From assembly GCF_026162365.1 (NCBI RefSeq), contig NZ_JAOANW010000012.1, positions 1-64,000 on the forward strand: DNA of 64,000 nt. Direction: 5' to 3'. Below are positions 1-64,000 of the stretch, piece after piece. This DNA is from Nitratireductor luteus (GTDB lineage: Bacteria > Pseudomonadota > Alphaproteobacteria > Rhizobiales > Rhizobiaceae). The position numbers and the translations under genes were made by a program. The first letter of the stretch is position 1, and each line of letters starts with the position of its first letter. Below the pieces are notes generated by a model. That model was not told the origin of the DNA, ran no database searches, and saw only the letters and a program-made list of their open reading frames with translations.

Positions 1-1
1 A

Positions 2-49
2 ACCCTCGACGACGAAGGCGTCTTCCTCAACGTTGTCGGAAAGTTTTGA
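2..49 (+). CDS. C-terminal end of an outer-membrane beta-barrel protein (partial)
   Basis: Only the last 15 codons and the stop are in the window. They read TLDDEGVFLNVVGKF and are nearly identical to the end of the ORF stopping at 1450 (TLDDQGLFLNVVGKF). The terminal aromatic residue (Phe) fits an outer-membrane barrel sorting signal. The gene lies upstream of the window, so its size and N-terminus cannot be judged. It is a paralogue, or the parent, of the truncated copy downstream. Confidence 0.6.
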   Translation, partial: TLDDEGVFLNVVGKF

Positions 50-214
50 CCGTGGATAACAATGCGCTTGCCGAAACCATTACCAGCACCTCCCTCGAAC
101 TATCGCCTTGGAGGTCAAAATCCTGCAGCAACGCGGATTGCGAGGGGCTGCATGCGAACATCAACCCAATCCGTGATTTCCGGAAATAGAAGCATCCAAA
201 AAGAGGATTAAGAC

Positions 215-388
215 ATGAGACTGAGCGCGCCAACCGGGATTGTTTTCATTCTATCGGTTATTCTTGCAATATTATCTGTCTTGCCTGTCTTGGGCATATC
301 GGTTCCTGTGGTCGCCGCCTATAGCTATTGGGTGCTGGCTGCTGCCTTTGCCATCCTTGCCGCCGGAAACTTGCTGAAAGGCCTCTAG
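215..388 (+). CDS. Small two-helix membrane protein (57 aa)
   Basis: This ORF starts MRLSAPTGIV and has two clear hydrophobic stretches, roughly residues 8-30 and 32-52, split by a Pro/Gly turn, so it should be a small inner-membrane hairpin protein. An AGAGG Shine-Dalgarno sequence lies at about 202-206, with a good spacing to ATG 215. It ends in NLLKGL and is followed about 120 bases later by a strong rho-independent terminator. I recognise no named family; such tiny two-helix proteins are common in Rhizobiales. Function unknown. Confidence 0.6.
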   Translation: MRLSAPTGIVFILSVILAILSVLPVLGISVPVVAAYSYWVLAAAFAILAAGNLLKGL

Positions 389-511
389 CGCGCCCACGGG
401 CGAATGCGGAGCCGGCGCATTGGTCGGCAGGGCTGTTACCAAAATCTGAGAACGCGATGAGCCTCCCGCTTCGCGGCTCAGACGGCCGGCGCCGGCAAAT
501 TTTGACCGCCT

Positions 512-553
512 GATCTCCCGTCGTGCGGCAACGCGCGGCGGGAGATCTTTTTT
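512..553 (+). terminator. Rho-independent terminator
   Basis: GATCTCCCG (512-520) pairs with CGGGAGATC (539-547) and is followed by a run of seven T. It most likely ends transcription of the small membrane protein gene stopping at 388. Confidence 0.8.
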
Positions 554-654
554 TCGTCGGCGGGTCACTCAGCCGTCGTGGGCGTCCGGTTTGGAAGAAT
601 GCCTGAAAGATCGGCAATTGACGTTTCCTGCACGTTTAAATGAAGGGCGGCTAC

Positions 655-778
655 GCGAACTTTCCACCCTTCCGAGACGCAAGCGAACTTCTCCTTTCCG
701 GCCCGCATCAGCAACCGCGATGGCGTTTCTCAACTTGGCAACATCGATTCCGACAAATGCTTCTCCATAATCTGCCAC
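655..778 (-). pseudogene. IS110-family transposase, N-terminal remnant
   Basis: On the minus strand, a reading frame from a GTG at 778 gives DYGEAFVGIDVAK followed by NAIAVADAGRKGEVR. This is the characteristic start of the DEDD (RuvC-like) catalytic domain of IS110-family transposases, including the first catalytic Asp in GIDVAK. After about 40 residues the similarity stops and the frame turns into low-complexity Arg/Ser sequence. Only a decayed fragment is left, and no IS ends were recognised. It sits between the small membrane gene and a truncated barrel gene, and probably marks a rearrangement point. Confidence 0.7.
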
Positions 779-901
779 GACTCGTCCTCCTGTGGTGATG
801 CCGCGAACGATCGCCACCTGGGAACGCGCAAACCGTTTGTTCCGCGGCTGTGCGGTCATATCTTACGCCCGAAGTAGAGCACGCCAGCAGCGCAGCGGCG
901 G

Positions 902-1450
902 ATGGCGTTGCACGATTATGTCGAGGCCTCCCTCGGCTATGCCTACCGCCCGGTCGACAACGACCGCCTCAACGCGCTGTTCAAATACACCTGGCTCTAC
1001 GACCTGCCGGGCAACAATCAGGTGATCAGCGGTTCCACCGGCGACCTCTTCGCGCCGGCCCAGCGCAGCCACATCCTGTCGGTCGACGCCATCTACGACC
1101 TCACCCCGTGGCTGTCGGTGGGCGGCAAATACGGCTTGCGCACCGGCGAGGTGAAGTACCGCGCCGGCGCCGGCTTCGAGGACGAATGGCAAAAATCCTC
1201 CGCCCATCTCGCCATCCTGCGCGCCGACCTGCACGTCATCAGGAAATGGGATGTCCTGCTCGAGGGCCGCGTCATGCACATGCCCGAGGCCGACACCACC
1301 GACTACGGCGCCCTCGTCGCCCTCTACCGCCATGTCGGCGACAACTTCAAGGTCGGCCTCGGCTACAATTTCGGCAGATTCTCCGACGACCTCAGAGACC
1401 TTACCCTCGACGACCAGGGCCTCTTCCTAAACGTCGTCGGCAAGTTCTGA
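902..1450 (+). pseudogene. Truncated outer-membrane beta-barrel domain (C-terminal part)
   Basis: The frame encodes about 180 residues with alternating hydrophobic and polar beta-strand patterns (EASLGYAYRPVDNDRLNALF, LSVDAIYDLTPWLSVGGKYG, LYRHVGDNFKVGLGYNFGRF) and ends in a terminal Phe, as outer-membrane barrels do. There is no signal peptide and no credible ribosome site at ATG 902. The same C-terminus occurs at 2-49, so this looks like the 3' part of a duplicated, much larger surface or barrel gene that lost its front half. The family appears as the C-terminal barrel of large repeat-rich proteins in alphaproteobacteria (recollection, not checked). Confidence 0.55.
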
Positions 1451-1957
1451 CCGCCAAACTGCCTCCGCCAGCTCAGGAAGATCGACGTTCACCGATGGGT
1501 CCGCCTGCCACCGGCACCCGGGCGGCCGAACCAGGTACGCCATCTCGAGCTTTGTCCTTCGTGCAAGTTTCGGATGGGCACGTACGATGCCGTCGTCTCC
1601 GGCACGGCTCGGAAACCTGCGTCCTGACGACCGGTACCTGGGGTCCCAATCTCAAGCGCCACCAGGCGTAGCGTGTCGCTCAGACCGCTGGGTGGCGCAA
1701 ACCGGCCACGGTCCCATAGGGCGATTATCATGATCGATTGACGTGCTACTATTTCACCCTTGGCGGCAAACGCCCCCGTCATGACGGCACGCTTAGACCA
1801 GATGAGCGCTTTGCGGCGAAGCCGCCACGTAATTTTCCTTGTCGAACAAACGAAGTTTGGAAAGGAAAATGCTTATGGAAAGTGGAGTGCGCCCCTGAGG
1901 GTGGACAGATTGGATTGAGGAATTGACCAGTCTTGTCGGGTTTTCGAAGAGAGAACC
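1451..1957. other. Non-coding, decayed mobile-element sequence
   Basis: No credible gene is seen on either strand. Open frames here have no ribosome site and no recognisable family. The stretch at about 1880-1957, just before the IS3-type start, looks like the terminal region of an insertion sequence, but no matching inverted repeat was found by eye. Confidence 0.4.
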
Positions 1958-2011
1958 ATGGCAAGATATCGCACGCACAGCATCGAATTTAAGCGTCAGG
2001 TCGCCCAGCCA
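1958..2011 (+). pseudogene. Start of an IS3-type OrfA transposase gene
   Basis: ATG 1958 opens MARYRTHSIEFKRQVAQ, the typical first residues of the helix-turn-helix OrfA protein of IS3-like elements. After residue 17 the frame jumps into unrelated sequence that is antisense to an OrfB fragment. Only the first tenth of the gene survives. Confidence 0.65.
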
Positions 2012-2084
2012 TTTCAAGGGTTTGTACAATGCACACAAAATCCTGTAACTCCGCCCACGGCGGCTTGCCGTGGCGGGGGATCAA

Positions 2085-2400
2085 TGCCGTCAGCTTGCGC
2101 GCGACGCGCCGGCCGGAGATGGTCGCGTCGGCAATCCCCCCAGGCAATCGCGCGTCACGTCGTCGACGATGTTGAGCAGGCGGAACCTGCGGCCGCAGGC
2201 GAACTGGTCATGTACGAAGTCCAGCGACCAGCGCGCGTGTGGCCGCGCCTCGACCAGGATCGGTATCCGCGTGCCGACGGCACGCCGGTGTGACCGGTGC
2301 TTGCGCATCGCCAGTCCCTCCTCGTGGTACAGCCGATACGATGCGGTTGATCCCCGATGGCTCGCCCGCGCGCGTCCCTTTTCCCCGGCGGGTGGGGATT
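2085..2400 (-). pseudogene. IS3-family OrfB (integrase) remnant, frameshifted
   Basis: Minus-strand frames carry pieces of an IS3/IS407-type OrfB: GEPSGINRI, then YRLYHEEGLAMRKH in a second frame, then VGTRIPILVEARPHARWSLD and FVHDQFACGRRFRLLNIVDD, which cover the first part of the DDE integrase core, with catalytic Asp in SLDFVHDQ and VDD. At least one frameshift separates these parts, and the C-terminal half is missing. The fragment faces the OrfA start at 1958, so the two cannot be one unrearranged element. Confidence 0.75.
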
Positions 2401-2540
2401 GTGAAGAGCCGCGATGCGGATTTCAGCGGTGTGCGGGCACGTTTTGCCATCATCCGCTGCGTATTCAACCATGCCTTCAGGCTTTTTCGTCCCAACATTA
2501 TCGGACGATTCGCTGGCCGTGCAATCCTCGCTGAATCGCA

Positions 2541-2652
2541 TTGACAACGTAAGACAATCACTGATATGAGCAGAATTCGTAGATGACATCGTGCGACAAT
2601 GATCGGGATACTGTGATTGTTTTCCTGGAGGGAGACTGCGCACCCAAGGCAG
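2541..2652. repeat. 110-bp leader repeat, copy 1 (upstream of aldoxime dehydratase)
   Basis: This stretch, beginning TTGACAACGTAAGACAAT, is about 85% identical to 9913-10018. The main difference is a 6-base gap near the start. Copy 1 leads to the aldoxime dehydratase gene, copy 2 to a FAD/NAD(P)-binding protein gene. Each contains TCGTGCGACAA, whose complement TTGTCGCACGA fits the TNGTNNNACNA pattern of FadR-type GntR operators, and a weaker related site near the start. Each also opens the same short reading frame, MTSCDN. It may be a shared promoter/operator/leader; this is inference. Confidence 0.6.
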
Positions 2653-2738
2653 ACGGGCAGCTCATGCACGATCCGCTGCCGGAAAACACGACGCCGTGCG
2701 GGCCGACGCCCTTGGCGATTCCAACGAGCAGGAGGTAG
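2583..2738 (+). CDS. Small ORF (51 aa) coupled to aldoxime dehydratase
   Basis: ATG 2583 opens a 51-codon frame, MTSCDNDRDTVIVFLEGDCA and onward, ending in Arg-Arg-stop at 2738, eight bases before the aldoxime dehydratase ATG. The last codons AGG AGG supply the Shine-Dalgarno sequence of the next gene, so translation of the two would be coupled. The first 24 residues are shared with a frame at 9949-10065, ahead of another enzyme gene. Differences between the copies are mostly non-synonymous, so a conserved leader rather than a working protein is possible. No family is recognised and no clear ribosome site lies upstream. Confidence 0.4.
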   Translation: MTSCDNDRDTVIVFLEGDCAPKADGQLMHDPLPENTTPCGPTPLAIPTSRR

Positions 2739-2745
2739 TGGCGTA

Positions 2746-3777
2746 ATGGAACCGGCAATCCCTGATCATCTCATCACCGCACGCACACGCCATCCGCGCG
2801 TGCCCGCTGATTACGAGCCGCCATACCCCTCCTTCATGGCGCGGCACGGGCCGTCTGTGAAGACCCTGGTCATGGCCTATTTCGGCGTGCAGTTCCGGGC
2901 CAGCGACGGGGCCGCTGCCAAAGGCCCGCTGGCCGCCATCGCCGCGTCCTTCACCGCAGAGGACGGGCCGGGCCATTGGGACCGTGCCGCCTATACGGAC
3001 GAGCAGGGTTTCTCCAATGTCATTTCCATCGCCTACTGGGACCATACCGCCAGTTTCGAGCGCTGGTTCTCCACTTACGGGACCGCTTGGTCCGGTGACG
3101 ATACAGCCGACGCGCGGCTGGGCTTCTTCACCGAAATTCTGAAACCGAGCGTCGAACGCTACGAGACCCTGTTTTCGGCGCCCGACCGAGCTGAGGGCGT
3201 TGCCGTAATCGCAGAGGGCATGAGCGGCATGGTGCGCGAGCACGCCTATTGGGGCGGCATGCGCGACCGAATCCCTCTGTCGCAAACAGATGCGATGGAG
3301 CCCACAGGTGCCCCGCGCATCGAGGAGGAGGGCGGACTCCTGCGCGTCATTCCGCACGACAACATCTGTCTCATCCGCTCCGGCCAGGACTGGACGGATA
3401 CGGACCCGGAAGAGCGGCGCATGTATCTAGAGGAGGTCGAGCCGGTGCTTAAGGCCGGCATGGACTTCCTGCGCGACGAAGGCCTGTCCTGCGGTTGCTT
3501 CGCAAACCGCTATATGCGCGTGGTCGATGAGGCGGGCAGGCCGGTGGAGAAGTCCTTCGGCATGAGTTGGTGGAAGAGTCTGGCCCAACTCGAGCGCTGG
3601 TCGGAATTCCATCCAACACATGTCGCTATCTTCGGTGCTGCAATGAAGTATCTGTCCAGGTTGGGGCCCGCCGCCAAGCTGCGCCTATATCATGAGGTGA
3701 CGGTCGCGACCGCTGATCAGCAGTTCTTCGAGTACAGGAACTGCCACCCCAAGACCGGCATGCTCAAGGCGGGCTGA
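2746..3777 (+). CDS. oxd: Aldoxime dehydratase (heme enzyme)
   Basis: This 343-residue protein matches the aldoxime/phenylacetaldoxime dehydratase family (usual length about 350) along its whole length: EHAYWGGMRDRIPLSQTD, HDNICLIRSGQDW, YLEEVEPVLKAGMDFLRDEG, HPTHVAIFG, LRLYHEVTV and FEYRNCHPKTGML. These cytoplasmic heme b enzymes dehydrate aldoximes directly to nitriles. By homology to OxdA/OxdRE, His292 (second His of HPTH) is the proximal heme ligand and His316 (YHEV) the catalytic distal His; the loop between them is three residues longer than in those enzymes. ATG 2746 was chosen because GGAGGT lies 9 bases upstream and the sequence MEPAIPDHL aligns with the family start. No nitrilase, nitrile hydratase or amidase gene accompanies it in this window. 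Its neighbours are IS remnants, which suggests acquisition by transfer. Confidence 0.9.
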   Translation: MEPAIPDHLITARTRHPRVPADYEPPYPSFMARHGPSVKTLVMAYFGVQFRASDGAAAKGPLAAIAASFTAEDGPGHWDRAAYTDEQGFSNVISIAYWDHTASFERWFSTYGTAWSGDDTADARLGFFTEILKPSVERYETLFSAPDRAEGVAVIAEGMSGMVREHAYWGGMRDRIPLSQTDAMEPTGAPRIEEEGGLLRVIPHDNICLIRSGQDWTDTDPEERRMYLEEVEPVLKAGMDFLRDEGLSCGCFANRYMRVVDEAGRPVEKSFGMSWWKSLAQLERWSEFHPTHVAIFGAAMKYLSRLGPAAKLRLYHEVTVATADQQFFEYRNCHPKTGMLKAG

Positions 3778-3895
3778 GTTCCACGTCAGGATTCGTATTA
3801 GAAGCGGCGAATTGATGGTTGCGCCCGTTGCTGCCGTTCATGGCCGCTTCTGCCGATCCAAAGGTAAAGAGCACGTGCCGCCGCCGAATAGCTCC

Positions 3896-4045
3896 TCAGC
3901 AGCCTAGCTTCTCATTGGGCACGCGGTGCCAGGCGTTATCTATTGCGGCTACCGCGTGGTAACTTGATCTGCGATCAAGCCTCTCCTGATGATGCTGGAG
4001 TTTGGCATCAGCAATATTGCCCGTGCGGAGCCTACCGTCGACCGG
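3896..4045 (-). pseudogene. C-terminal remnant of a FAD/NAD(P)-binding protein
   Basis: The minus strand reads LRTGNIADAKLQHHQERLDR and onward to a stop at 3896. This is clearly homologous, in frame, to the end of the intact protein at 10190-11728 (LRTGHIADAILKHHRERRDR). Upstream of this tail the similarity is lost and the sequence runs into the region downstream of the DUF736 fragment. It is therefore the tail of a second, mostly deleted copy, facing the aldoxime dehydratase gene. The 3778-3895 gap before it holds nothing recognisable. Confidence 0.65.
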
Positions 4046-4158
4046 CGCGACGATCAGCATCGGCATCGGTGTCGGAAAGGCTGGAACGCCTATTCCGGCT
4101 TCCTTATACGCAGGAGAAACCCCGCCTTGGGGCTGGGTCCCTCGCCGGGGCGATCAGT

Positions 4159-4315
4159 CCCGGTTGGGTCGGGACCAGATCAGCTGCAGGCCTTCCTCGC
4201 CTTCCACCTCGATCAGGGTGGCGTAGATCGGAGCGGCGAAGCTCAGGTCGTCCAGCTTGACCGAGAGATAGTCGCGGCCCTCGTTGGAGACCTTCTGCCA
4301 AGCGGCGCCGAGTTC
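4159..4315 (-). pseudogene. DUF736 protein, C-terminal half (gene split by insertion)
   Basis: The minus-strand frame [53 protein letters not shown] and a stop is the second half of a DUF736 protein, a small family found on Rhizobiales plasmids and integrative elements. The first half lies at 7009-7161 on the same strand. Joining 4315 directly to 7009 restores AANV-ELGAAW without a gap, so a 2693-bp segment has gone in between. Confidence 0.85.
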
Positions 4316-4421
4316 GGCTTTGGACTAAGCCGCTCCTCCTCGCACGTTGTCCGCCTTAAGCCCGAGCGTCCTTTGGTCTATGTTGTTCTGTGACCTGGAA
4401 CCTGGAGCGTGAGTTGCGACG

Positions 4422-6860
4422 TTGGTGGATGAAAAGGATGTTTCGAAGGAAGTCGCGCGCATTCGGCAGCGGCTAGCCGACCTGGATGTGGAGCGGACGG
4501 CGCTTACGCGCGAATTGGAAGCGCTGGAGCAAACACGGATTTCCGATAACGGTGCCGCCGGACAGCCCTCTTTTGCCGATGCCCCTGTCACCAACAACTC
4601 GTCATCGGCCGAGAAGATCGTGCTGTTCCGCCGTCTGTTTGCTGGGCGCCCAGATGTCTTTCCGGTTCGATGGGAAAACAGAAAGACGGGAGGTTCGGGA
4701 TATTCGCCGGCATGCTCGAACGAGTGGGCGAAGGGGATTTGCGGCAAGCCGAAGGTGAAATGTGGAGAATGCCCACATCAGGCATTCATCCCGCCATCCG
4801 AGGAGATCATCGAAAAGCATCTGCGCGGCGGCGATGCCCGCTCGGGTGACTTTGTCGCCGGGGTGTATCCATTGCTGCAAGACGAGACATGCTGGTTCCT
4901 CGCCGCCGACTTCGACAAGGACAGCTGGGCGGACGACGCCAGGGCCTTGCTCGATACCTGTCATGCGAAAGGAATCGACGCCGGCCTGGAGCGGTCGAGG
5001 TCAGGGAATGGTGGCCATGTCTGGATATTCTTCTCCGAACCTGTGCCGGCAAGGGCCGCCAGGCAGTTGGGCTCGGCTCTGATCACGGAGACGATGGAGA
5101 AGCGCCCAGAGATCGGCTTCACTTCCTATGATCGCTTCTTTCCCAATCAGGACACGATGCCCCTTGGGGGCTTTGGCAATCTGATTGCACTGCCGTTGCA
5201 GAGGAAGGCACGCGAGAGCGGCAACAGCGCTTTTGTCGACAAGAACCTGCGGCCTTACGACGACCAATGGGCGTATCTGTCGTCCCTGCCCAGGCTATCG
5301 GCGGACATGGTCTTCCGCATCGCGGACGAGGCGGAGCTGTCGGGCCGGGTCTTGGGCGTCCGTATGCCGGTCGACGACGAACATGCCGACGAGCCGTGGA
5401 AGATGTCGCCGTCGCGTCGCAGCGCGCCACGGCGTATTGAGGCTGCGATCCCGCGGAACATCAAGATCGTGGTCGCCGATCAGGTTTACATCGACAGGGC
5501 AGAACTTCCGCCGGCTCTGATTGCGCAGCTTGTTCGTCTGGCAGCTTTCCAAAACCCGGAGTTCTATCGTGCCCAGGCCATGCGGTTGCCGACATTCGGA
5601 AAGCCTCGGGTTGTCTCATGCGCCGAGCTCTATCCCCAGCATGTCGCTCTACCTCGGGGTTGCCTCGAGGAAGCAATCGATCTCATCAAAAGCCATGGCG
5701 CCGTTGCCGATCTGGAAGATTGTCGTGAAATCGGCACGGCACTTCCTGCGACCGTTTCCTTCCAGGGCGAATTACGACGGCCGCAGTTGAGGGCTTTCGA
5801 TGCTCTTGCTACCCATGAAAACGGTGTGCTTGCCGCGACAACCGCGTTTGGCAAGACGGTTGTCGCGGCGGCGCTCATTGCGCACCGTGCGCGAAACACG
5901 CTCATCCTCGTCCATCGACGGGAGTTGCTCAATCAATGGGTGGAACGTCTACGATCGTTCATGAGCATAGACCCGATGCAGATCGGCGCTATCGGTGGCG
6001 GGAAAAGAAAGCCGACGGGCATCATCGATGTCGCGCTCATCCAGAGCCTCGTCCGCAAGGGGGAGGTGGCGGACCTCGTCGCCGATTACGGCCATCTGAT
6101 CGTCGACGAATGCCATCACTTGTCCGCGGCAAGCTTCGAGCTTGTCGCTCGGCGGTCGAAAGCGCGGTATGTCGTGGGTCTGTCCGCGACCGTTGCCCGA
6201 AAGGACGGACATCATCCCATCATCTTCATGCAATGTGGCCCTGTCCGCCATCGGGTCGATGCGCGGATTCAGGCAGCCGAGCGCGGCATGCGCCATCGTG
6301 TGCGCGATCGGTCGACGAAATTTGAATTGCCTCCGTCCCTGGCCTCGGCCGAGCGACCCTCGATGCCTGCGATCTATGCGGCTTTGGCTCAGGACGATGG
6401 CCGGAATGATCTGATCTTCGATGATGTGCTGAAGTCGCTCGAGGCCAAGCGTTCGCCTGTCGTTCTAACCGAGCGGAAGGATCACCTCGACTATCTTCGG
6501 CAGCGGTTCTCACCCTTCGTGAAGAATCTCGTCGTGCTGCGCGGTGGCATGTCTGCGGGCGATCGCAAAATGGCCGACGCGGCGATACGGGTATCGGAGG
6601 ATCAGGAGCGCCTGATCCTCGCGACAGGCCGCTACATCGGCGAAGGCTTCGATGACGCTCGCCTCGATACGCTGTTCCTGACGATGCCAATCGCCTGGAA
6701 GGGGACTTTGGCGCAATATGTCGGCCGCCTGCATCGCGAGTATGACGGAAAAAGGGATGTCCTGGTCGTGGACTATGTCGATCAGGCTGTGCCGGTTCTC
6801 GCTCGGATGGCCGCGAAACGCCGCGCGGGCTATCGTGCGCTGGGCTACGTTCTTGAATAG
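4422..6860 (+). CDS. TOTE-type archaeo-eukaryotic primase fused to SF2 helicase
   Basis: The protein has 812 residues if started at TTG 4422 (GTG 4425 is also possible; the ribosome site is weak). Residues 8-37 are a predicted coiled coil. Residues about 63-300 match the AEP primase-like domain that databases name after TOTE conflict systems: cysteine cluster C98, C107, C114, C117, acidic pair D163/D165 in AADFDKD, and H199 in SGNGGHVW. Residues about 445-812 are a DEAD/DEAH-type helicase: Walker A with GKT at 477-479, DECH at 562-565, SAT at 588-590, then ATGRYIGEGFDD and QYVGRLHRE in the second RecA domain. All motifs are intact, so an active nucleic-acid polymerase/helicase is plausible. 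Family literature proposes roles in element-host conflict. It sits alone inside a disrupted DUF736 gene. Confidence 0.85.
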   Translation: MVDEKDVSKEVARIRQRLADLDVERTALTRELEALEQTRISDNGAAGQPSFADAPVTNNSSSAEKIVLFRRLFAGRPDVFPVRWENRKTGGSGYSPACSNEWAKGICGKPKVKCGECPHQAFIPPSEEIIEKHLRGGDARSGDFVAGVYPLLQDETCWFLAADFDKDSWADDARALLDTCHAKGIDAGLERSRSGNGGHVWIFFSEPVPARAARQLGSALITETMEKRPEIGFTSYDRFFPNQDTMPLGGFGNLIALPLQRKARESGNSAFVDKNLRPYDDQWAYLSSLPRLSADMVFRIADEAELSGRVLGVRMPVDDEHADEPWKMSPSRRSAPRRIEAAIPRNIKIVVADQVYIDRAELPPALIAQLVRLAAFQNPEFYRAQAMRLPTFGKPRVVSCAELYPQHVALPRGCLEEAIDLIKSHGAVADLEDCREIGTALPATVSFQGELRRPQLRAFDALATHENGVLAATTAFGKTVVAAALIAHRARNTLILVHRRELLNQWVERLRSFMSIDPMQIGAIGGGKRKPTGIIDVALIQSLVRKGEVADLVADYGHLIVDECHHLSAASFELVARRSKARYVVGLSATVARKDGHHPIIFMQCGPVRHRVDARIQAAERGMRHRVRDRSTKFELPPSLASAERPSMPAIYAALAQDDGRNDLIFDDVLKSLEAKRSPVVLTERKDHLDYLRQRFSPFVKNLVVLRGGMSAGDRKMADAAIRVSEDQERLILATGRYIGEGFDDARLDTLFLTMPIAWKGTLAQYVGRLHREYDGKRDVLVVDYVDQAVPVLARMAAKRRAGYRALGYVLE

Positions 6861-6864
6861 TGGC

Positions 6865-6918
6865 GCCCCGCTGTCCGCGGCGCCCCGCCATGTTGCGAGG
6901 CGCCGCGGACAGCGGGGC
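6865..6918. repeat. Perfect 20-bp inverted repeat after the primase-helicase stop
   Basis: GCCCCGCTGTCCGCGGCGCC (6865-6884) is exactly complementary to 6899-6918, with a 14-base loop. It begins 4 bases after the TAG of the preceding gene. It could terminate transcription, although no T run follows, or it could be a structural end of the insertion. Confidence 0.85.
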
Positions 6919-6922
6919 CGTT

Positions 6923-7008
6923 ATTATGCGGAGCGACACAGCGACAAAACCCAGAAAAGCCGGGGCCGTCAGCTCGCGACTCCGCATAATCCCGCGCTAC
7001 GCATAATC
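6923..7008. repeat. Subterminal ATTATGCG/CGCATAAT motifs at right end of the insertion
   Basis: ATTATGCGGAG (6923-6933) and its exact complement (6980-6990) form an 11-bp inverted repeat. CGCATAAT recurs at 7000-7007, immediately inside the junction with DUF736. Repeated short sites next to an element end are typical of recombinase-binding sites. The match to any given recombinase is inference. Confidence 0.6.
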
Positions 7009-7161
7009 GACGTTGGCGGCAGCGAAGATGCGGAAATGCGGGCCCTTGTCGGAGGGGTTCTCGACGCGAACCAGTTTGACTTTGACTTTGACGTTGAGGT
7101 TGAGGGTCTTGGTCGAACCGGTAAAGCTGCCCGTAGAAGTGAAGGTGCCGATGGTAGCCAT
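7009..7161 (-). pseudogene. DUF736 protein, N-terminal half (gene split by insertion)
   Basis: From ATG 7161 on the minus strand the frame reads [20 protein letters not shown], then [19 protein letters not shown] and AAANV, the standard first half of DUF736 proteins. Without the insertion it would continue with the segment at 4315-4159 to give a protein of about 103 residues. In the present arrangement it runs into element sequence and stops after three codons (Asp-Tyr-Ala-stop). Confidence 0.85.
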
Positions 7162-7292
7162 GTGTCTCATTCGTGCGCCAAGAGTGACGGCTGGAATCCG
7201 TCACGCGCACTTGTTGCCCCTGCGGGGTGGGAAACCCTGCCGCCAACGTGCCGCAAGCACGGGGGTTGAAGCAGACGGGTGAGGTAAACCGG

Positions 7293-9428
7293 GTGCCTCC
7301 GGCGAGCCATAAATAAGCAGAACCCGTCAAAGTCGGGTGGCCCGGGACTTCCGTCCGTGGCCGGTCCGGCAAGCATGCCTGCTACGGGAAGAGTGATCGA
7401 ACCGATGTTTGAAGCCTCGTTGCAACATGGAGCCTGCCAAACCGGAAGTGGGCAGGCCGGTCGAAAGGCCGGAGGAGCGCCGATCCCCGCTGGATTACCG
7501 GGGATCAGGGGCGTGCGCGATCGCGCACGTCAACCAACGGCCCAGCTTGCGGTGGCCGGAATCCTCACGGGGTAGAGTCGGTCCCTAAGGCAGGCGAAGG
7601 GACATCGGGTGAACTTGGGAACCTTGCTGCGTTCTCTCACGCTAAACGGCGCGAGATGATCGAGGCGACCGATGATCGGCGCAGCAGGGGGCGGAGTCTT
7701 CGTAGTAGTCCGAGGGCGGGAAAGCCGTCCACATGGCGAAGGGAGACAGTGGGTGGAGCAAGCCGGCAGGAGGTGGGTCGATGAAGCCCAATGCGGTGAA
7801 TACCGCGTTCGTCCTCGACATGCAGCGCAAGCTTCACAGGTGGAGTGTCGCGGATGCCGACAAGGTGTTCGCGGATCTGTTCAACATCGTAGGCGACCGC
7901 AGGACGCTTTCGGAAAGCTGGCGTCGGCTGACCCGCAACAGGGGCAGCCGCACACCGGGAACCGATGGTGTCACGCGGAAGACGGTCGAAGAGCGGCCGG
8001 GCGGCGCGGCACAGTTCATTGAGGATATCCGCGAGGAACTGCGCAGTGGCACCTATCGGCCCGAGCCTGTCCGGCAAAGGCTGATCCCCAAGCCGGGCAA
8101 ACCCGGCAAGGTGCGTCCACTCGGCATTCCGACGCTCAAGGACCGACTGGTGCAAATGGCTTTGAAGCTCGTGCTGGAGCCGATTTTCGAGGCGGACTTC
8201 TATCCGACCTCCTACGGCTTCCGGCCCGGCCGGAGCACCCATGATGCGCTGGCTAAAATCCAGCGGCGACTGCACCCCTCGTCAAGCGGCACCTCCGAGT
8301 ACCGCTTCGTGATCGAGGGCGACATCAAGGGCTGCTTCGATGCTGTCGATCATCATGTGCTGATGGAGCGGGTACGCCGCCGCATCGGGGACCGTAAGGT
8401 TCTCGGGCTCGTACTCGCCTTCCTGAAGGCCGGGTCATGATCGAGGGCTCCGTCCGTCACCCTGTCACGGGTACCCCGCAGGGCGGCATCATCTCGCCGT
8501 TGCTGGCCAACGTCTATCTGGCGGCCATCGACGAGAGATACGGACGGTGGTCGATGCGTCCTCGCGAGCGACCGCAGAATGCAGCCGACCGGCGGCTATA
8601 TGACCGCCGGAGAAATAGGCCGACATTCTTCGCCGTGCGTTATGCTGACGACTTTGTCGTGCTGACGGACGGGACGCGCGAGGAAGCAGAAGCCGAAAAG
8701 CTGGCGCTGGCGCAGTTCCTCGAAACGGAATTGCGCATGGAGCTGTCGATGGAGAAGACCAGGATCACGCAAGTCGGGGAAGGCTTCGACTTCCTCGGCT
8801 ATCGGGTGGTGCAGACCAAGGCACGCCGCACCGGTAATATGGTCGGCAATCTCTTCATTCCGAAGAGCAAGCTGAAGGACTTGCGCTACAAGATCAAGGT
8901 CAGGGTGAAGGAGACGCCGACAGGCCAATCCCTTGCCAATCTCATCGACGATCTCAACCCGGTCATCACCGGCTGGCGAAACTATTACCGTTACGCCACA
9001 TGGGCCACGCGGGACTTCGCCGGTCTGGATTGGTGGCTATGGGAGCGCATCGGGCGATGGCTGCGCAGGAAGCATCCTAAGGCGACGTGGCAATCACTGC
9101 GCCGCCGCTTCCTTGCAACAGCGCCTGACAGCCGCTGGCGATGGGTCGACGGACCGAAATCGCTGCGGTTCTTCCGGGAAGGCGGATCGCTCCGCTTCCC
9201 GCACCGGGGCATACGCATACCGAACGGATGGAACAATCCCAACGAGAAGTTCCGAAAAGGGGCCGATCGCTTCTGGGTATCGTTCAACACCCTCATGGTC
9301 GCATGAGGGCCACCCGTGGCGAAAGCCGCGCATGGAGAGCCGGAGGCTTGGAAACTTGCACGCCCGGTTCGGCGAGAGGGGCGCAGAAACCACCTGCCGC
9401 AAGGCAGGCAGGCGCTGTGCTCCTACTC
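7293..9428 (+). mobile_element. Group II intron
   Basis: An intron-encoded reverse transcriptase/maturase gene (7733-9306) lies in a longer GC-rich structured sequence. At about 9336-9376 there is a domain V-like hairpin, with arms starting GAGCCGGAGGCTTGG and ending GCACGCCCGGTTC, followed by a domain VI-like hairpin and the end CTCCTACTCTAC. The 5' end is uncertain; I place it at the GTGCC near 7293, while a GTGCG at 7513 is an alternative. The intron is inserted between DUF736 upstream sequence and IS3 debris. Confidence 0.7.
7733..9306 (+). pseudogene. ltrA: Group II intron reverse transcriptase/maturase, one frameshift
   Basis: The first frame (7733-8440) carries the RT palm start: LIPKPGKPGKVRPLGIPTLK, DRLVQMALKLVLEPIFEADF, YPTSYGFRPGRSTHDAL and EGDIKGCFDAVDHH. 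The second (8437-9306) carries GTPQGGIISPLLANVYL, the catalytic YADD box and the maturase domain LNPVITGWRNYYRY. Family members read KAGVMIEG across the join, so one G has been lost from the run at about 8429-8431, giving a -1 frameshift and an ATGA overlap. No endonuclease domain is seen. The two halves cannot give a normal enzyme unless the ribosome shifts frame or the base is a sequence error. Confidence 0.9.
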
Positions 9429-9674
9429 TACCCTTGTTTGTCGGGCCGCGCATATCGCGACCTTGATGACGGTCGATGGATCGGAGGCGATCGACTGGCA
9501 CCCCGACAGGGGCTGGAACGAAGTGGAAGGCGGCCGGGAGCGGCTTCTTGATCCGCGCGGAATGGCGGCGCAGCCGCCAGGAAAGCCGTGCAGACCGTTG
9601 CCGGGACAAGATCGAGAGACCGCCAGTGCGGGATCGGCCTTCGGTCAGATCAGTCACATCGAGGAAACAGCGGA
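9429..9674. other. Sequence between intron and IS3 remnant, no gene seen
   Basis: Open frames exist on both strands but none has a ribosome site or a family I recognise. It is probably the continuation of whatever the intron entered. Confidence 0.35.
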
Positions 9675-9912
9675 AACAGGAATGAAGACCGGCGTTCCGT
9701 CATCGGCGTCACCGCCACACGACGGCCACCGCGATGCTGCGGTCGGAGGGGTGGACGGTGAATGCCAAGCGCGTCGAGCGGATCTGGCGGCGGGAGGGGC
9801 TGAAGGTTCCCCAAAAGCAAACGAAGAAGGCAGGCTGCGGCTGAATGACGGATCATGCGTCCGGCTCCGGCCCGAGCATCCCAATCATGTCTGGTCCTAT
9901 GACTTCGTCGAG
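9675..9912 (+). pseudogene. IS3-family OrfB remnant
   Basis: In two plus-strand frames one reads RSEGWTVNAKRVERIWRREG followed by LKVPQKQTKKA, and then, after a frameshift, LNDGSCVRLRPEHPNHVWSY and DFVE. This is the linker and first catalytic Asp region of IS3-family OrfB. The similarity stops at 9912, exactly where copy 2 of the 110-bp leader repeat begins. Confidence 0.75.
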
Positions 9913-10018
9913 GTTGACAACGTAGGACAATATGAGCAGAATTCGTATATGACATCGTGCGACAATGTACGGGATGTTGTTATTGTTTTCCGGAGGGGAG
10001 ATTGCGCATCCAAGGCAG
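9913..10018. repeat. 110-bp leader repeat, copy 2
   Basis: This is the second copy of the element at 2541-2652 and starts TTGACAACGTAGGACAAT. It again contains TCGTGCGACAA and the MTSCDN frame. It leads to the FAD/NAD(P)-binding protein gene. Confidence 0.6.
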
Positions 10019-10065
10019 AATACGGCGGTGTTCTACGTGAAGCAAACGAACTATCCGGTGTTTGA
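9949..10065 (+). CDS. Small ORF (38 aa), paralogue of the one before oxd
   Basis: The frame begins MTSCDNVRDVVIVFRRGDCA and ends at TGA 10065. The first 24 residues align without gaps to the small ORF at 2583-2738; the tails differ. Here the following gene starts 124 bases further on, so tight coupling is absent. It could be a remnant of a leader or of a tiny protein. No known family. Confidence 0.3.
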   Translation: MTSCDNVRDVVIVFRRGDCASKAEYGGVLREANELSGV

Positions 10066-10189
10066 GCGGCTATCGCTTTGAAGGTTGGGTGGCTCAGTCG
10101 GTCTGGGGAGACCGGCGGTTGGGAATAGGGGAGACATAGCGCGATCGCGACTTGACCATCGGGTGGCTGTCCACCGAAGGGGGTCATCA

Positions 10190-11728
10190 ATGCACGATGC
10201 TACTGCGCTGTCGATTGCCGTTATTGGAGCCGGACCGACGGCCGTCGCCGCACTCGAAAGCCTTATCCACTCGCGCAACATCATCGGCCCCGACGTGCCG
10301 CTGGACGTGACTGTGTTCGACCCGTCGCCGCATCCCTGGTGCGGCCATAGCTTTGCTTCCGATCGGCCCGAGGCGCTAACGAATACCTACACGAGCGACA
10401 TGTCCGTGCGTCATTGGCAGCCAGAGCATGTGGGTTTCTGGCTCAAGGCGACTGGCAATGCAGAATTCGCAGGCAACAATTTCGCGCCGCGTTCCCTTAT
10501 CGGCCAGTATTTCAAGGAGTCTGCCCAGCAAGCAGCTTCGAGACTGGGAGGCTTCGTGTTCATTCGCGAGCAGGTCACGGGTGTGGCGGTCATCGACGAT
10601 CGCGCGCGCGTGCACACGCAGAACGGAGGCTTCCCCTTCGATTATGCAATCTTGTCCGTGGGCCGTTCAGACAAGTTCGATCCGTACGGATTGGAGGGTC
10701 AGGAGAACTTCTGCATCCGACCGTATCCCTTGAAGGATGCCCTGGCCGGTGTGGATCCTGACGAACACATAGGGATCATCGGCACCGGACTGACCGCGGT
10801 TGATTTGGTCATGGCCTTGAAGGCGGACAAGCATCGCGGCCGAATTACGCTTTTCTCCAGAAACGGTCTGCTGCCTGCGGTGCGCCCGCCGTCGCTCAAT
10901 TACGAACTGCAGCGTTTCACGGTCAAGGGCATTGAGGATATAGCCGCAGCGAAGGGCGGGCTCACTTTGGAGGACATCGTACACCTCGTCCACGAGGAGC
11001 TCGACCACGCCTGCACATCTCCGGAACCTCTTACAGAAGAGATTTTTCCAACACGCTACGGGATCGACCGGTTGCGGCACCAACTGATGCATATCGATGA
11101 TGGCAGAAAGGCCTATTCGATTTTAATCAAGACGCTCCTGGTCCTCCAGGACGCATGGTATTTCCTGAACCCGGCGGATAAAGCGCGCGCGGCTGGCTTT
11201 CGGCACATTTACTGCAGTCTATGCTGTCCCATGCCGCGATTCCGTGCGGCGCAGCTGCTCGGCCTCGCCGAGGCGGGCCAACTTGACGTTGTCCGTGGAG
11301 TAAGGTCGATGGCCAAGGATGCGAGCGGTCAATTTGTCGCTGTCGCAGCGGACCATCCACCGCTCCACTTCGACAGAGTTTTCTCCGCCGGCTCCAGTGG
11401 GACTGAGCCCGACCCCATGGCCATCCCGCTCGTCAACAGCCTGCTGCGGTCCGGACAGGGGCGTGCGCATCCCGTCGGAGGTCTCGCCATCGAACGCACC
11501 ACCAGTCGGCTCCTGGATGTCCACAGCCGCCCACAGCCGCGCCTTTATGCGGTGGGCACGATGACGAGCGGAGCATTTCAGGTCTTGAACGGGTACTCCG
11601 TACTCAGGCTGCGCACGGGCCATATTGCCGACGCCATACTCAAGCACCACCGGGAGAGGCGTGATCGCAGATCAAGGCACCGCGCCGAAGCCCTGACTGA
11701 GGACGCCCTGGGGCGGCGGCATCCCTAG
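10190..11728 (+). CDS. FAD/NAD(P)-binding oxidoreductase-like protein
   Basis: The protein has 512 residues, counted from ATG 10190, which is preceded by AAGGGGG. Residues about 7-25 (LSIAVIGAGPTAVAALESL) form an N-terminal dinucleotide-binding GxGxxG motif, and FDPSPHPWCGHSF follows. A second motif, IGIIGTGLTAVDLVMAL, lies near residue 205. This is the layout of the FAD-NAD(P)-binding family (NAD_binding_9 type), whose members are mostly uncharacterised flavoproteins. The C-terminal ATMTSGAFQV-like region (VGTMTSGAFQVLNGYSVL) is also typical. A decayed second copy of its tail lies next to the aldoxime dehydratase gene, and both genes share the same upstream repeat. The two may once have formed one functional unit, but the substrate is unknown. 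Confidence 0.75.
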   Translation: MHDATALSIAVIGAGPTAVAALESLIHSRNIIGPDVPLDVTVFDPSPHPWCGHSFASDRPEALTNTYTSDMSVRHWQPEHVGFWLKATGNAEFAGNNFAPRSLIGQYFKESAQQAASRLGGFVFIREQVTGVAVIDDRARVHTQNGGFPFDYAILSVGRSDKFDPYGLEGQENFCIRPYPLKDALAGVDPDEHIGIIGTGLTAVDLVMALKADKHRGRITLFSRNGLLPAVRPPSLNYELQRFTVKGIEDIAAAKGGLTLEDIVHLVHEELDHACTSPEPLTEEIFPTRYGIDRLRHQLMHIDDGRKAYSILIKTLLVLQDAWYFLNPADKARAAGFRHIYCSLCCPMPRFRAAQLLGLAEAGQLDVVRGVRSMAKDASGQFVAVAADHPPLHFDRVFSAGSSGTEPDPMAIPLVNSLLRSGQGRAHPVGGLAIERTTSRLLDVHSRPQPRLYAVGTMTSGAFQVLNGYSVLRLRTGHIADAILKHHRERRDRRSRHRAEALTEDALGRRHP

Positions 11729-11884
11729 CCAGTGCCGAAGTTGAGCCTTGTTGGCATACAGGGTTGAGAAGGCGGCAAGTATGAGTTGGTTCACGTGGTT
11801 CTTTTCGATGAATCGGGGGATGTCCTCGGCGCAAACGGAACCCTTTGGCACTGGAGATAGCGAGTTCGTGCCGCCTAGCCTGTC

Positions 11885-12125
11885 TCAAGAGCGGGCAAAA
11901 GTCACTGTGCCCGGCACTCATCCCGACCGAGGAGACCGAGCCGGGGCAGGGAAAGCAGCATGACGTGGAGATCCTCGCATCCTTGCCGGGAGTGGGAAGG
12001 ATCGTCCTCGCCACGTTGCTTGCAGAAGCCTTCGATGCCCTGCAGCGACGTGACTACGCCGCTTTGCGCAGTTTGGCAGGAGTCGCGCCGGTCACCAAGC
12101 GGTCGGGCAAGAGTTGCTTAGGCGG
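11885..12125 (+). pseudogene. IS110-family transposase, C-terminal remnant
   Basis: The plus frame EETEPGQGKQHDVEILASLP, GVGRIVLATLLAEA and RRDYAALRSLAGVAPVTKRS is the helix-hairpin-helix (Transposase_20) half of an IS110 transposase. The N-terminal RuvC-like half is missing, and the C-terminal end runs into unrelated sequence. It is on the opposite strand to the N-terminal remnant at 655-778, so they are separate relics or were rearranged. Confidence 0.8.
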
Positions 12126-12230
12126 CAATCGCGATTTCCAGCAAGTTCGCCGGCAATGTCAGCTTACAACGGGAAGGTTCACCTCTACGGTCGCCATGGG
12201 GGCGCAGAGGCGCCCTTTCCGCTCAAATGT

Positions 12231-12476
12231 TCACGCGCCGTCACTACGCCGTGCAAGCCGCACGCCGGGGCCGCCGCCGTTCTCAGGAATGAACTCGATT
12301 CCGGCCGCTTCGAGTGAGAGCACGAGAGCCTGAACGATTGATGCGGACGCCGGTTTTGAACCACGCTCGATCTGCACGATCGTTCGCAAACTAACCTTCG
12401 ATAAATCCGCCAACTCCTGCTGAGAAATGTCGAGAAGCCCGCGGGCCGCACGGATTTGAGATGGGGTCACTTCCAT
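12231..12476 (-). CDS. XRE-family transcriptional regulator (81 aa)
   Basis: From ATG 12476 the protein reads MEVTPSQIRAARGLLDISQQ, with a complete helix-turn-helix (QQELADLSKVSLRTIVQIE) at residues about 19-38. The C-terminal signature GIEFIPENGGGPGVRL is common to many short Rhizobiales XRE regulators, so the gene appears full length. It is divergent from the gene at 12599, with a 17-bp imperfect inverted repeat at 12493-12509 over the shared promoter. It probably controls its own expression and that of the 12599 operon. Confidence 0.85.
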   Translation of the reverse strand: MEVTPSQIRAARGLLDISQQELADLSKVSLRTIVQIERGSKPASASIVQALVLSLEAAGIEFIPENGGGPGVRLARRSDGA

Positions 12477-12492
12477 TACTCTGTATTGTCCG

Positions 12493-12522
12493 TTGCGCAA
12501 AAAGTGCAAATATGCTTATAAT
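12493..12522 (+). promoter_or_regulatory. Divergent promoter with probable XRE operator
   Basis: On the plus strand TTGCGC (12493-12498), an 18-base spacer and TATAAT (12517-12522) form a strong sigma-70 type promoter for the gene at 12599. TTGCGC-AAAAA-GTGCAA (12493-12509) is an imperfect inverted repeat over the -35 element. On the minus strand TTGCAC (12509-12504) could serve as the -35 for the regulator gene. The layout suggests repression by the adjacent XRE protein. Confidence 0.6.
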
Positions 12523-12598
12523 GTGAAGCGGCTGCTGAAGGTGTCGTTACCATCGCCAGCAGCCTGACCACAATCCAAGCTGTAAGGGAGCTCGGATC

Positions 12599-13345
12599 AT
12601 GGATGATTCGGACGATACCACGACTTTGCCTTCCGTCACCCGCAGGCATTTGCTGGTAGGCACGATGGCGACAACGGCCGCGTGGCCGTTGCAGGAGGGA
12701 GCGGCGATTGCCGGCACGCTGGCCAGTAACCCTTCCTTCGACCCGGCGCTTTCGCTCTGGCATGAATGGAAGGCCGCCTATCTCCACACCGCCGCCCTGT
12801 GCCGCAAGCAGCAGCGTTTGGAAACGAAGCTGGTCGGCCGCGTCGGCTTCCCTCAAGCGGACGTCTATCTGCCAGACGAAGACGTCACCGTCACGGTCTC
12901 CTGGCTCGGGGACATCGAGGAGCTGTTGGGCGACGATCCCGCGCTGGCCGACATTCGTGCCCAGGCGGAAGCCGATCTCGCCGCCCATCAGGCGCGCTGG
13001 GACGATGCCGATGCTCAGATCGGCTATTCCGCCGCCAAACGGGAAGAGCAGGACGCATCCGACCGCGAGCAAGATTTGTTCGATAGCCTGACCCACACGC
13101 CGGCCACCTCGCTTTCTGGTGTGGCCGGCAAGCTCGATGCCATCCTGCGCGAGGGCGAGAGCTGGGAGGACTGCTCCGACTTCCCCTGGCCGCAGGTGCG
13201 CTCGGCGCTCGTCGATGTCGTGCGCATCGGGCAGGCGCTGCAGCCTGATGCCTTCATGCCGGGCAGCGAGCGCACTGGACCGTATCAGCGCCGCCACAGG
13301 GACGGCAGCTGCTTTCGGGTCTGGAAGGCTCCAGAGGGGAGCTGA
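12599..13345 (+). CDS. Hypothetical protein with Tat-like signal
   Basis: The protein has 248 residues. Near the N-terminus, residues 15-34 read RRHLLVGTMATTAAWPLQEG, a short twin-arginine-like export segment, although the Tat consensus beyond RR is weak. The rest is acidic and helix-rich (residues about 95-165, AEADLAAHQARWDDADAQIG), with no domain I recognise. It heads a run of three small genes that leads to the serine recombinase and is driven by the promoter at 12493-12522. Similar proteins occur beside recombinases in Rhizobiales islands (recollection). Function unknown. Confidence 0.7.
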   Translation: MDDSDDTTTLPSVTRRHLLVGTMATTAAWPLQEGAAIAGTLASNPSFDPALSLWHEWKAAYLHTAALCRKQQRLETKLVGRVGFPQADVYLPDEDVTVTVSWLGDIEELLGDDPALADIRAQAEADLAAHQARWDDADAQIGYSAAKREEQDASDREQDLFDSLTHTPATSLSGVAGKLDAILREGESWEDCSDFPWPQVRSALVDVVRIGQALQPDAFMPGSERTGPYQRRHRDGSCFRVWKAPEGS

Positions 13346-13349
13346 AGCC

Positions 13350-13574
13350 ATGGCCCGCCAAAAGCCTGACGCCCTCGATACCGAACTCACGCTCTGGGAC
13401 CTCGCCGATCCTGAGGAGGCGGCCGCGGCGGCGCGTGATCTTTATGGCCCCGCCGCAGCCACTGCTGCCGCATCGGCCGCCTTTACCGCCCGCTATGCCG
13501 GACGGGAGGCAGACTTCCGTTTCTGGTTTGAAGTGTTCGTCAAGCTGTCTGCCGATCATGGACGGATCTCGTAA
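13350..13574 (+). CDS. Small hypothetical protein (74 aa)
   Basis: ATG 13350 lies 4 bases after the preceding stop, and its ribosome site AGGGGAG is inside the end of that gene, so the two are surely cotranscribed. The protein is rich in Ala and acidic residues in its first two thirds and ends FRFWFEVFVKLSADHGRIS. No domain is recognised. Its constant position next to the Tat-like hypothetical gene and the recombinase points to a role in the element, but nothing more specific can be said. Confidence 0.6.
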   Translation: MARQKPDALDTELTLWDLADPEEAAAAARDLYGPAAATAAASAAFTARYAGREADFRFWFEVFVKLSADHGRIS

Positions 13575-13968
13575 TCGCATTGCACCCTCGTTCCCACTAG
13601 GTTTCGGGAAAACGGCCTTGTCTGCTTGAGGGGGAGCAAGCCGGAACGCGAACCAGCCCGTCAAGGCCGTAGCCGCTTCCCGGTGGTGCATATCGCACCA
13701 GCCTGGACCGGCTGGTTCCGGCCCGGCAAGGGCTTGGGAAGCAGACAAGGGATTGGTGGGCGCGCTGGCGCTCCACGCGTGAGGGCGAGCGGTGGCCGAT
13801 TCGCCCGCTAAGAGGAGAGGAAGCGGCATTGGCGATGAGAGCTTCCCAGAACATACAACGCCCTATGCACCTTTATGTACCCGCCAGAACGACACGATGA
13901 AGATTCTGCTTTGAAGCCGCCGGTTGCCGGTGTTTCCTGCCTAAACGCACAGCGTGTTGGAGAACGGC
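13575..13968. other. Intergenic stretch, no gene seen
   Basis: Frames on both strands lack ribosome sites or look like low-complexity Arg/Gly shadows. I see no terminator or tRNA. The 3' part (about 13800-13930) is less GC-rich and may hold regulatory sequence for the next operon. Confidence 0.4.
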
Positions 13969-14226
13969 ATGGAAGACGAAGCCAAGTTCGAACGGGAAGA
14001 CATCGGTCAGCCGGCCAACGACAACCACAGGCCAGCGCAAGAGGATGATGAGGACGCCGACATTGCACCCTGGCAGCGGGTGGACAGGGTGGTCCTGAGC
14101 ATCGCCCGGCTGATCGGCCGCGATCTCGCCCGCGAGCACTTCGAGGCTCTGCAGGCGGCCAACGACAATAGGCGCCCGGCAGAAGAGGCAAAGGGCCACG
14201 GTCCGAAGGGCAGGGAAGAAGGATAG
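13969..14226 (+). CDS. Small acidic hypothetical protein (85 aa)
   Basis: ATG 13969 was chosen over GTG 13954 because GGAG lies at the right distance. The protein begins MEDEAKFEREDIGQPANDNH. It contains two copies of an ANDNxRPA motif (residues about 15-22 and 65-72), on either side of a predicted helix, DRVVLSIARLIGRDLAREHF. The next gene starts 12 bases after its stop, so it is cotranscribed with the serine recombinase and could be an accessory factor such as a directionality factor. That role is a guess from position. Confidence 0.6.
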   Translation: MEDEAKFEREDIGQPANDNHRPAQEDDEDADIAPWQRVDRVVLSIARLIGRDLAREHFEALQAANDNRRPAEEAKGHGPKGREEG

Positions 14227-14238
14227 GGAGAAAGCTCC

Positions 14239-16119
14239 ATGCACCGCGCCGCGTTCTACGCCCGCTATTCCTCCGACAACCAGCGGGAAGCCTCCATCGA
14301 TGACCAGTTCCGGCTTTGCGAGGAGCATGCGGCACGCGAAGGCTGGAAAGTCGTCCAGCGTCAATCGGATGCAGCGATCTCCGGTTCCAGCATGATCCTG
14401 CGCCCCGGCATCCAGCAATTGCTCACCGACGCCCAGCGCGGCCTGTTCGACATCGTGCTGGCTGAGGCGCTCGACCGCATCTCCCGCGACCAGGCGGACG
14501 TGGCCACCCTGTTCAAGCATCTCCGCTTCGCCGGCGTGCAGATCGTCACCCTGGCCGAGGGGGAAATCTCCGAGCTGCATGTCGGCTTGAAGGGTACCAT
14601 GAACGCGCTGTTCCTGAAGGACCTCGCCGACAAGACAAGGCGCGGCCTGCGGGGCAGGGTGGCAAAGGGCAAGGCCGGTGGCGGGCTTTGCTATGGCTAT
14701 CGCGTCGCAAAGAAGGTGGACGCCAATGGCGAGCCGATCCGGGGTGATCGCGAGATCGTGCCGGAGGAAGCCGAAATCATCCTTCGCATCTTCCGTGAGT
14801 TCGCCTCCGGCAAGAGCCCCAGGGCCATCGCTGTTGACCTGAACAAGGAGAGCGTTCCCGGCCCGCTCGGCCGCGCCTGGGGCGACACCAGCATCAGGGG
14901 CCATGTCTGCCGGGGCACCGGCATTCTCAACAACGAGCTTTATGCCGGCGTCCTGGTCTGGAACCGGCAGCGCTTCCTCAAGGACCCGGCCACCGGCAAG
15001 CGTGTGGCGCGCCGCAATCCCGAAAGCCAATGGATCAGGACCGAGGTGCCGCATCTGCGCATCGTCGATGACGATCTCTGGCAGGCGGCCAAAGCCCGCC
15101 AGCAGGAAATCGCCAAGCTCTTCGAGGCAACGACGAACGGGGTTCGGGAAGCGCACAAAAAGCGGCTGCACATGACCCGGCGGCCGGTCTCGCTACTATC
15201 CGGCCTCATCACCTGTGGCTCCTGCGGTGGCCGGTATGGCCTCATCATGCGCGACCGGTTTGGCTGCCTCAATCATCACCGGCGCGGCACCTGCGACAAC
15301 AACCGGACCATCCTGCGATCCAGGATCGAGGAACGGGTTCTGTCCGGCCTTCAGGATCGGCTGGTCTCGGCGGAGTCCGTCGCCGAGGCGGTGCGGGCCC
15401 ACACCCAGGAGATGAACCGCCTCAACCGCGAGCGGCGAACCCAAGGCGAGGCCGACCGCAAGGCGCTGGACAAGATCGAGCGCGCCATCGCCGGCATCAT
15501 CGCTGCCATCGAGGACGGCATGTATCAGCCGGCGATGAAGGCGCGGATGGAGGAGCTGGAGCGGCAGAAGGCGGAGATCATGGCCCGCCTGGCGGAGGCG
15601 CCGGCCGACATGCCGGACGTCCATCCCAACATCGCCAACGTCTACCGGGCGAGGGTGGTGACCTTCACGGAGGCGCTGAATGATCCGGATGGCGGCCGGG
15701 AGGCGGCCGCCGCATTGCGTTCACTGATCGGCGAGGTGGTGCTTCTGCCGGGCAAGAAGCGGGGCGAGGTTCACGCCGAGCTACGCGGCGAGTTGATGGG
15801 TATTCTCGACTTCGCCAATCCCTGCAAGGGCGGGAATCCTGGAGAAGTTGGGACAAAGGTTGAAGCCGGCCCCCGCAACCACCTTTGCTTGCTTGGCAAC
15901 GTCGCCAACATCGGCTGGCCCCATGCGTCGGTCGTCCGGCGGCAAGTTATGATAGGGCGGGCCCTCCCGCAACCGATCCTACGTTACACCGTCCCAGAGT
16001 ATCCAATAGCTGCGATCTGGTTTGCCAGGGCACTACGCTCTGCAGAACGCAACGATTACGTGGCACACAGCCCTCATGTCGGCCGGTCGTGCATCAACCT
16101 CGAAGCCCCGATCTGCTAA
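14239..16119 (+). CDS. Large serine recombinase
   Basis: The protein has 626 residues. The N-terminal resolvase domain (about 1-140) begins HRAAFYARYSSDNQREASID, with the catalytic Ser in YSSDNQ and the arginines in LAEALDRISRDQADVA. The recombinase domain follows, then a zinc ribbon, TCGSCGGRY with CLNHHRRGTCDN, near residues 325-355, and a coiled coil around 385-450. Such enzymes integrate and excise mobile elements at att sites. Homologues usually end soon after the GPRNHL region near residue 550; here about 70 unrelated residues follow (from NVANIGWPHASV), so the 3' end has probably been replaced by other DNA. Its att sites were not identified. Confidence 0.9.
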   Translation: MHRAAFYARYSSDNQREASIDDQFRLCEEHAAREGWKVVQRQSDAAISGSSMILRPGIQQLLTDAQRGLFDIVLAEALDRISRDQADVATLFKHLRFAGVQIVTLAEGEISELHVGLKGTMNALFLKDLADKTRRGLRGRVAKGKAGGGLCYGYRVAKKVDANGEPIRGDREIVPEEAEIILRIFREFASGKSPRAIAVDLNKESVPGPLGRAWGDTSIRGHVCRGTGILNNELYAGVLVWNRQRFLKDPATGKRVARRNPESQWIRTEVPHLRIVDDDLWQAAKARQQEIAKLFEATTNGVREAHKKRLHMTRRPVSLLSGLITCGSCGGRYGLIMRDRFGCLNHHRRGTCDNNRTILRSRIEERVLSGLQDRLVSAESVAEAVRAHTQEMNRLNRERRTQGEADRKALDKIERAIAGIIAAIEDGMYQPAMKARMEELERQKAEIMARLAEAPADMPDVHPNIANVYRARVVTFTEALNDPDGGREAAAALRSLIGEVVLLPGKKRGEVHAELRGELMGILDFANPCKGGNPGEVGTKVEAGPRNHLCLLGNVANIGWPHASVVRRQVMIGRALPQPILRYTVPEYPIAAIWFARALRSAERNDYVAHSPHVGRSCINLEAPIC

Positions 16120-16146
16120 GCCGGTATCCGCAGGCTGCAGGTCCTA

Positions 16147-16314
16147 ATGAATCGAACTGTCGGCACGCCCCCAACACAAGGGCAGCCCGTCAGGCTGTCC
16201 ATTCAGGTGCGCGAGGGTGAATGCCGGATGGCGGAGACACTGCAAGGCGGTTCCGTTCACCACAGCCCGATTCGCAGGGCGCACCCGGCGAAAGAACAGA
16301 AAGTAATGGAATGA
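16147..16314 (+). CDS. Possible small ORF (55 aa)
   Basis: ATG 16147 opens an uninterrupted frame, MNRTVGTPPTQGQPVRLSIQ, ending in KVME-stop. An AGG lies a few bases upstream, so the ribosome site is weak. It lies between the recombinase and the conjugation operon and ends 88 bases before the peptide gene. I recognise no family. It may be chance. Confidence 0.25.
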   Translation: MNRTVGTPPTQGQPVRLSIQVREGECRMAETLQGGSVHHSPIRRAHPAKEQKVME

Positions 16315-16402
16315 ATTGCGCGCGCCACTGCATGGCATGTTGATCCATGCGGCCGTATAGTAAACAGGCATCTGAAAAAGAACCGTCGAATGGAGCATAG
16401 CA

Positions 16403-16549
16403 ATGCCAGGCAAGCCAGATAATCCCGGCAAAGGTCCCCCTGATGGCCATCCGAACGGGCCACCTGATGGTGTGCCACCGGGACCGCCCGATGGCGTTCC
16501 GCCGGGTCCGCCGGAACCGCCCGCACCACCGCCGCGCAAGGTTGGATGA
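16403..16549 (+). CDS. Pro/Gly-rich 48-aa peptide ending in Gly; candidate modifier or target
   Basis: ATG 16403 follows a GGAG site with ideal spacing. The 48 residues contain 21 Pro and 10 Gly, with three PPDG repeats eight residues apart (positions 12-15, 20-23, 28-31), and the chain ends PPPRKVG. No ubiquitin-like beta-grasp fold is possible in such a sequence; it should be disordered or polyproline II. The C-terminal glycine is what an E1 enzyme would adenylate, and the next two genes encode E2-E1 and a JAB isopeptidase. I infer that the peptide is the conjugated modifier or the conjugation target. Its TGA stop is in frame with the E2-E1 gene, so read-through would fuse the two. No known family. 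Confidence 0.65.
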   Translation: MPGKPDNPGKGPPDGHPNGPPDGVPPGPPDGVPPGPPEPPAPPPRKVG

Positions 16550-16558
16550 GGCCGGACC

Positions 16559-18349
16559 TTGGGCGCAGGGGAAACGGACAAGCCCCAGGCGGGGCCGGTG
16601 CCGCGCTGGGAGAAGCGATTTCCCGGTCGATTTGCATACGAACTCAAGGCGCTCAATGACGCCGGTGTCGGGCCTGAAATCGATGATGAAGCCCTCGCAG
16701 TGGGGCAGCTTGTCCTGACGTTTTCGTGGTCGCTTGACGCTGAGAGGACCTTGCGGCTGCAGGCGGTCTTTCCTGATTCCTATCCTCATTTTCGCCCGCA
16801 GGTATATCTGCTTTCGGGACTGGACCCCGTACCAACGCGGCACCGCAGTCCGATCGAGGGTAATTTGTGTCTGCTTGGCCGAGACACAGGCCAGTGGCGA
16901 ACCAGCTGGTCCCTGTGCAAGTTGCTTCAGGAGCAACTGGGCCCCGCGCTCGACGGCGGCGATGAGGAAGATCCCCAAGGCGAACCAGCGGAATACTGGT
17001 GGAACGCGCTCGGTCGCAGCGGATCATACTGCCTCATCGACAGCAGCTGGGACCTTGGCGATGCGACACAGGGCAGCCTGCTAGTCCGCTATGTATGGGC
17101 AAGCGGAAACGATCAGGCACCCAATGGGGAAAGCGACATTCCCGTGGTCAGGGCCGTCGTTGAAGAAATCCGCGATGCTGACGGGTCGGTGCTACATCGC
17201 TGGACCTCCATCCTTCCCGTCGACCTGAAGAGTTCGGATCACGTAGTCGAAATTCCCTGGGTGCGGTCTGAGGATACGGTGTTTCCCGAGCCTGATCTGG
17301 GTGCGCAGATTCGAGCCATGCGCGACGCTCTTGCGTCACTGGCAAAACCGCAATTGCACAGCTACCGCCCCGGTCATCAATTTGAGTTGTTTGCGATTGC
17401 CTATCCGTCGGAACTGGCATTCGGGCAGACGGGGCTCGGTTGGACTTTCATCTTCACCCACGGCCATATCCAGGCCTTCAAGGTGCCGGAAAAACGCAAG
17501 GGCACGAAGAAATCGGCACATCTAACCGTCATCCCCGCGCTGCGCGCGGGTGCGGATGATCTCGGCCGGCGGGTACCGGCCGTTGCCGCGCTGAAGGACA
17601 AACGTGTGGTGGTTGTCGGCGCCGGCGCTGTCGGCGCGCCGGTTGCCATCGAACTCGCGCGCAATCGCTGCGCGACACTAGATATCATCGAACACGACAT
17701 CGTCGAACCCGGCAACACGGTCCGCTGGCCATTGGGAGCATCCGCCTGGGCAAAGAACAAGGCATTTGCCCTGCGCGACTTTCTTGAAAGCGAATATCCG
17801 GGAACGCAGGTGAGCGCCCATCCGAGTTTTCTCGGATTTGCCGGGCAGGACGGTCAACAGCGAGACGATGATCTTCTCGATGAGCTTTTGCCAAAAGCGG
17901 ACCTCGTCGTCGATGGCAGCGCCTCGCATGGCGTGACGATGCTTCTTGCCAGCCGCTGCCGTGAGGCAGGTGTTCCGCTCGTGAGCCTGTCCGCAACACC
18001 GACCCTGGAAGGCGGTGCAGTAGTGCGTCATGCTGAAGGCGGGGGCTGTCCGAATTGTCTTGAGCATGCCTGGCACGACAAAAATATCGAGCCGCCTCCA
18101 GGTCGGGGTGAGGGAGAAGACGATCTCATTCAACCGCCCGGCTGTAGCGAGCGGACATTTGTCGGGGCTGACTTCGACCTGCAGGAATTGTCCTTGCAGG
18201 CTGTCCGACTGGTTGTCGAGACGCTAGGCGGTGAGGAAAAAGTTAGCTCCGAAGTGCAGACACTAGGTTTTGTTGACGAGGACGGGAAACGTTGCCCGCC
18301 ACGCTGGCGGGTTGATGACCTGCCCAAACACCCGAAATGTACATGCTAA
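16559..18349 (+). CDS. E2-E1 fusion of a ubiquitin-like conjugation system
   Basis: This 596-residue protein starts at TTG 16559, with GAGG at the right distance. No ATG or GTG serves in frame; going upstream the same frame reaches the TGA of the peptide gene. Residues about 15-130 are E2-like (UBC fold): VFPDSYPHFRPQVYLLSG, then the catalytic Cys104 in EGNLCLLG. Residues about 335-596 are an E1/ThiF adenylation domain: VVVVGAGAVGAP with G354, G356, G359, a CPNC pair at C497/C500, and Cys529 in PGCSERTF, the likely E1 thioester Cys. The E2-then-E1 order is that of Cap2 from type II CBASS, but no CD-NTase or effector is present. With the JAB protein next door it should activate a C-terminal glycine and transfer it to a target. 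Confidence 0.9.
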   Translation: MGAGETDKPQAGPVPRWEKRFPGRFAYELKALNDAGVGPEIDDEALAVGQLVLTFSWSLDAERTLRLQAVFPDSYPHFRPQVYLLSGLDPVPTRHRSPIEGNLCLLGRDTGQWRTSWSLCKLLQEQLGPALDGGDEEDPQGEPAEYWWNALGRSGSYCLIDSSWDLGDATQGSLLVRYVWASGNDQAPNGESDIPVVRAVVEEIRDADGSVLHRWTSILPVDLKSSDHVVEIPWVRSEDTVFPEPDLGAQIRAMRDALASLAKPQLHSYRPGHQFELFAIAYPSELAFGQTGLGWTFIFTHGHIQAFKVPEKRKGTKKSAHLTVIPALRAGADDLGRRVPAVAALKDKRVVVVGAGAVGAPVAIELARNRCATLDIIEHDIVEPGNTVRWPLGASAWAKNKAFALRDFLESEYPGTQVSAHPSFLGFAGQDGQQRDDDLLDELLPKADLVVDGSASHGVTMLLASRCREAGVPLVSLSATPTLEGGAVVRHAEGGGCPNCLEHAWHDKNIEPPPGRGEGEDDLIQPPGCSERTFVGADFDLQELSLQAVRLVVETLGGEEKVSSEVQTLGFVDEDGKRCPPRWRVDDLPKHPKCTC

Positions 18350-18873
18350 AGGACGGGCGTGGCACGGCGGGTTTGGCGCGCGGGAACACAGTTTGGGTTC
18401 CCGAGGACGTGGTGCGCGATTGCGTGCTTTCGGCTGACGGACATTATCCGCTGGAAAGCGGCGGCGTTCTTATGGGATGGTGGTCTGTTGAAAACATCGC
18501 TGTCGTGACGGCAATGATTGGACCCGGACCGGAGGCGCTGCATGAACGCTACGCATTCCAGCCGGACCAGGACTGGCAAATTGAGCAGATTGCATTGCAC
18601 TATGAACGCTCGGAGCGGCGGGAAACCTATCTCGGTGACTGGCACACGCATCCGGACGCAAGGAATGGCACGCTCAGCTGGACGGACCGCAGCGTGGTTC
18701 GACGCATCATCGCGACCCCTGCGGCGCGTTGTCCCGTTCCTCTGATGATGATCCTTTGGGGCGCGCCTGAGAGCTGGAATTTGTCCATGTGGCAAGGATG
18801 GCTTCGCCCGCGCAAATTACTGTGGGACAAGCTGGCGATCGACACCCTGCGTACGGCCACGTACCAACGGTGA
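18337..18873 (+). CDS. JAB/JAMM isopeptidase (Mov34/MPN/PAD-1 family)
   Basis: The protein has 178 residues from ATG 18337 (ATG 18343 is an alternative). Either start overlaps the end of the E2-E1 gene, so translation is coupled. The metalloprotease signature is complete: Glu40 in ESGGVLMGW, then His103-Thr-His105, Ser114 and Asp117 in GDWHTHPDARN and LSWTD, the zinc ligands and catalytic residues of JAMM enzymes. Such proteins cut isopeptide bonds or process modifier precursors, as Cap3 does in CBASS. Here it should reverse, or trim for, the reaction of the E2-E1 enzyme. The gene ends 15 bases from the convergent recombinase gene. Confidence 0.9.
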   Translation: MYMLKDGRGTAGLARGNTVWVPEDVVRDCVLSADGHYPLESGGVLMGWWSVENIAVVTAMIGPGPEALHERYAFQPDQDWQIEQIALHYERSERRETYLGDWHTHPDARNGTLSWTDRSVVRRIIATPAARCPVPLMMILWGAPESWNLSMWQGWLRPRKLLWDKLAIDTLRTATYQR

Positions 18874-18888
18874 GGACATTGAATCCGC

Positions 18889-21255
18889 CTATGCCGCCTC
18901 CCAAACCTGGTTCAAAATCCGCGCGGCGAGAGCTGCCTTGTCCTGCGGCAGGAAACGACCGTAGTGGTGCGCGACCATATCCGGCGTGTCCTGGATGGCG
19001 TAGCTCGCCTGCTCATAGGAACCTGTCCGCTTGAGGATATGCGTCGCGAGCACGTCGCGGACATTATGCGGGCCGTGAGGGAGGAGACCGGGAATCGCAC
19101 CGCGTCCGGTATAGGGGTTGTAAATCCCATATCGCTGGATCGTCAGGCGCCAAGCCTCATAAAACGTGTTCTGGTCGTAGGAAGCGTCTCTGCTCGTCGT
19201 CTTCACCGTTTTGACGAAGAATGTGCCCGGATCCGGGGCGCCGCCGAGAAGCACACGCCTGTGCCGATCGATAAAGGCCTCGATACGATCGTAGAGGCCG
19301 CCCAAGTCAGGGAGGATCAGTCGAAATGGCTTGCTCCCGAAATAGGATGAATTGGCGTTCTTGAATGCGACCGATGGGATCAGCACCTCCCAACCCTTGT
19401 CACGTTCGCTCCATCGGATCTCACCGCGCTTCATGTCGGCGAGCTGGCGCTCGGATCGCGGCAGCCGCCCGCGTTCACAGACCATCAGCTGACGCAGGTT
19501 CTTCTGCCGCAATCCAAGGTGCAGCCCGAAGCGCAGCATCAAGAACGATCGGACGGCTTCCGCCGCCGGGCGACGATAGAGCCGCTCGTCCGGCATTAGC
19601 CGGAGAATCTCCTCGGTGATCTTCCGATATTCGCCGACCGGGCTTTCAGCCTCCAATACCGGCATGATCGGCTCGAACGGGTCACGGTGGACTCGCGCGA
19701 CGCGCTGAATCTCCTTCACGCGGGAGGAGGCATGCTTGAAATAGACGTCGCAGGCATCGTCCCAGTCGGCACAGGCGCGGTCGATGTCCGCTTGTGTAAC
19801 CAGTCCCTCAATCGGCCGGAGCCGTGATCCGAGACGAGGGTGCTGCCGCAGCCAGCCCGTTTCCCTCCGGGTGAGGGCGAGCGAAATGCGCAGCATATCC
19901 ACCTCCCAGGCGGTATAGAAACCACGCCGCTTCTCGCGCCATTGCACGTACCAGTCCCATATCGAGGCGAAGACGAGCAAGCCGAAGGTCAGGTGCTGCA
20001 GCGGCACGCCATAGCCGCGGACCGGGCCGCGCGGATGCGCGGCCAATGCCCCGAACATCAGGCCGAGATGCTCGACCTTCTGCGATGCCGTCTCCTCGCC
20101 CCAGACACCGTTCCGCTGGAGACCGAATGCGGTGAGCGTCGCGGTTTTGAAGCGGATGAGCTCGGCCATTTCCATGGCGAGGACGGGTGGAGCATCGATG
20201 ACGCCGGATCGCAGATCCGGATCGGTGAAGGACATGCTGTCTTCGTCCTGATCCGAGCATCTGTTTGGATAGCGTTCGTCCGCAGCGTCAGACCGACCGT
20301 ATGTGATCCCTGGAAAACGGATGGCGTAGCGCTGCTTCATCGCGGCGGCCTGGAACCGCCTGTAGTCGGTCGAGCCCCTGATGATGACGCGCTGCACCCA
20401 TTCGAGGATCTCCTCCTGTTCCTGGCGCGGGCGTGTGTTGAAATCGTCAGGCAGGTGCCAGGCGAGTCTCCGGCGCTCGGCCGGGGTGATGTCGTCGAGG
20501 ACGTGGCCCGAGGCTGACCGCGTCTGATGCGGAAGCTTCGCCTTGAAATAGCCCGCAGGGAGGCGATACCGGCGCTCGATGCGACTGAGAACCTCCATGC
20601 TGGCCACGCTGCGGGGCGCCTTCGTTCCCTTCATCCAGTGGCGGATGGTCGAATGGTCGAGCTTTTCGTCATCGCGAATGACCGCACGGTGGAGATGCCA
20701 ATAGCTGTCGCCGTGGCGGCGCATGTGCAGCTCCAACGCCTCCCGAAAGGTTGGCGGGTCGAGCCAGTCATCGAAGAGAGGTGTTGGGAACTCTTCGATC
20801 GTGCGCGGCTTGGTGCCGGGCTTCCGCCGGTTCGTCGCGGACTGCCGCTCCGATCGGTCCGCCGCGCCAATGTTGCCGGCAACGCTTGGCCTTTTCGCTG
20901 GCTGTCGCGGAGGCCGGCCGCGTTGCGGACGCGGCTTTGAATCCTGTGTGCTTCGGATTGTGGCGGAAGGGCGCTTGCTTGGATTTTTCGTGTTCCGCAC
21001 GATTGCATCCAACGCCGGCTCGATCACCGCTCTCGCACCCCGAAGGGCATCCTTGTCGAGGCCGCATTGAAGGGCGATTTCGTCCCAATCGTAGCCGCGT
21101 ACCTTGCGAGGCGGCGTTTGCGATTGGGCGATCAGACCAAGGAGAAATTCCTTGATCCGTGTGCTTTCCTGCGGGGGCAATGCTGGTTCGACACGGAGGC
21201 GGCAGAAGTCGGAGATCTTGCGGGCGAGCAGTTTGGTATGCGGAAAGTCAGGCAT
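18889..21255 (-). CDS. Large tyrosine-recombinase-like protein (788 aa)
   Basis: The C-terminal 220 residues carry the tyrosine recombinase boxes: LGLRQKNLRQLMV (first Arg), GPHNVRDVLATHIL (His and second Arg) and HHYGRF (nucleophile Tyr). The N-terminal two thirds are not those of ordinary phage integrases. They include basic low-complexity sequence (about 95-150, RPQRGRPPRQPAKR) and a segment like a DNA-binding helical domain with LDHSTIRHWMKGTKAP, and they double the usual length of about 400. ATG 21255 lacks a strong ribosome site. It is convergent with the conjugation operon and may mobilise it, or the whole island, together with the integrase at 21552. Confidence 0.75.
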   Translation of the reverse strand: MPDFPHTKLLARKISDFCRLRVEPALPPQESTRIKEFLLGLIAQSQTPPRKVRGYDWDEIALQCGLDKDALRGARAVIEPALDAIVRNTKNPSKRPSATIRSTQDSKPRPQRGRPPRQPAKRPSVAGNIGAADRSERQSATNRRKPGTKPRTIEEFPTPLFDDWLDPPTFREALELHMRRHGDSYWHLHRAVIRDDEKLDHSTIRHWMKGTKAPRSVASMEVLSRIERRYRLPAGYFKAKLPHQTRSASGHVLDDITPAERRRLAWHLPDDFNTRPRQEQEEILEWVQRVIIRGSTDYRRFQAAAMKQRYAIRFPGITYGRSDAADERYPNRCSDQDEDSMSFTDPDLRSGVIDAPPVLAMEMAELIRFKTATLTAFGLQRNGVWGEETASQKVEHLGLMFGALAAHPRGPVRGYGVPLQHLTFGLLVFASIWDWYVQWREKRRGFYTAWEVDMLRISLALTRRETGWLRQHPRLGSRLRPIEGLVTQADIDRACADWDDACDVYFKHASSRVKEIQRVARVHRDPFEPIMPVLEAESPVGEYRKITEEILRLMPDERLYRRPAAEAVRSFLMLRFGLHLGLRQKNLRQLMVCERGRLPRSERQLADMKRGEIRWSERDKGWEVLIPSVAFKNANSSYFGSKPFRLILPDLGGLYDRIEAFIDRHRRVLLGGAPDPGTFFVKTVKTTSRDASYDQNTFYEAWRLTIQRYGIYNPYTGRGAIPGLLPHGPHNVRDVLATHILKRTGSYEQASYAIQDTPDMVAHHYGRFLPQDKAALAARILNQVWEAA

Positions 21256-21551
21256 GTCGGCAGGCTATGAAGATTCTCTGTGGTGATTGATGAGGACGGC
21301 GGTTCTATCCGATTCGTCGCACCAGATGCCCAATCTCCTTGCCGATACGCTAGCACTGCCGATCGGACGGCTTTATGCTTCTGGTACCCTGGGCAATACC
21401 ACAGGTTCCGGGTTGTGTATTTTCATCATCATATCGACGGTGTCGATATTCCTGCTCCCGATGATAGACGTGGTGGCGGTTCGAACCGAGGCGAAAGTCG
21501 AACAGCCATCGGGAGCAGCATGGGAAGATGATTGCAGCCCCGCAACCAGAC
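21256..21551. other. Gap between the two recombinase genes, no gene seen
   Basis: About 300 bases hold no convincing gene. A plus-strand frame from 21287 includes a hydrophobic stretch (GLCIFIIISTVSIFLLP), but it has no ribosome site and runs antisense into the integrase gene. Confidence 0.4.
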
Positions 21552-22646
21552 CTAATCCTCCGCGAGCATTCGGAAGAACTCCTCCTCGGAGGCCTGCTTG
21601 GACGTCTGTAACTGATGCAGATCCTCGGGTTTGAGGTTGGTGTACCGGCGAAGCATTTTCCAATCCCGATGCCCGGTTACCAACGCGACGCGTTCAATCG
21701 ACAGGCCTGCCTCGAATAGCCTGCTTGTGGCTTCATGGCGCAGGTCGTGAAAGCGCAGGTCCTCGATGCCGAGCTCCTTTCTTCCTCTTCGAAACGCCGT
21801 GCCCACCGATTTGTGGTGATAGGGAAAACAGCGGCCTTTCCCACCGGTTAGCACCTTTTGTTCAAGAAGAAGGCGCCATGCATCAAAACCTGCAAGGTTG
21901 AGGAGGGGGACCTTTTGATGGTTACCATCCTTGCGGCGCGGATCTTTCCTGTCGCGGATGAGCACCACGCGCTTCTTAAGATCGACGTCGCTCCAATCGA
22001 TTTTGCAGATTTCCTCCTGGCGCATGGCTGTGGCGACCGCAAAGCGGACGATCCGACCCATTGGAATGATCGTGTTGGACTTATTGTCGAAGTAATCGAG
22101 CAGCGCATCGATCTCGTCTTCGGTAGGGCGCCGATCTCGCTCGAATGATCGGCCGACGAGGCCAAGCCGGGTGAGGGCGGCCCGGGCGAGGCGGACGCTT
22201 TCGGTATCGACGGAAATTCCGTGAACTGCGGCTGCGTGCGTTAAAACTGTCCGAAGATAGGATAGGTCAACGGAAAGGGTCACAGGACCCGCTCCCTGTT
22301 TCGCACGACGCTGGCCGTATTTGATGATAGCCGCGCGGTCGAGACGTTTAATCCGGGTGGTGCCCAGATCACGTTTCAAAGCTTCCATGACAGCCTGCTT
22401 TGAACGTCGGAGGGGACGCCCGACCTCATGGAGGTCCGAGACGTGCAGGTCAACGAGATCGGCAATAGTCTTGGCATCTCGAATTTGCCGGTGACTTGGT
22501 TCGCCACCAATGTCGATCAAGCGCTCTGTTTCTATCGCCCACTCGTTGGCGAGGGACTTGAGACGGAACGTCTGCGATGCATATTTTCCCTTTCGGCGAA
22601 CGAGCGCTCTCCAGGTTCCCTCTTTGGTTTTGACTATGGTCGCCAT
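21552..22646 (-). CDS. int: Tyrosine-type site-specific integrase of a dusA-integrated island
   Basis: From ATG 22646 the protein has 364 residues and starts MATIVKTKEGTWRALVRRKG, the usual N-terminal AP2-like/arm-binding domain. A core-binding domain follows, then the catalytic domain with RFHDLRHEATSRLFEAGLS (His-x-x-Arg) and GHRDWKMLRRYTNL (His and the nucleophile Tyr). The longer frame starting at 22772 would include the repeat array and is unlikely. The gene reads away from dusA, whose 5' end lies about 120 bases upstream. This is the known arrangement of the integrase family that inserts prophages and islands into dusA in proteobacteria. It should catalyse island integration and excision. 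Confidence 0.9.
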   Translation of the reverse strand: MATIVKTKEGTWRALVRRKGKYASQTFRLKSLANEWAIETERLIDIGGEPSHRQIRDAKTIADLVDLHVSDLHEVGRPLRRSKQAVMEALKRDLGTTRIKRLDRAAIIKYGQRRAKQGAGPVTLSVDLSYLRTVLTHAAAVHGISVDTESVRLARAALTRLGLVGRSFERDRRPTEDEIDALLDYFDNKSNTIIPMGRIVRFAVATAMRQEEICKIDWSDVDLKKRVVLIRDRKDPRRKDGNHQKVPLLNLAGFDAWRLLLEQKVLTGGKGRCFPYHHKSVGTAFRRGRKELGIEDLRFHDLRHEATSRLFEAGLSIERVALVTGHRDWKMLRRYTNLKPEDLHQLQTSKQASEEEFFRMLAED

Positions 22647-22647
22647 G

Positions 22648-22737
22648 TTCCGTACAGCTTCCGAAATCCGTACAATTTCCGTACACCAAGAGATCAAAAC
22701 CGGTACAAATCCGTACAAAATGATCCAGTTCCGTACA
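22648..22737. repeat. Six TCCGTACA-type direct repeats between int and dusA
   Basis: CCGTACA, or CGGTACA in one case, occurs at about 22650, 22668, 22679, 22701, 22711 and 22731, all in the same orientation and mostly preceded by T. The array fills the space between the integrase start and the dusA start. Position and spacing fit integrase arm-type or excisionase sites at the island end (attR side); they would also lie in the int promoter. Confidence 0.7.
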
Positions 22738-22763
22738 GTTCGTTCACGGTTTAGGCCATTGAA

Positions 22764-23771
22764 GTGTATCATAAATCATTGAAAAATAAAGAGAAAATAT
22801 TCTCCGTCGCCCCGATGATGGACTGGACTGACAGGCATTGCCGGTTCTTTCACCGGCAGTTCACACAGCGGGCATTGCTTTATACGGAGATGGTGGTTGC
22901 CGACGCGGTGATCCGCGGGGAACAGGCGAGGCTTCTGGGATTCGACGCCTGTGAGCATCCGGTTGCGGTGCAGCTTGGGGGGAGCGATGCGGCCAAGCTG
23001 GCGGAAGCGGCGCGGGTGGCTGCCGGTTTCGGTTATGACGAGATCAATCTGAATGTGGGCTGCCCGTCCGACCGGGTGCAGTCCGGTGCTTTCGGCGCAT
23101 GCCTGATGAAGGAGCCGGAGACCGTGGCACGTGGCATTGCTGCCATGAAAAGGGCGGTCGATGTCCCCGTAACCGTCAAGTGCCGGATAGGCGTGGACGA
23201 TCAGGATCCCGAAACTGCCCTCGACCGGTTGGCGGATATGGTGTTCGAAGCGGGTGCGGATGCGCTTTGGGTACATGCCCGAATGGCGTGGCTGGAGGGG
23301 TTGAGCCCGCGCGAGAACCGTGACATCCCGCCGCTCGACTACGATCGGGTCTACCGGCTGAAGCAGCGGCTGGACGAGCGCTTCATTGGCGTCAATGGCG
23401 GCATCGGGAGTGTCGAGGAGGCGCTGGCGCATCTTCAAGTGGCCGACGGTGCAATGATCGGCCGCGCCGCCTATCATACGCCGGCGATTCTCGCGCAGAT
23501 CGATAGGGAAGTATATGGCGACACCGACCGGATCGTCGATATGGGCGCGGTCATCGAGACGATGGCTGCCTATGCCGGGCGACACATAGCGGCGGGCGGC
23601 AGGCTTTCCCATGTCACCAGGCACATGACCGGGTTGTTCCATGGTTTGCCGGGCGCGCGACGTTATCGTCAGATATTGTCGACGGATGCGACGCGTCCGA
23701 ATGCAGGCCCCGAGGTTCTCGTCAGGGCATTCGCCGAGGTCGAAGAGAACGTTTCGCAGCAGGCAGCGTAA
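22764..23771 (+). CDS. dusA: tRNA-dihydrouridine synthase A
   Basis: The protein has 335 residues from GTG 22764. FSVAPMMDWTDRHCRFF (about 13-29), EINLNVGCPSDRVQSGAFGA with catalytic Cys100, and the FMN phosphate-binding region VNGGIGSVEEAL identify DusA, a cytoplasmic flavoenzyme that reduces U20/U20a in tRNA. The first dozen residues (YHKSLKNKEKI) come from unusually AT-rich DNA and differ from the body of the gene. This is expected if the island supplied a new 5' end on integration, with the att core in the codons around APMMDW. The gene marks the right border of the accessory region. Confidence 0.92.
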   Translation: MYHKSLKNKEKIFSVAPMMDWTDRHCRFFHRQFTQRALLYTEMVVADAVIRGEQARLLGFDACEHPVAVQLGGSDAAKLAEAARVAAGFGYDEINLNVGCPSDRVQSGAFGACLMKEPETVARGIAAMKRAVDVPVTVKCRIGVDDQDPETALDRLADMVFEAGADALWVHARMAWLEGLSPRENRDIPPLDYDRVYRLKQRLDERFIGVNGGIGSVEEALAHLQVADGAMIGRAAYHTPAILAQIDREVYGDTDRIVDMGAVIETMAAYAGRHIAAGGRLSHVTRHMTGLFHGLPGARRYRQILSTDATRPNAGPEVLVRAFAEVEENVSQQAA

Positions 23772-23888
23772 TAAAACCGGCGGCGGCAATCGCTGCCCGT
23801 CTTTTCCTCATCTGTCGGTGGCCAGGCCTTTCCCCTTGTCCGAATAATGCTGTAGCCAGTGGCGCTGAATGGGACGGGGATAACCGGT

Positions 23889-24710
23889 ATGGACGTGCCC
23901 GCGGGCGAAATTGTTGCCTTTGTACTGGTGATCGCGGGGGCGGGTGTCGTGACTGGCCTTCTGGCTGGCCTGTTCGGCATCGGCGGCGGGGCCATTCTGG
24001 TGCCGGTCTTCTATCAGGTTTTCGGCCTTCTGGGCGTCGATGAAGTCGTGCGGATGCATCTGTCGGTGGGCTCGTCTCTGGCAATCATCGTGCCGACCTC
24101 GCTGCGTTCCTGCCGGGCCCATTTTCTGCGTGAAGCGGTGGATATGGCGCTTCTGCGCCGCTTCATCTTCGCCGTTCCGGCAGGTGTCGTCGCCGCGTCT
24201 CTGGTGACCGCCGTCATCTCAGGTGCGGGGTTGCGCGCGATTTTCGCAGCGATCATCTTCCTCATGGGCATGAAGCTGATCTTCAACCGCAGGGGCTGGA
24301 AGATTGGAGACGAGTTGCCGGGCGACCCCGTCCGTTCCATCGTCGGATTTGTCATCGGTTTCCTGTCGACGCTCATGGGTATTGGTGGCGGCGTCCTGAA
24401 CAATACCTTCATGACAATGTTCGGCCGGCCCATGCACCAGGCGGTGGCGACTTCGTCGGGCATCGGCGTGCTGATCTCCGTTCCCGGATTTCTTGGCTAT
24501 ATCTGGGCCGGGTGGGGCATGCCGCACCTGCCGCCGGGCTCCACCGGCTTCGTCAATTGGATCGCGGTGGCGCTGGTTGTTCCAATAACGCTCCTCGTTG
24601 CGCCGCTGGGTGTGCGGATTGCCCATGCGCTGGGCAAGCGCCACCTGGAGATAGGATTCGGCCTGTTCGCCATTTTCGTCGCCTTCCGCTTCTTCTGGAG
24701 CCTCTTGTGA
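23889..24710 (+). CDS. TauE/SafE family sulfite/anion exporter-like membrane protein
   Basis: The protein has 273 residues from ATG 23889 (ATG 23859 is also possible). It has about eight membrane spans and the two internal repeats of the TauE/SafE family, each with a glycine-rich start (LLAGLFGIGGGAILVPVFY and LMGIGGGVLNNTFM). Members move sulfonates, sulfite or other small organic anions out through the inner membrane; the substrate cannot be told here. It follows dusA on the same strand. Confidence 0.85.
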   Translation: MDVPAGEIVAFVLVIAGAGVVTGLLAGLFGIGGGAILVPVFYQVFGLLGVDEVVRMHLSVGSSLAIIVPTSLRSCRAHFLREAVDMALLRRFIFAVPAGVVAASLVTAVISGAGLRAIFAAIIFLMGMKLIFNRRGWKIGDELPGDPVRSIVGFVIGFLSTLMGIGGGVLNNTFMTMFGRPMHQAVATSSGIGVLISVPGFLGYIWAGWGMPHLPPGSTGFVNWIAVALVVPITLLVAPLGVRIAHALGKRHLEIGFGLFAIFVAFRFFWSLL

Positions 24711-24834
24711 GCGGACGTTAGTCATGGTCGCAATATCGTGCGACAGCTTCAAAAAAATCTGAATAGTCGTTCCGCCTTTCATGACTGATCATCGCGGATA
24801 ATGAAAATTCCGCACCGACGGAAAGAGGGGCACA

Positions 24835-26214
24835 ATGACTGACACCGTGACAACAGGTCCTTCGGGGACCGGGATCGACCGCACGCGGCTGCGCGATCCC
24901 GATTACATGCCGCCGCTGGCGACCGCCGTGCCGCTCGGCATCCAGCACGTTCTGGCGATGTTCGTTTCCAACGTTACGCCTGCCATCATCGTGGCCGGCG
25001 CCGCCGGTTTCGGCTTTGGCTCCAACTCGCCGGACTTTCCGAGCCTTCTCTACATGATCCAGATGTCGATGCTCTTCGCGGGCATCGCCACCCTGTTCCA
25101 GACCGTTGGCATGGGGCCGGTGGGCGGCAGACTCCCGATCGTGCAGGGAACGAGTTTCGCCTTTCTGCCGGTGATGATCCCTATCGTCGCCGGCCAGGGC
25201 GTGGCGGCGATGGGCGCGCTGATGGGCGGTGTGGTCATCGGCGGCATCTTTCATTTCACGCTGGGCTCTGTGGTGGGAAGGCTGCGCTTCGCGCTGCCGC
25301 CTTTGGTCACGGGCCTGATCGTGCTGATGATCGGCCTGGCGCTCATTCGCGTCGGCATTCAATATTCTGCGGGCGGCGTGCCGCTGATCGGCACACCGGA
25401 ATATGGCACCCTGAGCCACTGGAGCGTCGCTATCGTCGTGATCGTGGTGACTTTGCTCCTGAAGTTCTTCACCAAGGGCATGTGGTCGATAGCGGCTGTG
25501 CTTCTAGGCCTGATCGCCGGCTATCTTGTGGCGTTTGCCATGGGCATGGTCAGCTTCGCCAATGTCGGCAACGCTGGCTGGGCCGCAATCCCGAGCCCGT
25601 TCAGGTGGGGGCTTGAGCTATCGGCTCCCGCCATCATCGGCATGTGTTTCATGGCCGTTATCTCCACCATAGAGACGGTGGGCGACGTCTCCGGAATCAC
25701 AAAGGGCGGTGCGGGGCGGGAAGCGACGGACCGGGAGATTTCCGGCGCTACCTATGCCGATGGTTTCGGCACTGCAATAGCCGGCATTTTCGGCGGCTTG
25801 CCCAACACCTCCTTCAGCCAGAATGTCGGTCTCGTTTCCATGACCGGCGTGATGAGCAGGCATGTAGTCACCTGCGGGGCGATCTTCCTCATCCTGTGTG
25901 GTTTGATACCCAAGGTGGGCGCCATCATTTCGACCGTGCCTATCGCCGTTCTGGGCGGCGGCGTGATTGTCATGTTCGGTATGGTGGCCGCTGCGGGCGT
26001 GAATATCCTGTCAGGCGTCGACTGGAACCGGCGCAACATGGTGATCTTCGCCGTCTCGCTTTCGGTGGGGCTGGGCCTTCAGCTTGAGCCGGGTGCCCTG
26101 CAGCACCTGCCGAGGACGGTGCAGATCCTGCTGACGTCCGGGCTGCTGCCTTCCGCCTTCCTGGCGATCGTTCTCAATCTGGTGCTGCCGCAGGAAGCGG
26201 GCGAGGAGGATTAG
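24835..26214 (+). CDS. NCS2 nucleobase:cation symporter (xanthine/uracil permease family)
   Basis: The protein has 459 residues with about 14 hydrophobic spans. The family signature is present: QHVLAMFVSNVTPAI in the first span and QNVGLVSMTG, the NAT motif (Q-N-x-G-x4-T), near residue 330. The region GDVSGITKG is also typical. These proteins import purines such as xanthine or uric acid with H+ or Na+. No purine catabolic genes are adjacent. ATG 24835 follows GAGGGGC with good spacing. Confidence 0.88.
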   Translation: MTDTVTTGPSGTGIDRTRLRDPDYMPPLATAVPLGIQHVLAMFVSNVTPAIIVAGAAGFGFGSNSPDFPSLLYMIQMSMLFAGIATLFQTVGMGPVGGRLPIVQGTSFAFLPVMIPIVAGQGVAAMGALMGGVVIGGIFHFTLGSVVGRLRFALPPLVTGLIVLMIGLALIRVGIQYSAGGVPLIGTPEYGTLSHWSVAIVVIVVTLLLKFFTKGMWSIAAVLLGLIAGYLVAFAMGMVSFANVGNAGWAAIPSPFRWGLELSAPAIIGMCFMAVISTIETVGDVSGITKGGAGREATDREISGATYADGFGTAIAGIFGGLPNTSFSQNVGLVSMTGVMSRHVVTCGAIFLILCGLIPKVGAIISTVPIAVLGGGVIVMFGMVAAAGVNILSGVDWNRRNMVIFAVSLSVGLGLQLEPGALQHLPRTVQILLTSGLLPSAFLAIVLNLVLPQEAGEED

Positions 26215-26217
26215 CGC

Positions 26218-26496
26218 TCACAATCCGATCATGGCCGCGAGGTCGAGGCGGAACGTGTATAACGCGCTCAAGACCAGGATAAGCAGCGCCCACAAGGCGA
26301 TGTCCCTCAGCATGGTGCCCCGCCGGTAGTAGTGGCCGGCGAGGCCCACGATCAGGACCGAGCCCCACAGGCTCAGATAGAGCAGGGAGGCGAAGACGTC
26401 GTTCTGCACGCCGAAGACGCGCCCGCCGTCGTGATTGGCGATCAGGAGAGCAAGGCCAATGCCGAGGGCGGCCAGGGCGATCCACAATATCTGCAT
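26218..26496 (-). CDS. Small three-helix membrane protein (possible aspartic-protease N-terminus)
   Basis: From ATG 26496, after a GGAGG site that overlaps the stop of the upstream gene, the protein has 92 residues and three hydrophobic spans, including MQILWIALAALGIGLALLIA and IALWALLILVLSALYTFRLD. It lies directly downstream of a DUF1289 gene. In many alphaproteobacteria that place is held by a membrane-anchored retropepsin-like aspartic protease (TIGR02281), whose N-terminal membrane part looks like this one. Here the chain stops after the third span, before any protease domain, so it may be a shortened form. Only three bases separate its stop from the stop of the convergent permease gene. 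Confidence 0.6.
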   Translation of the reverse strand: MQILWIALAALGIGLALLIANHDGGRVFGVQNDVFASLLYLSLWGSVLIVGLAGHYYRRGTMLRDIALWALLILVLSALYTFRLDLAAMIGL

Positions 26497-26497
26497 C

Positions 26498-26728
26498 CTA
26501 GCCTCCATTCTCCTCCCGCAGCCGCGCCAAGCGACTTCTGCGGGTTTCGCGACGCGGCTTGCGCTCCACGGTTTCCAGCCTTGCTGGTAAGTCCGCCATT
26601 ACGGCGCGCCTTCGAGCGGGTTCCATGGCCATCCACGAGCCAATCTCCTCGCGCGTGCGGCCACAGCCGAAACAATAGCCGGTTTTGCTGTCGATGGAGC
26701 AGACGAGGATGCAGGGCGATTCGATCAT
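26498..26728 (-). CDS. DUF1289 protein
   Basis: The protein has 76 residues. The defining motif is SPCILVCSIDSKTGYCFGCG with RTREEIGSW; the four cysteines could bind a metal or an iron-sulfur cluster. The tail is basic (RKPRRETRRSRLARLREE). Function unknown, small cytoplasmic protein. Its end overlaps the ribosome site of the next gene, so the two form an operon. Confidence 0.88.
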   Translation of the reverse strand: MIESPCILVCSIDSKTGYCFGCGRTREEIGSWMAMEPARRRAVMADLPARLETVERKPRRETRRSRLARLREENGG

Positions 26729-26867
26729 GACGGTAGATTAGCAGCTTCTCATGGGGGCATGTGGGGCATGTGGGCGGCATGGAGGATCAATGCAAGCCCG
26801 CGGGCAGGGAGCCATTGCTTTGGCGCGTGCCGGTCGTTATGCCCTGACGCATCCTGGAGAATGCCAT

Positions 26868-27836
26868 ATGACTGCCACCGGCCTGCCTTTCGACGACATC
26901 CGAAATCTCGTGCGTGATCTGCCGCCCGTTGACATGGGTGCGGGTGAGCGCGTCCGCGCATCGTTGCAGGGAGTAAACGGTGAGCGCCTGGGACGGCTTC
27001 CCGATCTGGCCGTCTGGTATTCGGCGGCGACGGGTCGGGCGCCGGGACTCGTGGCGCGCCCGTCCGTCGCACTATTTGCGGGCACTCACGGCATATCTGC
27101 CAAGCTCGGTGTGGATCACCCCATCGCATCCTTGCTGGAAAAGGTGGAAGAGATCGCCTCGGGCGCGGCGCCGGTGAGCCAGCTCTGCGGCGCTAACGAT
27201 CTCGGGCTGAACTTGTTTGATCTGGCGCTTGAGGTGCCGGTGGGCGACGTAACCGTCGAAGCCGCTCTTGAAGAGCGTGACTGCGCGGCGACCATCGCGT
27301 TTGGAATGGAAGCCGTGGCCAACGGAGCGGATCTGCTGTGCCTCGGCACGGTCGGCGGCCAGGCGGATGTTTCAGCGCTTGCGTTGCTGCAGGCCGTTGG
27401 TGAGGAACTGGACAGCGCCGCGGAAGTCTGGCGCAAAGAGGCGGCCTTGGCGGAGGAGGCTCTTGCTACCCATGCCGGGCATCTGGGCGAACCGCTCGAA
27501 GCCTTGCGGCGGCTTGGCGGTCGGGAGATTTCTGCCCTTGTAGGTGCGATGCTCGCCGCCCGGACGCAAAAGGTCGCCGTCGTGCTGGACGGGCTGCCGG
27601 CGCTTGCGGCGGCGGCTGTTCTTCATGCGCTCAATCCGGCAGCACTCGATCATTGCCTGCTAGCCGATACCGGTTTCACCAATCGCGATGCCGTGCGGGG
27701 TATCCTGCCGTCGCCGGTCTGCCAGTTGGGAATGCGAGACCCGACGGGCCTCGTGCTGGCGGCGGACGTCATCAGGGCGGCGTGCGAGATCGCAAGCGGG
27801 GCGGCCGACGTGGCGCAGAGGCGATCCGCCTCCTAA
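26868..27836 (+). CDS. cobT: Nicotinate-nucleotide-dimethylbenzimidazole phosphoribosyltransferase
   Basis: The protein has 322 residues from ATG 26868 with GGAG upstream. Recognised segments are VALFAGTHGISAKLGVDHP, the family's substrate-loop region, FGMEAVANGADLLCLGTVGG and ADTGFTNRDAVRGIL. It makes alpha-ribazole phosphate from dimethylbenzimidazole and nicotinate mononucleotide for the lower ligand of cobalamin. It is a little shorter than typical (about 335-350). No other cobalamin genes and no B12 riboswitch are seen nearby. Confidence 0.88.
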   Translation: MTATGLPFDDIRNLVRDLPPVDMGAGERVRASLQGVNGERLGRLPDLAVWYSAATGRAPGLVARPSVALFAGTHGISAKLGVDHPIASLLEKVEEIASGAAPVSQLCGANDLGLNLFDLALEVPVGDVTVEAALEERDCAATIAFGMEAVANGADLLCLGTVGGQADVSALALLQAVGEELDSAAEVWRKEAALAEEALATHAGHLGEPLEALRRLGGREISALVGAMLAARTQKVAVVLDGLPALAAAAVLHALNPAALDHCLLADTGFTNRDAVRGILPSPVCQLGMRDPTGLVLAADVIRAACEIASGAADVAQRRSAS

Positions 27837-27843
27837 GGCCGTT

Positions 27844-29367
27844 TCAGGCGCGGGCGCGTTCCGCCACCCGTTGGCGTGGCATGGCGGGAAGCTCCTCCAT
27901 GACACGTGAGGCGGGAAAGGCGACAATCGCTTCGGTTCCCTCGCGCAGCTTCGATTTCAGTTCGAGCTGGCCGCCGTGAAGGTTGGCCAGTCCTTGCACG
28001 ATGGGAAGCCCGAGACCTGTCCCTTGCTCGGCACTCTTGATCGCGATCGACCCCTGGCCGAAGGCGGCGAGCACCACCGGTATCTCGTCTTCCGGGATGC
28101 CCGGACCATTGTCGCGTATCGCCAGATATTGCCCGCCGCCTGCTGTCCATCCTACGCGCACGCGAATTTCGCCGCCGCTGGGTGTGAACTTGACCGCGTT
28201 GGAAAGCAGGTTGAGCATGATCTGTCTTATCGCGCGTTCGTCGGCCACCATCCGGGGCAGGGCGGGCTCGATCTGCTGGACGAGGCGGATGCCTTTGGAG
28301 CGCAATTTGAGTTCTACCATGCGGCAGCTTTCCTGCACGATGTCGGCGAGCAGGGTGGGTTCTTCGTTGAGTTGGTAACGTCCTGCCTCGATGCGGGACA
28401 GATCGAGGATCTCGTTGATCAGATCCAGAAGATGTTTGCCGGACTCGTGCACGTCACCCGCGTATTCGCGGTAGGTATCGTTCTGGATCGGCCCCAGCAC
28501 TTCCTTGGCCATGACCTCGGAGAAGCCCAGAATGGCGTTGAGCGGCGTGCGCAACTCGTGGCTCATTGAGGCCAGGAAACGGGATTTGGCGAGGTTGGCT
28601 TCCTCGGCGCGCCTCCGCGCCTCGTCAGACATCGCCTTGGCGGTTTCCAACTCCGCTATGAGCCCGTCCTTTTCGCTGCGAAACGACAAAAGCGTGACGG
28701 CGGCCTGGTTCCTATGATGAGAGACATAGGCGAAAAAGGGCAGCGAAATCGTCAGAAGCCCTGCCATGATGGTCTGTATGGACAGCGCCGGGCCGGCGAA
28801 AAACCAGACGAACACACCCACCGGCAGTGCGAAAGCAACGATGACCGCGCCACGAAGCGAGGCAGCGATGAGGGCTGTCGCGGCGATCGCCATGAGGAGG
28901 ATGATCGCCAGGATCAACGGCATCTGATCGACGCTCCAGGAGAAGCGACCGAGCGAAACAAGCCAGGCCCAGCCGATACCGCTCACAAAATAGAGGATGA
29001 GCAGATGGCGCTGCGTGGCCACTGCGTCGATGTCGGATATCTGCGCCCGGTCGATGCGGCGGGCCAGGAGAAAGAGGCTGGCATAGCTGCAGGCGGTCGG
29101 CAGCGCCCAGCCCACAAGGGCAAGATTCATATTGACCGAAAAGCCGAAAGCAGCAACCAGCAGCGCCATGGCCAGCACCGCCGGCCCGCTGTTGATGATG
29201 GCGCGGGCGTGGATCTTGAGCATCTCGCGCTCGAAATCGGGGCTGCCTATGCGCTGGGAAAGGCGGTCGCGCGTTTTGCGCACCGTGCGCGCCACCTCGC
29301 TGTTGCGGTGCGGCTTGGTACGGTCCACAATGAATTTATCTGGTGTATGGTTGCTGCCAGGCACCAT
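27844..29367 (-). CDS. Membrane sensor histidine kinase (DivJ/PleC-like)
   Basis: The protein has 507 residues. Residues about 57-220 form six hydrophobic spans, 225-262 a coiled coil, and then the dimerisation/phosphoacceptor domain follows with His270 in MSHELRTPLNAILGFSE. The ATP-binding domain has NLLSNAVKFTPSGGEI (N box), DNGPGIPE (G1) and GTGLGLPIVQGL (G2). The H-box sequence is that of the DivJ/PleC/PdhS group, which in alphaproteobacteria act on DivK/PleD-type single receivers. No partner regulator is adjacent, so it is an orphan kinase here. It is convergent with cobT, with stops 7 bases apart. Confidence 0.87.
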   Translation of the reverse strand: MVPGSNHTPDKFIVDRTKPHRNSEVARTVRKTRDRLSQRIGSPDFEREMLKIHARAIINSGPAVLAMALLVAAFGFSVNMNLALVGWALPTACSYASLFLLARRIDRAQISDIDAVATQRHLLILYFVSGIGWAWLVSLGRFSWSVDQMPLILAIILLMAIAATALIAASLRGAVIVAFALPVGVFVWFFAGPALSIQTIMAGLLTISLPFFAYVSHHRNQAAVTLLSFRSEKDGLIAELETAKAMSDEARRRAEEANLAKSRFLASMSHELRTPLNAILGFSEVMAKEVLGPIQNDTYREYAGDVHESGKHLLDLINEILDLSRIEAGRYQLNEEPTLLADIVQESCRMVELKLRSKGIRLVQQIEPALPRMVADERAIRQIMLNLLSNAVKFTPSGGEIRVRVGWTAGGGQYLAIRDNGPGIPEDEIPVVLAAFGQGSIAIKSAEQGTGLGLPIVQGLANLHGGQLELKSKLREGTEAIVAFPASRVMEELPAMPRQRVAERARA

Positions 29368-29436
29368 AGGCTGCTTCGATTTCCCCGCCTTGTTGCCGGC
29401 AGGCTAGCCTTTAATGATTAAAAGACCCTTCACCAT

Positions 29437-30084
29437 ATGAGTGTGCGCTGGCGGGCAAGGCGTAGCAGAAGGCGAAACGGCAGCAGATGGCGGCGCTATG
29501 GCGACTGGCTTCTCGCCCTTGCCCTTCTGGCTGGCGTCGCGTTCGTATCGGCGCGGTTGGAGCGCATCGCCACCCGCGAATATGCGGGCGCGGTACAGAT
29601 CGTTGATGGCGACAGCCTGAGGTTATTGTCGGAGGATATCAGATTGCGCGGCATCGATGCGCCGGAGCTGGATCAGCAGTGCGTTCTGGACGACGGGCCC
29701 TATGCCTGCGGGCGTAGGGCGCGTGCGGCGCTGAACGAACTCGTGCAGGGTCGCCGCGTCATCTGCGAAGGTTGGGAGTTCGATAAATATGGCCGGCTTC
29801 TGGCGCGATGCACGACGGAAGCGGGAGATCTGGCGCAAAGGATGGTGGAATCGGGGTGGGCAATCTCCTACGGTGACTTCCGTGCCGAGGAAGCGCGGGC
29901 ACGGGCCAACCGCCGGGGCCTGTGGGCTGGTTCCTTCGATCAGCCGCAGGACTGGCGGTCGCGCGACCGTAGTCTGTCGGCTGAACCGCCCCATGACTGG
30001 TTCAGCCAGGTTGCGGGTTTCCTGCGGCAGTTGTTGGGGTACGGCCCGGCAATGGACACGCAGCGAGCGAAGGAGGACCGATGA
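29437..30084 (+). CDS. Thermonuclease (SNase-like) family protein
   Basis: The protein has 215 residues. A basic N-terminus (WRARRSRRRNGSRWRRYGDW) is followed by one hydrophobic span (LLALALLAGVAFVSARL), a signal anchor. The nuclease fold follows: IVDGDSLRLL, IRLRGIDAPELDQQC with the catalytic Asp/Arg region, and FDKYGRLLARC. It should be an exported or membrane-bound nuclease. Its stop overlaps the GST start (ATGA), so the two are cotranscribed. Confidence 0.85.
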   Translation: MSVRWRARRSRRRNGSRWRRYGDWLLALALLAGVAFVSARLERIATREYAGAVQIVDGDSLRLLSEDIRLRGIDAPELDQQCVLDDGPYACGRRARAALNELVQGRRVICEGWEFDKYGRLLARCTTEAGDLAQRMVESGWAISYGDFRAEEARARANRRGLWAGSFDQPQDWRSRDRSLSAEPPHDWFSQVAGFLRQLLGYGPAMDTQRAKEDR

Positions 30085-30692
30085 AGCTATACGATGGAGG
30101 CAGGGCGCCCAATCCGCGCAGAGTGCGCATCTTTCTGCACGAGAAAGGGATCTCTGTGCCTATGGTGCCCGTCGACATGGGCGTTATGGAGCACAAGGGG
30201 CCGCAGATGAGTGCGCTCAATCCGATGCAACGGCTGCCGGTGCTGGAACTTGACGACGGCACCTGCCTTACGGAATCCGTTGCCATCTGCCGCTATTTCG
30301 AAGAGCTCAATCCAGAACCTCCGCTGTTCGGCGAAGGGGCGCTTGGGCGGGCGAGGGTGGAAATGTGGCAACGACGCATCGAGTTTCATCTCTTCATGGC
30401 TGTCGCCGCTGCGTTCCGTCATCTGCATCCCGCGATGAAGGAATGGGAGGTGCCGCAGGTGCCGGACTGGGGCGAGGCGAACAAGCCCAAGGTGAAGGAG
30501 TTCCTGGAGTTTCTCGACAAGGAGCTTGCAGACAGGAGATTTATTGCCGGGGACGATTACACGATTGCCGACATCACAGCGCTGGTGAGCGTCGATTTCA
30601 TGAAGCCGGCCCGTATTGATATTCCGGACGGGCTCGACCATCTGATGCGCTGGTATCACACGGTGGCGGGCCGACCGAGCGCGAAGGCGTAA
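30081..30692 (+). CDS. Glutathione S-transferase
   Basis: The protein has 203 residues. The N-terminal thioredoxin-like domain (1-80) contains APNPRRVRIFLHEKG, MQRLPVLELDDG and the glutathione-binding LTESVAICRYFEE. The helical C-terminal domain contains the capping motif region FIAGDDYTIADIT. It starts in an ATGA overlap with the SNase gene. Substrate unknown; cytoplasmic. Confidence 0.9.
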   Translation: MKLYDGGRAPNPRRVRIFLHEKGISVPMVPVDMGVMEHKGPQMSALNPMQRLPVLELDDGTCLTESVAICRYFEELNPEPPLFGEGALGRARVEMWQRRIEFHLFMAVAAAFRHLHPAMKEWEVPQVPDWGEANKPKVKEFLEFLDKELADRRFIAGDDYTIADITALVSVDFMKPARIDIPDGLDHLMRWYHTVAGRPSAKA

Positions 30693-30709
30693 ACGGCCGC
30701 TTGACGCGA

Positions 30710-31324
30710 ATGAACGGTACGCTGGACAATCTGCTGGAGGAAATACGCGCCTGCAGGCACTGCAGGGATAGCGTACAAGGCAAAAGCCTGCCGCATGAGC
30801 CCAGGCCAGTGGTCGTGGGGTCGCGGACGGCGCGCATCTTGATTGCCGGGCAGGCTCCCGGCACACGCGTTCACGCATCAGGCATCCCTTTCGACGACCG
30901 CTCGGGCGACCGGCTTCGCGACTGGCTGGGGGTATCGCGCGAGACATTTTACGATCACGACCACTTTGCGATTGCCCCGATGGGCTTCTGCTTTCCCGGG
31001 CTCGATGCCAAAGGCGGAGATTTGCCGCCGAGACGGGAATGTGCACCGCTGTGGCGCGAGCGGCTGATGGCCGCCATGCCGCAAATCGAACTGGTTCTGA
31101 CAATCGGCCAATACGCCCAAGCCTGGCACCTCGGCGATCTCAGGCATACGACGCTGACCGAGACGGTGCGGGACTGGCGCGGGATCTTTGAGCGTTCGGC
31201 CAGACCGAAGGTCCTGCCCCTGCCGCATCCTTCATGGCGAAACACGGGGTGGCTGAAAAAGAACCCCTGGTTCGAGACGGAACTGCTGCCAGTCCTGCGG
31301 GCGGAAATTGCCCGGCGTATTTGA
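30710..31324 (+). CDS. Uracil-DNA glycosylase family protein
   Basis: The protein has 204 residues from ATG 30710 (a TTG at 30701 is possible). An N-terminal CRHCRDSV pair is followed by RILIAGQAPGTRVHASGIPF, the start of the UDG fold (GQAPG corresponds to motif 1 of families 4-6). LTIGQYAQAWHLG and LPHPSWRN (motif 2, with the conserved H-P-S) follow. Only two cysteines stand near the N-terminus, so a complete 4Fe-4S cluster as in family 4 is unlikely. Probably acts in base-excision repair, but exact activity is uncertain. Confidence 0.82.
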   Translation: MNGTLDNLLEEIRACRHCRDSVQGKSLPHEPRPVVVGSRTARILIAGQAPGTRVHASGIPFDDRSGDRLRDWLGVSRETFYDHDHFAIAPMGFCFPGLDAKGGDLPPRRECAPLWRERLMAAMPQIELVLTIGQYAQAWHLGDLRHTTLTETVRDWRGIFERSARPKVLPLPHPSWRNTGWLKKNPWFETELLPVLRAEIARRI

Positions 31325-31353
31325 CGGGCAGTTCAGCGCTCTTCAACTATCAT

Positions 31354-31410
31354 CAAGAATATTTTTCTTGCAAATACCTTATGACAGCATCATTTTAGAA
31401 TTTCATTCTA
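31354..31410 (+). promoter_or_regulatory. Two palindromic operators upstream of Lrp-type gene
   Basis: CAAGAATATTTTTCTTG (31354-31370) is a perfect 6-5-6 palindrome, and TAGAATTTCATTCTA (31396-31410) is a perfect 6-3-6 palindrome. Both are AT-rich and resemble the Lrp-type consensus (YAG...CTR with an AT-rich centre). The second lies just before the ribosome site of the 31424 gene, which fits autoregulation. Confidence 0.65.
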
Positions 31411-31423
31411 AGGAGTCTGATGT

Positions 31424-31915
31424 ATGGATCGCCTCGACCGAAAAATTTTGCGCCTGCTCCAGGAAAACGCAACGCTGGCGGTGGCCGACATTGCCAAAAA
31501 GGTCGGTCTGTCGACGACGCCGTGCTGGCGACGCATCCAGAAGCTGGAGGAGGAGGGTGTCATCCGCCGCCGCGTCGCCGTGCTGGACCCGGTCAAGGTC
31601 AATGCGCGGGTGACTGTTTTCGTCTCGATCCGAACCAATGCGCACAGCCATGAATGGCTCAAGCGCTTTGCTGAGGTAATCAAGGAATTTCCCGAAGTAG
31701 TGGAATTCTACCGCATGAGCGGCGATGTCGATTATCTGCTGCGCGTTGTGGTGCCGGACATTGCCGCCTATGACGCCTTTTACAAGCGGCTGATCTCCAA
31801 GATCGAGATAAGGGACGTGTCCTCGACATTTGCGATGGAGCAGATCAAGTACACGACCGAACTGCCGCTCGACTATCTGGTGCTGGACAAGGAGCCGGCG
31901 GGGTCCGCCGCTTGA
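31424..31915 (+). CDS. Lrp/AsnC-family transcriptional regulator
   Basis: The protein has 163 residues. The N-terminal helix-turn-helix reads LDRKILRLLQENATLAVADI, then KKVGLSTTPCWRRIQKLEEE. The C-terminal RAM (ligand-binding) domain contains EVVEFYRMSGDVDYLLRVVV. ATG 31424 follows AAGGAG. It probably senses an amino acid and binds the two palindromes upstream. Its last 43 bases overlap the 3' end of the convergent gene. The amino-acid transporter 2-4 kb away is a possible target, not shown by sequence. Confidence 0.9.
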   Translation: MDRLDRKILRLLQENATLAVADIAKKVGLSTTPCWRRIQKLEEEGVIRRRVAVLDPVKVNARVTVFVSIRTNAHSHEWLKRFAEVIKEFPEVVEFYRMSGDVDYLLRVVVPDIAAYDAFYKRLISKIEIRDVSSTFAMEQIKYTTELPLDYLVLDKEPAGSAA

Positions 31916-32481
31916 GTGCCCGCCGCATGCGGATTGTCGATGAAAGACCAGGGAGAGCGGCCTTCTGCCGGCGATGCCGTGCGGTCTGAAACCGTGTCCG
32001 GCGCGACCTGCGCCATGCGGATCGTATAGCCCGATTCCACTACGGCAGGACCGTCGAGAATGAATATTTGGGTTTTCTCGAGCCCAAGTGTCAGTTTGCC
32101 CGTCACCGAGACCGCTTCGTAATTCATGCTGAGCCTATAGGGTTCCTTCGGCACCACGCGCACCATCTGAGCTGGCGGTGGCTGTACCATGTGGCTGCAC
32201 GCACCGCTGCGTGGCACCAGCATGAATGAATAAACCAGTTCGCCCTCGCGGTCGGCCGGGAGCAGATAGCCTGAAAGCTCGACGGTCTTTCCGCCGAGTT
32301 CCGTGGCGAGAATAGGGGGATGGGTTGCGGCGGAGGGCGCTGGACCGATCTTCTGCCAGGTGGGGGATACGCCGGAAGGCAACAGATCGCTCCAGCCGAC
32401 CCGCATGCTTTCGGCAGCTGTTCCGAAAGTCGGAAGGCAGATGGCCAGTACGACGGCTGATAGTCCGATCCGCATGTTCAT
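31873..32481 (-). CDS. DUF3299 family exported protein
   Basis: The protein has 202 residues with a signal peptide in the first 23 (LSAVVLAICLPTFGTAAES). The core VELSGYLLPADREGELVYSF, then LVPRSGACSHMVQPPPAQMV is the pattern of DUF3299 proteins, with a Cys and His that could bind a metal. It should be periplasmic. Function unknown; some relatives lie near metal transport genes. Its end overlaps the end of the Lrp gene by 43 bp. Confidence 0.75.
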   Translation of the reverse strand: MNMRIGLSAVVLAICLPTFGTAAESMRVGWSDLLPSGVSPTWQKIGPAPSAATHPPILATELGGKTVELSGYLLPADREGELVYSFMLVPRSGACSHMVQPPPAQMVRVVPKEPYRLSMNYEAVSVTGKLTLGLEKTQIFILDGPAVVESGYTIRMAQVAPDTVSDRTASPAEGRSPWSFIDNPHAAGTQAADPAGSLSSTR

Positions 32482-32502
32482 CTGCCGCTCTTCCGGTTCT
32501 CG

Positions 32503-33372
32503 CTATTTCTCCAGCCTTGCTAGCAGCGACGACGTATCCCAGCGTTTGCCACCCATTTCCTGCACTTCCTTGTAGAACTGGTCCACAAGCGCGGTGACGG
32601 GCAGCTTTGCGCCGTTGTTGTTGGCTTCGGTCAGGCAGATTCCGAGATCCTTACGCATCCAGTCGACGGCGAAGCCGAACCCGTATTCGCCCTTGTTCAT
32701 GGTCTTGTAGCGGTTTTCCATCTGCCAGGAGCCGGCCGCGCCCTTCGAGATCACCTCTATTACCTTCTCTATATCGAGGCCCGCCTTCTTGCCGAAGTGT
32801 ATTCCTTCGGCAAGACCCTGCACCAGCCCGGCAATGCATATCTGGTTGATCATCTTGGTCAACTGACCGGCACCGGCCGCTCCCATCAGGCCGACCATGC
32901 GGGCGTATGCCTCGATCACCGGCTTGGCTCTGTCGAAAACGGCCTGTTCGCCGCCGCACATGACCGTCAGAGCGCCGTTTTCGGCTCCGGCCTGGCCGCC
33001 CGAGACCGGGGCGTCGATAAAGCCGAAATTCTTTCGCGCGGCGGCGTCGGCCAGTTCGCGCGCGATGTCGGCCGAGGCGGTCGTGTTGTCGATGAACACC
33101 GAACCGGATTTCATAGCGCCGAAGGCGCCGTCATCGCCAAGCGTCACGGAGCGCAAATCGTCGTCGTTGCCGACGCAAGAAAATACGAAATCCTTGCCGC
33201 TGGCAGCTTCGGCCGGCGTGGGAGCGGAGGAGCCACGGTGTTCGGCTACCCATTTTTTGGCCTTGGCTTTCGTGCGATTGTACACCGTTACCTCGTGGCC
33301 GCCGCGGTTTTTCAAATGCGCGGCCATGGGATAACCCATCACCCCAAGCCCGATGAATGCTATCTTTGCCAT
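32503..33372 (-). CDS. 3-hydroxyisobutyrate dehydrogenase-type oxidoreductase
   Basis: The protein has 289 residues from ATG 33372 (TACCATGG context with GAGG upstream). IAFIGLGVMGYPMAAHLKN is the N-terminal NAD(P)-binding motif. FIDAPVSGGQAGAENGALTV is the substrate-binding signature, and the catalytic Lys lies in GAGQLTKMINQICIAG. The family reduces or oxidises 3-hydroxy acids (3-hydroxyisobutyrate, tartronate semialdehyde); the substrate is not clear. It lies downstream of an amino-acid transporter on the same strand. Confidence 0.87.
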   Translation of the reverse strand: MAKIAFIGLGVMGYPMAAHLKNRGGHEVTVYNRTKAKAKKWVAEHRGSSAPTPAEAASGKDFVFSCVGNDDDLRSVTLGDDGAFGAMKSGSVFIDNTTASADIARELADAAARKNFGFIDAPVSGGQAGAENGALTVMCGGEQAVFDRAKPVIEAYARMVGLMGAAGAGQLTKMINQICIAGLVQGLAEGIHFGKKAGLDIEKVIEVISKGAAGSWQMENRYKTMNKGEYGFGFAVDWMRKDLGICLTEANNNGAKLPVTALVDQFYKEVQEMGGKRWDTSSLLARLEK

Positions 33373-33485
33373 GGTGCTACCTCCTCGTTCGATATGCACG
33401 GACGTATCATGATGCTCAACATCGTGATCCGGACCCATCCTTTTGCTTTTGTGTCATCTTTCGATTTCCCATCACGCAATGAAGA

Positions 33486-34319
33486 TCAGCGGATCAGGTG
33501 GCGTGTCAAGCGCCGTTCGATCCGGTCGATGGCCCTGCGCAGCATCTCGACGATGCTCAGATAGATGAGCGCCGCCCAGATATAGGTCTGGAAGTCGAAG
33601 GTGCGCGCATAGGCCCGGCGCGTCTCGCCCATCAGGTCGTAGACAGTGATGATGGCGACGATCGCCGAACCCTTGATCATGAGGACGATCTCGTTGCCAT
33701 AGGGGCGCAAGGCGACCAGCAGCGCCTGGGGGACTATGATCTTGCGTATGGTTTGCAGCCGCGAGAGGCCGAGCGCGGAGGCTGCTTCCCACTGGCCCCG
33801 GCCAACGCTCTGGATGGCGCCACGCAGGATTTCCGCCTGGTAGGCGGCGGTGTTCAGCGTGAAGGCGAAGACCGCGCAGTTCCATGCGTCGCGAAAGAAG
33901 CCCCAGAGGCCCACGACCTGCAATTCCTCGCGGAAGGAACCGAGGCCGTAATAGACGAGAAAGGTCTGGGCAAGAAGCGGCGTGCCGCGAAAGAAATAGA
34001 CATAGCCGTAGGCCAGTGCAGCGATTGGCCGGCTCCGGGAGTTCCGTCCGAGCGCAATCGGCACCGAAAGCAGGGCCCCCGCTAAAACCGATAGCGCGAC
34101 CAGCTTGATCGTCACCCAAAGGCCCGAGGCGTATCGCGGCAGGTAGCGTTGGAAAAGCTCGGGGTTCAACGACGAGATCAGGAAAAGCATGATGCCGACG
34201 CCGAGGACCGCCCATAGGGAGATCAACGCGATGCCGAGCGCGCGCGCGCGCGTCATCCTTCGCGCTGGCGGCGGCGGTGGCAAATCCTCGGTTACGACGG
34301 CTGGGCGCACGGCGCTCAT
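33486..34319 (-). CDS. Polar amino-acid ABC transporter permease (HisM-like)
   Basis: The protein has 277 residues with five or six membrane spans after a 20-residue cytoplasmic start. The permease EAA-type loop (WEAASALGLSRLQTIRKIIV) is present and would contact an ATPase. It starts in an ATGA overlap with the other permease gene. Together they should form the membrane channel for a histidine/lysine/arginine-type importer. Confidence 0.88.
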   Translation of the reverse strand: MSAVRPAVVTEDLPPPPPARRMTRARALGIALISLWAVLGVGIMLFLISSLNPELFQRYLPRYASGLWVTIKLVALSVLAGALLSVPIALGRNSRSRPIAALAYGYVYFFRGTPLLAQTFLVYYGLGSFREELQVVGLWGFFRDAWNCAVFAFTLNTAAYQAEILRGAIQSVGRGQWEAASALGLSRLQTIRKIIVPQALLVALRPYGNEIVLMIKGSAIVAIITVYDLMGETRRAYARTFDFQTYIWAALIYLSIVEMLRRAIDRIERRLTRHLIR

Positions 34320-35029
34320 CGCGGCGCCCCGCCGGCCGAAACCCTGCGCTCGATCGCCGATAGGACGACGGAGGACAGCATCGCCAGCACGAGATAGAGC
34401 AGACAGGCGATGCCGAAGAACAGGAACGCCTCCTTGGTCACGCGGGATGCGATGCCTGTCTGCCGCAATATATCGGAAAGCCCTATTACCGATACGAGCG
34501 CTGTCTCCTTCAAGAGGATGAGCCAGAGATTGGAGAGGCCCGGCAGTGCGACGCGGATAAGCTGGGGCAGGATGACAAAACGCATGGTAAGCCAGCGCGA
34601 CAGGCCGATGGCATAGGCGCCTTCATATTGTCCCGCCGGTATGGCGCGGAAGGCGGACAGGAAGACTTCACTCGCATAGGAAGAGAACACCGCGCCCAGT
34701 GCCACCATTCCGGCGACGAAGGCGTTGATCTCGATGCCGCCCGTGCCGCCCAGGAGACGCCAGAGTTGCTGGACGCCGATCTGTGCACCGTAATAGACGA
34801 GGAAGAGGGTGAGCAGTTCCGGCAGTCCGCGGAATATGGTCGTGTAGATGTTGGCGGCCAGCCGGAGCGCCGCTTCCTCCGAGCGCTTTCCAAGGGCAAC
34901 GGCGAAACCGACGACAAGGCCGAAGGGAAGCGTTGCCAGCGCCAGCGATATTGTGACCAGCACACCTGCCGCAATGTCGTCGCCCCAGCCCTCGCGGCCA
35001 AAGCTGAGAAGGGTCAAGACCCTGTCCAT
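34316..35029 (-). CDS. Polar amino-acid ABC transporter permease (HisQ-like)
   Basis: The protein has 237 residues from ATG 35029 (a longer start at 35077 adds non-conserved residues). ITISLALATLPFGL-type spans and the EAA loop GQYEGAYAIGLSRWLTMRFV are typical. It forms a heterodimer with the HisM-like protein. The gene for the ATP-binding subunit is not found in this window. Confidence 0.88.
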   Translation of the reverse strand: MDRVLTLLSFGREGWGDDIAAGVLVTISLALATLPFGLVVGFAVALGKRSEEAALRLAANIYTTIFRGLPELLTLFLVYYGAQIGVQQLWRLLGGTGGIEINAFVAGMVALGAVFSSYASEVFLSAFRAIPAGQYEGAYAIGLSRWLTMRFVILPQLIRVALPGLSNLWLILLKETALVSVIGLSDILRQTGIASRVTKEAFLFFGIACLLYLVLAMLSSVVLSAIERRVSAGGAPR

Positions 35030-35135
35030 GAGGCTCCCCAAGGCATTTTCGACGGGAGGGGATCCGCCGCGATCCACCCGGCCGCATTCACATTCGGCGC
35101 TGGGCTGCCCGAAAGCCCGGGCGCCCCCTTACGGT

Positions 35136-35205
35136 TCTAGAGCAATTCCAGGACAAGTGGAAACCGGGTTTCCGTCCGGAATTGCTTTAAATCAAATAGT
35201 TAGAT
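35136..35205. repeat. Rhizobiales-type palindromic intergenic repeat
   Basis: TCTAGAGCAATTCCAGGA and TCCGTCCGGAATTGCTTT surround a GAAACCGGGTTTC centre. AGCAATTCC (35141-35149) pairs with GGAATTGCT (35178-35186). This matches the well-known dispersed repeat of Brucella/Mesorhizobium-like genomes. It lies between the binding protein and permease genes, in a 276-bp gap, and may affect mRNA processing there. Confidence 0.75.
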
Positions 35206-35305
35206 CAGTTCAGCGTTTCCGTGAAACCGTGAATTGATCTAGCAGGATACAGTGGAGCAAGTGAAAGCGCGGCGGGACCGGCTCGCCGCGCTCTGACGGG
35301 GGCTC

Positions 35306-36091
35306 TTACTCTCCGTACGCGTCGAAGCTGAAATACTTGTCGTTGATTTCCTTGTAGGTACCGTTTTCACGGATAGCCGTTATGGCGGCGTTCAGCTTTT
35401 CGCGCAGTTCGTCCTCGCCTTTGCGGACGGCGATGCCGATACCTTCACCGTAGATTTCCTCCACCGGTGTCAGCGTGTCGAGCACCTTGCAGCATTCACC
35501 ATCCGGCGTACCGAGCCATTCCTCAAGCACGATTATGTCGTCGATGACGGCATCCAGACGGCCGTTCGCCATGTCCAGCTTGTATTCTTCTGCGGTCGGA
35601 TAGGCCTTGACTTCGCTGTCGGGAAAGGTCGCCTCGGCGAACTGGGCGTGGGTCGTGGCGGCCTGGGCGCCGATCACCTTGCCAGCCATTTCCTCGGCTG
35701 TGGCGGCCGCGATGTCGGAATCCTTGGGCACGACCAGCGCCGGCGGTGTGTTGTAGTACTTCTCAGTAAAGTCGACCTGCTCCTTGCGCTCCTCGGTGAT
35801 GGACATGGAAGCGATGATGGCGTCGAACTTGCCGGCCTGAAGCGCCGGAATGATACCGTCCCAATCCTGGGTGACGAACTCGCACTCGGCGTTCATTTCC
35901 TCGCACAGTGCCTTGGCGATGTCGATGTCGAAGCCTTCCAGCTCGCCGGCGGCGTTGAGGTTGTTGAAGGGCGGATACGCCCCCTCCGTGCCGATCTTCA
36001 GCTGCATCTTCTCCTGCGCGCCGGCCACACCCATCGTGGCGGCCAGGGCCAGTGCCGAAAGACCCAGCGCGATACGCCTTGAAACCTTCAT
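35306..36091 (-). CDS. Amino-acid ABC transporter periplasmic binding protein (ArgT/HisJ-like)
   Basis: The protein has 261 residues from ATG 36091. A signal peptide, VSRRIALGLSALALAATMGV ending in AGA, is cut before QEKMQLKIG. The mature part has TEGAYPPFNNLNAAGELEGF and DIDIAKALCEEM, then WDGIIPALQAGKFDAIIASM, the signature of the lysine/arginine/ornithine/histidine-binding family (SBP_bac_3). It delivers polar amino acids to the HisQ/HisM-like permeases downstream. The permease genes are separated from it by a palindromic repeat. Confidence 0.9.
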   Translation of the reverse strand: MKVSRRIALGLSALALAATMGVAGAQEKMQLKIGTEGAYPPFNNLNAAGELEGFDIDIAKALCEEMNAECEFVTQDWDGIIPALQAGKFDAIIASMSITEERKEQVDFTEKYYNTPPALVVPKDSDIAAATAEEMAGKVIGAQAATTHAQFAEATFPDSEVKAYPTAEEYKLDMANGRLDAVIDDIIVLEEWLGTPDGECCKVLDTLTPVEEIYGEGIGIAVRKGEDELREKLNAAITAIRENGTYKEINDKYFSFDAYGE

Positions 36092-36211
36092 GAATGTTCC
36101 TCTCTGTCTTGCTTGTCCCCGGGCATTTGTCTTGCGACCGCCGGGTTTGAGCGGCGATATTCCCACTCTTTGAAACAAAATTGCAACCGTAAAACTGCGG
36201 TCCCGGATCGC

Positions 36212-36721
36212 TCAGCCACGCTTCATGCCCAGATATTGCTGGATGAAATCGGCGATGCCGGCAATGTCGTCGCGGGAAAATGTGGGGCCTTCTTCCTTTG
36301 CGCTTCCGGTGGCGGAGGCGATAGCCACGACCGAGGGAACCCGGTCGGCGAGGGGAGCCTGGCCGGAGGTGGAGCCGCGACACTCGATCTTGGGATGCGG
36401 CTCATTCTTGTAACCTTCGACCAGCACGATATCGGCAGGGGAAAGCTTTGCCAGTACTGCCTCCAGCGGCGGTTCGTTCTCGTCGCCCAACTCATGCATC
36501 AACGCCCAGCGGCGGCCTGATACGATGGCGGTCTCCGTGGCGCCGGCAGCGCGGTGGCGGAACGAATCTGTGCCTGGTTTGTCGATATCGAAAGCGTGGT
36601 GGGCATGCTTGACCGTCGCCACCCGCAAGCCCCGCGCGGCAAACTCGGTGACCAGCCGCTCGGTCAGTGTCGTTTTGCCGGAATTCTTCCATCCGGTGAT
36701 GCCGAAGACATGGCGGTTCAT
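36212..36721 (-). CDS. mobB: Molybdopterin-guanine dinucleotide biosynthesis adaptor MobB
   Basis: The protein has 169 residues. The Walker A motif GWKNSGKTTLTERLV at residues 10-24 and VKHAHHAFDIDKPGTDSFRH, VLVEGYKNEPHPKIE identify MobB, a GTP-binding helper of MobA in guanylation of molybdenum cofactor. It starts in an ATGA overlap with the MFS gene. moaA lies 2.2 kb away on the same strand. Confidence 0.92.
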   Translation of the reverse strand: MNRHVFGITGWKNSGKTTLTERLVTEFAARGLRVATVKHAHHAFDIDKPGTDSFRHRAAGATETAIVSGRRWALMHELGDENEPPLEAVLAKLSPADIVLVEGYKNEPHPKIECRGSTSGQAPLADRVPSVVAIASATGSAKEEGPTFSRDDIAGIADFIQQYLGMKRG

Positions 36722-37923
36722 AGGGCGCCCATCTTACGGGCAACGTGAATGACGTAAAGAGTGGTCAGCACGCCCGCTATCGAAGAGAAGAACATAACGA
36801 AAAGCAGCGGGTAAGGACCCGATTCTGGAGCAAGCAGCGCGCCGGCAATCACCGAGAGTACCGCGCCGCCGCCGATCTGCAGCGCACCGCCGAGCCCGGA
36901 AGCGGTCCCCGCGAGGTGAGGGCGCACGCTAACGACGCCTGCCGTGGCGTTAGGCAGCGTTATGCCGTTGCCCATACCGACGAAAAAGGTAGGGCCGAAA
37001 AGCGAAAGCGGGTGGTAGAAGCCGGCGGCGAACAGGCCGATCGACAGCCCCATCCCCACAGCTGCCGTCATGTTCCCGGCCAGCATCATCCGGTTGATGC
37101 CGATGACTCGCGAAAACCGCCCCGAGATGAAGTTGCCCAGCATGTAGCCTAAGGTAATCAGCACAAAGTACATGCCGTATTGCGAAGGCGACAGGTTCAA
37201 TTGCACGGTCGCCACGAACGGCCCCCCGCCCAGGAACGCGAAAAAGGCGCCGGAGGAGAAGGCGGCAGTGGCCCCATAGCCCCAGAAGCGACGAGACCGG
37301 AACAGCTCAGGATAGTTCCTCAACTGGCTGGACATAGAAGCCGACCGGCTGTGATTGGTCTCTCCCAGATCGAGCCAGACGACGATGAAGGCCACAACGC
37401 CGAAGGCGAGCATCAGGTGGAAGGTGGCTTGCCAGCCATAGAGCTCGTCCAGGAAGCCGCCGATCAACGGGCCGATCATGGGGGCGACGGTCATGCCCAT
37501 TGTGATGTAGCCGATGCGGCTCGCTGCCTCGTCTGCCCCGACAGTGTCGCGCACGATGGCGCGGGACAGCACCATTCCGGCCGCCGCGAAGGCCTGGAAG
37601 ACACGGCAGACCAGAAGGATTTCGATCGACGGCGCATAGGTCGCCGCCAAAGTGCTTGCGATGAAGATTGCGAAGCTTATCAGCATCACCGGCCGGCGTC
37701 CAAACCGGTCGGAGGCCGGGCCGATGCCGAGTTGGAGAATTGCGGTAGCCACGAGATAGAGCGAAACCGCGAGCTGCACGACGCCGTAATCCGCCTCGAA
37801 ATGCCGTGCCATGCCGGGCAGGGACGGCAGGAAGACGTTCATGGCGACGGCCGCGGTGGCGGCGGCCATTACGAGAGTCAGAATGTGCGGCGGGGTCGTG
37901 CGATCTAAGCTGCGGACCGACAT
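36718..37923 (-). CDS. Bcr/CflA-type multidrug efflux MFS transporter
   Basis: The protein has 401 residues with 12 membrane spans. VFLPSLPGMARHFEADYGVV in span 1, and GPASDRFGRRPVMLISF (MFS motif A) between spans 2 and 3 are typical of the Bcr/CflA drug exporters. The stop overlaps the mobB start by 4 bases, which is probably an operon by chance rather than function. Confidence 0.88.
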   Translation of the reverse strand: MSVRSLDRTTPPHILTLVMAAATAAVAMNVFLPSLPGMARHFEADYGVVQLAVSLYLVATAILQLGIGPASDRFGRRPVMLISFAIFIASTLAATYAPSIEILLVCRVFQAFAAAGMVLSRAIVRDTVGADEAASRIGYITMGMTVAPMIGPLIGGFLDELYGWQATFHLMLAFGVVAFIVVWLDLGETNHSRSASMSSQLRNYPELFRSRRFWGYGATAAFSSGAFFAFLGGGPFVATVQLNLSPSQYGMYFVLITLGYMLGNFISGRFSRVIGINRMMLAGNMTAAVGMGLSIGLFAAGFYHPLSLFGPTFFVGMGNGITLPNATAGVVSVRPHLAGTASGLGGALQIGGGAVLSVIAGALLAPESGPYPLLFVMFFSSIAGVLTTLYVIHVARKMGAL

Positions 37924-37941
37924 GCTGTTTCCTTCTCCGCC

Positions 37942-38868
37942 CTACACGCCGTCGGGCGCCATGCCTGGCCCGGTGCTGTGGACGATAGGCGTTTTCCTCG
38001 CCACGACCTGCTCGCGGTAGAGGGCGTAAAGCCCCGAGGTCACGACGATCGCCGCCCCTCCAAGCATCATCAGATCAGGAATATCGCCAAAGATTACAAG
38101 GCCTAGCAGAATGGCCCACAACAGCCCGGTGTAACGGAAGGGAGCCATGAAGGAGACGTCGCCCTCTCGCATGGCCATGATGATGAACTGATAGCCGAAG
38201 ATCAGGAAGACCGCGGCCGCCAGAAGCAGGCCGACATTCGTGAAGGTGAGCGGGGACCAGCCGCCGAAAGGCTCGACCAATGCTGCGCCGCATACGGAGA
38301 CGGCGATCGAAGTCGCAAGGGATACCAGCGCCGTGGGTGTGGCGGCGGGAATCTGCCTTGTGGCAAGGTCGCGCACCGTGCAGAAGCCGACGGCGGCAAG
38401 CGCAAGCAAAGACCAGCCGCTGAAACCTTCCAGCCCGGGGCGAACGATGATCATGACGCCGGCGAAACCAACCGCGATGGCTGCCCATCTGCGCCAGCCG
38501 ACGGGCTCTCCGTAAAACAGCGCCGCACCCATGGTTACGGCGAGCGGCAGGGCCTGGAGGACGGCATGAATATTGGCTATGGGCAGCCGCATGAGCGCTG
38601 TCAGGAATGTGACAGTGGCCGCGACCTCGCAACCCATGCGCAGGAAAACGCTTGGGTGGCGGAGCCCGCCAAGCCTGGAGAATGCGCCGGTGCGCCACAC
38701 GAGCAGCGCTAGCAGGATGGTGGCAAAGACGCCGCGCACGAGCATGATCTGGCCCATGTTCATGCCCTGCGATGCCAGCTTGGCAAATGCGTCGTTGATG
38801 GTGAAGCCGGCCATCGACACCGACATGAAAAGCGCACCACGCAGATTGGGAGAAAGAACCACGCGCAC
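37942..38868 (-). CDS. DMT-superfamily (EamA) transporter
   Basis: The protein has 308 residues with ten hydrophobic spans in two EamA repeats (about 10-145 and 155-290). It starts MRVVLSPNLRGALFMSVSMA. It is an inner-membrane drug/metabolite exporter of unknown substrate. It lies 18 bases upstream of the MFS gene, on the same strand, so they may be cotranscribed. Confidence 0.87.
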   Translation of the reverse strand: MRVVLSPNLRGALFMSVSMAGFTINDAFAKLASQGMNMGQIMLVRGVFATILLALLVWRTGAFSRLGGLRHPSVFLRMGCEVAATVTFLTALMRLPIANIHAVLQALPLAVTMGAALFYGEPVGWRRWAAIAVGFAGVMIIVRPGLEGFSGWSLLALAAVGFCTVRDLATRQIPAATPTALVSLATSIAVSVCGAALVEPFGGWSPLTFTNVGLLLAAAVFLIFGYQFIIMAMREGDVSFMAPFRYTGLLWAILLGLVIFGDIPDLMMLGGAAIVVTSGLYALYREQVVARKTPIVHSTGPGMAPDGV

Positions 38869-38947
38869 CCCGTCGGCAGAATTGATCAGGATGCCTTATT
38901 GTTTTCAAGCGCAACTGGCAATCGGTCCAGTGCCGTAAAGATGTGGT

Positions 38948-39955
38948 TCAGCCGCCCGTAACGCTCATGTGGCGGGAGACGGCCGGACGTCTGGTCCGCC
39001 GGTCGATTACGAAATCATGTCCCTTCGGCTTGCGCGAGATCGCCTCGTCAATCGCCCCCGACAGAAGGTCGTTGCCTTCCGAGGCCCGCAGCGGGCTGCG
39101 CAGGTCGGCGGCGTCCTCCTGGCCGAGGCACATGAACAGCGTGCCGGTGCAGGTTATGCGGACACGGTTGCAGCTTTCGCAGAAATTATGGGTCATCGGC
39201 GTGATGAAGCCGAGCCGGCCTCCGGTCTCCGCGACCTCGACATAGCGTGCCGGCCCACCCGTCTTGTAGGGGATGTCCGTCAGCGTGAAGCGCTTTTCCA
39301 GGTCGGCGCGCAATTGGGAAAGGGGCAGGTACTGATCGGTGCGGTCGCCGTCGATTTCGCCGAGCGGCATTGTCTCGATCACGGTCATGTCCATGCCGCG
39401 GCCATGGGCCCAGGAAAGCATCGCCGGGATCTCGGCTTCGTTGAACCCCTTGAGCGCCACCGTGTTGAGCTTGACCTTCAGGCCCGCGGCAGCGGCGGCT
39501 TCGATACCTCGCATCACACGGTCGAGATGGCCCCAGCGGGTAATGGAGCGGAACTTTTCCGGGTCGAGGGTATCAATCGAGACGTTGATGCGCTTGACGC
39601 CGCAGTCGGCAAGTTCGCCAGCGAAGCGTTCGAGTTGGGAGCCGTTGGTGGTCAGGGTCAGTTCGTCGAGCGAGCCCGATTTCAGGTGCCGCGACAATTC
39701 GCGGACGAGATGCATGATATTCTTGCGGACCAGCGGTTCGCCGCCTGTCAGCCTCAGCCTGCGCACGCCCTTCTCGATGAATACCGTGCAAAGCCGGTCG
39801 AGTTCCTCGAGGCTGAGCAGGTCGCGCTTGGGCAGGAACGTCATGTCCTCCGCCATGCAGTAGACGCAGCGGAAGTCGCAGCGGTCGGTAACCGAGACGC
39901 GCAGATAGTCGATGGCGCGTCCGAATGGATCAATCATGCTGGATACCGTGCTCAT
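38948..39955 (-). CDS. moaA: GTP 3',8-cyclase MoaA
   Basis: The protein has 335 residues from ATG 39955. The radical SAM cluster motif is CDFRCVYC at residues about 25-32. The second 4Fe-4S cluster ligands are in [15 protein letters not shown]. The C-terminal Gly-Gly (MSVTGG) is intact; it enters the active site and is needed for activity. It performs the first step of molybdenum cofactor synthesis with MoaC. Confidence 0.95.
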
Positions 39956-40089
39956 TCCGCGATCCTGGTTCGTTTTTCCGGCTGGACCGAATGTCAGGCC
40001 GATCAGGGGCTTTTTCAATAGGCTGGGGCAGGCTAGCATCATGGCAGACGCTTCGGCAATATTCATCGCTCCAACCTCCGGACATACTC

Positions 40090-40443
40090 ATGAAGCCTCC
40101 CAGCGAACTCAGGGTTTCTCGCGATCGGCGAACATTGACCGTCACGTTCGACGGGGAAGAGCCCGTCGCGCTCGGTGCGGAACTGCTGCGGGTGCTCTCT
40201 CCCTCGGCGGAAGTGCAGGGCCATTCACCTGACCAGCGCGTGACGGTGGGCGGCAAGCGCGAAGTCGGCATCGCTCGTATGGAGCCAGTGGGAAACTACG
40301 CGGTGCGCATCGTTTTCGACGACGGCCATGATACGGGGCTCTTTAGCTGGACATATCTGGCTGCCTTGTGCCGCGAGCGCGATGCGCGCTGGCAGGAATA
40401 TCTTGAAGAACTGGACCAGAAGGGGCTGAGCCGTGATCGATGA
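40090..40443 (+). CDS. DUF971 (gamma-butyrobetaine hydroxylase-like N-terminal) protein
   Basis: The protein has 117 residues from ATG 40090. LRVSRDRRTLTVTFDGEEPV, SAELLRVLSPSAEVQGH-type sequence and YAVRIVFDDGHDTGLFSWTY match the DUF971 domain. Small members of this family are suspected to act in iron-sulfur or redox processes, without firm evidence. Its end overlaps the next gene. Confidence 0.87.
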   Translation: MKPPSELRVSRDRRTLTVTFDGEEPVALGAELLRVLSPSAEVQGHSPDQRVTVGGKREVGIARMEPVGNYAVRIVFDDGHDTGLFSWTYLAALCRERDARWQEYLEELDQKGLSRDR

Positions 40444-41068
40444 AGCTGGCGCCACGTCCGGATTTGTCGAAAGCGTGGAAGCTCTGGAAGCGATCTATGG
40501 CAAGCCCGGCACGGCCTCCCTTGTGAAGGAGGTCGACCACATCATTGCGCCCTATGCCGCGTTCATCGAGGTAGCGCCTTTCGTGGCCCTCGCCACGTCG
40601 GGACCGGAAGGACTCGATTGCTCGCCGCGCGGCGACGAGCCGGGCTTTGTCCGGGTTCACGACGAACGGACCTTGCTGATGCCCGACCGGCGGGGCAACA
40701 ATCGCATCGATTCGCTGCGCAATATCGTGCGCGACGGCCGGGTGGCGCTGCTGTTCCTGGTGCCGGGATCAGGCACGACGCTGCGGGTCAACGGCAGTGC
40801 CCGGCTGAGCGTTGATCCAGCCCTGTGTGACAGCTTCGCCGTTGGCGGCAAGGCGCCCCGCTCGGTCGTCGTCGTGCATGTGGAAACCGTGTATTTTCAG
40901 TGCGCCCGCGCCATACAGCGGTCCAGGCTGTGGGATGCCGCGTCACAGGCTGCGGCCTTGGGCCTGCCGACGCCCGGGGATATACTCGACACACTTACCT
41001 CGGGCGAAATTAACGGCGCCAAGTATGATCAGGAATGGCCAGAGCGTGCTGCCAAGACGATGTGGTAG
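40433..41068 (+). CDS. Pyridoxamine-5'-phosphate-oxidase-like flavoprotein
   Basis: The protein has 211 residues from GTG 40433, 11 bases inside the DUF971 gene. FVALATSGPEGLDCSPRGDE, LLMPDRRGNNRIDSLRNIV and VALLFLVPGSGTTLRVNGSA are typical of the FMN-dependent PPOX-type family (MSMEG_1061 group). Substrate unknown; cytoplasmic flavin enzyme. Confidence 0.85.
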   Translation: MIDEAGATSGFVESVEALEAIYGKPGTASLVKEVDHIIAPYAAFIEVAPFVALATSGPEGLDCSPRGDEPGFVRVHDERTLLMPDRRGNNRIDSLRNIVRDGRVALLFLVPGSGTTLRVNGSARLSVDPALCDSFAVGGKAPRSVVVVHVETVYFQCARAIQRSRLWDAASQAAALGLPTPGDILDTLTSGEINGAKYDQEWPERAAKTMW

Positions 41069-41096
41069 GCTCGAGATTCGTGGACGGGAGCCGGGT

Positions 41097-41549
41097 CTAA
41101 TCCCGCTCGAGTTCGTCGATGATGCGCCGCATATGCTCTCCGAGCGCGTGGCATTGCGAAGGTGTCGACTGCGCCATGACGCGGTCGATCAACCCCGTAT
41201 AGACCTCTAGCGCCTTCATCAGCAGGGCCTCGCCCTTTTTGGTCAGGTAAAGGCGCATAATGCGCTTGTCGTTGGGGTCGCCCTCCCGGTGCAGGAGCTC
41301 CTGCATCTCCAACTGTGGCAGCAGCATTGTGATGTTGGACCGCCCGACGAGAAGCCGCCGTGCGAGATCGTGCTGGGAAGTTCCGGGATGCCGGTAGAGA
41401 TTCATCAGGACGTCGAGCTGGGCGATCTTGAGGCCGAGCGGCGCCAGCGCCTGACTGAGCGCCTTGACGACAGCCTTCTCGGCACGGACAACGGCGATCC
41501 AGTTGTGGAACCGGGGATTGTCCCAAGGGAGTTGTTGCTTATTGTTCAT
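41097..41549 (-). CDS. MarR-family transcriptional regulator
   Basis: The protein has 150 residues from ATG 41549. The winged helix has IAQLDVLMNLYRHPGTSQHD, LARRLLVGRSNITMLLPQLE and REGDPNDKRIMRLYLTKKG, the beta-wing. It is divergent from a hydrolase gene, with two identical-core inverted repeats between the starts. It very likely represses both genes until a small ligand binds. Confidence 0.92.
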   Translation of the reverse strand: MNNKQQLPWDNPRFHNWIAVVRAEKAVVKALSQALAPLGLKIAQLDVLMNLYRHPGTSQHDLARRLLVGRSNITMLLPQLEMQELLHREGDPNDKRIMRLYLTKKGEALLMKALEVYTGLIDRVMAQSTPSQCHALGEHMRRIIDELERD

Positions 41550-41580
41550 GGCTGAACTATAATGTTCAAGGATGAACATT
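41535..41580 (+). promoter_or_regulatory. Hydrolase promoter with twin MarR operators
   Basis: TTGCTT (41535-41540), 17 bases and TATAAT (41558-41563) form the promoter of the 41595 gene. GTTCA-TGGC-TGAAC (41544-41557) lies in the spacer, and AATGTTCA-AGGA-TGAACATT (41561-41580) covers the start of transcription. Their centres are 20 bases apart, two helical turns, so two MarR dimers would bind the same face. Confidence 0.8.
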
Positions 41581-41594
41581 TAAAGGCGACGACG

Positions 41595-42506
41595 ATGGCT
41601 TCTCTCCGATTGTCTGTACTGCGGACCTTGTTTGGAATAGCAGAACATATCACGCCGCGCCTAGCCGGACGTGCGGCTTTCGAGATATTTTGCCGGACAC
41701 CGGCGCCCGATGGTCCGTCGCCAAAGGCGCGTGAAAGGATCGCGGCGGCCGAAGCTTTCATGCTGGAAGCGCGGCGGCACTGCCTTAAATCCGACTATGG
41801 CTATTTCGTCGCCTACGAATTCCGGCCTCAAGGGGCATGGCGGGGCAGGGGCACGATCCTGGTTACGCATGGCTGGGGATCGCGCAGCGAATATATGCAG
41901 GCCATTATCGAGGAATTGCGGTCACACAGCTTTCGGGTGGTGGCGCTCGATCTTCCCGGTCATGGCGCTTCCCCCGGTCGGCGGCTTCACATGGCGAGCG
42001 CCGTGGCGGCGGTGAAAACCGTCGAGGAATGGTTCGGACCTTTCACCGGTGCCGTGGGTCATTCCTTCGGAGGCGCGGTGCTGATCACTGCGCTCAAGGG
42101 GGCGGTCAACGGGCTGAAACCCGTCGATGCCGGCCGCTTGGCGCTGATCGCATCGCCGAACTCGATGCCTGATCTGTTCGCGTATTTTTCTCGCGAGCTC
42201 GGATTGGGCCGCATAAGCCGCGCGGCATTCTTCCATCAGGTCGAACTCGTCACGGGCTCGCCATTGTCCGAGTTCGTCACAGCACGGCAGGCTGCATCAC
42301 TGGCTATCCCGATCCTGGTTCTCCATGCGCCCGACGATCGCGAGGTTCCATTCGCCGATGCGCAAGCCATCGCGGCAGGCGGAAACCGTGCCCAGCTTCG
42401 CCTCGTCAACCGAGCCGGCCACCGCCGCATCCTCTCCGATCCGGTTACGCTCGCCCATCTCGCCGAGTTTTGCGCTGGCGAGCGCCTGCTTGCCGCCGCT
42501 GAATAG
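41595..42506 (+). CDS. Alpha/beta hydrolase
   Basis: The protein has 303 residues from ATG 41595. The start at 41562 is excluded because it overlaps the promoter and operator. TILVTHGWGSRSEYMQ is the oxyanion region. The nucleophile elbow GHSFGG, the acid region LVLHAPDDREVPF and the His in NRAGHRRIL complete a Ser-Asp-His triad. Substrate unknown. Divergent from, and probably controlled by, the MarR regulator. Confidence 0.87.
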   Translation: MASLRLSVLRTLFGIAEHITPRLAGRAAFEIFCRTPAPDGPSPKARERIAAAEAFMLEARRHCLKSDYGYFVAYEFRPQGAWRGRGTILVTHGWGSRSEYMQAIIEELRSHSFRVVALDLPGHGASPGRRLHMASAVAAVKTVEEWFGPFTGAVGHSFGGAVLITALKGAVNGLKPVDAGRLALIASPNSMPDLFAYFSRELGLGRISRAAFFHQVELVTGSPLSEFVTARQAASLAIPILVLHAPDDREVPFADAQAIAAGGNRAQLRLVNRAGHRRILSDPVTLAHLAEFCAGERLLAAAE

Positions 42507-42720
42507 GAAACTCGGCTGTTGCCTCCACGTTAAACTGATGGCGTGGCTTCACCCGCGCACGGTCTATTTAGCCCTCGCTTAACCTTAGTTTGATGAATCA
42601 CTATAATATTCAATGGCTGGTGCTCTTGCAGTTGAGGTCGTTCCATGTCGCTAGTCCGGCTGATTTGGGCCCCGACGGTGCGGGAAAGATCATAACCAGC
42701 AAACCTTGGGGGTACGCCAG

Positions 42721-44571
42721 ATGGCAAAGCGGTCCGTTAAATGTCTAAGCTTGACCGTTCTGGCGTTCGCCGCCGGGTTTACGGGACCTGTGCCGCAGGC
42801 AAGTGCGGAGCAGTATCTGTTCGATATGCTTTTCGGCAATCGTGCGAACCGCCAGCCCGTGCGGCAGGCTCCGGTGGTTCGTGAGCCGGAGCGGCCAGCG
42901 CCAAGAGTGGCCGCGCCGAAGATCAGCGGACCCAGCTATTACAACTACCGGGCCGAGGATCTGCGGAAGCTCGACGTGACCGCTATTGCGCCGAAAGCGG
43001 AAGACGGGGCGCAGTTTCCACCGGATTCACGCTTCACCAGAGCGCTGGCAGCGGCTGGTGATCTCGACATCCTTGCAGAAAAGCTGATCGTCGACGCCAT
43101 CACTGCCTATTACCAGAAGAATCCCGCCTTCATCTGGAGCGACGAGAATGGGCCGAACGAGCGGGCGCTTGCCACGCTCGGCGTCCTTCGCGCCGCCAAT
43201 GAGGATGGGCTGGTCGAGGCCGATTATGCGGTCCGGGAACCCTCCGCTTCGGGTGACGAGGATGCGCGGCTGGCGGATCTGATGCGCTTCGAACTGATGC
43301 TGTCGGCGCGGGCGCTTCGATATGCCAGGGATGCCACACGGGGGCGCGTCGATCCCAACAAGCTTTCAGGCTACCACGATTTCCCGGAAAAGCCGTTCGA
43401 CGCCGGACGCGTATTGAATATCCTGTCGCAGACGGCCAACGCCCCGCGCTATCTGGCGTCGCTTCAACCGGCCAACGAGATCTACGCCGCGCTGCGGAAG
43501 GAACTTGCCGAATTGCGCGTCAGCCAGGAGCGGGAGATCGTCGTCGATCCCGAAACATTCGTGCGGCCGGGCGGGAGCCATCCGGATTTCGCGAAATTGC
43601 TGCGCATCATCGAAAGGGATGCCGATGAGGCATTCCACCAGGAGCACGGCGTTGTCCTGGACTCCTATGCCGGCAGCGAGGTCTATGCGCACGACCTCGT
43701 TCCGGTGATCAAGGCAGCGCAGAAGCAGCACGACCTCAATCCCGACGGCATCGTCGGAAGGCGCACGGTGGGGGCGCTTGCAGGCGAGACGAAGGCCGCC
43801 CGTATCGATAAGGTCATCCTGGCGATGGAGCGGATGCGCTGGCACCCGTCGCATCTGGGCAGCCGCCGCGTGATGATCAACGCGGCCTCCTTCACCGCCA
43901 GCTATATCGAGAATGGCGAGGAGAAGCTGTCCATGCGCACGGTGGTCGGCAAGACGGGCAACCAGACCAGCTTCTTTTACGACGAGATCGAGTATGTGGA
44001 GTTCAACCCTTATTGGGGCGTTCCGCGCTCAATCCTGATTAACGAGATGCTGCCGCGCCTGCGTAACGACCCCGGCTATCTGGACCGGGCCGGTTACGAG
44101 GTCACCGATGGCAGTGGACGCCGGATTCCTTCATCGGCCATCAACTGGTCGCGCTATGGCGCCAATATTCCCTACCATGTCCGCCAGACGCCGAGCGAGC
44201 GCAACGCGTTGGGCGAATTGAAGATCATGTTCCCCAACAAGCACGCCATCTATATGCACGACACGCCGGCCCGCAATCTCTTCAGCCGCGATACCCGCGC
44301 TTTCAGCCATGGCTGCGTGCGGCTGCATGAGCCGCGGGCGATGGCGGCTGCCGTCCTTGGAACGACTGAGGAAGAGATCGGCGCGGCTGTTACGAGGGGC
44401 AAGAACAGCCGCCGGAGCGTACCGTCGAAGATTCCCGTCTATGTCGCCTATTTCACGGCCTGGCCCGAGGCGTCGGGCACAGTCACCTATCATGACGATG
44501 TCTACGGGCGCGATGCGCGCCTTTCCACGGCGCTGTCCAAGGTGGAGGATGCACGCACAGCCGGTAGCTGA
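42721..44571 (+). CDS. L,D-transpeptidase (YcbB/LdtD-like)
   Basis: The protein has 616 residues from ATG 42721. A signal peptide (LSLTVLAFAAGFTGP, then ASA) leads to a long Pro-rich segment. A scaffold domain follows (about 110-300), then a peptidoglycan-binding segment (KAAQKQHDLNPDGIVGRRTV) and the YkuD catalytic domain, with His530 and Cys532 in RAFSHGCVRLHEP. Such periplasmic enzymes make 3-3 cross-links in peptidoglycan, which are abundant in Rhizobiales. The 214-bp gap before it has an AT-rich part (TATAAT at about 42603) that may be its promoter. Confidence 0.92.
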   Translation: MAKRSVKCLSLTVLAFAAGFTGPVPQASAEQYLFDMLFGNRANRQPVRQAPVVREPERPAPRVAAPKISGPSYYNYRAEDLRKLDVTAIAPKAEDGAQFPPDSRFTRALAAAGDLDILAEKLIVDAITAYYQKNPAFIWSDENGPNERALATLGVLRAANEDGLVEADYAVREPSASGDEDARLADLMRFELMLSARALRYARDATRGRVDPNKLSGYHDFPEKPFDAGRVLNILSQTANAPRYLASLQPANEIYAALRKELAELRVSQEREIVVDPETFVRPGGSHPDFAKLLRIIERDADEAFHQEHGVVLDSYAGSEVYAHDLVPVIKAAQKQHDLNPDGIVGRRTVGALAGETKAARIDKVILAMERMRWHPSHLGSRRVMINAASFTASYIENGEEKLSMRTVVGKTGNQTSFFYDEIEYVEFNPYWGVPRSILINEMLPRLRNDPGYLDRAGYEVTDGSGRRIPSSAINWSRYGANIPYHVRQTPSERNALGELKIMFPNKHAIYMHDTPARNLFSRDTRAFSHGCVRLHEPRAMAAAVLGTTEEEIGAAVTRGKNSRRSVPSKIPVYVAYFTAWPEASGTVTYHDDVYGRDARLSTALSKVEDARTAGS

Positions 44572-44580
44572 TCCCTTCTG

Positions 44581-46038
44581 CTAATCTCGCCAGAAGGCCG
44601 GCGACAGCAGCACGAGGACCGCCAGGATCTCGAGCCGGCCGAGCAGCATGGTCAGTGTGAGTATCCATTTGGCGTAATCGTTGAGCGAGCTGAAATTGCC
44701 CGCTGGGCCTACGACCGGCCCGAGACCGGGGCCGACATTGGTTATCGCAGTAAGCGTTGCGGTGGTCGACGTGATTAGATCGAGCCCGCCCGCAGACAAA
44801 GCCAGAGAGGCGGCAGCCCAGATTCCGATGAAAGCAACGGCGAAAAGCGTGACCGAACGCTGCATCTGAGGATCGACGGTTCTTGAGCCGTAGCGTAGCG
44901 GCTGGATCGAACTGGGATGGATCAACGAGCGCAGCCCATTGCGCAGCATCAATCCCAGGATCAGAAAACGGTAAGCCTTGATCCCACCGGCGGTCGAACC
45001 TGAACAGCCGCCAAGGAATGTCGCGAAGAAGAAGAGGGTGATCGCGAAAGGACCCCACAATGTATAGTCCTCGCTGGCGAAACCTGCGGTGGTGATAATC
45101 GACACAAGGTTGAAGGCCGACGAGGTCAGCGCATCACCGAAGTCCACACTCGTCGTAAGTCGCCGGTAGATGGCGATTACGAGGACGGTGGCCGCCACGT
45201 ATCCCAGGAAAACCCGGATCTGCGGGTCGCGCAGGGCGTCTAGCCGGCCGCTGACCAGGAACAGGATCAAAATCGAAAAGGGGAGCGCCGAGAGCACCAT
45301 GAAAACGACCCCGACCCATAGCACGGCACGGCCTTCGAAATAGCCGAAGGAAGCGTCATGCGTGGAAAACCCACCTGTGGCGATTGTGGTCATAGCGTGG
45401 TTGACGGCGTCGAAAAGGTTCATCCCGGCCATGCCGTAGGCGATCGTGCACAACAGGGTCAGGGCGATATAGATGGCTATCAGCGCCTGGGTATAGGTTG
45501 CCAGCCGCCCGAACGGCCGATCCTCCTCGATATCGGATGATTCGATGCGGAAGTAGGAGAAGCCGCCCACGCGCAGCATGGGCAGAAAGAACAGCCCGAG
45601 CGCGATGACACCGAGACCGCCGATCCACTGCAGCAAAGAGCGCCACAGGAGCATGCCCGGTGGAAGACCATCGAGTCCCGATATCACAGTGGAACCGGTC
45701 GTGGTTATGGCCGACACGGACTCAAAGACGGCGCCGGCAAGGTCTAGTTTCAGGGACGCCGTGTAGAAGGGCAGTGCCCCGACGAGGCCGAGCGTGGCCC
45801 ACAACACCACGACAACGAAGAAGGCAAACCGCGTCGACCCGACATGACGGCGCCCGTGCGTGGCGGCGGCGATCGTCAACGCTAACCCCCCGGTGGTGAG
45901 GGAACAGATGACGAAAACCTGCCAATCGGTATTGCCGTAATAAAGATCGACAGCCGCAGGAACAAGCATTGCGCCGGCGACGTAGAGGGCGAAGATGGAA
46001 GCTGCGAAAGCACTTGCCCGAACAACGGAAGCGTGCAC
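44581..46038 (-). CDS. trkH: TrkH-family potassium uptake protein
   Basis: The protein has 485 residues with ten or more spans. The four selectivity-filter loops are visible: ITTTGSTVISG, ATGGFSTHD, TTAGFASED and ITNVGPGLG. It is the inner-membrane K+ channel subunit, which needs the cytoplasmic regulator TrkA, not present here. Its stop is 7 bases from the stop of the convergent L,D-transpeptidase gene. Confidence 0.93.
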   Translation of the reverse strand: MHASVVRASAFAASIFALYVAGAMLVPAAVDLYYGNTDWQVFVICSLTTGGLALTIAAATHGRRHVGSTRFAFFVVVVLWATLGLVGALPFYTASLKLDLAGAVFESVSAITTTGSTVISGLDGLPPGMLLWRSLLQWIGGLGVIALGLFFLPMLRVGGFSYFRIESSDIEEDRPFGRLATYTQALIAIYIALTLLCTIAYGMAGMNLFDAVNHAMTTIATGGFSTHDASFGYFEGRAVLWVGVVFMVLSALPFSILILFLVSGRLDALRDPQIRVFLGYVAATVLVIAIYRRLTTSVDFGDALTSSAFNLVSIITTAGFASEDYTLWGPFAITLFFFATFLGGCSGSTAGGIKAYRFLILGLMLRNGLRSLIHPSSIQPLRYGSRTVDPQMQRSVTLFAVAFIGIWAAASLALSAGGLDLITSTTATLTAITNVGPGLGPVVGPAGNFSSLNDYAKWILTLTMLLGRLEILAVLVLLSPAFWRD

Positions 46039-46117
46039 GGTTTCTTCACTTTCATGAATGCGGGCGGCAGGGAACCATGAGAAACCGGCCCGATGGAGCC
46101 GGCAAAGCTCAATTAAA

Positions 46118-46192
46118 TGGTGGGCGCGACAGGGATTGAACCTGTGACCCCACCCGTGTGAAGGGTGTGCTCTCCCGCTGAGCTACGCGCCC
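46118..46192 (-). tRNA. tRNA-Val (anticodon CAC)
   Basis: The minus strand reads GGGCGCGTAGCTCAGCGGGA and onward. The acceptor GGGCGCG pairs with CGCGCCC. The anticodon stem is CACCC/GGGTG around loop TTCACAC, giving anticodon CAC. The T-arm has GGTTCAATCC, and the end ACCA is encoded. Four-arm cloverleaf fits throughout. Confidence 0.97.
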
Positions 46193-46247
46193 GCCCGGTG
46201 CTCAATTACCGAGCGCGCGGCGATATAAGGGGGGCAGGGGCCGCAAG

Positions 46248-46943
46248 TCAAGAGACCGCAATGCCCGATGCCTCGCGGATGAGTGCTTCGGCGAGGCCGA
46301 CTGTAAGCTCGTCGAAATGGGAGATGACGCGACTGGGCTCGAAATGGCGGACATGCACGTCCGTATAGCCGAAATCCACGGCGACGACGGGAATGCCCGC
46401 GGCCTTGGCGGTGTCGATGTCGGTGCGCGAATCGCCGACCATCACGGCGCGACCACGGTCACCGCCGGCCCGCTCGATCGTGTCCAGCAGGTGGCGGGGA
46501 TCGGGTTTGCGATGAGCGAAAGTGTCGGCGCCGCAGACCGCTTCGAAATTCTCGGTTATTTCGAGCGCGTCCAGCAGCGACACCGAAAGTTCTTCAAGCT
46601 TGTTGGTGCACACGGCGGTCAGGTAGCCTGCCTGGCGAAATCGCGAAATCGCCTGCAGTACCCCGGCGAAGGGGCGGGACTTGCCTGGCATCTTGGCTGA
46701 GTAATGCTCCAGAAATATTGCTTGCAGGATGTCGAGCTGACCCTCGGCGAGCGGCTGTCCGTGATCGGCGAAGGCCCTTTCGATCATCACGCGGCTGCCG
46801 AACCCGACGAAACGGCGGATTTCGTCCGCTTCGACTGGGGGAACATTTGCCGTCTGCAGACAGTGATTGAGGCTGTCGAGAAGATCGGGCGCGGTGTCGA
46901 CCAGCGTCCCGTCGAGATCGAATACGATGATCGGCAATCCCAT
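46248..46943 (-). CDS. gph: Phosphoglycolate phosphatase (HAD family)
   Basis: The protein has 231 residues. HAD motif I is VFDLDGTLVDTAPDLLDSLN at residue 7, motif II is CTNKLEE, and motif IV is MVGDSRTDIDTAKAAGI. The cap is of the Gph type. It removes 2-phosphoglycolate formed during DNA repair or oxidative metabolism. It is divergent from rpiA. Confidence 0.9.
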   Translation of the reverse strand: MGLPIIVFDLDGTLVDTAPDLLDSLNHCLQTANVPPVEADEIRRFVGFGSRVMIERAFADHGQPLAEGQLDILQAIFLEHYSAKMPGKSRPFAGVLQAISRFRQAGYLTAVCTNKLEELSVSLLDALEITENFEAVCGADTFAHRKPDPRHLLDTIERAGGDRGRAVMVGDSRTDIDTAKAAGIPVVAVDFGYTDVHVRHFEPSRVISHFDELTVGLAEALIREASGIAVS

Positions 46944-47146
46944 GGTGCATCTCCTGAACCTGCGAAAATATGTGGAGCCGATACCCCTCTAGACTGCCGC
47001 GGGCAAGGGCCAGACGCAAAACGGAGGTTTGCCGTGACGGCGGAAAACGGCTACAGCGCCGTGCGTCCTTCACCGTGTTTGCCGAAAATCGATTTCGATT
47101 TCCGGGCCGATGCGTTAGAGGCAAGTGCGAATTTCAGGGGGAGTCG

Positions 47147-47845
47147 ATGACGCTCGATGCAAAGGCATTGAAAATCGCGGCCGCGCGGGCCGCGCTCGCG
47201 CATGTGGAAGACGGCATGAAGCTGGGCATCGGCACCGGCTCCACCGCGGAAGAATTCATCAGATTGCTGGGCGTCAGGGTCAGCGAGGGGCTGAAGGTGG
47301 TCGGCGTGCCGACATCCGAGCGTACGGCCGCGCTTTGCCGTCGATTGTCGATTCCGTTGACCGACCTGGATGAGACCCCGCGCCTGGACCTGACCGTCGA
47401 CGGTGCCGACGAGGTCGGGCCGGAGCTCGCGCTGATAAAGGGTGGCGGCGGCGCACTGCTGCGCGAAAAAATCGTGGCGTCCGCCTCGAGCCGCATGATC
47501 GTCATCGCCGACGAAAGCAAGCATGTCGCGATGCTCGGCAAATTTCCGCTGCCGGTCGAGGTGGTGCCGTTCGGCCTGCGTTCCACGCTGTTGACCATAG
47601 AGGAATCGGCCGAGCGGCTGGGTCTTTCCCTTTCCCACGAAATGCGGTTGGCTGACGGCAAGCCATTTGTTACGGATGGCGGCCATTTCATCCTCGATGC
47701 ATCATTTGGCCGTATTCCGGAGCCAAGAGCGCTGGCACAGGCGCTGAACGGTATTCCGGGCGTCGTCGAAACGGGGCTCTTTACGGGGTTGGCCAGCCTG
47801 GCGATCCTGGCGGGCGGGGACGGCATCAGGACCATCGACGCGTAA
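47147..47845 (+). CDS. rpiA: Ribose-5-phosphate isomerase A
   Basis: The protein has 232 residues from ATG 47147 after [24 protein letters not shown] is the phosphate-binding loop, [20 protein letters not shown] carries the catalytic Asp and Glu, and [10 protein letters not shown] follows. It interconverts ribose 5-phosphate and ribulose 5-phosphate in the pentose phosphate pathway. Confidence 0.95.
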
Positions 47846-47880
47846 CGGTTGAATTGCACAAGAAACGGAGTCCAACAGAT

Positions 47881-48417
47881 ATGAACATGGCCAAGAATGT
47901 TCGCCACATCGCGCTGGCCGCGGCGATGGCCTTCACCGCCTTCACCTTGCCGGCTGGCGCGCAGGAGATATCTGATACGCATCTGCGGGCCGCACGCCAG
48001 GCGATCGGCGCCATCAACGCCACCGAGAATTTCGACAATGTGCTGCCCCAAGCCGCACGGTCGCTGAAGAGCGAGCTTATCCAGCAGAGTCCGAACCTCG
48101 TCGATCTTATCAACGCGACGGTTGATGAAAAGGCACTGGAGCTGGCCAGCCGCCGGGCCGACCTGGAAAGGGAGGCCGCGCTTGCTTATGCGCGTGTGTT
48201 CAGCGAGGAAGATCTCACCAACATCGCCAATTTCTATAACTCCGAGACAGGCCAGAAGCTTCTGTCGGACGGACCCATCGTCACGCGCGAAGTGCTCAAT
48301 GCGGCTGAGATCTGGCGCCGCGGCATCGTGCGCGACCTGACACAGAGCGTGACGGAGCAGATCGAGGCAGTGACCAATGCACAGGCACCGGCGCCTGCCG
48401 GCGATAGCGGTCAGTAG
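47881..48417 (+). CDS. DUF2059 exported protein
   Basis: The protein has 178 residues. The signal peptide (HIALAAAMAFTAFTLPAGAQ) is followed by an all-helical domain with FSEEDLTNIANFYNSETGQK, the DUF2059 signature. Periplasmic, function unknown. It is 35 bases after rpiA on the same strand and is followed by a strong terminator, so rpiA and this gene form an operon. Confidence 0.88.
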   Translation: MNMAKNVRHIALAAAMAFTAFTLPAGAQEISDTHLRAARQAIGAINATENFDNVLPQAARSLKSELIQQSPNLVDLINATVDEKALELASRRADLEREAALAYARVFSEEDLTNIANFYNSETGQKLLSDGPIVTREVLNAAEIWRRGIVRDLTQSVTEQIEAVTNAQAPAPAGDSGQ

Positions 48418-48445
48418 ACTAGACTGCGTGCATGGTTGAATATTA

Positions 48446-48480
48446 TTGAAAGCCCGGCCGCCGCGCCGGGCTTTCAATTT
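48446..48480 (+). terminator. Rho-independent terminator
   Basis: TTGAAAGCCCGGC pairs with GCCGGGCTTTCAA around a short loop, followed by TTT. It ends the rpiA-DUF2059 operon and could also act on the other strand. Confidence 0.85.
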
Positions 48481-48538
48481 GTGTGGCAAAAGCATAGCTG
48501 CCTGAAGCGACAGAACGAGCAGTAGCGGGGTTTCCGAC

Positions 48539-49927
48539 ATGAGCAATTTCGATCTCGATCTTTTTGTCATCGGCGGAGGATCGGGGGGTGTGCGGGCCGC
48601 GCGACTGGCGGCGGGCATGGGAAAAAGGGTTGCCATAGCCGAGGAGTACCGGTTCGGCGGCACCTGCGTCATCCGCGGCTGCGTGCCGAAGAAGCTTTAT
48701 GTCTATGCCTCGCAGTTCCCCGAGCATTTCGAGGATGCGGCGGGTTATGGCTGGACCGTCGGCGAAACGCGCTTCGACTGGAGAACGCTGGTCGCCAACA
48801 AGGATCGCGAGATCTCCCGCTTGGAAGGCCTCTATCGCAAGGGACTGGAAAATGCCGGCGCGCGCATCATGGAGAATCGTGCCGTGCTGGTGGACCGTCA
48901 TACGGTGCGGGTGGGTGACGAGACCTTGACGGCGGAGAACATCCTGATCGCGGTCGGCGGCCGGTCCAATCCGCATGAGGCCTTGCCTGGACACGAGCAT
49001 TGCATCTTCTCCAACGAGGCTTTCGATCTGGAGGAACTGCCCAAGCGAATCGCCATCGAAGGTGGCGGCTATATTGCTGTGGAATTCGCCAACATCTTTC
49101 ACGGTCTGGGCGTAGAGACGACGCTCATCTATCGCGGCAAGGAAATTCTCAGCCGCTTCGACAGCGATCTTCGGCGCGGGTTGCATGAGGCGATGGAAGC
49201 CAAGGGGATACGCATTCTCTGCCACGAACTCATCGAAAAGGTCGACAAGCGGGCTGATGGGGCGCTCGACGCGCACCTCAAATCGGGCGCGGTGGAAACC
49301 TTCGACCAGATCATGCTTGCCATCGGCCGCATTCCCAACACGGAAGGCCTGGGGTTGGAGAAAGCGGGCGTCGAGACCGGGGTGAAGGGCGAAATCGTCG
49401 TCGATGAATATTCACGCACCAATATCGAAAACATCTGGGCCGTGGGCGACGTGACCGACAGGGTGCAGCTGACGCCGGTGGCGATCCACGAGGCTATGTG
49501 CTTCATTGAGACCGCATTCCGGAACAATCCCACGAAAATCGACCACGAAGTCATTGCCACCGCGGTCTTCTCGCAGCCTGAAATCGGCACGGTGGGGCTC
49601 GGCGAGGAGGAAGCGGCCAAGCGTTACGACGCCCTCGAGGTCTATCGTGCGAGCTTCCGGCCGATGCGGCACACGCTTTCCGGCCGGCAGGAAAAGATGA
49701 TCATGAAGCTGGTGGTGGATGCGGCCTCGCGGCGTGTGGTCGGGGCGCATGTGCTGGGGCCCGATGCCGGCGAGATGGCGCAACTTCTCGCGATCCCGCT
49801 CAAGGCCGGGCTGACAAAGGCAGACTTCGACCGCACCATGGCCGTTCATCCCAGCGCGGCGGAGGAACTGGTGACGATGTACAAGCCGAGCTACAGGGTC
49901 AGGAATGGCGAACGCACCGACAGCTGA
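48539..49927 (+). CDS. gor: Glutathione-disulfide reductase
   Basis: The protein has 462 residues. VIGGGSGGVRAARLAAGMGK is the FAD motif, GGTCVIRGCVPKKLY the redox disulfide (CxxxxC), IEGGGYIAVEFANIFHGLG the NADPH motif, and the C-terminal VHPSAAEELVTM holds the catalytic His-Glu pair. It keeps glutathione reduced in the cytoplasm. Confidence 0.95.
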   Translation: MSNFDLDLFVIGGGSGGVRAARLAAGMGKRVAIAEEYRFGGTCVIRGCVPKKLYVYASQFPEHFEDAAGYGWTVGETRFDWRTLVANKDREISRLEGLYRKGLENAGARIMENRAVLVDRHTVRVGDETLTAENILIAVGGRSNPHEALPGHEHCIFSNEAFDLEELPKRIAIEGGGYIAVEFANIFHGLGVETTLIYRGKEILSRFDSDLRRGLHEAMEAKGIRILCHELIEKVDKRADGALDAHLKSGAVETFDQIMLAIGRIPNTEGLGLEKAGVETGVKGEIVVDEYSRTNIENIWAVGDVTDRVQLTPVAIHEAMCFIETAFRNNPTKIDHEVIATAVFSQPEIGTVGLGEEEAAKRYDALEVYRASFRPMRHTLSGRQEKMIMKLVVDAASRRVVGAHVLGPDAGEMAQLLAIPLKAGLTKADFDRTMAVHPSAAEELVTMYKPSYRVRNGERTDS

Positions 49928-49946
49928 TTTGACGAAGAGAGAAGAC

Positions 49947-50567
49947 ATGGCCGAGGGCGCGGTCGTCGGCTATTTCGGCTATGGCTCGCTGGTGAATGCC
50001 GACACGCACCGCACACGCATCGTGGCCAGCGTGCCTGCGCGGCTGAAAGGCTGGCGGCGCCACTGGATACCCCATCACGAAGCGGACATGCGCAGCGCCG
50101 TCCTGTTGAGCGTCAAGCGGGATGAGGCTCATGTCTGCGACGGGCTGCTTGTTCTCGACCGGCTGGAGAACCTTCCACAGGTTGATGAGCGCGAAATCGG
50201 CTATCTGCGCCGGCAGGTCCAGCGGCAGGAACTGGAATTGGAGGCGGAACTTCCGTTCGACTGCCCCCTTTACGTATACGAAGCGCTGCCGCCGGCGACG
50301 AAACGGGATGCCGAAGGCCACATTCTGCAGTCCTATCTCGACGCTGTTCTGCAAGGCTTCCTGCGCGTGCACGGCGAGGAGGGAATGCGGCGGTTCGTCA
50401 GCGACACCCATGGCTTCGATACGCCGGTGCTGGCCGATCGGGATGCGCCGCTCTATCCGCGGCCGGTCAGGCTGAGCGAAGCCGAGCGAGAGCTGATCGA
50501 CAGCGTCCTGGCCCAGCTTCCCGTGTGCTTCATCCGTAATGCCGGCGCAACAATCGCGCAGGGATGA
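49947..50567 (+). CDS. Gamma-glutamylcyclotransferase-fold protein
   Basis: The protein has 206 residues from ATG 49947, preceded by AAGAGAGAAG; an upstream ATG at 49905 would overlap gor. VGYFGYGSLVN is the substrate-binding YGSL motif. VLDRLENLPQVDEREIGYLR resembles the catalytic Glu region of the family. It may act on gamma-glutamyl compounds, which fits its place directly after gor, but the true substrate is unknown. Confidence 0.8.
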   Translation: MAEGAVVGYFGYGSLVNADTHRTRIVASVPARLKGWRRHWIPHHEADMRSAVLLSVKRDEAHVCDGLLVLDRLENLPQVDEREIGYLRRQVQRQELELEAELPFDCPLYVYEALPPATKRDAEGHILQSYLDAVLQGFLRVHGEEGMRRFVSDTHGFDTPVLADRDAPLYPRPVRLSEAERELIDSVLAQLPVCFIRNAGATIAQG

Positions 50568-50641
50568 AGGGCCCCGGTTCGTTTTGCATTCATTTCCGGG
50601 GTAGTATGTGAACGCAGCTTTCGCTAAATAGCGGCCTTACC

Positions 50642-50666
50642 GGCCGAAATGCCATGCATTTCGGCC
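50642..50666. repeat. Perfect 11-bp inverted repeat in the aroG leader
   Basis: GGCCGAAATGC, a CAT loop and GCATTTCGGCC lie 29 bases before the ATG of the DAHP synthase gene. No T run follows, so this is not a simple terminator. It may be an operator or a 5'-leader structure. Confidence 0.7.
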
Positions 50667-50694
50667 CGTTGCGTAACATCTATTGGGTGCTGAG

Positions 50695-52071
50695 ATGACA
50701 AACTGGTCGCCGAATTCCTGGAGAAGCAAGCCGATCAGTCAGGTTCCGGCTTATCCGGACCAGGCTGCGCTGGCCGAGGTCGAGGCGCGGATGGCGACCT
50801 ATCCGCCGCTCGTTTTTGCAGGTGAGGCGCGCAAGCTGAAGAAGCACCTCGCGGCGGTCGCCAATGGCGATGGCTTCCTGATGCAGGGCGGCGATTGCGC
50901 CGAGAGCTTCGCCGAGCATGGTGCGGACAATATCCGCGACTTCTTCCGTGTGTTCCTCCAGATGGCGGTGGTGCTGACCTTTGCCGGCTCCCAACCTGTG
51001 GTCAAGGTCGGACGCATAGCCGGTCAGTTCGCCAAGCCGCGCTCTTCCGACATCGAGAAGAAGGGCGACGTGGCGTTGCCCAGCTACCGCGGCGACATCA
51101 TCAACGGCATCGAATTCGACGAAGCCTCGCGCATTCCGGATCCGGCGCGCCAGGAGATGGCCTACCGCCAATCGGCAGCGACGCTCAACCTGTTGCGCGC
51201 TTTCGCCCAGGGCGGATTTGCCAATCTGGAAAACGTGCACAAATGGATGCTGGGCTTTATCTCCGACAGTCCACAGGGCGAGCGCTACCAGGCGCTGGCA
51301 GATCGAATTTCAGAGACGATGGACTTCATGCGGGCGGTCGGCATCAATGCCGAAAGCCATCCTTCGCTGCGGGAGACGGACTTCTACACCAGCCATGAGG
51401 CACTGCTGCTCGGCTACGAAGAGGCGCTGACGCGTATCGATTCGACCTCCGGCGACTGGTACTCGACCTCGGGTCATATGATCTGGATAGGTGACCGCAC
51501 GCGCCAGCCTGACCATGCGCATGTGGAATACTGCCGTGGCATCAAGAACCCGCTCGGCCTCAAATGCGGACCGTCGATGACGCCGGACGGGCTCATCGAG
51601 CTGATCGATCTGCTTAATCCGCAGAACGAGGCGGGCCGCCTGACGCTGATCGCGCGCTTCGGTGCGGACAAGGTCAGTGAGCACCTGCCGAAGCTGATCC
51701 GCGCGGTCGAGAAGGAAGGCCGCAAGGTGGTGTGGTCCTGCGATCCCATGCACGGCAACACGATCACCGCTGCCGGCTACAAGACGCGTCCCTTCGACCG
51801 CATCCTGAAGGAGGTTCAGACCTTCTTCGACGTTCATCGGGCCGAGGGCACGCATCCGGGCGGCATGCATATCGAGATGACCGGCAAGAACGTGACCGAA
51901 TGCACGGGTGGTGCCCGCGCCATCCGCGACGAGGAGCTGCAGGACCGCTACCACACCCATTGTGACCCCCGGTTGAACGCGGACCAGTCGCTGGAGCTTG
52001 CTTTCCTGGTGGCCGAGCTCCTGAAGAAGGACCGTGCGTCGCACACGATGAAGGAAGCCGTTGGCGCCTGA
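50695..52071 (+). CDS. aroG: Class II 3-deoxy-7-phosphoheptulonate (DAHP) synthase
   Basis: The protein has 458 residues from ATG 50695. [40 protein letters not shown] (metal-binding Cys) and [29 protein letters not shown] are signatures of the plant-type (class II) enzyme. It condenses phosphoenolpyruvate with erythrose 4-phosphate, the first step of aromatic amino-acid synthesis. Confidence 0.95.
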
Positions 52072-52122
52072 GAGCCGTGTGTTGCGTTGACCGCTGTGTT
52101 CAGCAATTTGCGATGCAGATCG

Positions 52123-52155
52123 AACCCCCGTCATGGCATAGTGGCGGGGGTTTTT
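52123..52155 (+). terminator. Rho-independent terminator of aroG
   Basis: AACCCCCG (52123-52130) pairs with CGGGGGTT, followed by TTTT. Confidence 0.85.
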
Positions 52156-52168
52156 CATTGGAGGTTCC

Positions 52169-52603
52169 ATGGTTGAAGAACGAACCGGCGGGTGCCTTTG
52201 TGGCGCCGTACGTTTCCGCACACGTGGCCGCCTGCGGGAAGTGGTCTACTGTCACTGCTCCCAATGTCGCAGGCAAACCGGGCTCTACTATGCGGCGACT
52301 GATCTTGAGGATTCCCGGCTGGAGATCGACGGCGGGGAACATCTGACGTGGTACGCTGCCTCCGATTTCGCCCGGCGTGCCTTTTGCAGCCGCTGCGGAT
52401 CGGCCATGTTCTGGAAGCGTCTCGGCGCCGATGTCACGTCCATTCTTGCCGGGAGCTTTGATCAGCCCAGCGGCCTGGTGGCGAAGTCACACATATTCGT
52501 CGCCGACAAGGGCGACTTCTACGAGATCCAGGATGGGCTGCCGCAATTCGAGCGTTCGTCTTGGGACGTGCCTGTGGCTGGGGAAGCCGGCCCGCATGAA
52601 TAA
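52169..52603 (+). CDS. GFA/CENP-V family zinc protein
   Basis: The protein has 144 residues. GGCLCGAVRFRT, YCHCSQCRRQTG and FCSRCGSAMFW supply the conserved zinc-binding cysteines of the GFA (glutathione-dependent formaldehyde-activating enzyme-like) family. The real activity of most members is not known. Its stop overlaps the next gene start. Confidence 0.9.
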   Translation: MVEERTGGCLCGAVRFRTRGRLREVVYCHCSQCRRQTGLYYAATDLEDSRLEIDGGEHLTWYAASDFARRAFCSRCGSAMFWKRLGADVTSILAGSFDQPSGLVAKSHIFVADKGDFYEIQDGLPQFERSSWDVPVAGEAGPHE

Positions 52604-53189
52604 CCGGATCGACGGCCTTGGGCTGGAAATCCGCCACGGCTTGCCCGAGGATTTGCGGTTCCTGCTGGAAAAATACCCGCGCGAACAGTGGAAGACGCAC
52701 GAAAATCTGGGCGACATGGCCCAGTTCTGGCTTCAGCGGCACGACATGTTTCGGGAGCTGAGCGGCATGTTGCAGAACAGCGTGTTCGACTACCGCGAAG
52801 GGCGGTTGGCACCTGATGCTTTCCAGAAATGGTTCGCGCCGCGCCTGCGCTTCTTCCTGCAGCAGCTCCATGGCCACCACCAGATCGAGGACATGCATTA
52901 TTTCCCGGTATTTGCAGCCGCCGAGGCCAGGATGGTGCGCGGCTTCGAACTCCTCGACAGCGACCATCACATCATCCACGACGCCCTCGAGCGGAACGCC
53001 GAAGCGGCCAGGGAATTCCTGACTGTCCTCCAAAAAGCCGACAGCGATGCGAAGCGCTTTGCGGGAGATGCCTATGCGGACGAGAACGCGCGGCTGATCG
53101 CCATGCTGGGCAGGCATCTGCATGATGAGGAAGACCTGATCATTCCGCTCATACTGGACAGGGGCGAAGGCGGGCTGGGCATCAGTTAG
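52596..53189 (+). CDS. Hemerythrin-domain protein
   Basis: The protein has 197 residues from ATG 52596, overlapping the GFA gene by 8 bases. His-rich helices (LHGHHQIEDMHYFPVFAAAE, LLDSDHHIIHDALERN and LGRHLHDEEDLIIPLIL) give the His/Glu/Asp set of a hemerythrin-like di-iron four-helix bundle. It may sense or bind O2, NO or iron. Cytoplasmic; role unknown. Confidence 0.85.
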   Translation: MNNRIDGLGLEIRHGLPEDLRFLLEKYPREQWKTHENLGDMAQFWLQRHDMFRELSGMLQNSVFDYREGRLAPDAFQKWFAPRLRFFLQQLHGHHQIEDMHYFPVFAAAEARMVRGFELLDSDHHIIHDALERNAEAAREFLTVLQKADSDAKRFAGDAYADENARLIAMLGRHLHDEEDLIIPLILDRGEGGLGIS

Positions 53190-53247
53190 CGCCGTCCTGA
53201 CAGCGGCCATTATTGCAACCGGAATGGTTGCAGGCTACAGGGGCTGC

Positions 53248-54930
53248 ATGATCAAGAACGCTTCTCCCGATATCCTGCGCATCGCCATTGCCCAGCTCAA
53301 TCCAGTCGTGGGTGACGTCGCGGGAAATCTTGCAATGGCGCGCGCGGCCAGGGCCGATGCGGCACGGCAAGGCGCCGATCTCGTGCTCTTCACCGAGCTG
53401 TTCATCGCCGGCTACCCGCCCGAAGATCTGGTCATGAAGCCGGCCTTCGTCGCGGCCTGCGAGAAGGCGGTGGCGGACCTGGCCGCCGATACGGCCGACG
53501 GCGGGCCGGGCATGGTGATGGGCACTCCGCTGCGGCGCGATAGCGGGTTGCACAACTCGATCGTCGTGCTCGACGACGGCAAGATGATCGCGGAGCGCTA
53601 CAAGCTCGATCTGCCCAATTACGGCGAGTTCGACGAGAAACGCGTTTTTCAGGCCGGGCCGAGCGTGCCGGGCCCCGTGAACTTCCGCGGGGTGCGGCTG
53701 GGCATTCCGATCTGCGAGGACATCTGGGGCACGCTCGGCATCTGCGAGACGCTGGCCGAATCCGGTGCCGAACTGCTGCTCGTACCCAACGGATCGCCCT
53801 ATTATCGGGGCAAGGTGGACGTGCGCCAGCAGGTGGCGATCCTCCAGGTGATCGAGAGCGGCCTGCCGCTGATCTACGCCAACCAGCTCGGCGGGCAGGA
53901 CGAGCTTGTTTTCGATGGCGCATCCTTCGCCATACAGGCCGACAGGACGCTGGCCTTCCAGATGAGCCAGTTTGAGGAAACGCTGGCGGTGACGACGTGG
54001 AAGCGGGAGGCAGAGCACTGGGTTTGCGCGTCCGGTCCCATGTCGAAAATTCCGGAGAAGGAAGAGGCGGATTACCGCGCCTGCATGCTCGGGCTGCGGG
54101 ACTATGTGAACAAGAATGGCTTCAAGAATGTCGTTCTGGGCCTTTCGGGCGGCATCGACTCGGCCATCTGTGCGGCGCTCGCCGTGGATGCGCTCGGCGA
54201 GGAACGCGTGCGTTGCGTGATGATGCCTTACCGGTACACGTCGAAAGAGTCGCTCAAGGATGCCGAGGATTGCGCGCGCGCGCTGGGCTGCCGCTACGAA
54301 ATCGTGCCGATTTTCGAGCCGGTCGAGGGCTTTTTGAACGCGCTGACGCAGGTTTTCGAAGGTACGCAGGAGGGCGTGACGGAGGAGAACCTGCAAAGCA
54401 GGACGCGCGGAACGCTGCTGATGGCGCTGTCCAACAAATTCGGCTCGATGGTTGTCACTACAGGCAACAAGTCGGAAATGTCGGTGGGCTACGCCACGCT
54501 CTATGGCGACATGAATGGCGGGTTCAACCCGATCAAGGATCTTTACAAGATGCAGGTCTACAGCCTGTCGCGCTGGCGCAATGGGACCGTTCCACCCGGC
54601 GCTCTTGGGCCTTCGGGAGAGGTGATCCCCGCAGCGATCATAGACAAGCCGCCCTCGGCCGAGCTCCGGCCCGACCAGACCGACCAGGATTCGCTGCCGC
54701 CTTATCCCGTGCTCGACGACATTCTGGAATGTCTGGTTGAAAACGAGATGGGCGTCGACGAGATCGTCGCGCGTGGCCATGACCGCGAGACCGTGCACCG
54801 GGTGGAGCACCTGCTCTATATCGCCGAATACAAGCGGCGGCAGGCGGCGCCCGGCGTGAAGATCACCAAAAAGAACTTCGGCCGCGACCGGCGCTATCCG
54901 ATCACCAACAAGTTCCGCGACCGGAGCTGA
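53248..54930 (+). CDS. nadE: Glutamine-dependent NAD+ synthetase
   Basis: The protein has 560 residues from ATG 53248. The N-terminal nitrilase-type glutaminase domain (1-270) has the Glu in LFTELFIAGYPPED, the Lys in YKLDLPNYGEFDEK and the Cys in GIPICEDIWG. The C-terminal synthetase has the PP-loop GLSGGIDSAICAAL, then TTGNKSEMSVGYATLYGDM. It makes NAD+ from deamido-NAD+ with ammonia from glutamine. Confidence 0.95.
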   Translation: MIKNASPDILRIAIAQLNPVVGDVAGNLAMARAARADAARQGADLVLFTELFIAGYPPEDLVMKPAFVAACEKAVADLAADTADGGPGMVMGTPLRRDSGLHNSIVVLDDGKMIAERYKLDLPNYGEFDEKRVFQAGPSVPGPVNFRGVRLGIPICEDIWGTLGICETLAESGAELLLVPNGSPYYRGKVDVRQQVAILQVIESGLPLIYANQLGGQDELVFDGASFAIQADRTLAFQMSQFEETLAVTTWKREAEHWVCASGPMSKIPEKEEADYRACMLGLRDYVNKNGFKNVVLGLSGGIDSAICAALAVDALGEERVRCVMMPYRYTSKESLKDAEDCARALGCRYEIVPIFEPVEGFLNALTQVFEGTQEGVTEENLQSRTRGTLLMALSNKFGSMVVTTGNKSEMSVGYATLYGDMNGGFNPIKDLYKMQVYSLSRWRNGTVPPGALGPSGEVIPAAIIDKPPSAELRPDQTDQDSLPPYPVLDDILECLVENEMGVDEIVARGHDRETVHRVEHLLYIAEYKRRQAAPGVKITKKNFGRDRRYPITNKFRDRS

Positions 54931-55113
54931 GGCCGCTGCCAGACCAGGCAACGAACATCGACGCGCGATAGCCTCGGCCTGTCGCCATGCCATTGCTGCC
55001 GTGGCCCAACGGGCAAGGTTGCAAAGCCTGCTTGTGGTTTTAAGATCGCCTGCAGCTCCGGTGCGGCCGCCATTGGCGGATGAGCCGCCTTTCACCCTGC
55101 CTCGAGACGTTTT

Positions 55114-56358
55114 ATGCCCTTTTTTCAGTTTCTACGCGAGAACGCGCGCTGGCTTGCGGGCGGGTTCCTGCTCACCTTCTTCTCGGCATTCGGGCAGACC
55201 TATTTCATTTCATTGTCGGCCGGAAATATCCGCCAGGAGTATGCGCTTTCGCACGGCGAGTTCGGGCTTCTCTACATGCTCGCTACGCTGGCAAGCGCTC
55301 TGACGCTGCCTTATCTGGGCCAGATCGTCGATCGCTATTCGCCGCGCGCGGTGATCCTTTTCATCGTGCCGATGCTGGCGCTTGCCTGCGTTTCCATGGC
55401 GCTTTCCCGGTCGATCGCCGTCCTCGTCGTCACGGTCTACCTGCTCCGACTCTTCGGCCAGGGAATGATGACGCAGAACGCCATGACCGCCATCGGCCGA
55501 TGGTATGCGTCCCAGCGCGGCCGTGCTGTCTCGGTCGTGTCGCTGGGCGTGGACGCGGGGTCGGCCACGATTCCCTTTTTCTTCGTCACGATTGCCGGGC
55601 TCGTGGGATGGCGCAACGGGTGGCTGGTCGCCGCAGCCGCCTTGATGGTGCTTGCGATGCCTCTCGTGGCAAGCCTTTTCGCGCAGGAGCGGCGCCCACG
55701 GGCCAGCGATCCGCTGCCGCGCGGCGGCGCCGTCCGCGACTGGACCCGAGCGGAGGTGCTGCGCGATCCGTTTTTCTACCTGTTGCTGCTCGGCATCATG
55801 GCGCCTGCCTTCATCGGCACGAGCATCTTCTTTCACCAGGTCTACCTGGTGGAACTGCGGGGGTGGTCGTTGGAGGTCTTCGCGGCTTCCTTCACCTTCA
55901 TGGCGGTGTCGACCGTGACCTTCGCGCTCATCTGCGGGCATCTGATCGACAAATTCTCCGCCACCGCGCTCCTTCCCGTCTTTCTCCTGCCCATGGCGGT
56001 TGCCTGTCTGGTGCTCGGCATGCTGGAGGCGCAGTGGAGCGTTTTCGTGTTCATGGGGCTGCTCGGCGTTTCCAGCGGTTTTTCGAACACGCTGATGGGC
56101 GCGTTGTGGCCGGAGGTCTACGGCACGCGTTTTCTCGGTGCCGTCCGCGCGATGACGGTGGCGGTCATGGTGTTCTCTTCGGCAATGGGGCCGGGGCTGA
56201 CCGGCTATCTGATCGATCTCGGCGTGTCGTTTCCCCTGCAGGTGCTGGTGATGGGCTTTTACTGCATCGCCGCGTCGGGCCTGATGCTGTTCGTTTCGCG
56301 GCAGCTTGCCTCGCGCGCCTTGCAAACGGCTGAACGGTCGGCTACGCCCGCCGCATGA
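55114..56358 (+). CDS. MFS transporter
   Basis: The protein has 414 residues with 12 spans. [20 protein letters not shown] is the loop after span 2 (motif A-like). [20 protein letters not shown] and [14 protein letters not shown] are typical of the oxalate/formate-antiporter-like or monocarboxylate-type group. Substrate unknown. Its stop overlaps gltX by 4 bases, suggesting a common transcript. Confidence 0.87.
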
Positions 56359-57728
56359 GCACCACGGTTCGTTTCGCACCGTCCCCGACGGGGCACATCC
56401 ATATCGGCAACGCGCGCACGGCGCTGTTCAACTGGCTTTTCGCGCTGAAGGCGGATAGCCGCTTCATCCTGCGTTTCGACGATACGGACGTCGAACGGTC
56501 GCGCCGGGAATTCGCCCAGCAGATAGAGCACGACCTGGAGTGGCTCGGCATCCACCCGCATATGGTTGCCCGGCAGTCGGACCGCGTCGCAATCTATGAT
56601 GCAACGGCTGAAAAGCTGAAAGCAGCGGGGCTTCTCTATCCCTGTTACGAGACCTCGGAGGAGCTTGAACGGCGGCGCCGTATCAGGCTTTCCCGCCGGC
56701 TTCCGCCGGTCTATGGCCGCGAAGCGCTAAAACTTCAGGAGGACGAGCGCGCAGCGCTGGAAGCCGACGGGCGCCGCCCGCACTGGCGTTTCCTGCTGCC
56801 CAATTTCAAGGATGATCCATTCAAGACCGAGCGCACCGAAGTGCATTGGGACGACGTTGTCCGGGGGCCGCAGACGGTTGACCTCGCCTCCATGTCGGAC
56901 CCTGTCCTCATCCGCGAGGATGGAACGTTTCTCTACACGCTGCCATCGGTTGCCGACGACATCGAGATGGGCGTCACCCATATCATTCGTGGCGACGACC
57001 ACGTGACCAATACGGGTGCGCAGATCGCCTTGTTCAATGCGCTGGACGCCAAGGCGCCTGCCTTCGGGCATCACAATCTTCTCACCAGCGTGACCGGCGA
57101 GGGGCTGTCCAAGCGCACCGGGGCACTGTCGATATCGAGCCTGCGCGAGGCCGGCATAGAGCCCATGGCAGTCGCATCCCTTGCGGTGCTGATCGGAACG
57201 TCCGGTCCCGTTATCGCCTGCCGCAACATGGAAGAGCTCGCAGCGCATTTTTCGCCTTCGGCCAGTTCGAAATCGGCGGCGAAATTCGACCCGGCGGAAT
57301 TGCGCGGGTTGAGCCGCAGCCTTATCCAGGAAATGCCGTTCGAGGCGGTTGAAGACCGGCTGGCAGCGATGGGAATTGTCGGCGAGAAGGCCGAGCCCTT
57401 CTGGCTTGCCGTGCGCGGTAACCTTGAAACCGTCGGCGAGGCCGCCGATTGGTGGCGCATCGTTACCGAAGGCATCCAGCGTCCGACAAACCTTTCCGAA
57501 GAGGATCGCGATTTCGTGCGCCAGGCCATGGACCATCTGCCGCCCGAGCCTTGGGACGGTCAGACCTGGTCCGCATGGACGTCGGTTCTAAAAGACCGGA
57601 CGGGGCGCAAGGGAAAAGCGCTGTTCAAACCGCTCAGGGTTGCGCTGACCGGGCTGGAGTCCGGGCCGGAGCTCGCAAATTTATTGCCTCTTCTTGGTCG
57701 GGAAGAAACGTTGGCCCGACGACCCTGA
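56355..57728 (+). CDS. gltX: Glutamate-tRNA ligase
   Basis: The protein has 457 residues. [20 protein letters not shown] carries the class I HIGH-type motif (HIGN), and [12 protein letters not shown] is the KMSKS-type motif (LSKR). The zinc-binding cysteines of the E. coli type are absent, as in many alphaproteobacterial enzymes; such species often carry two GltX proteins. The last 95 bases overlap the convergent DUF2865 gene. Confidence 0.93.
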
Positions 57729-58671
57729 TCTTGCGTTCGGCCGCCGGCGCGATCTCACTGGGATCGCGTGTGGCGGGTGCGGCGTCAGCCCTGGTCTCGG
57801 CATCTGTCTGCTGCTCGGGATCGGGCCGCTGGGTTGGGATGGGTATTGAAGCAACTTTCTGCTCGTCCGGTTCTCCAGCCAGAATCGTGAATTTTTTCTG
57901 AGCGGGAGCATTGCTGCACATAGGTGCGCGCGTCTTTGCCTGTCGATACTTGTAAGCCGTCTCAAGCTCGATGTAAGGGCTGCCGTCAGCCACGGAGACC
58001 ATCGCGCTGCTCTCCTCCGCCGTCACGTTATAGGCGTATAGCGCTACCTCGGTGTCGGGGCACCGCGTTTGACAGGCTTCCGTGTCGCGGTCGAACATCG
58101 ACTTGGGAACGGCAAAGGAGATCGGGAAATAGTAGCCGTCGCCAACGCGGACGCACATGGTGCGATAAACGGAACCGGCGGAGTTGGGCCGCGCGACTGC
58201 TTTCTGCTCACGCTTCGGGGCGGCCTTCCGGGCTGGCTCTGAAATTGCCCGGGTGTTGCCGCATCCGTTTGCCTTGAGGGAAGCAAGAAGGCGGGTCCGC
58301 TCTCGCTTCGATCCCGAGGCTGATGCCAAGATACGACGCTTGTTCTGCAGGTCCGCAAGGTTGCGGGCCATCTTGGCGATGGTGGCCTTGAGTTGCCCAC
58401 ATTGCGGCAAGTTGCTTGCGAATAGGCCGCCACAGCGTGCATTTTGGGTATTGTCGCGGGCGCGCCTGAGCTCGACGCCCTGCCGCGCAATGGCGCTGTC
58501 GAACTTCGCTACCTGGCCGGAGGATACGCCGGCTGGCAATGAAGCAAGCTGTGCCCGCAAGCTGCGGCAGGTCCGCGATTGCGCTCCAGATTCCAGCGTC
58601 AGCGTTGCCATACAGGCGACCGCCAATGTCAGCACCTGCACCATGTACGCGATACGCGTGTGAATATTCAT
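57634..58671 (-). CDS. DUF2865 exported protein
   Basis: The protein has 345 residues. A signal peptide ([20 protein letters not shown], then AQS) is followed by a helical region with [11 protein letters not shown] and a Cys-rich core. [20 protein letters not shown] with [20 protein letters not shown] is the DUF2865 signature. The C-terminal 80 residues are Pro/Ala-rich. Periplasmic, function unknown. The tail overlaps gltX on the other strand. Confidence 0.85.
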
Positions 58672-58809
58672 GCCCGCCCCCAGGGAAGGCGGTCGCGCCT
58701 TTCCCGAACTTCAGCAGCCGCCAAACCGTTACTTTCGACCGCTTACAGCCACAATGCCCTCTCTCTAGCGCATAGGCCTTAAATACCACTTATCCGAGTA
58801 TATGCAAAT

Positions 58810-61116
58810 TTAGCGGGCGTGGTTCTGCAGGGCTTCGACCGCCGCCAGCGCGGTCATGTTGACCACACCGCGCGACGTGACTGATGGCGTAAGGATGTGG
58901 GCAGGGCGGGCTGTGCCCAGCAGGATCGGACCGACATGCAACGCGTCGGTCATCACCTTTACCGTGGTCAGGGTGATGTTGGCCGCGTCGAGGTTCGGGA
59001 AAACCAGCAGGTTGGCCTCGCCTTTCAGGCTGGCGTGCGGGAACACACGCATGCGAAGCGCCTCCGACAGGGCGGAGTCGCCATGCATCTCGCCATCGGC
59101 AATCAGGGTTGGCGCGATGCGATGTAGGATGTCGGTCGCCTCGCGCATCTTCAGCGCGCTTGCCGAATCCCGCGACCCGAAGTCGGAATGCGACAGGAGT
59201 GCCGCCTTGGGTTCAATGCCGAAACGGCGGATTTCCTCGGCCGCGAGCACCGTCATCTCGGCTATTTCGGCAGCGCAGGGATCGACCGTGACATAGGTGT
59301 CGGTGAAGAACATCACACCCTGCTGGGTGATCAGCATCGATAAGGCGGACAGTTCGTCGACGCCCTCGCGGCGGCCGATAATCATGTCGACATTGCGCAG
59401 ATGGCGCTCGAAACGGCCCTCGAGCCCGCAGATCATGGCGTCGGCCTCATCCCTCATCATCGCGAGCGCGGCAATGACCGTGTTGTTGGTGCGGACCATC
59501 GTGCGGGCCGCCTCGGGCGTCACGCCACGCCGGCCCGTGAGACGGCTCAGGAGGTCGACATAGTCCCGGTAGCGCGGATCGTCCTCGGGATTGACGATGG
59601 CGAAATCCTTGTCGGGACGGATACGCAATCCGTAGCGCTTAAGGCGTGTTTCGATAACTTGGGGGCGGCCGATCAGTACGGGCTCGGCAATGCCTTCCTC
59701 GAGCACGACCTGGGCCGCGCGCAGCACCCTTTCATCCTCGCCGTCGGCATAGATGACGCGCTTTCGCCCAGCCGCCTTGGCGGCCGAGAAAACAGGCTTC
59801 ATGATAAGTACGGAGCGGAAGACGAAACGGTTCAAACGGTCGAGATAGGCATCCATGTCCGTGATCGGCCGAGCGGCCACGCCACTGTCCATGGCGGCCT
59901 TGGCGACGGCAGGCGCGATCCGCAGGATCAACCGCGGGTCGAAGGGCGAGGGTATGAGGAAATCGGGCCCGAAACCTGGTGCCTCGCCTGAATAGGCGCG
60001 CGCCGCGACATCGGAGGTCTCCTCGCGCGCCAGCGCGGCGATGGCGCGCACTGCGGCCATCTTCATTTCCTCGTTGATCGCCGTCGCGCCTACATCCAGT
60101 GCGCCGCGGAAAATGTAGGGGAAACACAGGACATTGTTGACCTGGTTGGGAAAGTCCGATCTGCCGGTGCAGATCATCGCATCCGGACGGGCTTTGCGGG
60201 CAATGTCCGGCATTATTTCCGGTTTGGGGTTGGCGAGCGCCAGAATCAGCGGCCGCTCGGCCATGTGCTTCAGCATTTCCGGCTTGAGGACGCCAGCGGC
60301 CGACAGGCCGAGGAAGATGTCGGCGCCGCCGATGACATCGGACAGCGTTCGCGCATCGGTGTCCTTGAGATAGGGCTCCTTCCACCGGTCCATCTCTTCC
60401 GTGCGCCCACGAAAAGCGACCCCGAAGCGGTCCGTGATCCAGATGTTCTCGATCCTGGCGCCCAGGAGAACCAGAAGGTTGAGACAGGCAAGGGCGGCCG
60501 CGCCGGCGCCGGAGGATACGATCTTAGCTTCGGCGATGTCCTTGCCGGCAAGCTCCAGCCCGTTGAGGATCGCAGCCGCGACGATGATGGCGGTGCCATG
60601 CTGATCGTCGTGGAAGACCGGGATATCCATGATTTTCTTGAGCTGTTCTTCCACCTCGAAACATTCCGGCGCCTTGATGTCTTCAAGATTGATGCCGCCG
60701 AATGTCGGCTCCAGCGCCGACACGGTGCTCACCATGCGCGCAATATCCGGCGCATCGATCTCAATGTCGAAAACGTCGATGCCCGCGAACTTCTTGAAGA
60801 GAACCGCCTTACCTTCCATTACCGGCTTGGAGGCCAGTGGACCGATATCGCCCAGCCCCAGGACGGCGGAGCCATTGGACACCACGGCCACCAGATTGGA
60901 GCGTGCGGTATATTCGGCCGCCATACCCGGATCGTCCTGGATGGCAAGGCATGGCGCCGCAACGCCGGGCGTATAGGCCAGCGCAAGGTCACGTTGATTG
61001 CCCAACGGCTTGGTTGCCTGGATCTCGAGCTTTCCCGGAATGGGATAGCGATGGAAGAATAGGGCAGCCTCGTCAAGATCTGCGCTGTCGTTCGATACGG
61101 GCTGGTCGTCCGCCAT
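58810..61116 (-). CDS. maeB: NADP-dependent malic enzyme (malic-PTA fusion)
   Basis: The protein has 768 residues. The malic enzyme part (about 1-430) has [51 protein letters not shown] and the NAD(P) site [15 protein letters not shown]. The C-terminal third is a phosphotransacetylase-like domain ([33 protein letters not shown]), usually regulatory in MaeB. It converts malate to pyruvate and CO2. Confidence 0.95.
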
Positions 61117-61151
61117 GAAATGTCCCCCCTGTCGGTCTCGATGCGGGAAAA

Positions 61152-61934
61152 TTAGAATGCGCTGGTGTAAAGGCCGCCATCCAGAATGAAGTTATGGCCG
61201 GTAATGTATCCTGCATGCGAGGAGCACAGGAATGCACAGGCCTTGCCGAATTCCTCGGCCGTTCCGAAACGTTTGGCCGGGATCGCCTCCATCTGGAGCT
61301 CAGCCTGCTCCTCAACGCTCATTCCCTGCGTTTCGGCCCCGCGGCGAATGCCGCTTTGCAGGCGCTCGGTGTCCATCTTGCCGGGCAGGATGTTGTTGAT
61401 GGTCACGTTGCTGGACGCGACCGTGCGCGATACGCCGGCAAGGAACGCGGTGAGACCGGCGCGCGCACCGGACGAAAGGTCGAGACCTTCGATCGGCATG
61501 TACACGGAGAGCGACGTGATATTGACGATACGGCCGAAACGGCGTTCGGCCATGCCGTCGACTACGGCCTGAATGAGCTCGAGGGGAACGACCATGTTCT
61601 GGGTCACACCATCGAGGATTGCTTCCCGTGAGAGCTCCCGGAAGTCGCGCCGGGGCGGACCGCCATTGTTGTTGACGAGGATATCGGGCGCAGGGCAGGC
61701 GGCCAGGAGTGCCTTCTGGACCTCGAATTCAGAAACGTCGCCGATTACTTCCGTGACCTCGACGGAAAAGTTGTCGCGGATTTCATCGGCGGTTCGTTTC
61801 ACGGATTCGGCGCTGCGCCCGTTGACGACCACATTGCAGCCGGCCTCGGCCAGCGCCATGGCACAACCACGGCCAAGCCCCCGGCTCGATGCGCAGACAA
61901 TGGCGTTCTTTCCGCTGATGCCGAGATCCATCAT
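61152..61934 (-). CDS. Short-chain dehydrogenase/reductase
   Basis: The protein has 260 residues. ASSRGLGRGCAMALAEAGCN is the nucleotide-binding TGxxxGxG-type motif, in which the first T-G is replaced by A-S. LVNNNGGPP replaces NNAG, and the catalytic region shows NITSLSVYMPIEGLDLSSGA, where the usual Y-x3-K is not obvious (SSGARAG at the Tyr/Lys position). The protein may therefore have altered chemistry. Substrate unknown. Confidence 0.85.
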   Translation of the reverse strand: MMDLGISGKNAIVCASSRGLGRGCAMALAEAGCNVVVNGRSAESVKRTADEIRDNFSVEVTEVIGDVSEFEVQKALLAACPAPDILVNNNGGPPRRDFRELSREAILDGVTQNMVVPLELIQAVVDGMAERRFGRIVNITSLSVYMPIEGLDLSSGARAGLTAFLAGVSRTVASSNVTINNILPGKMDTERLQSGIRRGAETQGMSVEEQAELQMEAIPAKRFGTAEEFGKACAFLCSSHAGYITGHNFILDGGLYTSAF

Positions 61935-62104
61935 TTTCTCCCCGATTTGATGTCCGGTTCATCTAGCCGCAGGCACGACAATAAACAACCGTCACATGGC
62001 TGTGACATGAATCGGGCCATAGGAGGCGCGACCACACTTGGAGCACCGGCGTCAATCTGGACGCACAAAATGCGCTCCATCTCCTTGCTAGCACGGACGA
62101 AGCG

Positions 62105-62938
62105 ATGACCGCCGCCAAGCCTCGCACCTACCGCACCATTTTCATCTCGGACATTCACCTAGGATCGAAGCCCGCCAAGGCCGAATTCCTTATCGACTTC
62201 CTGCGTCACCACGAGGCCGAAACGATTTATCTGGTCGGCGACATTGTCGACGGCTGGCGGTTGCAACGCTCCTGGCACTGGCCGCAGGCCCATAATGACG
62301 TGGTGCAGAAGCTGCTGCGCAAGGCGCGCAAGGGGACCAACATCTATTATATCGCCGGCAATCACGACGAATTCCTGCGGCCCTTTCAGGGCGTGCATTT
62401 CGGCGGGATCGTCGTAGCGGACCGGGTGATCCACGAGGCCGCGGATGGAAAGCGGTTCCTGGTCATCCACGGCGATCAGTTTGATGCGGTCGTGCACAAT
62501 GTCCGCTGGCTGGCCTATCTCGGCGACAAGGCGTATGACATGGCTATCCTGATCAATCGCGTGGTCGGCTTCTTCCGCCGGCTCCTGGGGCGACCTTATT
62601 GGTCGTTTTCCTCCTGGGCCAAGGTCAAGGTCAAGAAGGCGGTGAAGTTCATCAGTTCCTTTCAGGACGTCCTGGCGCAGGAAGCGGTGCGGTCGAAAGT
62701 CGATGGGGTCATTTGCGGTCATATTCACCACGCCACGATCGAAGAGATCGGCGGCGTGCGCTACATGAATACTGGCGACTGGGTGGAGAGTTGCACCGCG
62801 CTGGTCGAGGATTTCGACGGCAATTTCGCCCTCCTGTCATGGACCAGCCACCCGGCGATGAAGACAATACCAGCACCCAGGCGCAAACGCTTGAAGCCCA
62901 GCGTCGGGCAGAAACCGGCCGAGGTCGAGCCAGCTTAA
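62105..62938 (+). CDS. UDP-2,3-diacylglucosamine diphosphatase-like metallophosphoesterase
   Basis: The protein has 277 residues. FISDIHLGSKPAKAEF (metal ligands D, H), LVGDIVDGW, AGNHDEF, VIHGDQFD and CGHIHHATIEEI form the complete metallophosphoesterase set of the LpxH-like group. Members cleave UDP-diacylglucosamine in lipid A synthesis; many alphaproteobacteria use LpxI instead, so this could be an LpxH-like enzyme with another substrate. Confidence 0.85.
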   Translation: MTAAKPRTYRTIFISDIHLGSKPAKAEFLIDFLRHHEAETIYLVGDIVDGWRLQRSWHWPQAHNDVVQKLLRKARKGTNIYYIAGNHDEFLRPFQGVHFGGIVVADRVIHEAADGKRFLVIHGDQFDAVVHNVRWLAYLGDKAYDMAILINRVVGFFRRLLGRPYWSFSSWAKVKVKKAVKFISSFQDVLAQEAVRSKVDGVICGHIHHATIEEIGGVRYMNTGDWVESCTALVEDFDGNFALLSWTSHPAMKTIPAPRRKRLKPSVGQKPAEVEPA

Positions 62939-62941
62939 AGC

Positions 62942-63925
62942 TCAGCCCCACAATTCCGGATCGGGCGGTGAGACGAGGGCGCCCAGATATTTAAGCCCGG
63001 GTATGCGGTCTTCCTTGAGGATCAGCGGCCCGTCGAGATCGACGAAGTCTGCGCCCTGCGCCAGCAGAATACTGGGCGCCATGGCCAGCGAAGTGCCGAC
63101 CATGCAGCCGACCATTACCGAGAAGCCGAGCTCGCGGGCCTTGTCGCGCAGTTCCAGCGCCGCCGTCAGCCCGCCGGTCTTGTCGAGCTTGATATTGATG
63201 GCGTCATAAAGGCCGCGCAGGGCCTCCAGATCGTCCGCGGTGTGCAGGCTTTCATCGGCGCAAATCGGTACGGCGTGTGGGATATGCCGCAATATAGCGT
63301 CCTTTCCGACGGGCAGGGGCTGCTCGACCAGGACCACCTTGAGCTGGGCGCAGGCCAGCAGGTTTTCCTGGATGTTGTCGTCGTTCCAGCCTTCATTGGC
63401 GTCTATGATGAGTTGGCTGTTTGGTGCCGCCGCCGCCACGGCCTGAATGCGGGCCGCATCTTTGGTTGAGCCGACTTTCACCTTGAGCAGCGGCCGATCG
63501 GAAAAGGCGCGCGCCTGGGCAGCCATCTCCTCGGGCTCTCCCAGGGAGATCGTGGAGGCCGTCGTCACCGGCTGGGGCGGTTGCTGGCCGACCAACTCGT
63601 GCACCGGCGTGCCGCTTCGCTTGGCTTCGAAATCCCAAAGTGCGCAATCGACGGCGTTGCGCGCAGCGCCCGCCGGCATTTTTGTAAGGAGTTCCTGCCG
63701 CGTCAGCCCCCCGGCGATGCCCGGGCGCTGGTTTTCGATGAGTTTCACGACCCCTTCCAGGGTTTCACCGTAGCGCTTGTAGGGCACGCATTCGCCGCGC
63801 CCCAAGGCCGCGCCATCGCTGATGGTACAGGTGACGACCGCAGCCTCCGTGCGGGATTCCCTGGAAATGCGGAAAACGCCGGCAATGGGAAATCGCTCGA
63901 CTTCGACGGTCAGGGAAAGCGGCAT
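62942..63925 (-). CDS. dgcA: Dipeptide epimerase / N-acetyl-D-glutamate racemase-type enolase-superfamily protein
   Basis: The protein has 327 residues from ATG 63925. Enolase-superfamily ligands and bases are seen: LLKVKVG (Lys), IDANEGW, VEQPLPVG, CADESLHT and INIKLDKTGG (second Lys). The sequence matches DgcA of Rhizobiales, which takes part in use of peptidoglycan-derived or glutamate-containing compounds. It is convergent with the phosphoesterase gene, stops 3 bases apart. Confidence 0.88.
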   Translation of the reverse strand: MPLSLTVEVERFPIAGVFRISRESRTEAAVVTCTISDGAALGRGECVPYKRYGETLEGVVKLIENQRPGIAGGLTRQELLTKMPAGAARNAVDCALWDFEAKRSGTPVHELVGQQPPQPVTTASTISLGEPEEMAAQARAFSDRPLLKVKVGSTKDAARIQAVAAAAPNSQLIIDANEGWNDDNIQENLLACAQLKVVLVEQPLPVGKDAILRHIPHAVPICADESLHTADDLEALRGLYDAINIKLDKTGGLTAALELRDKARELGFSVMVGCMVGTSLAMAPSILLAQGADFVDLDGPLILKEDRIPGLKYLGALVSPPDPELWG

Positions 63926-64000
63926 TGGTCCTCTCGGGTTCATCTGCTGTGGGCAAGCGCCTCTGTGAAGCCGCAACGGGCGAAATCGGTTCCCACGGAT

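Follow-up and report, generated by a model that had tools for sequence, protein, structure and literature searches.

The locus considered here raises the question of how an aldoxime dehydratase gene came to lie behind a stretch of upstream DNA that recurs in front of other genes, and of what that stretch does there. The window (the whole stretch of DNA that was analysed) comprises positions 1 to 64,000 of contig NZ_JAOANW010000012.1 of Nitratireductor luteus, and coordinates given without a contig refer to it. The oxd gene at positions 2746–3777 (+) encodes 343 amino acids, and its identification as an aldoxime dehydratase in the first-pass annotation is borne out by homology: the product matches PF13816 along the entire profile (positions 1–310 of 310; E 7e-87, 292 bits against a cut-off of 25) as well as the solved Oxds 3a15 (E 4e-96) and 3w08 (E 4e-95). 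Its score with the NCBIfam OxdA equivalog model is 395.7, under the cut-off of 600, and membership of the exact OxdA type is therefore not claimed. Residues R175, S212, H292 and H316 align with R178, S219, H299 and H320 of OxdRE, the haem-ligand His and the catalytic Arg, Ser and His of that enzyme; since these are kept, the enzyme is probably active. A probable ribosome site for oxd, AGGAGG, lies at 2730–2735 (+). The alignment with the oxd gene of C. alearense, a second Chelativorans species, begins at 2716, and the stretch 2716–2745 (+) before the start codon, possibly the tail of a nitrilase gene, does not align significantly with C. alearense DNA when taken alone (913 of 5000 shuffles reach its score). 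Behind oxd, an inverted remnant of the 3′-end of a FAD gene was found at 3931–4033 (−), in which 3947–4033 matches 11692–11606 at 83% and 3931–4031 matches the C. alearense locus L031 (G001:C6) at 77%.

The repeat of about 110 bp reported in the first-pass annotation at 2541 and 9913 is real: within the 64-kb window, 2541–2653 matches 9914–10019 with 83% identity over 113 columns (E 4e-28). A whole-genome search added a third copy outside the window, where 2541–2651 matches G000:C44:5718–5828 with 91% identity, so that the 4.9-Mb genome contains three copies, located upstream of oxd, upstream of the gene for a FAD/NAD(P)-binding protein and on contig C44; a fourth full copy is present in C. 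alearense (G001). The copies stand before genes, as expected of the leader segment that the repeat had been proposed to be. Among 101 genomes, with the source genome counted, three match the leader, the full leader being confined to the source genome and C. alearense, and the downstream half alone was matched at two further places in C. alearense and at one in a third genome, G008; a 361-bp query around the oxd leader found matches in two of the 16 genomes of the genus. Several matches start at one and the same base, the TTGACA at 2541, and their right-hand ends differ. The flank upstream of this base (2375–2540, +) is common to the lacI/FAD intergenic region of C. alearense (contig C23), with which 2375–2656 shares 78.8% identity over 283 columns (locus L012) or, by another search, 81% over query positions 7–257; the oxd copy and the C. 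alearense copy thus have a further 166 bp in common. A match on contig C42 to leader-query positions 128–171 (82%, E 4e-5) falls within a long open frame, that of a gene taken by eye for pyruvate carboxylase, and was for this reason attributed to chance.

The copies are not of equal extent. The copy before the FAD gene (9913–10163, +) and that on C44 share approximately 250 bp, more than the oxd copy has in common with either, and the segment before oxd (2541–2651, +) corresponds to the upstream half alone. The downstream half, which five FAD leaders have in common with the C44 leader and which the oxd copy lacks, bears a conserved 5′-UTR hairpin with a 7-bp stem (10097–10116, +), in which all seven pairs are retained in five of the six sequences and six of seven in the sixth. 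We regard the 110-bp repeat as the probable promoter half of a leader, one that stands before FAD/NAD(P)-binding genes and, in the case of C44, before a gene for a DUF11-repeat protein. Rfam searches of seven loci at E up to 1, and of window positions 1–16000 at gathering scores, found no leader RNA family and gave one match each, to a group II intron. The group II intron of the window occupies 7733–9431, with its maturase split into two overlapping frames (7733–8440 and 8437–9306) and the Rfam match at 9335–9431. Also between oxd and the FAD gene lies a gene for an 812-residue protein (4422–6860) with TOTE-type primase and helicase domains (PF22548, PF04851), and a large serine recombinase (PF00239, PF07508, PF13408) is encoded at 14239–16119.

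The four leader copies precede oxd and a PF13454 FAD gene in the window, a FAD gene in C. alearense and the DUF11-repeat protein gene on C44. The window FAD gene (10190–11728, +) encodes 512 amino acids, and its first-pass description as a FAD/NAD(P)-binding protein agrees with its match to PF13454 (E 1e-27). A search of the PDB gave no sequence relative of this protein at E 0.001, and its AlphaFold model, with a pLDDT of 37.5, is too poor for use. Behind the C. alearense leader, 118 of the 512 residues are matched, from which this FAD gene is probably truncated; three near-full-length paralogues and a shorter fourth match occur in the same genome. The C. alearense leader is divergent from a LacI gene, which is followed by genes for a solute-binding protein, a permease and a GH32 protein, and the C44 leader, before the gene for a 1458-residue DUF11-repeat protein, likewise lies divergently to a LacI gene and cluster that resemble those of C. 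alearense. On C44, the DUF11-repeat protein gene (L014, 1171–5547) adjoins the LacI/sugar/GH32 cluster, and an ABC transporter gene (12171–13685) lies on the far side of the cluster.

At the point where the leader breaks off before oxd, the DNA continues as a scrap of a nitrilase gene (2650–2690, +). Positions 2652–2690 matched a nitrilase in a tblastn search of the window and five loci (77% of 13 amino acids, with an E of 0.08 alone), and 2650–2683 matched the nitrilase gene adjoining oxd in genome G119 in a blastn search against four loci (85% of 34 bp, E 1e-5). The encoded DGQLMHDPLPEN, aligned with DGQLMHEPLPED of the G119 nitrilase, scores 60, which none of 2000 shuffles reached (best 37). 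This piece is short, at 12–13 amino acids, and the shuffle test was run after it had been spotted; it is convincing because it stands directly before oxd. The following stretch, 2691–2745, is not significantly similar to nitrilase (673 of 2000 protein shuffles and 1179 of 5000 DNA shuffles reach its score); the claim of a nitrilase remnant is therefore limited to the 12–13-residue piece, and the size of any loss is a matter of inference. At the join, the leader, the nitrilase and the window have the four bases CAGA in common. Longer and better-scoring matches of the G119 nitrilase in the window (e.g., 53275–53607, 31%, E 0.008) were taken to belong to other carbon-nitrogen hydrolase-like genes and were set aside.

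A nitrilase gene is a frequent neighbour of oxd elsewhere. When 14 oxd loci outside the source genome and C. alearense were scanned with the G119 nitrilase, with a flank of approximately 1.5 kb each, seven had a nitrilase next upstream of oxd on the same strand (L019, which is that of G119, L020, L021, L023, L024, L042 and L051); it lies downstream in L025, a partial match near the edge was obtained in L026, and none was found at five (L022, L027, which has a partial oxd match only, L043, L049 and L050). At two oxd loci on plasmids, nitrile hydratase genes take the place of the nitrilase. No intact nitrilase gene stands beside the window oxd, where the scrap is the sole trace, and within the genus nitrilase matches are at best 34–38% identical and lie on other contigs, in three of 16 genomes. 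In PMC8955678, a probable nitrilase gene is placed upstream of oxd in Bacillus and Bradyrhizobium, and this account together with the seven of 14 loci suggests that the window arrangement probably derives from a nitrilase-oxd operon. Likeness to such operons consists in a PF13816 Oxd and a nitrilase trace upstream; in the window, however, the nitrilase is reduced to a scrap, the upstream DNA is a leader that is also found at other genes, and no AraC-type NitR came to notice at the oxd locus.

With moderate confidence, we consider it probable that a rearrangement fused half of the leader to what remained of a nitrilase gene, placed oxd under a foreign promoter and left a 51-codon frame across the join as a by-product. 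The starting state would have been a nitrilase-oxd operon; illegitimate recombination, with CAGA at the join, would have connected the half-leader with the nitrilase remains, most of the nitrilase gene being deleted and a FAD-type leader gained. Transcription would then begin at the captured leader promoter, on which a sugar regulator of the LacI type would probably act, and the resulting oxd transcript would be devoid of the hairpin part and would probably be translated from its own AGGAGG at 2730. Promoter capture accompanied by gene loss is an already known kind of event, and a narrow literature search found no paper that pairs Chelativorans with aldoxime. Deletion-born fusion genes (PMC12803068) resemble the proposed case in that an open frame arises from distant pieces joined around a deletion; unlike in those genes, the frame in the window extends over a promoter segment and a scrap, and is known here from DNA sequence.

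An alternative, proposed in the first-pass annotation, is that the leader defines an aldoxime/nitrile regulon in which oxd and the FAD enzyme are co-regulated as one pathway, the FAD enzyme making or handling the aldoxime and Oxd making the nitrile. A connection between the two genes, as that annotation had proposed, does seem to exist. In C. alearense, whose Oxd is 79% identical, a FAD paralogue (82% identity) on the same strand as oxd starts 69 bases beyond the stop codon of oxd, and the TAG inside the match is the paralogue's own stop, because its 518-codon frame is unbroken. Furthermore, both species show oxd linked to DNA of a FAD gene, each through a join of its own: in the window oxd follows the leader; in C. 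alearense, where neither a leader nor any nitrilase piece was detected before oxd, the 5′ part of a FAD gene (83% over 148 bp) stands there. This link may reflect a functional tie or a recombination hot spot. Nevertheless, a regulon delimited by the leader is not supported: the leader stands before oxd in one of four copies, it is absent before the C. alearense oxd, and it is also found before the DUF11-repeat protein gene at a sugar locus, a LacI gene and sugar cluster lying beside two of the four copies. In addition, the FAD protein has no assigned reaction, and among 301 relatives its gene occurs in three at E 1e-30, one of which (G008) has no oxd match. A leader-defined regulon is therefore judged unlikely.

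Less likely again is a true regulatory leader peptide, in which translation of the small frame beginning MTSCDN would regulate oxd, and likewise the FAD gene, through translational coupling or attenuation. The frame opens in all four copies, with 51 codons before oxd, 38 before the FAD gene, 38 on C44 and 29 in C. alearense; both window copies start ATG ACA TCG TGC GAC AAT and share, as had been noted, one frame, which runs uninterrupted for 23 codons. The last codons before oxd, AGG AGG (2730–2735), do lie at the expected place of the oxd ribosome site, in agreement with the first-pass annotation, and the stop ends 7 bases before the ATG at 2746; the frame (2583–2738, +) has 51 codons there, not 24. 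In favour of a peptide, the C44 frame, after approximately 15 codons out of register, returns to the frame and to the same stop as the FAD copy, and in C. alearense, where a 2-base loss ends the frame at codon 29, the same downstream frame stays open. Against it, indels disturb the frame in these two of the four copies, and the codon changes give no sign of constraint: the 23 codons of the window copies comprise 16 identical, 2 synonymous and 5 non-synonymous, and the last 18 codons give synonymous to non-synonymous ratios of 3:5 (FAD–C44) and 0:3 (FAD–C. alearense). No obvious ribosome site is seen on reading the sequence upstream of the MTSCDN start, the C. alearense oxd has no leader, and the version before oxd is a chimera, in which approximately 23 leader codons are followed by the nitrilase scrap (2652–2687) and an unassigned tail. 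The leader frame thus appears to have no peptide function, and the 51-codon version, probably not a gene, most likely arose by accident when the pieces were joined.

Transposition, by which a mobile repeat or the end of an insertion sequence would have landed before genes, is very unlikely: several matches do start at the TTGACA at 2541, a transposase-type fragment (HTH_21; PF13276, E 3e-7), assigned to IS3, lies shortly before copy 2 at 9719–9841 (+), and the DNA upstream of copy 1 appears transposase-like, but the genome contains only three copies, the oxd and C. alearense copies share 166 bp beyond 2541, the right-hand ends differ, and neither a plasmid collection searched with a 331-bp leader query nor viral contigs searched for an exact 19-base leader core gave a match. 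The pattern that the first-pass annotation had named as contrary to its own reading, a repeat located mainly at the ends of insertion sequences, was not observed.

If promoter capture is accepted as the preferred reading, the captured promoter would bring its regulation with it. The leader starts with TTGACAACGTNNGACAA, which, with up to one mismatch allowed, was found at five places in the source genome, C. alearense and G008, all of them exact; these are the four leaders and the gap between lacI and the transporter genes of C. alearense, 11 bases after lacI. A reversed-pattern control gave 0, 0 and 1 matches (the one in G008), and at equal base frequencies approximately 0.03 exact matches, or 1.3 with one mismatch, are expected; as the four leaders represent a single duplicated segment, independent support amounts to one place only. 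In the corresponding gap of the source genome, only TTGACAACGT of this 17-mer is kept, and both gaps contain a second palindrome, TTGTCATAGGACAA. The element at 2541–2557 (+), TTGACAACGTAAGACAA, may comprise a putative −35 box and, overlapping with it, a putative operator of the LacI type, a function suggested by the distribution of the motif; a promoter scan preferred position 2583 to the TTGACA at 2541. LacI-family sugar-utilisation loci with divergent target genes are a known kind of arrangement, which a leader divergent to a LacI gene beside genes for a solute-binding protein, a permease and a GH32 protein resembles, with the difference that the same promoter segment also stands before oxd, at a distance from that LacI gene; neither oxd nor the window FAD gene has an identified LacI gene as a neighbour. 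Because two of the four leader copies are divergent to a LacI gene, LacI control is favoured as the best regulatory hypothesis, and the sugar of the adjoining uptake cluster is probably fructan or sucrose, given the GH32 gene. The GntR-type site proposed earlier fares otherwise: TCGTGCGACAA is indeed present in both window copies and fits the GntR-like pattern TNGTNNNACNA, but this pattern occurs in the window at chance frequency (5 matches against 5.48 expected from shuffles) and therefore carries no weight.

Taken as a whole, the first-pass annotation was right about the leader segment and, it seems, about a connection between oxd and the FAD gene, and its peptide, GntR site and leader-defined regulon were not upheld. 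A far-reaching extension, to which we give little credence, is that in Chelativorans oxd was rewired on two occasions, through two different joins to leader or coding DNA of a FAD gene, and both times lost its nitrilase; the outcome would be a pair of FAD enzyme and Oxd, under the control of sugar, for which the nitrile is an end product that is not degraded. The locus would provide a readable case of operon rewiring, in which the pathway partner of an enzyme gene is lost, a foreign promoter is acquired and the join leaves an open frame resembling a leader peptide, a warning against interpreting short shared frames as peptides. It also yields a concrete hypothesis, namely that a LacI-type sugar regulator may control an aldoxime dehydratase together with its possible partner, a FAD enzyme.
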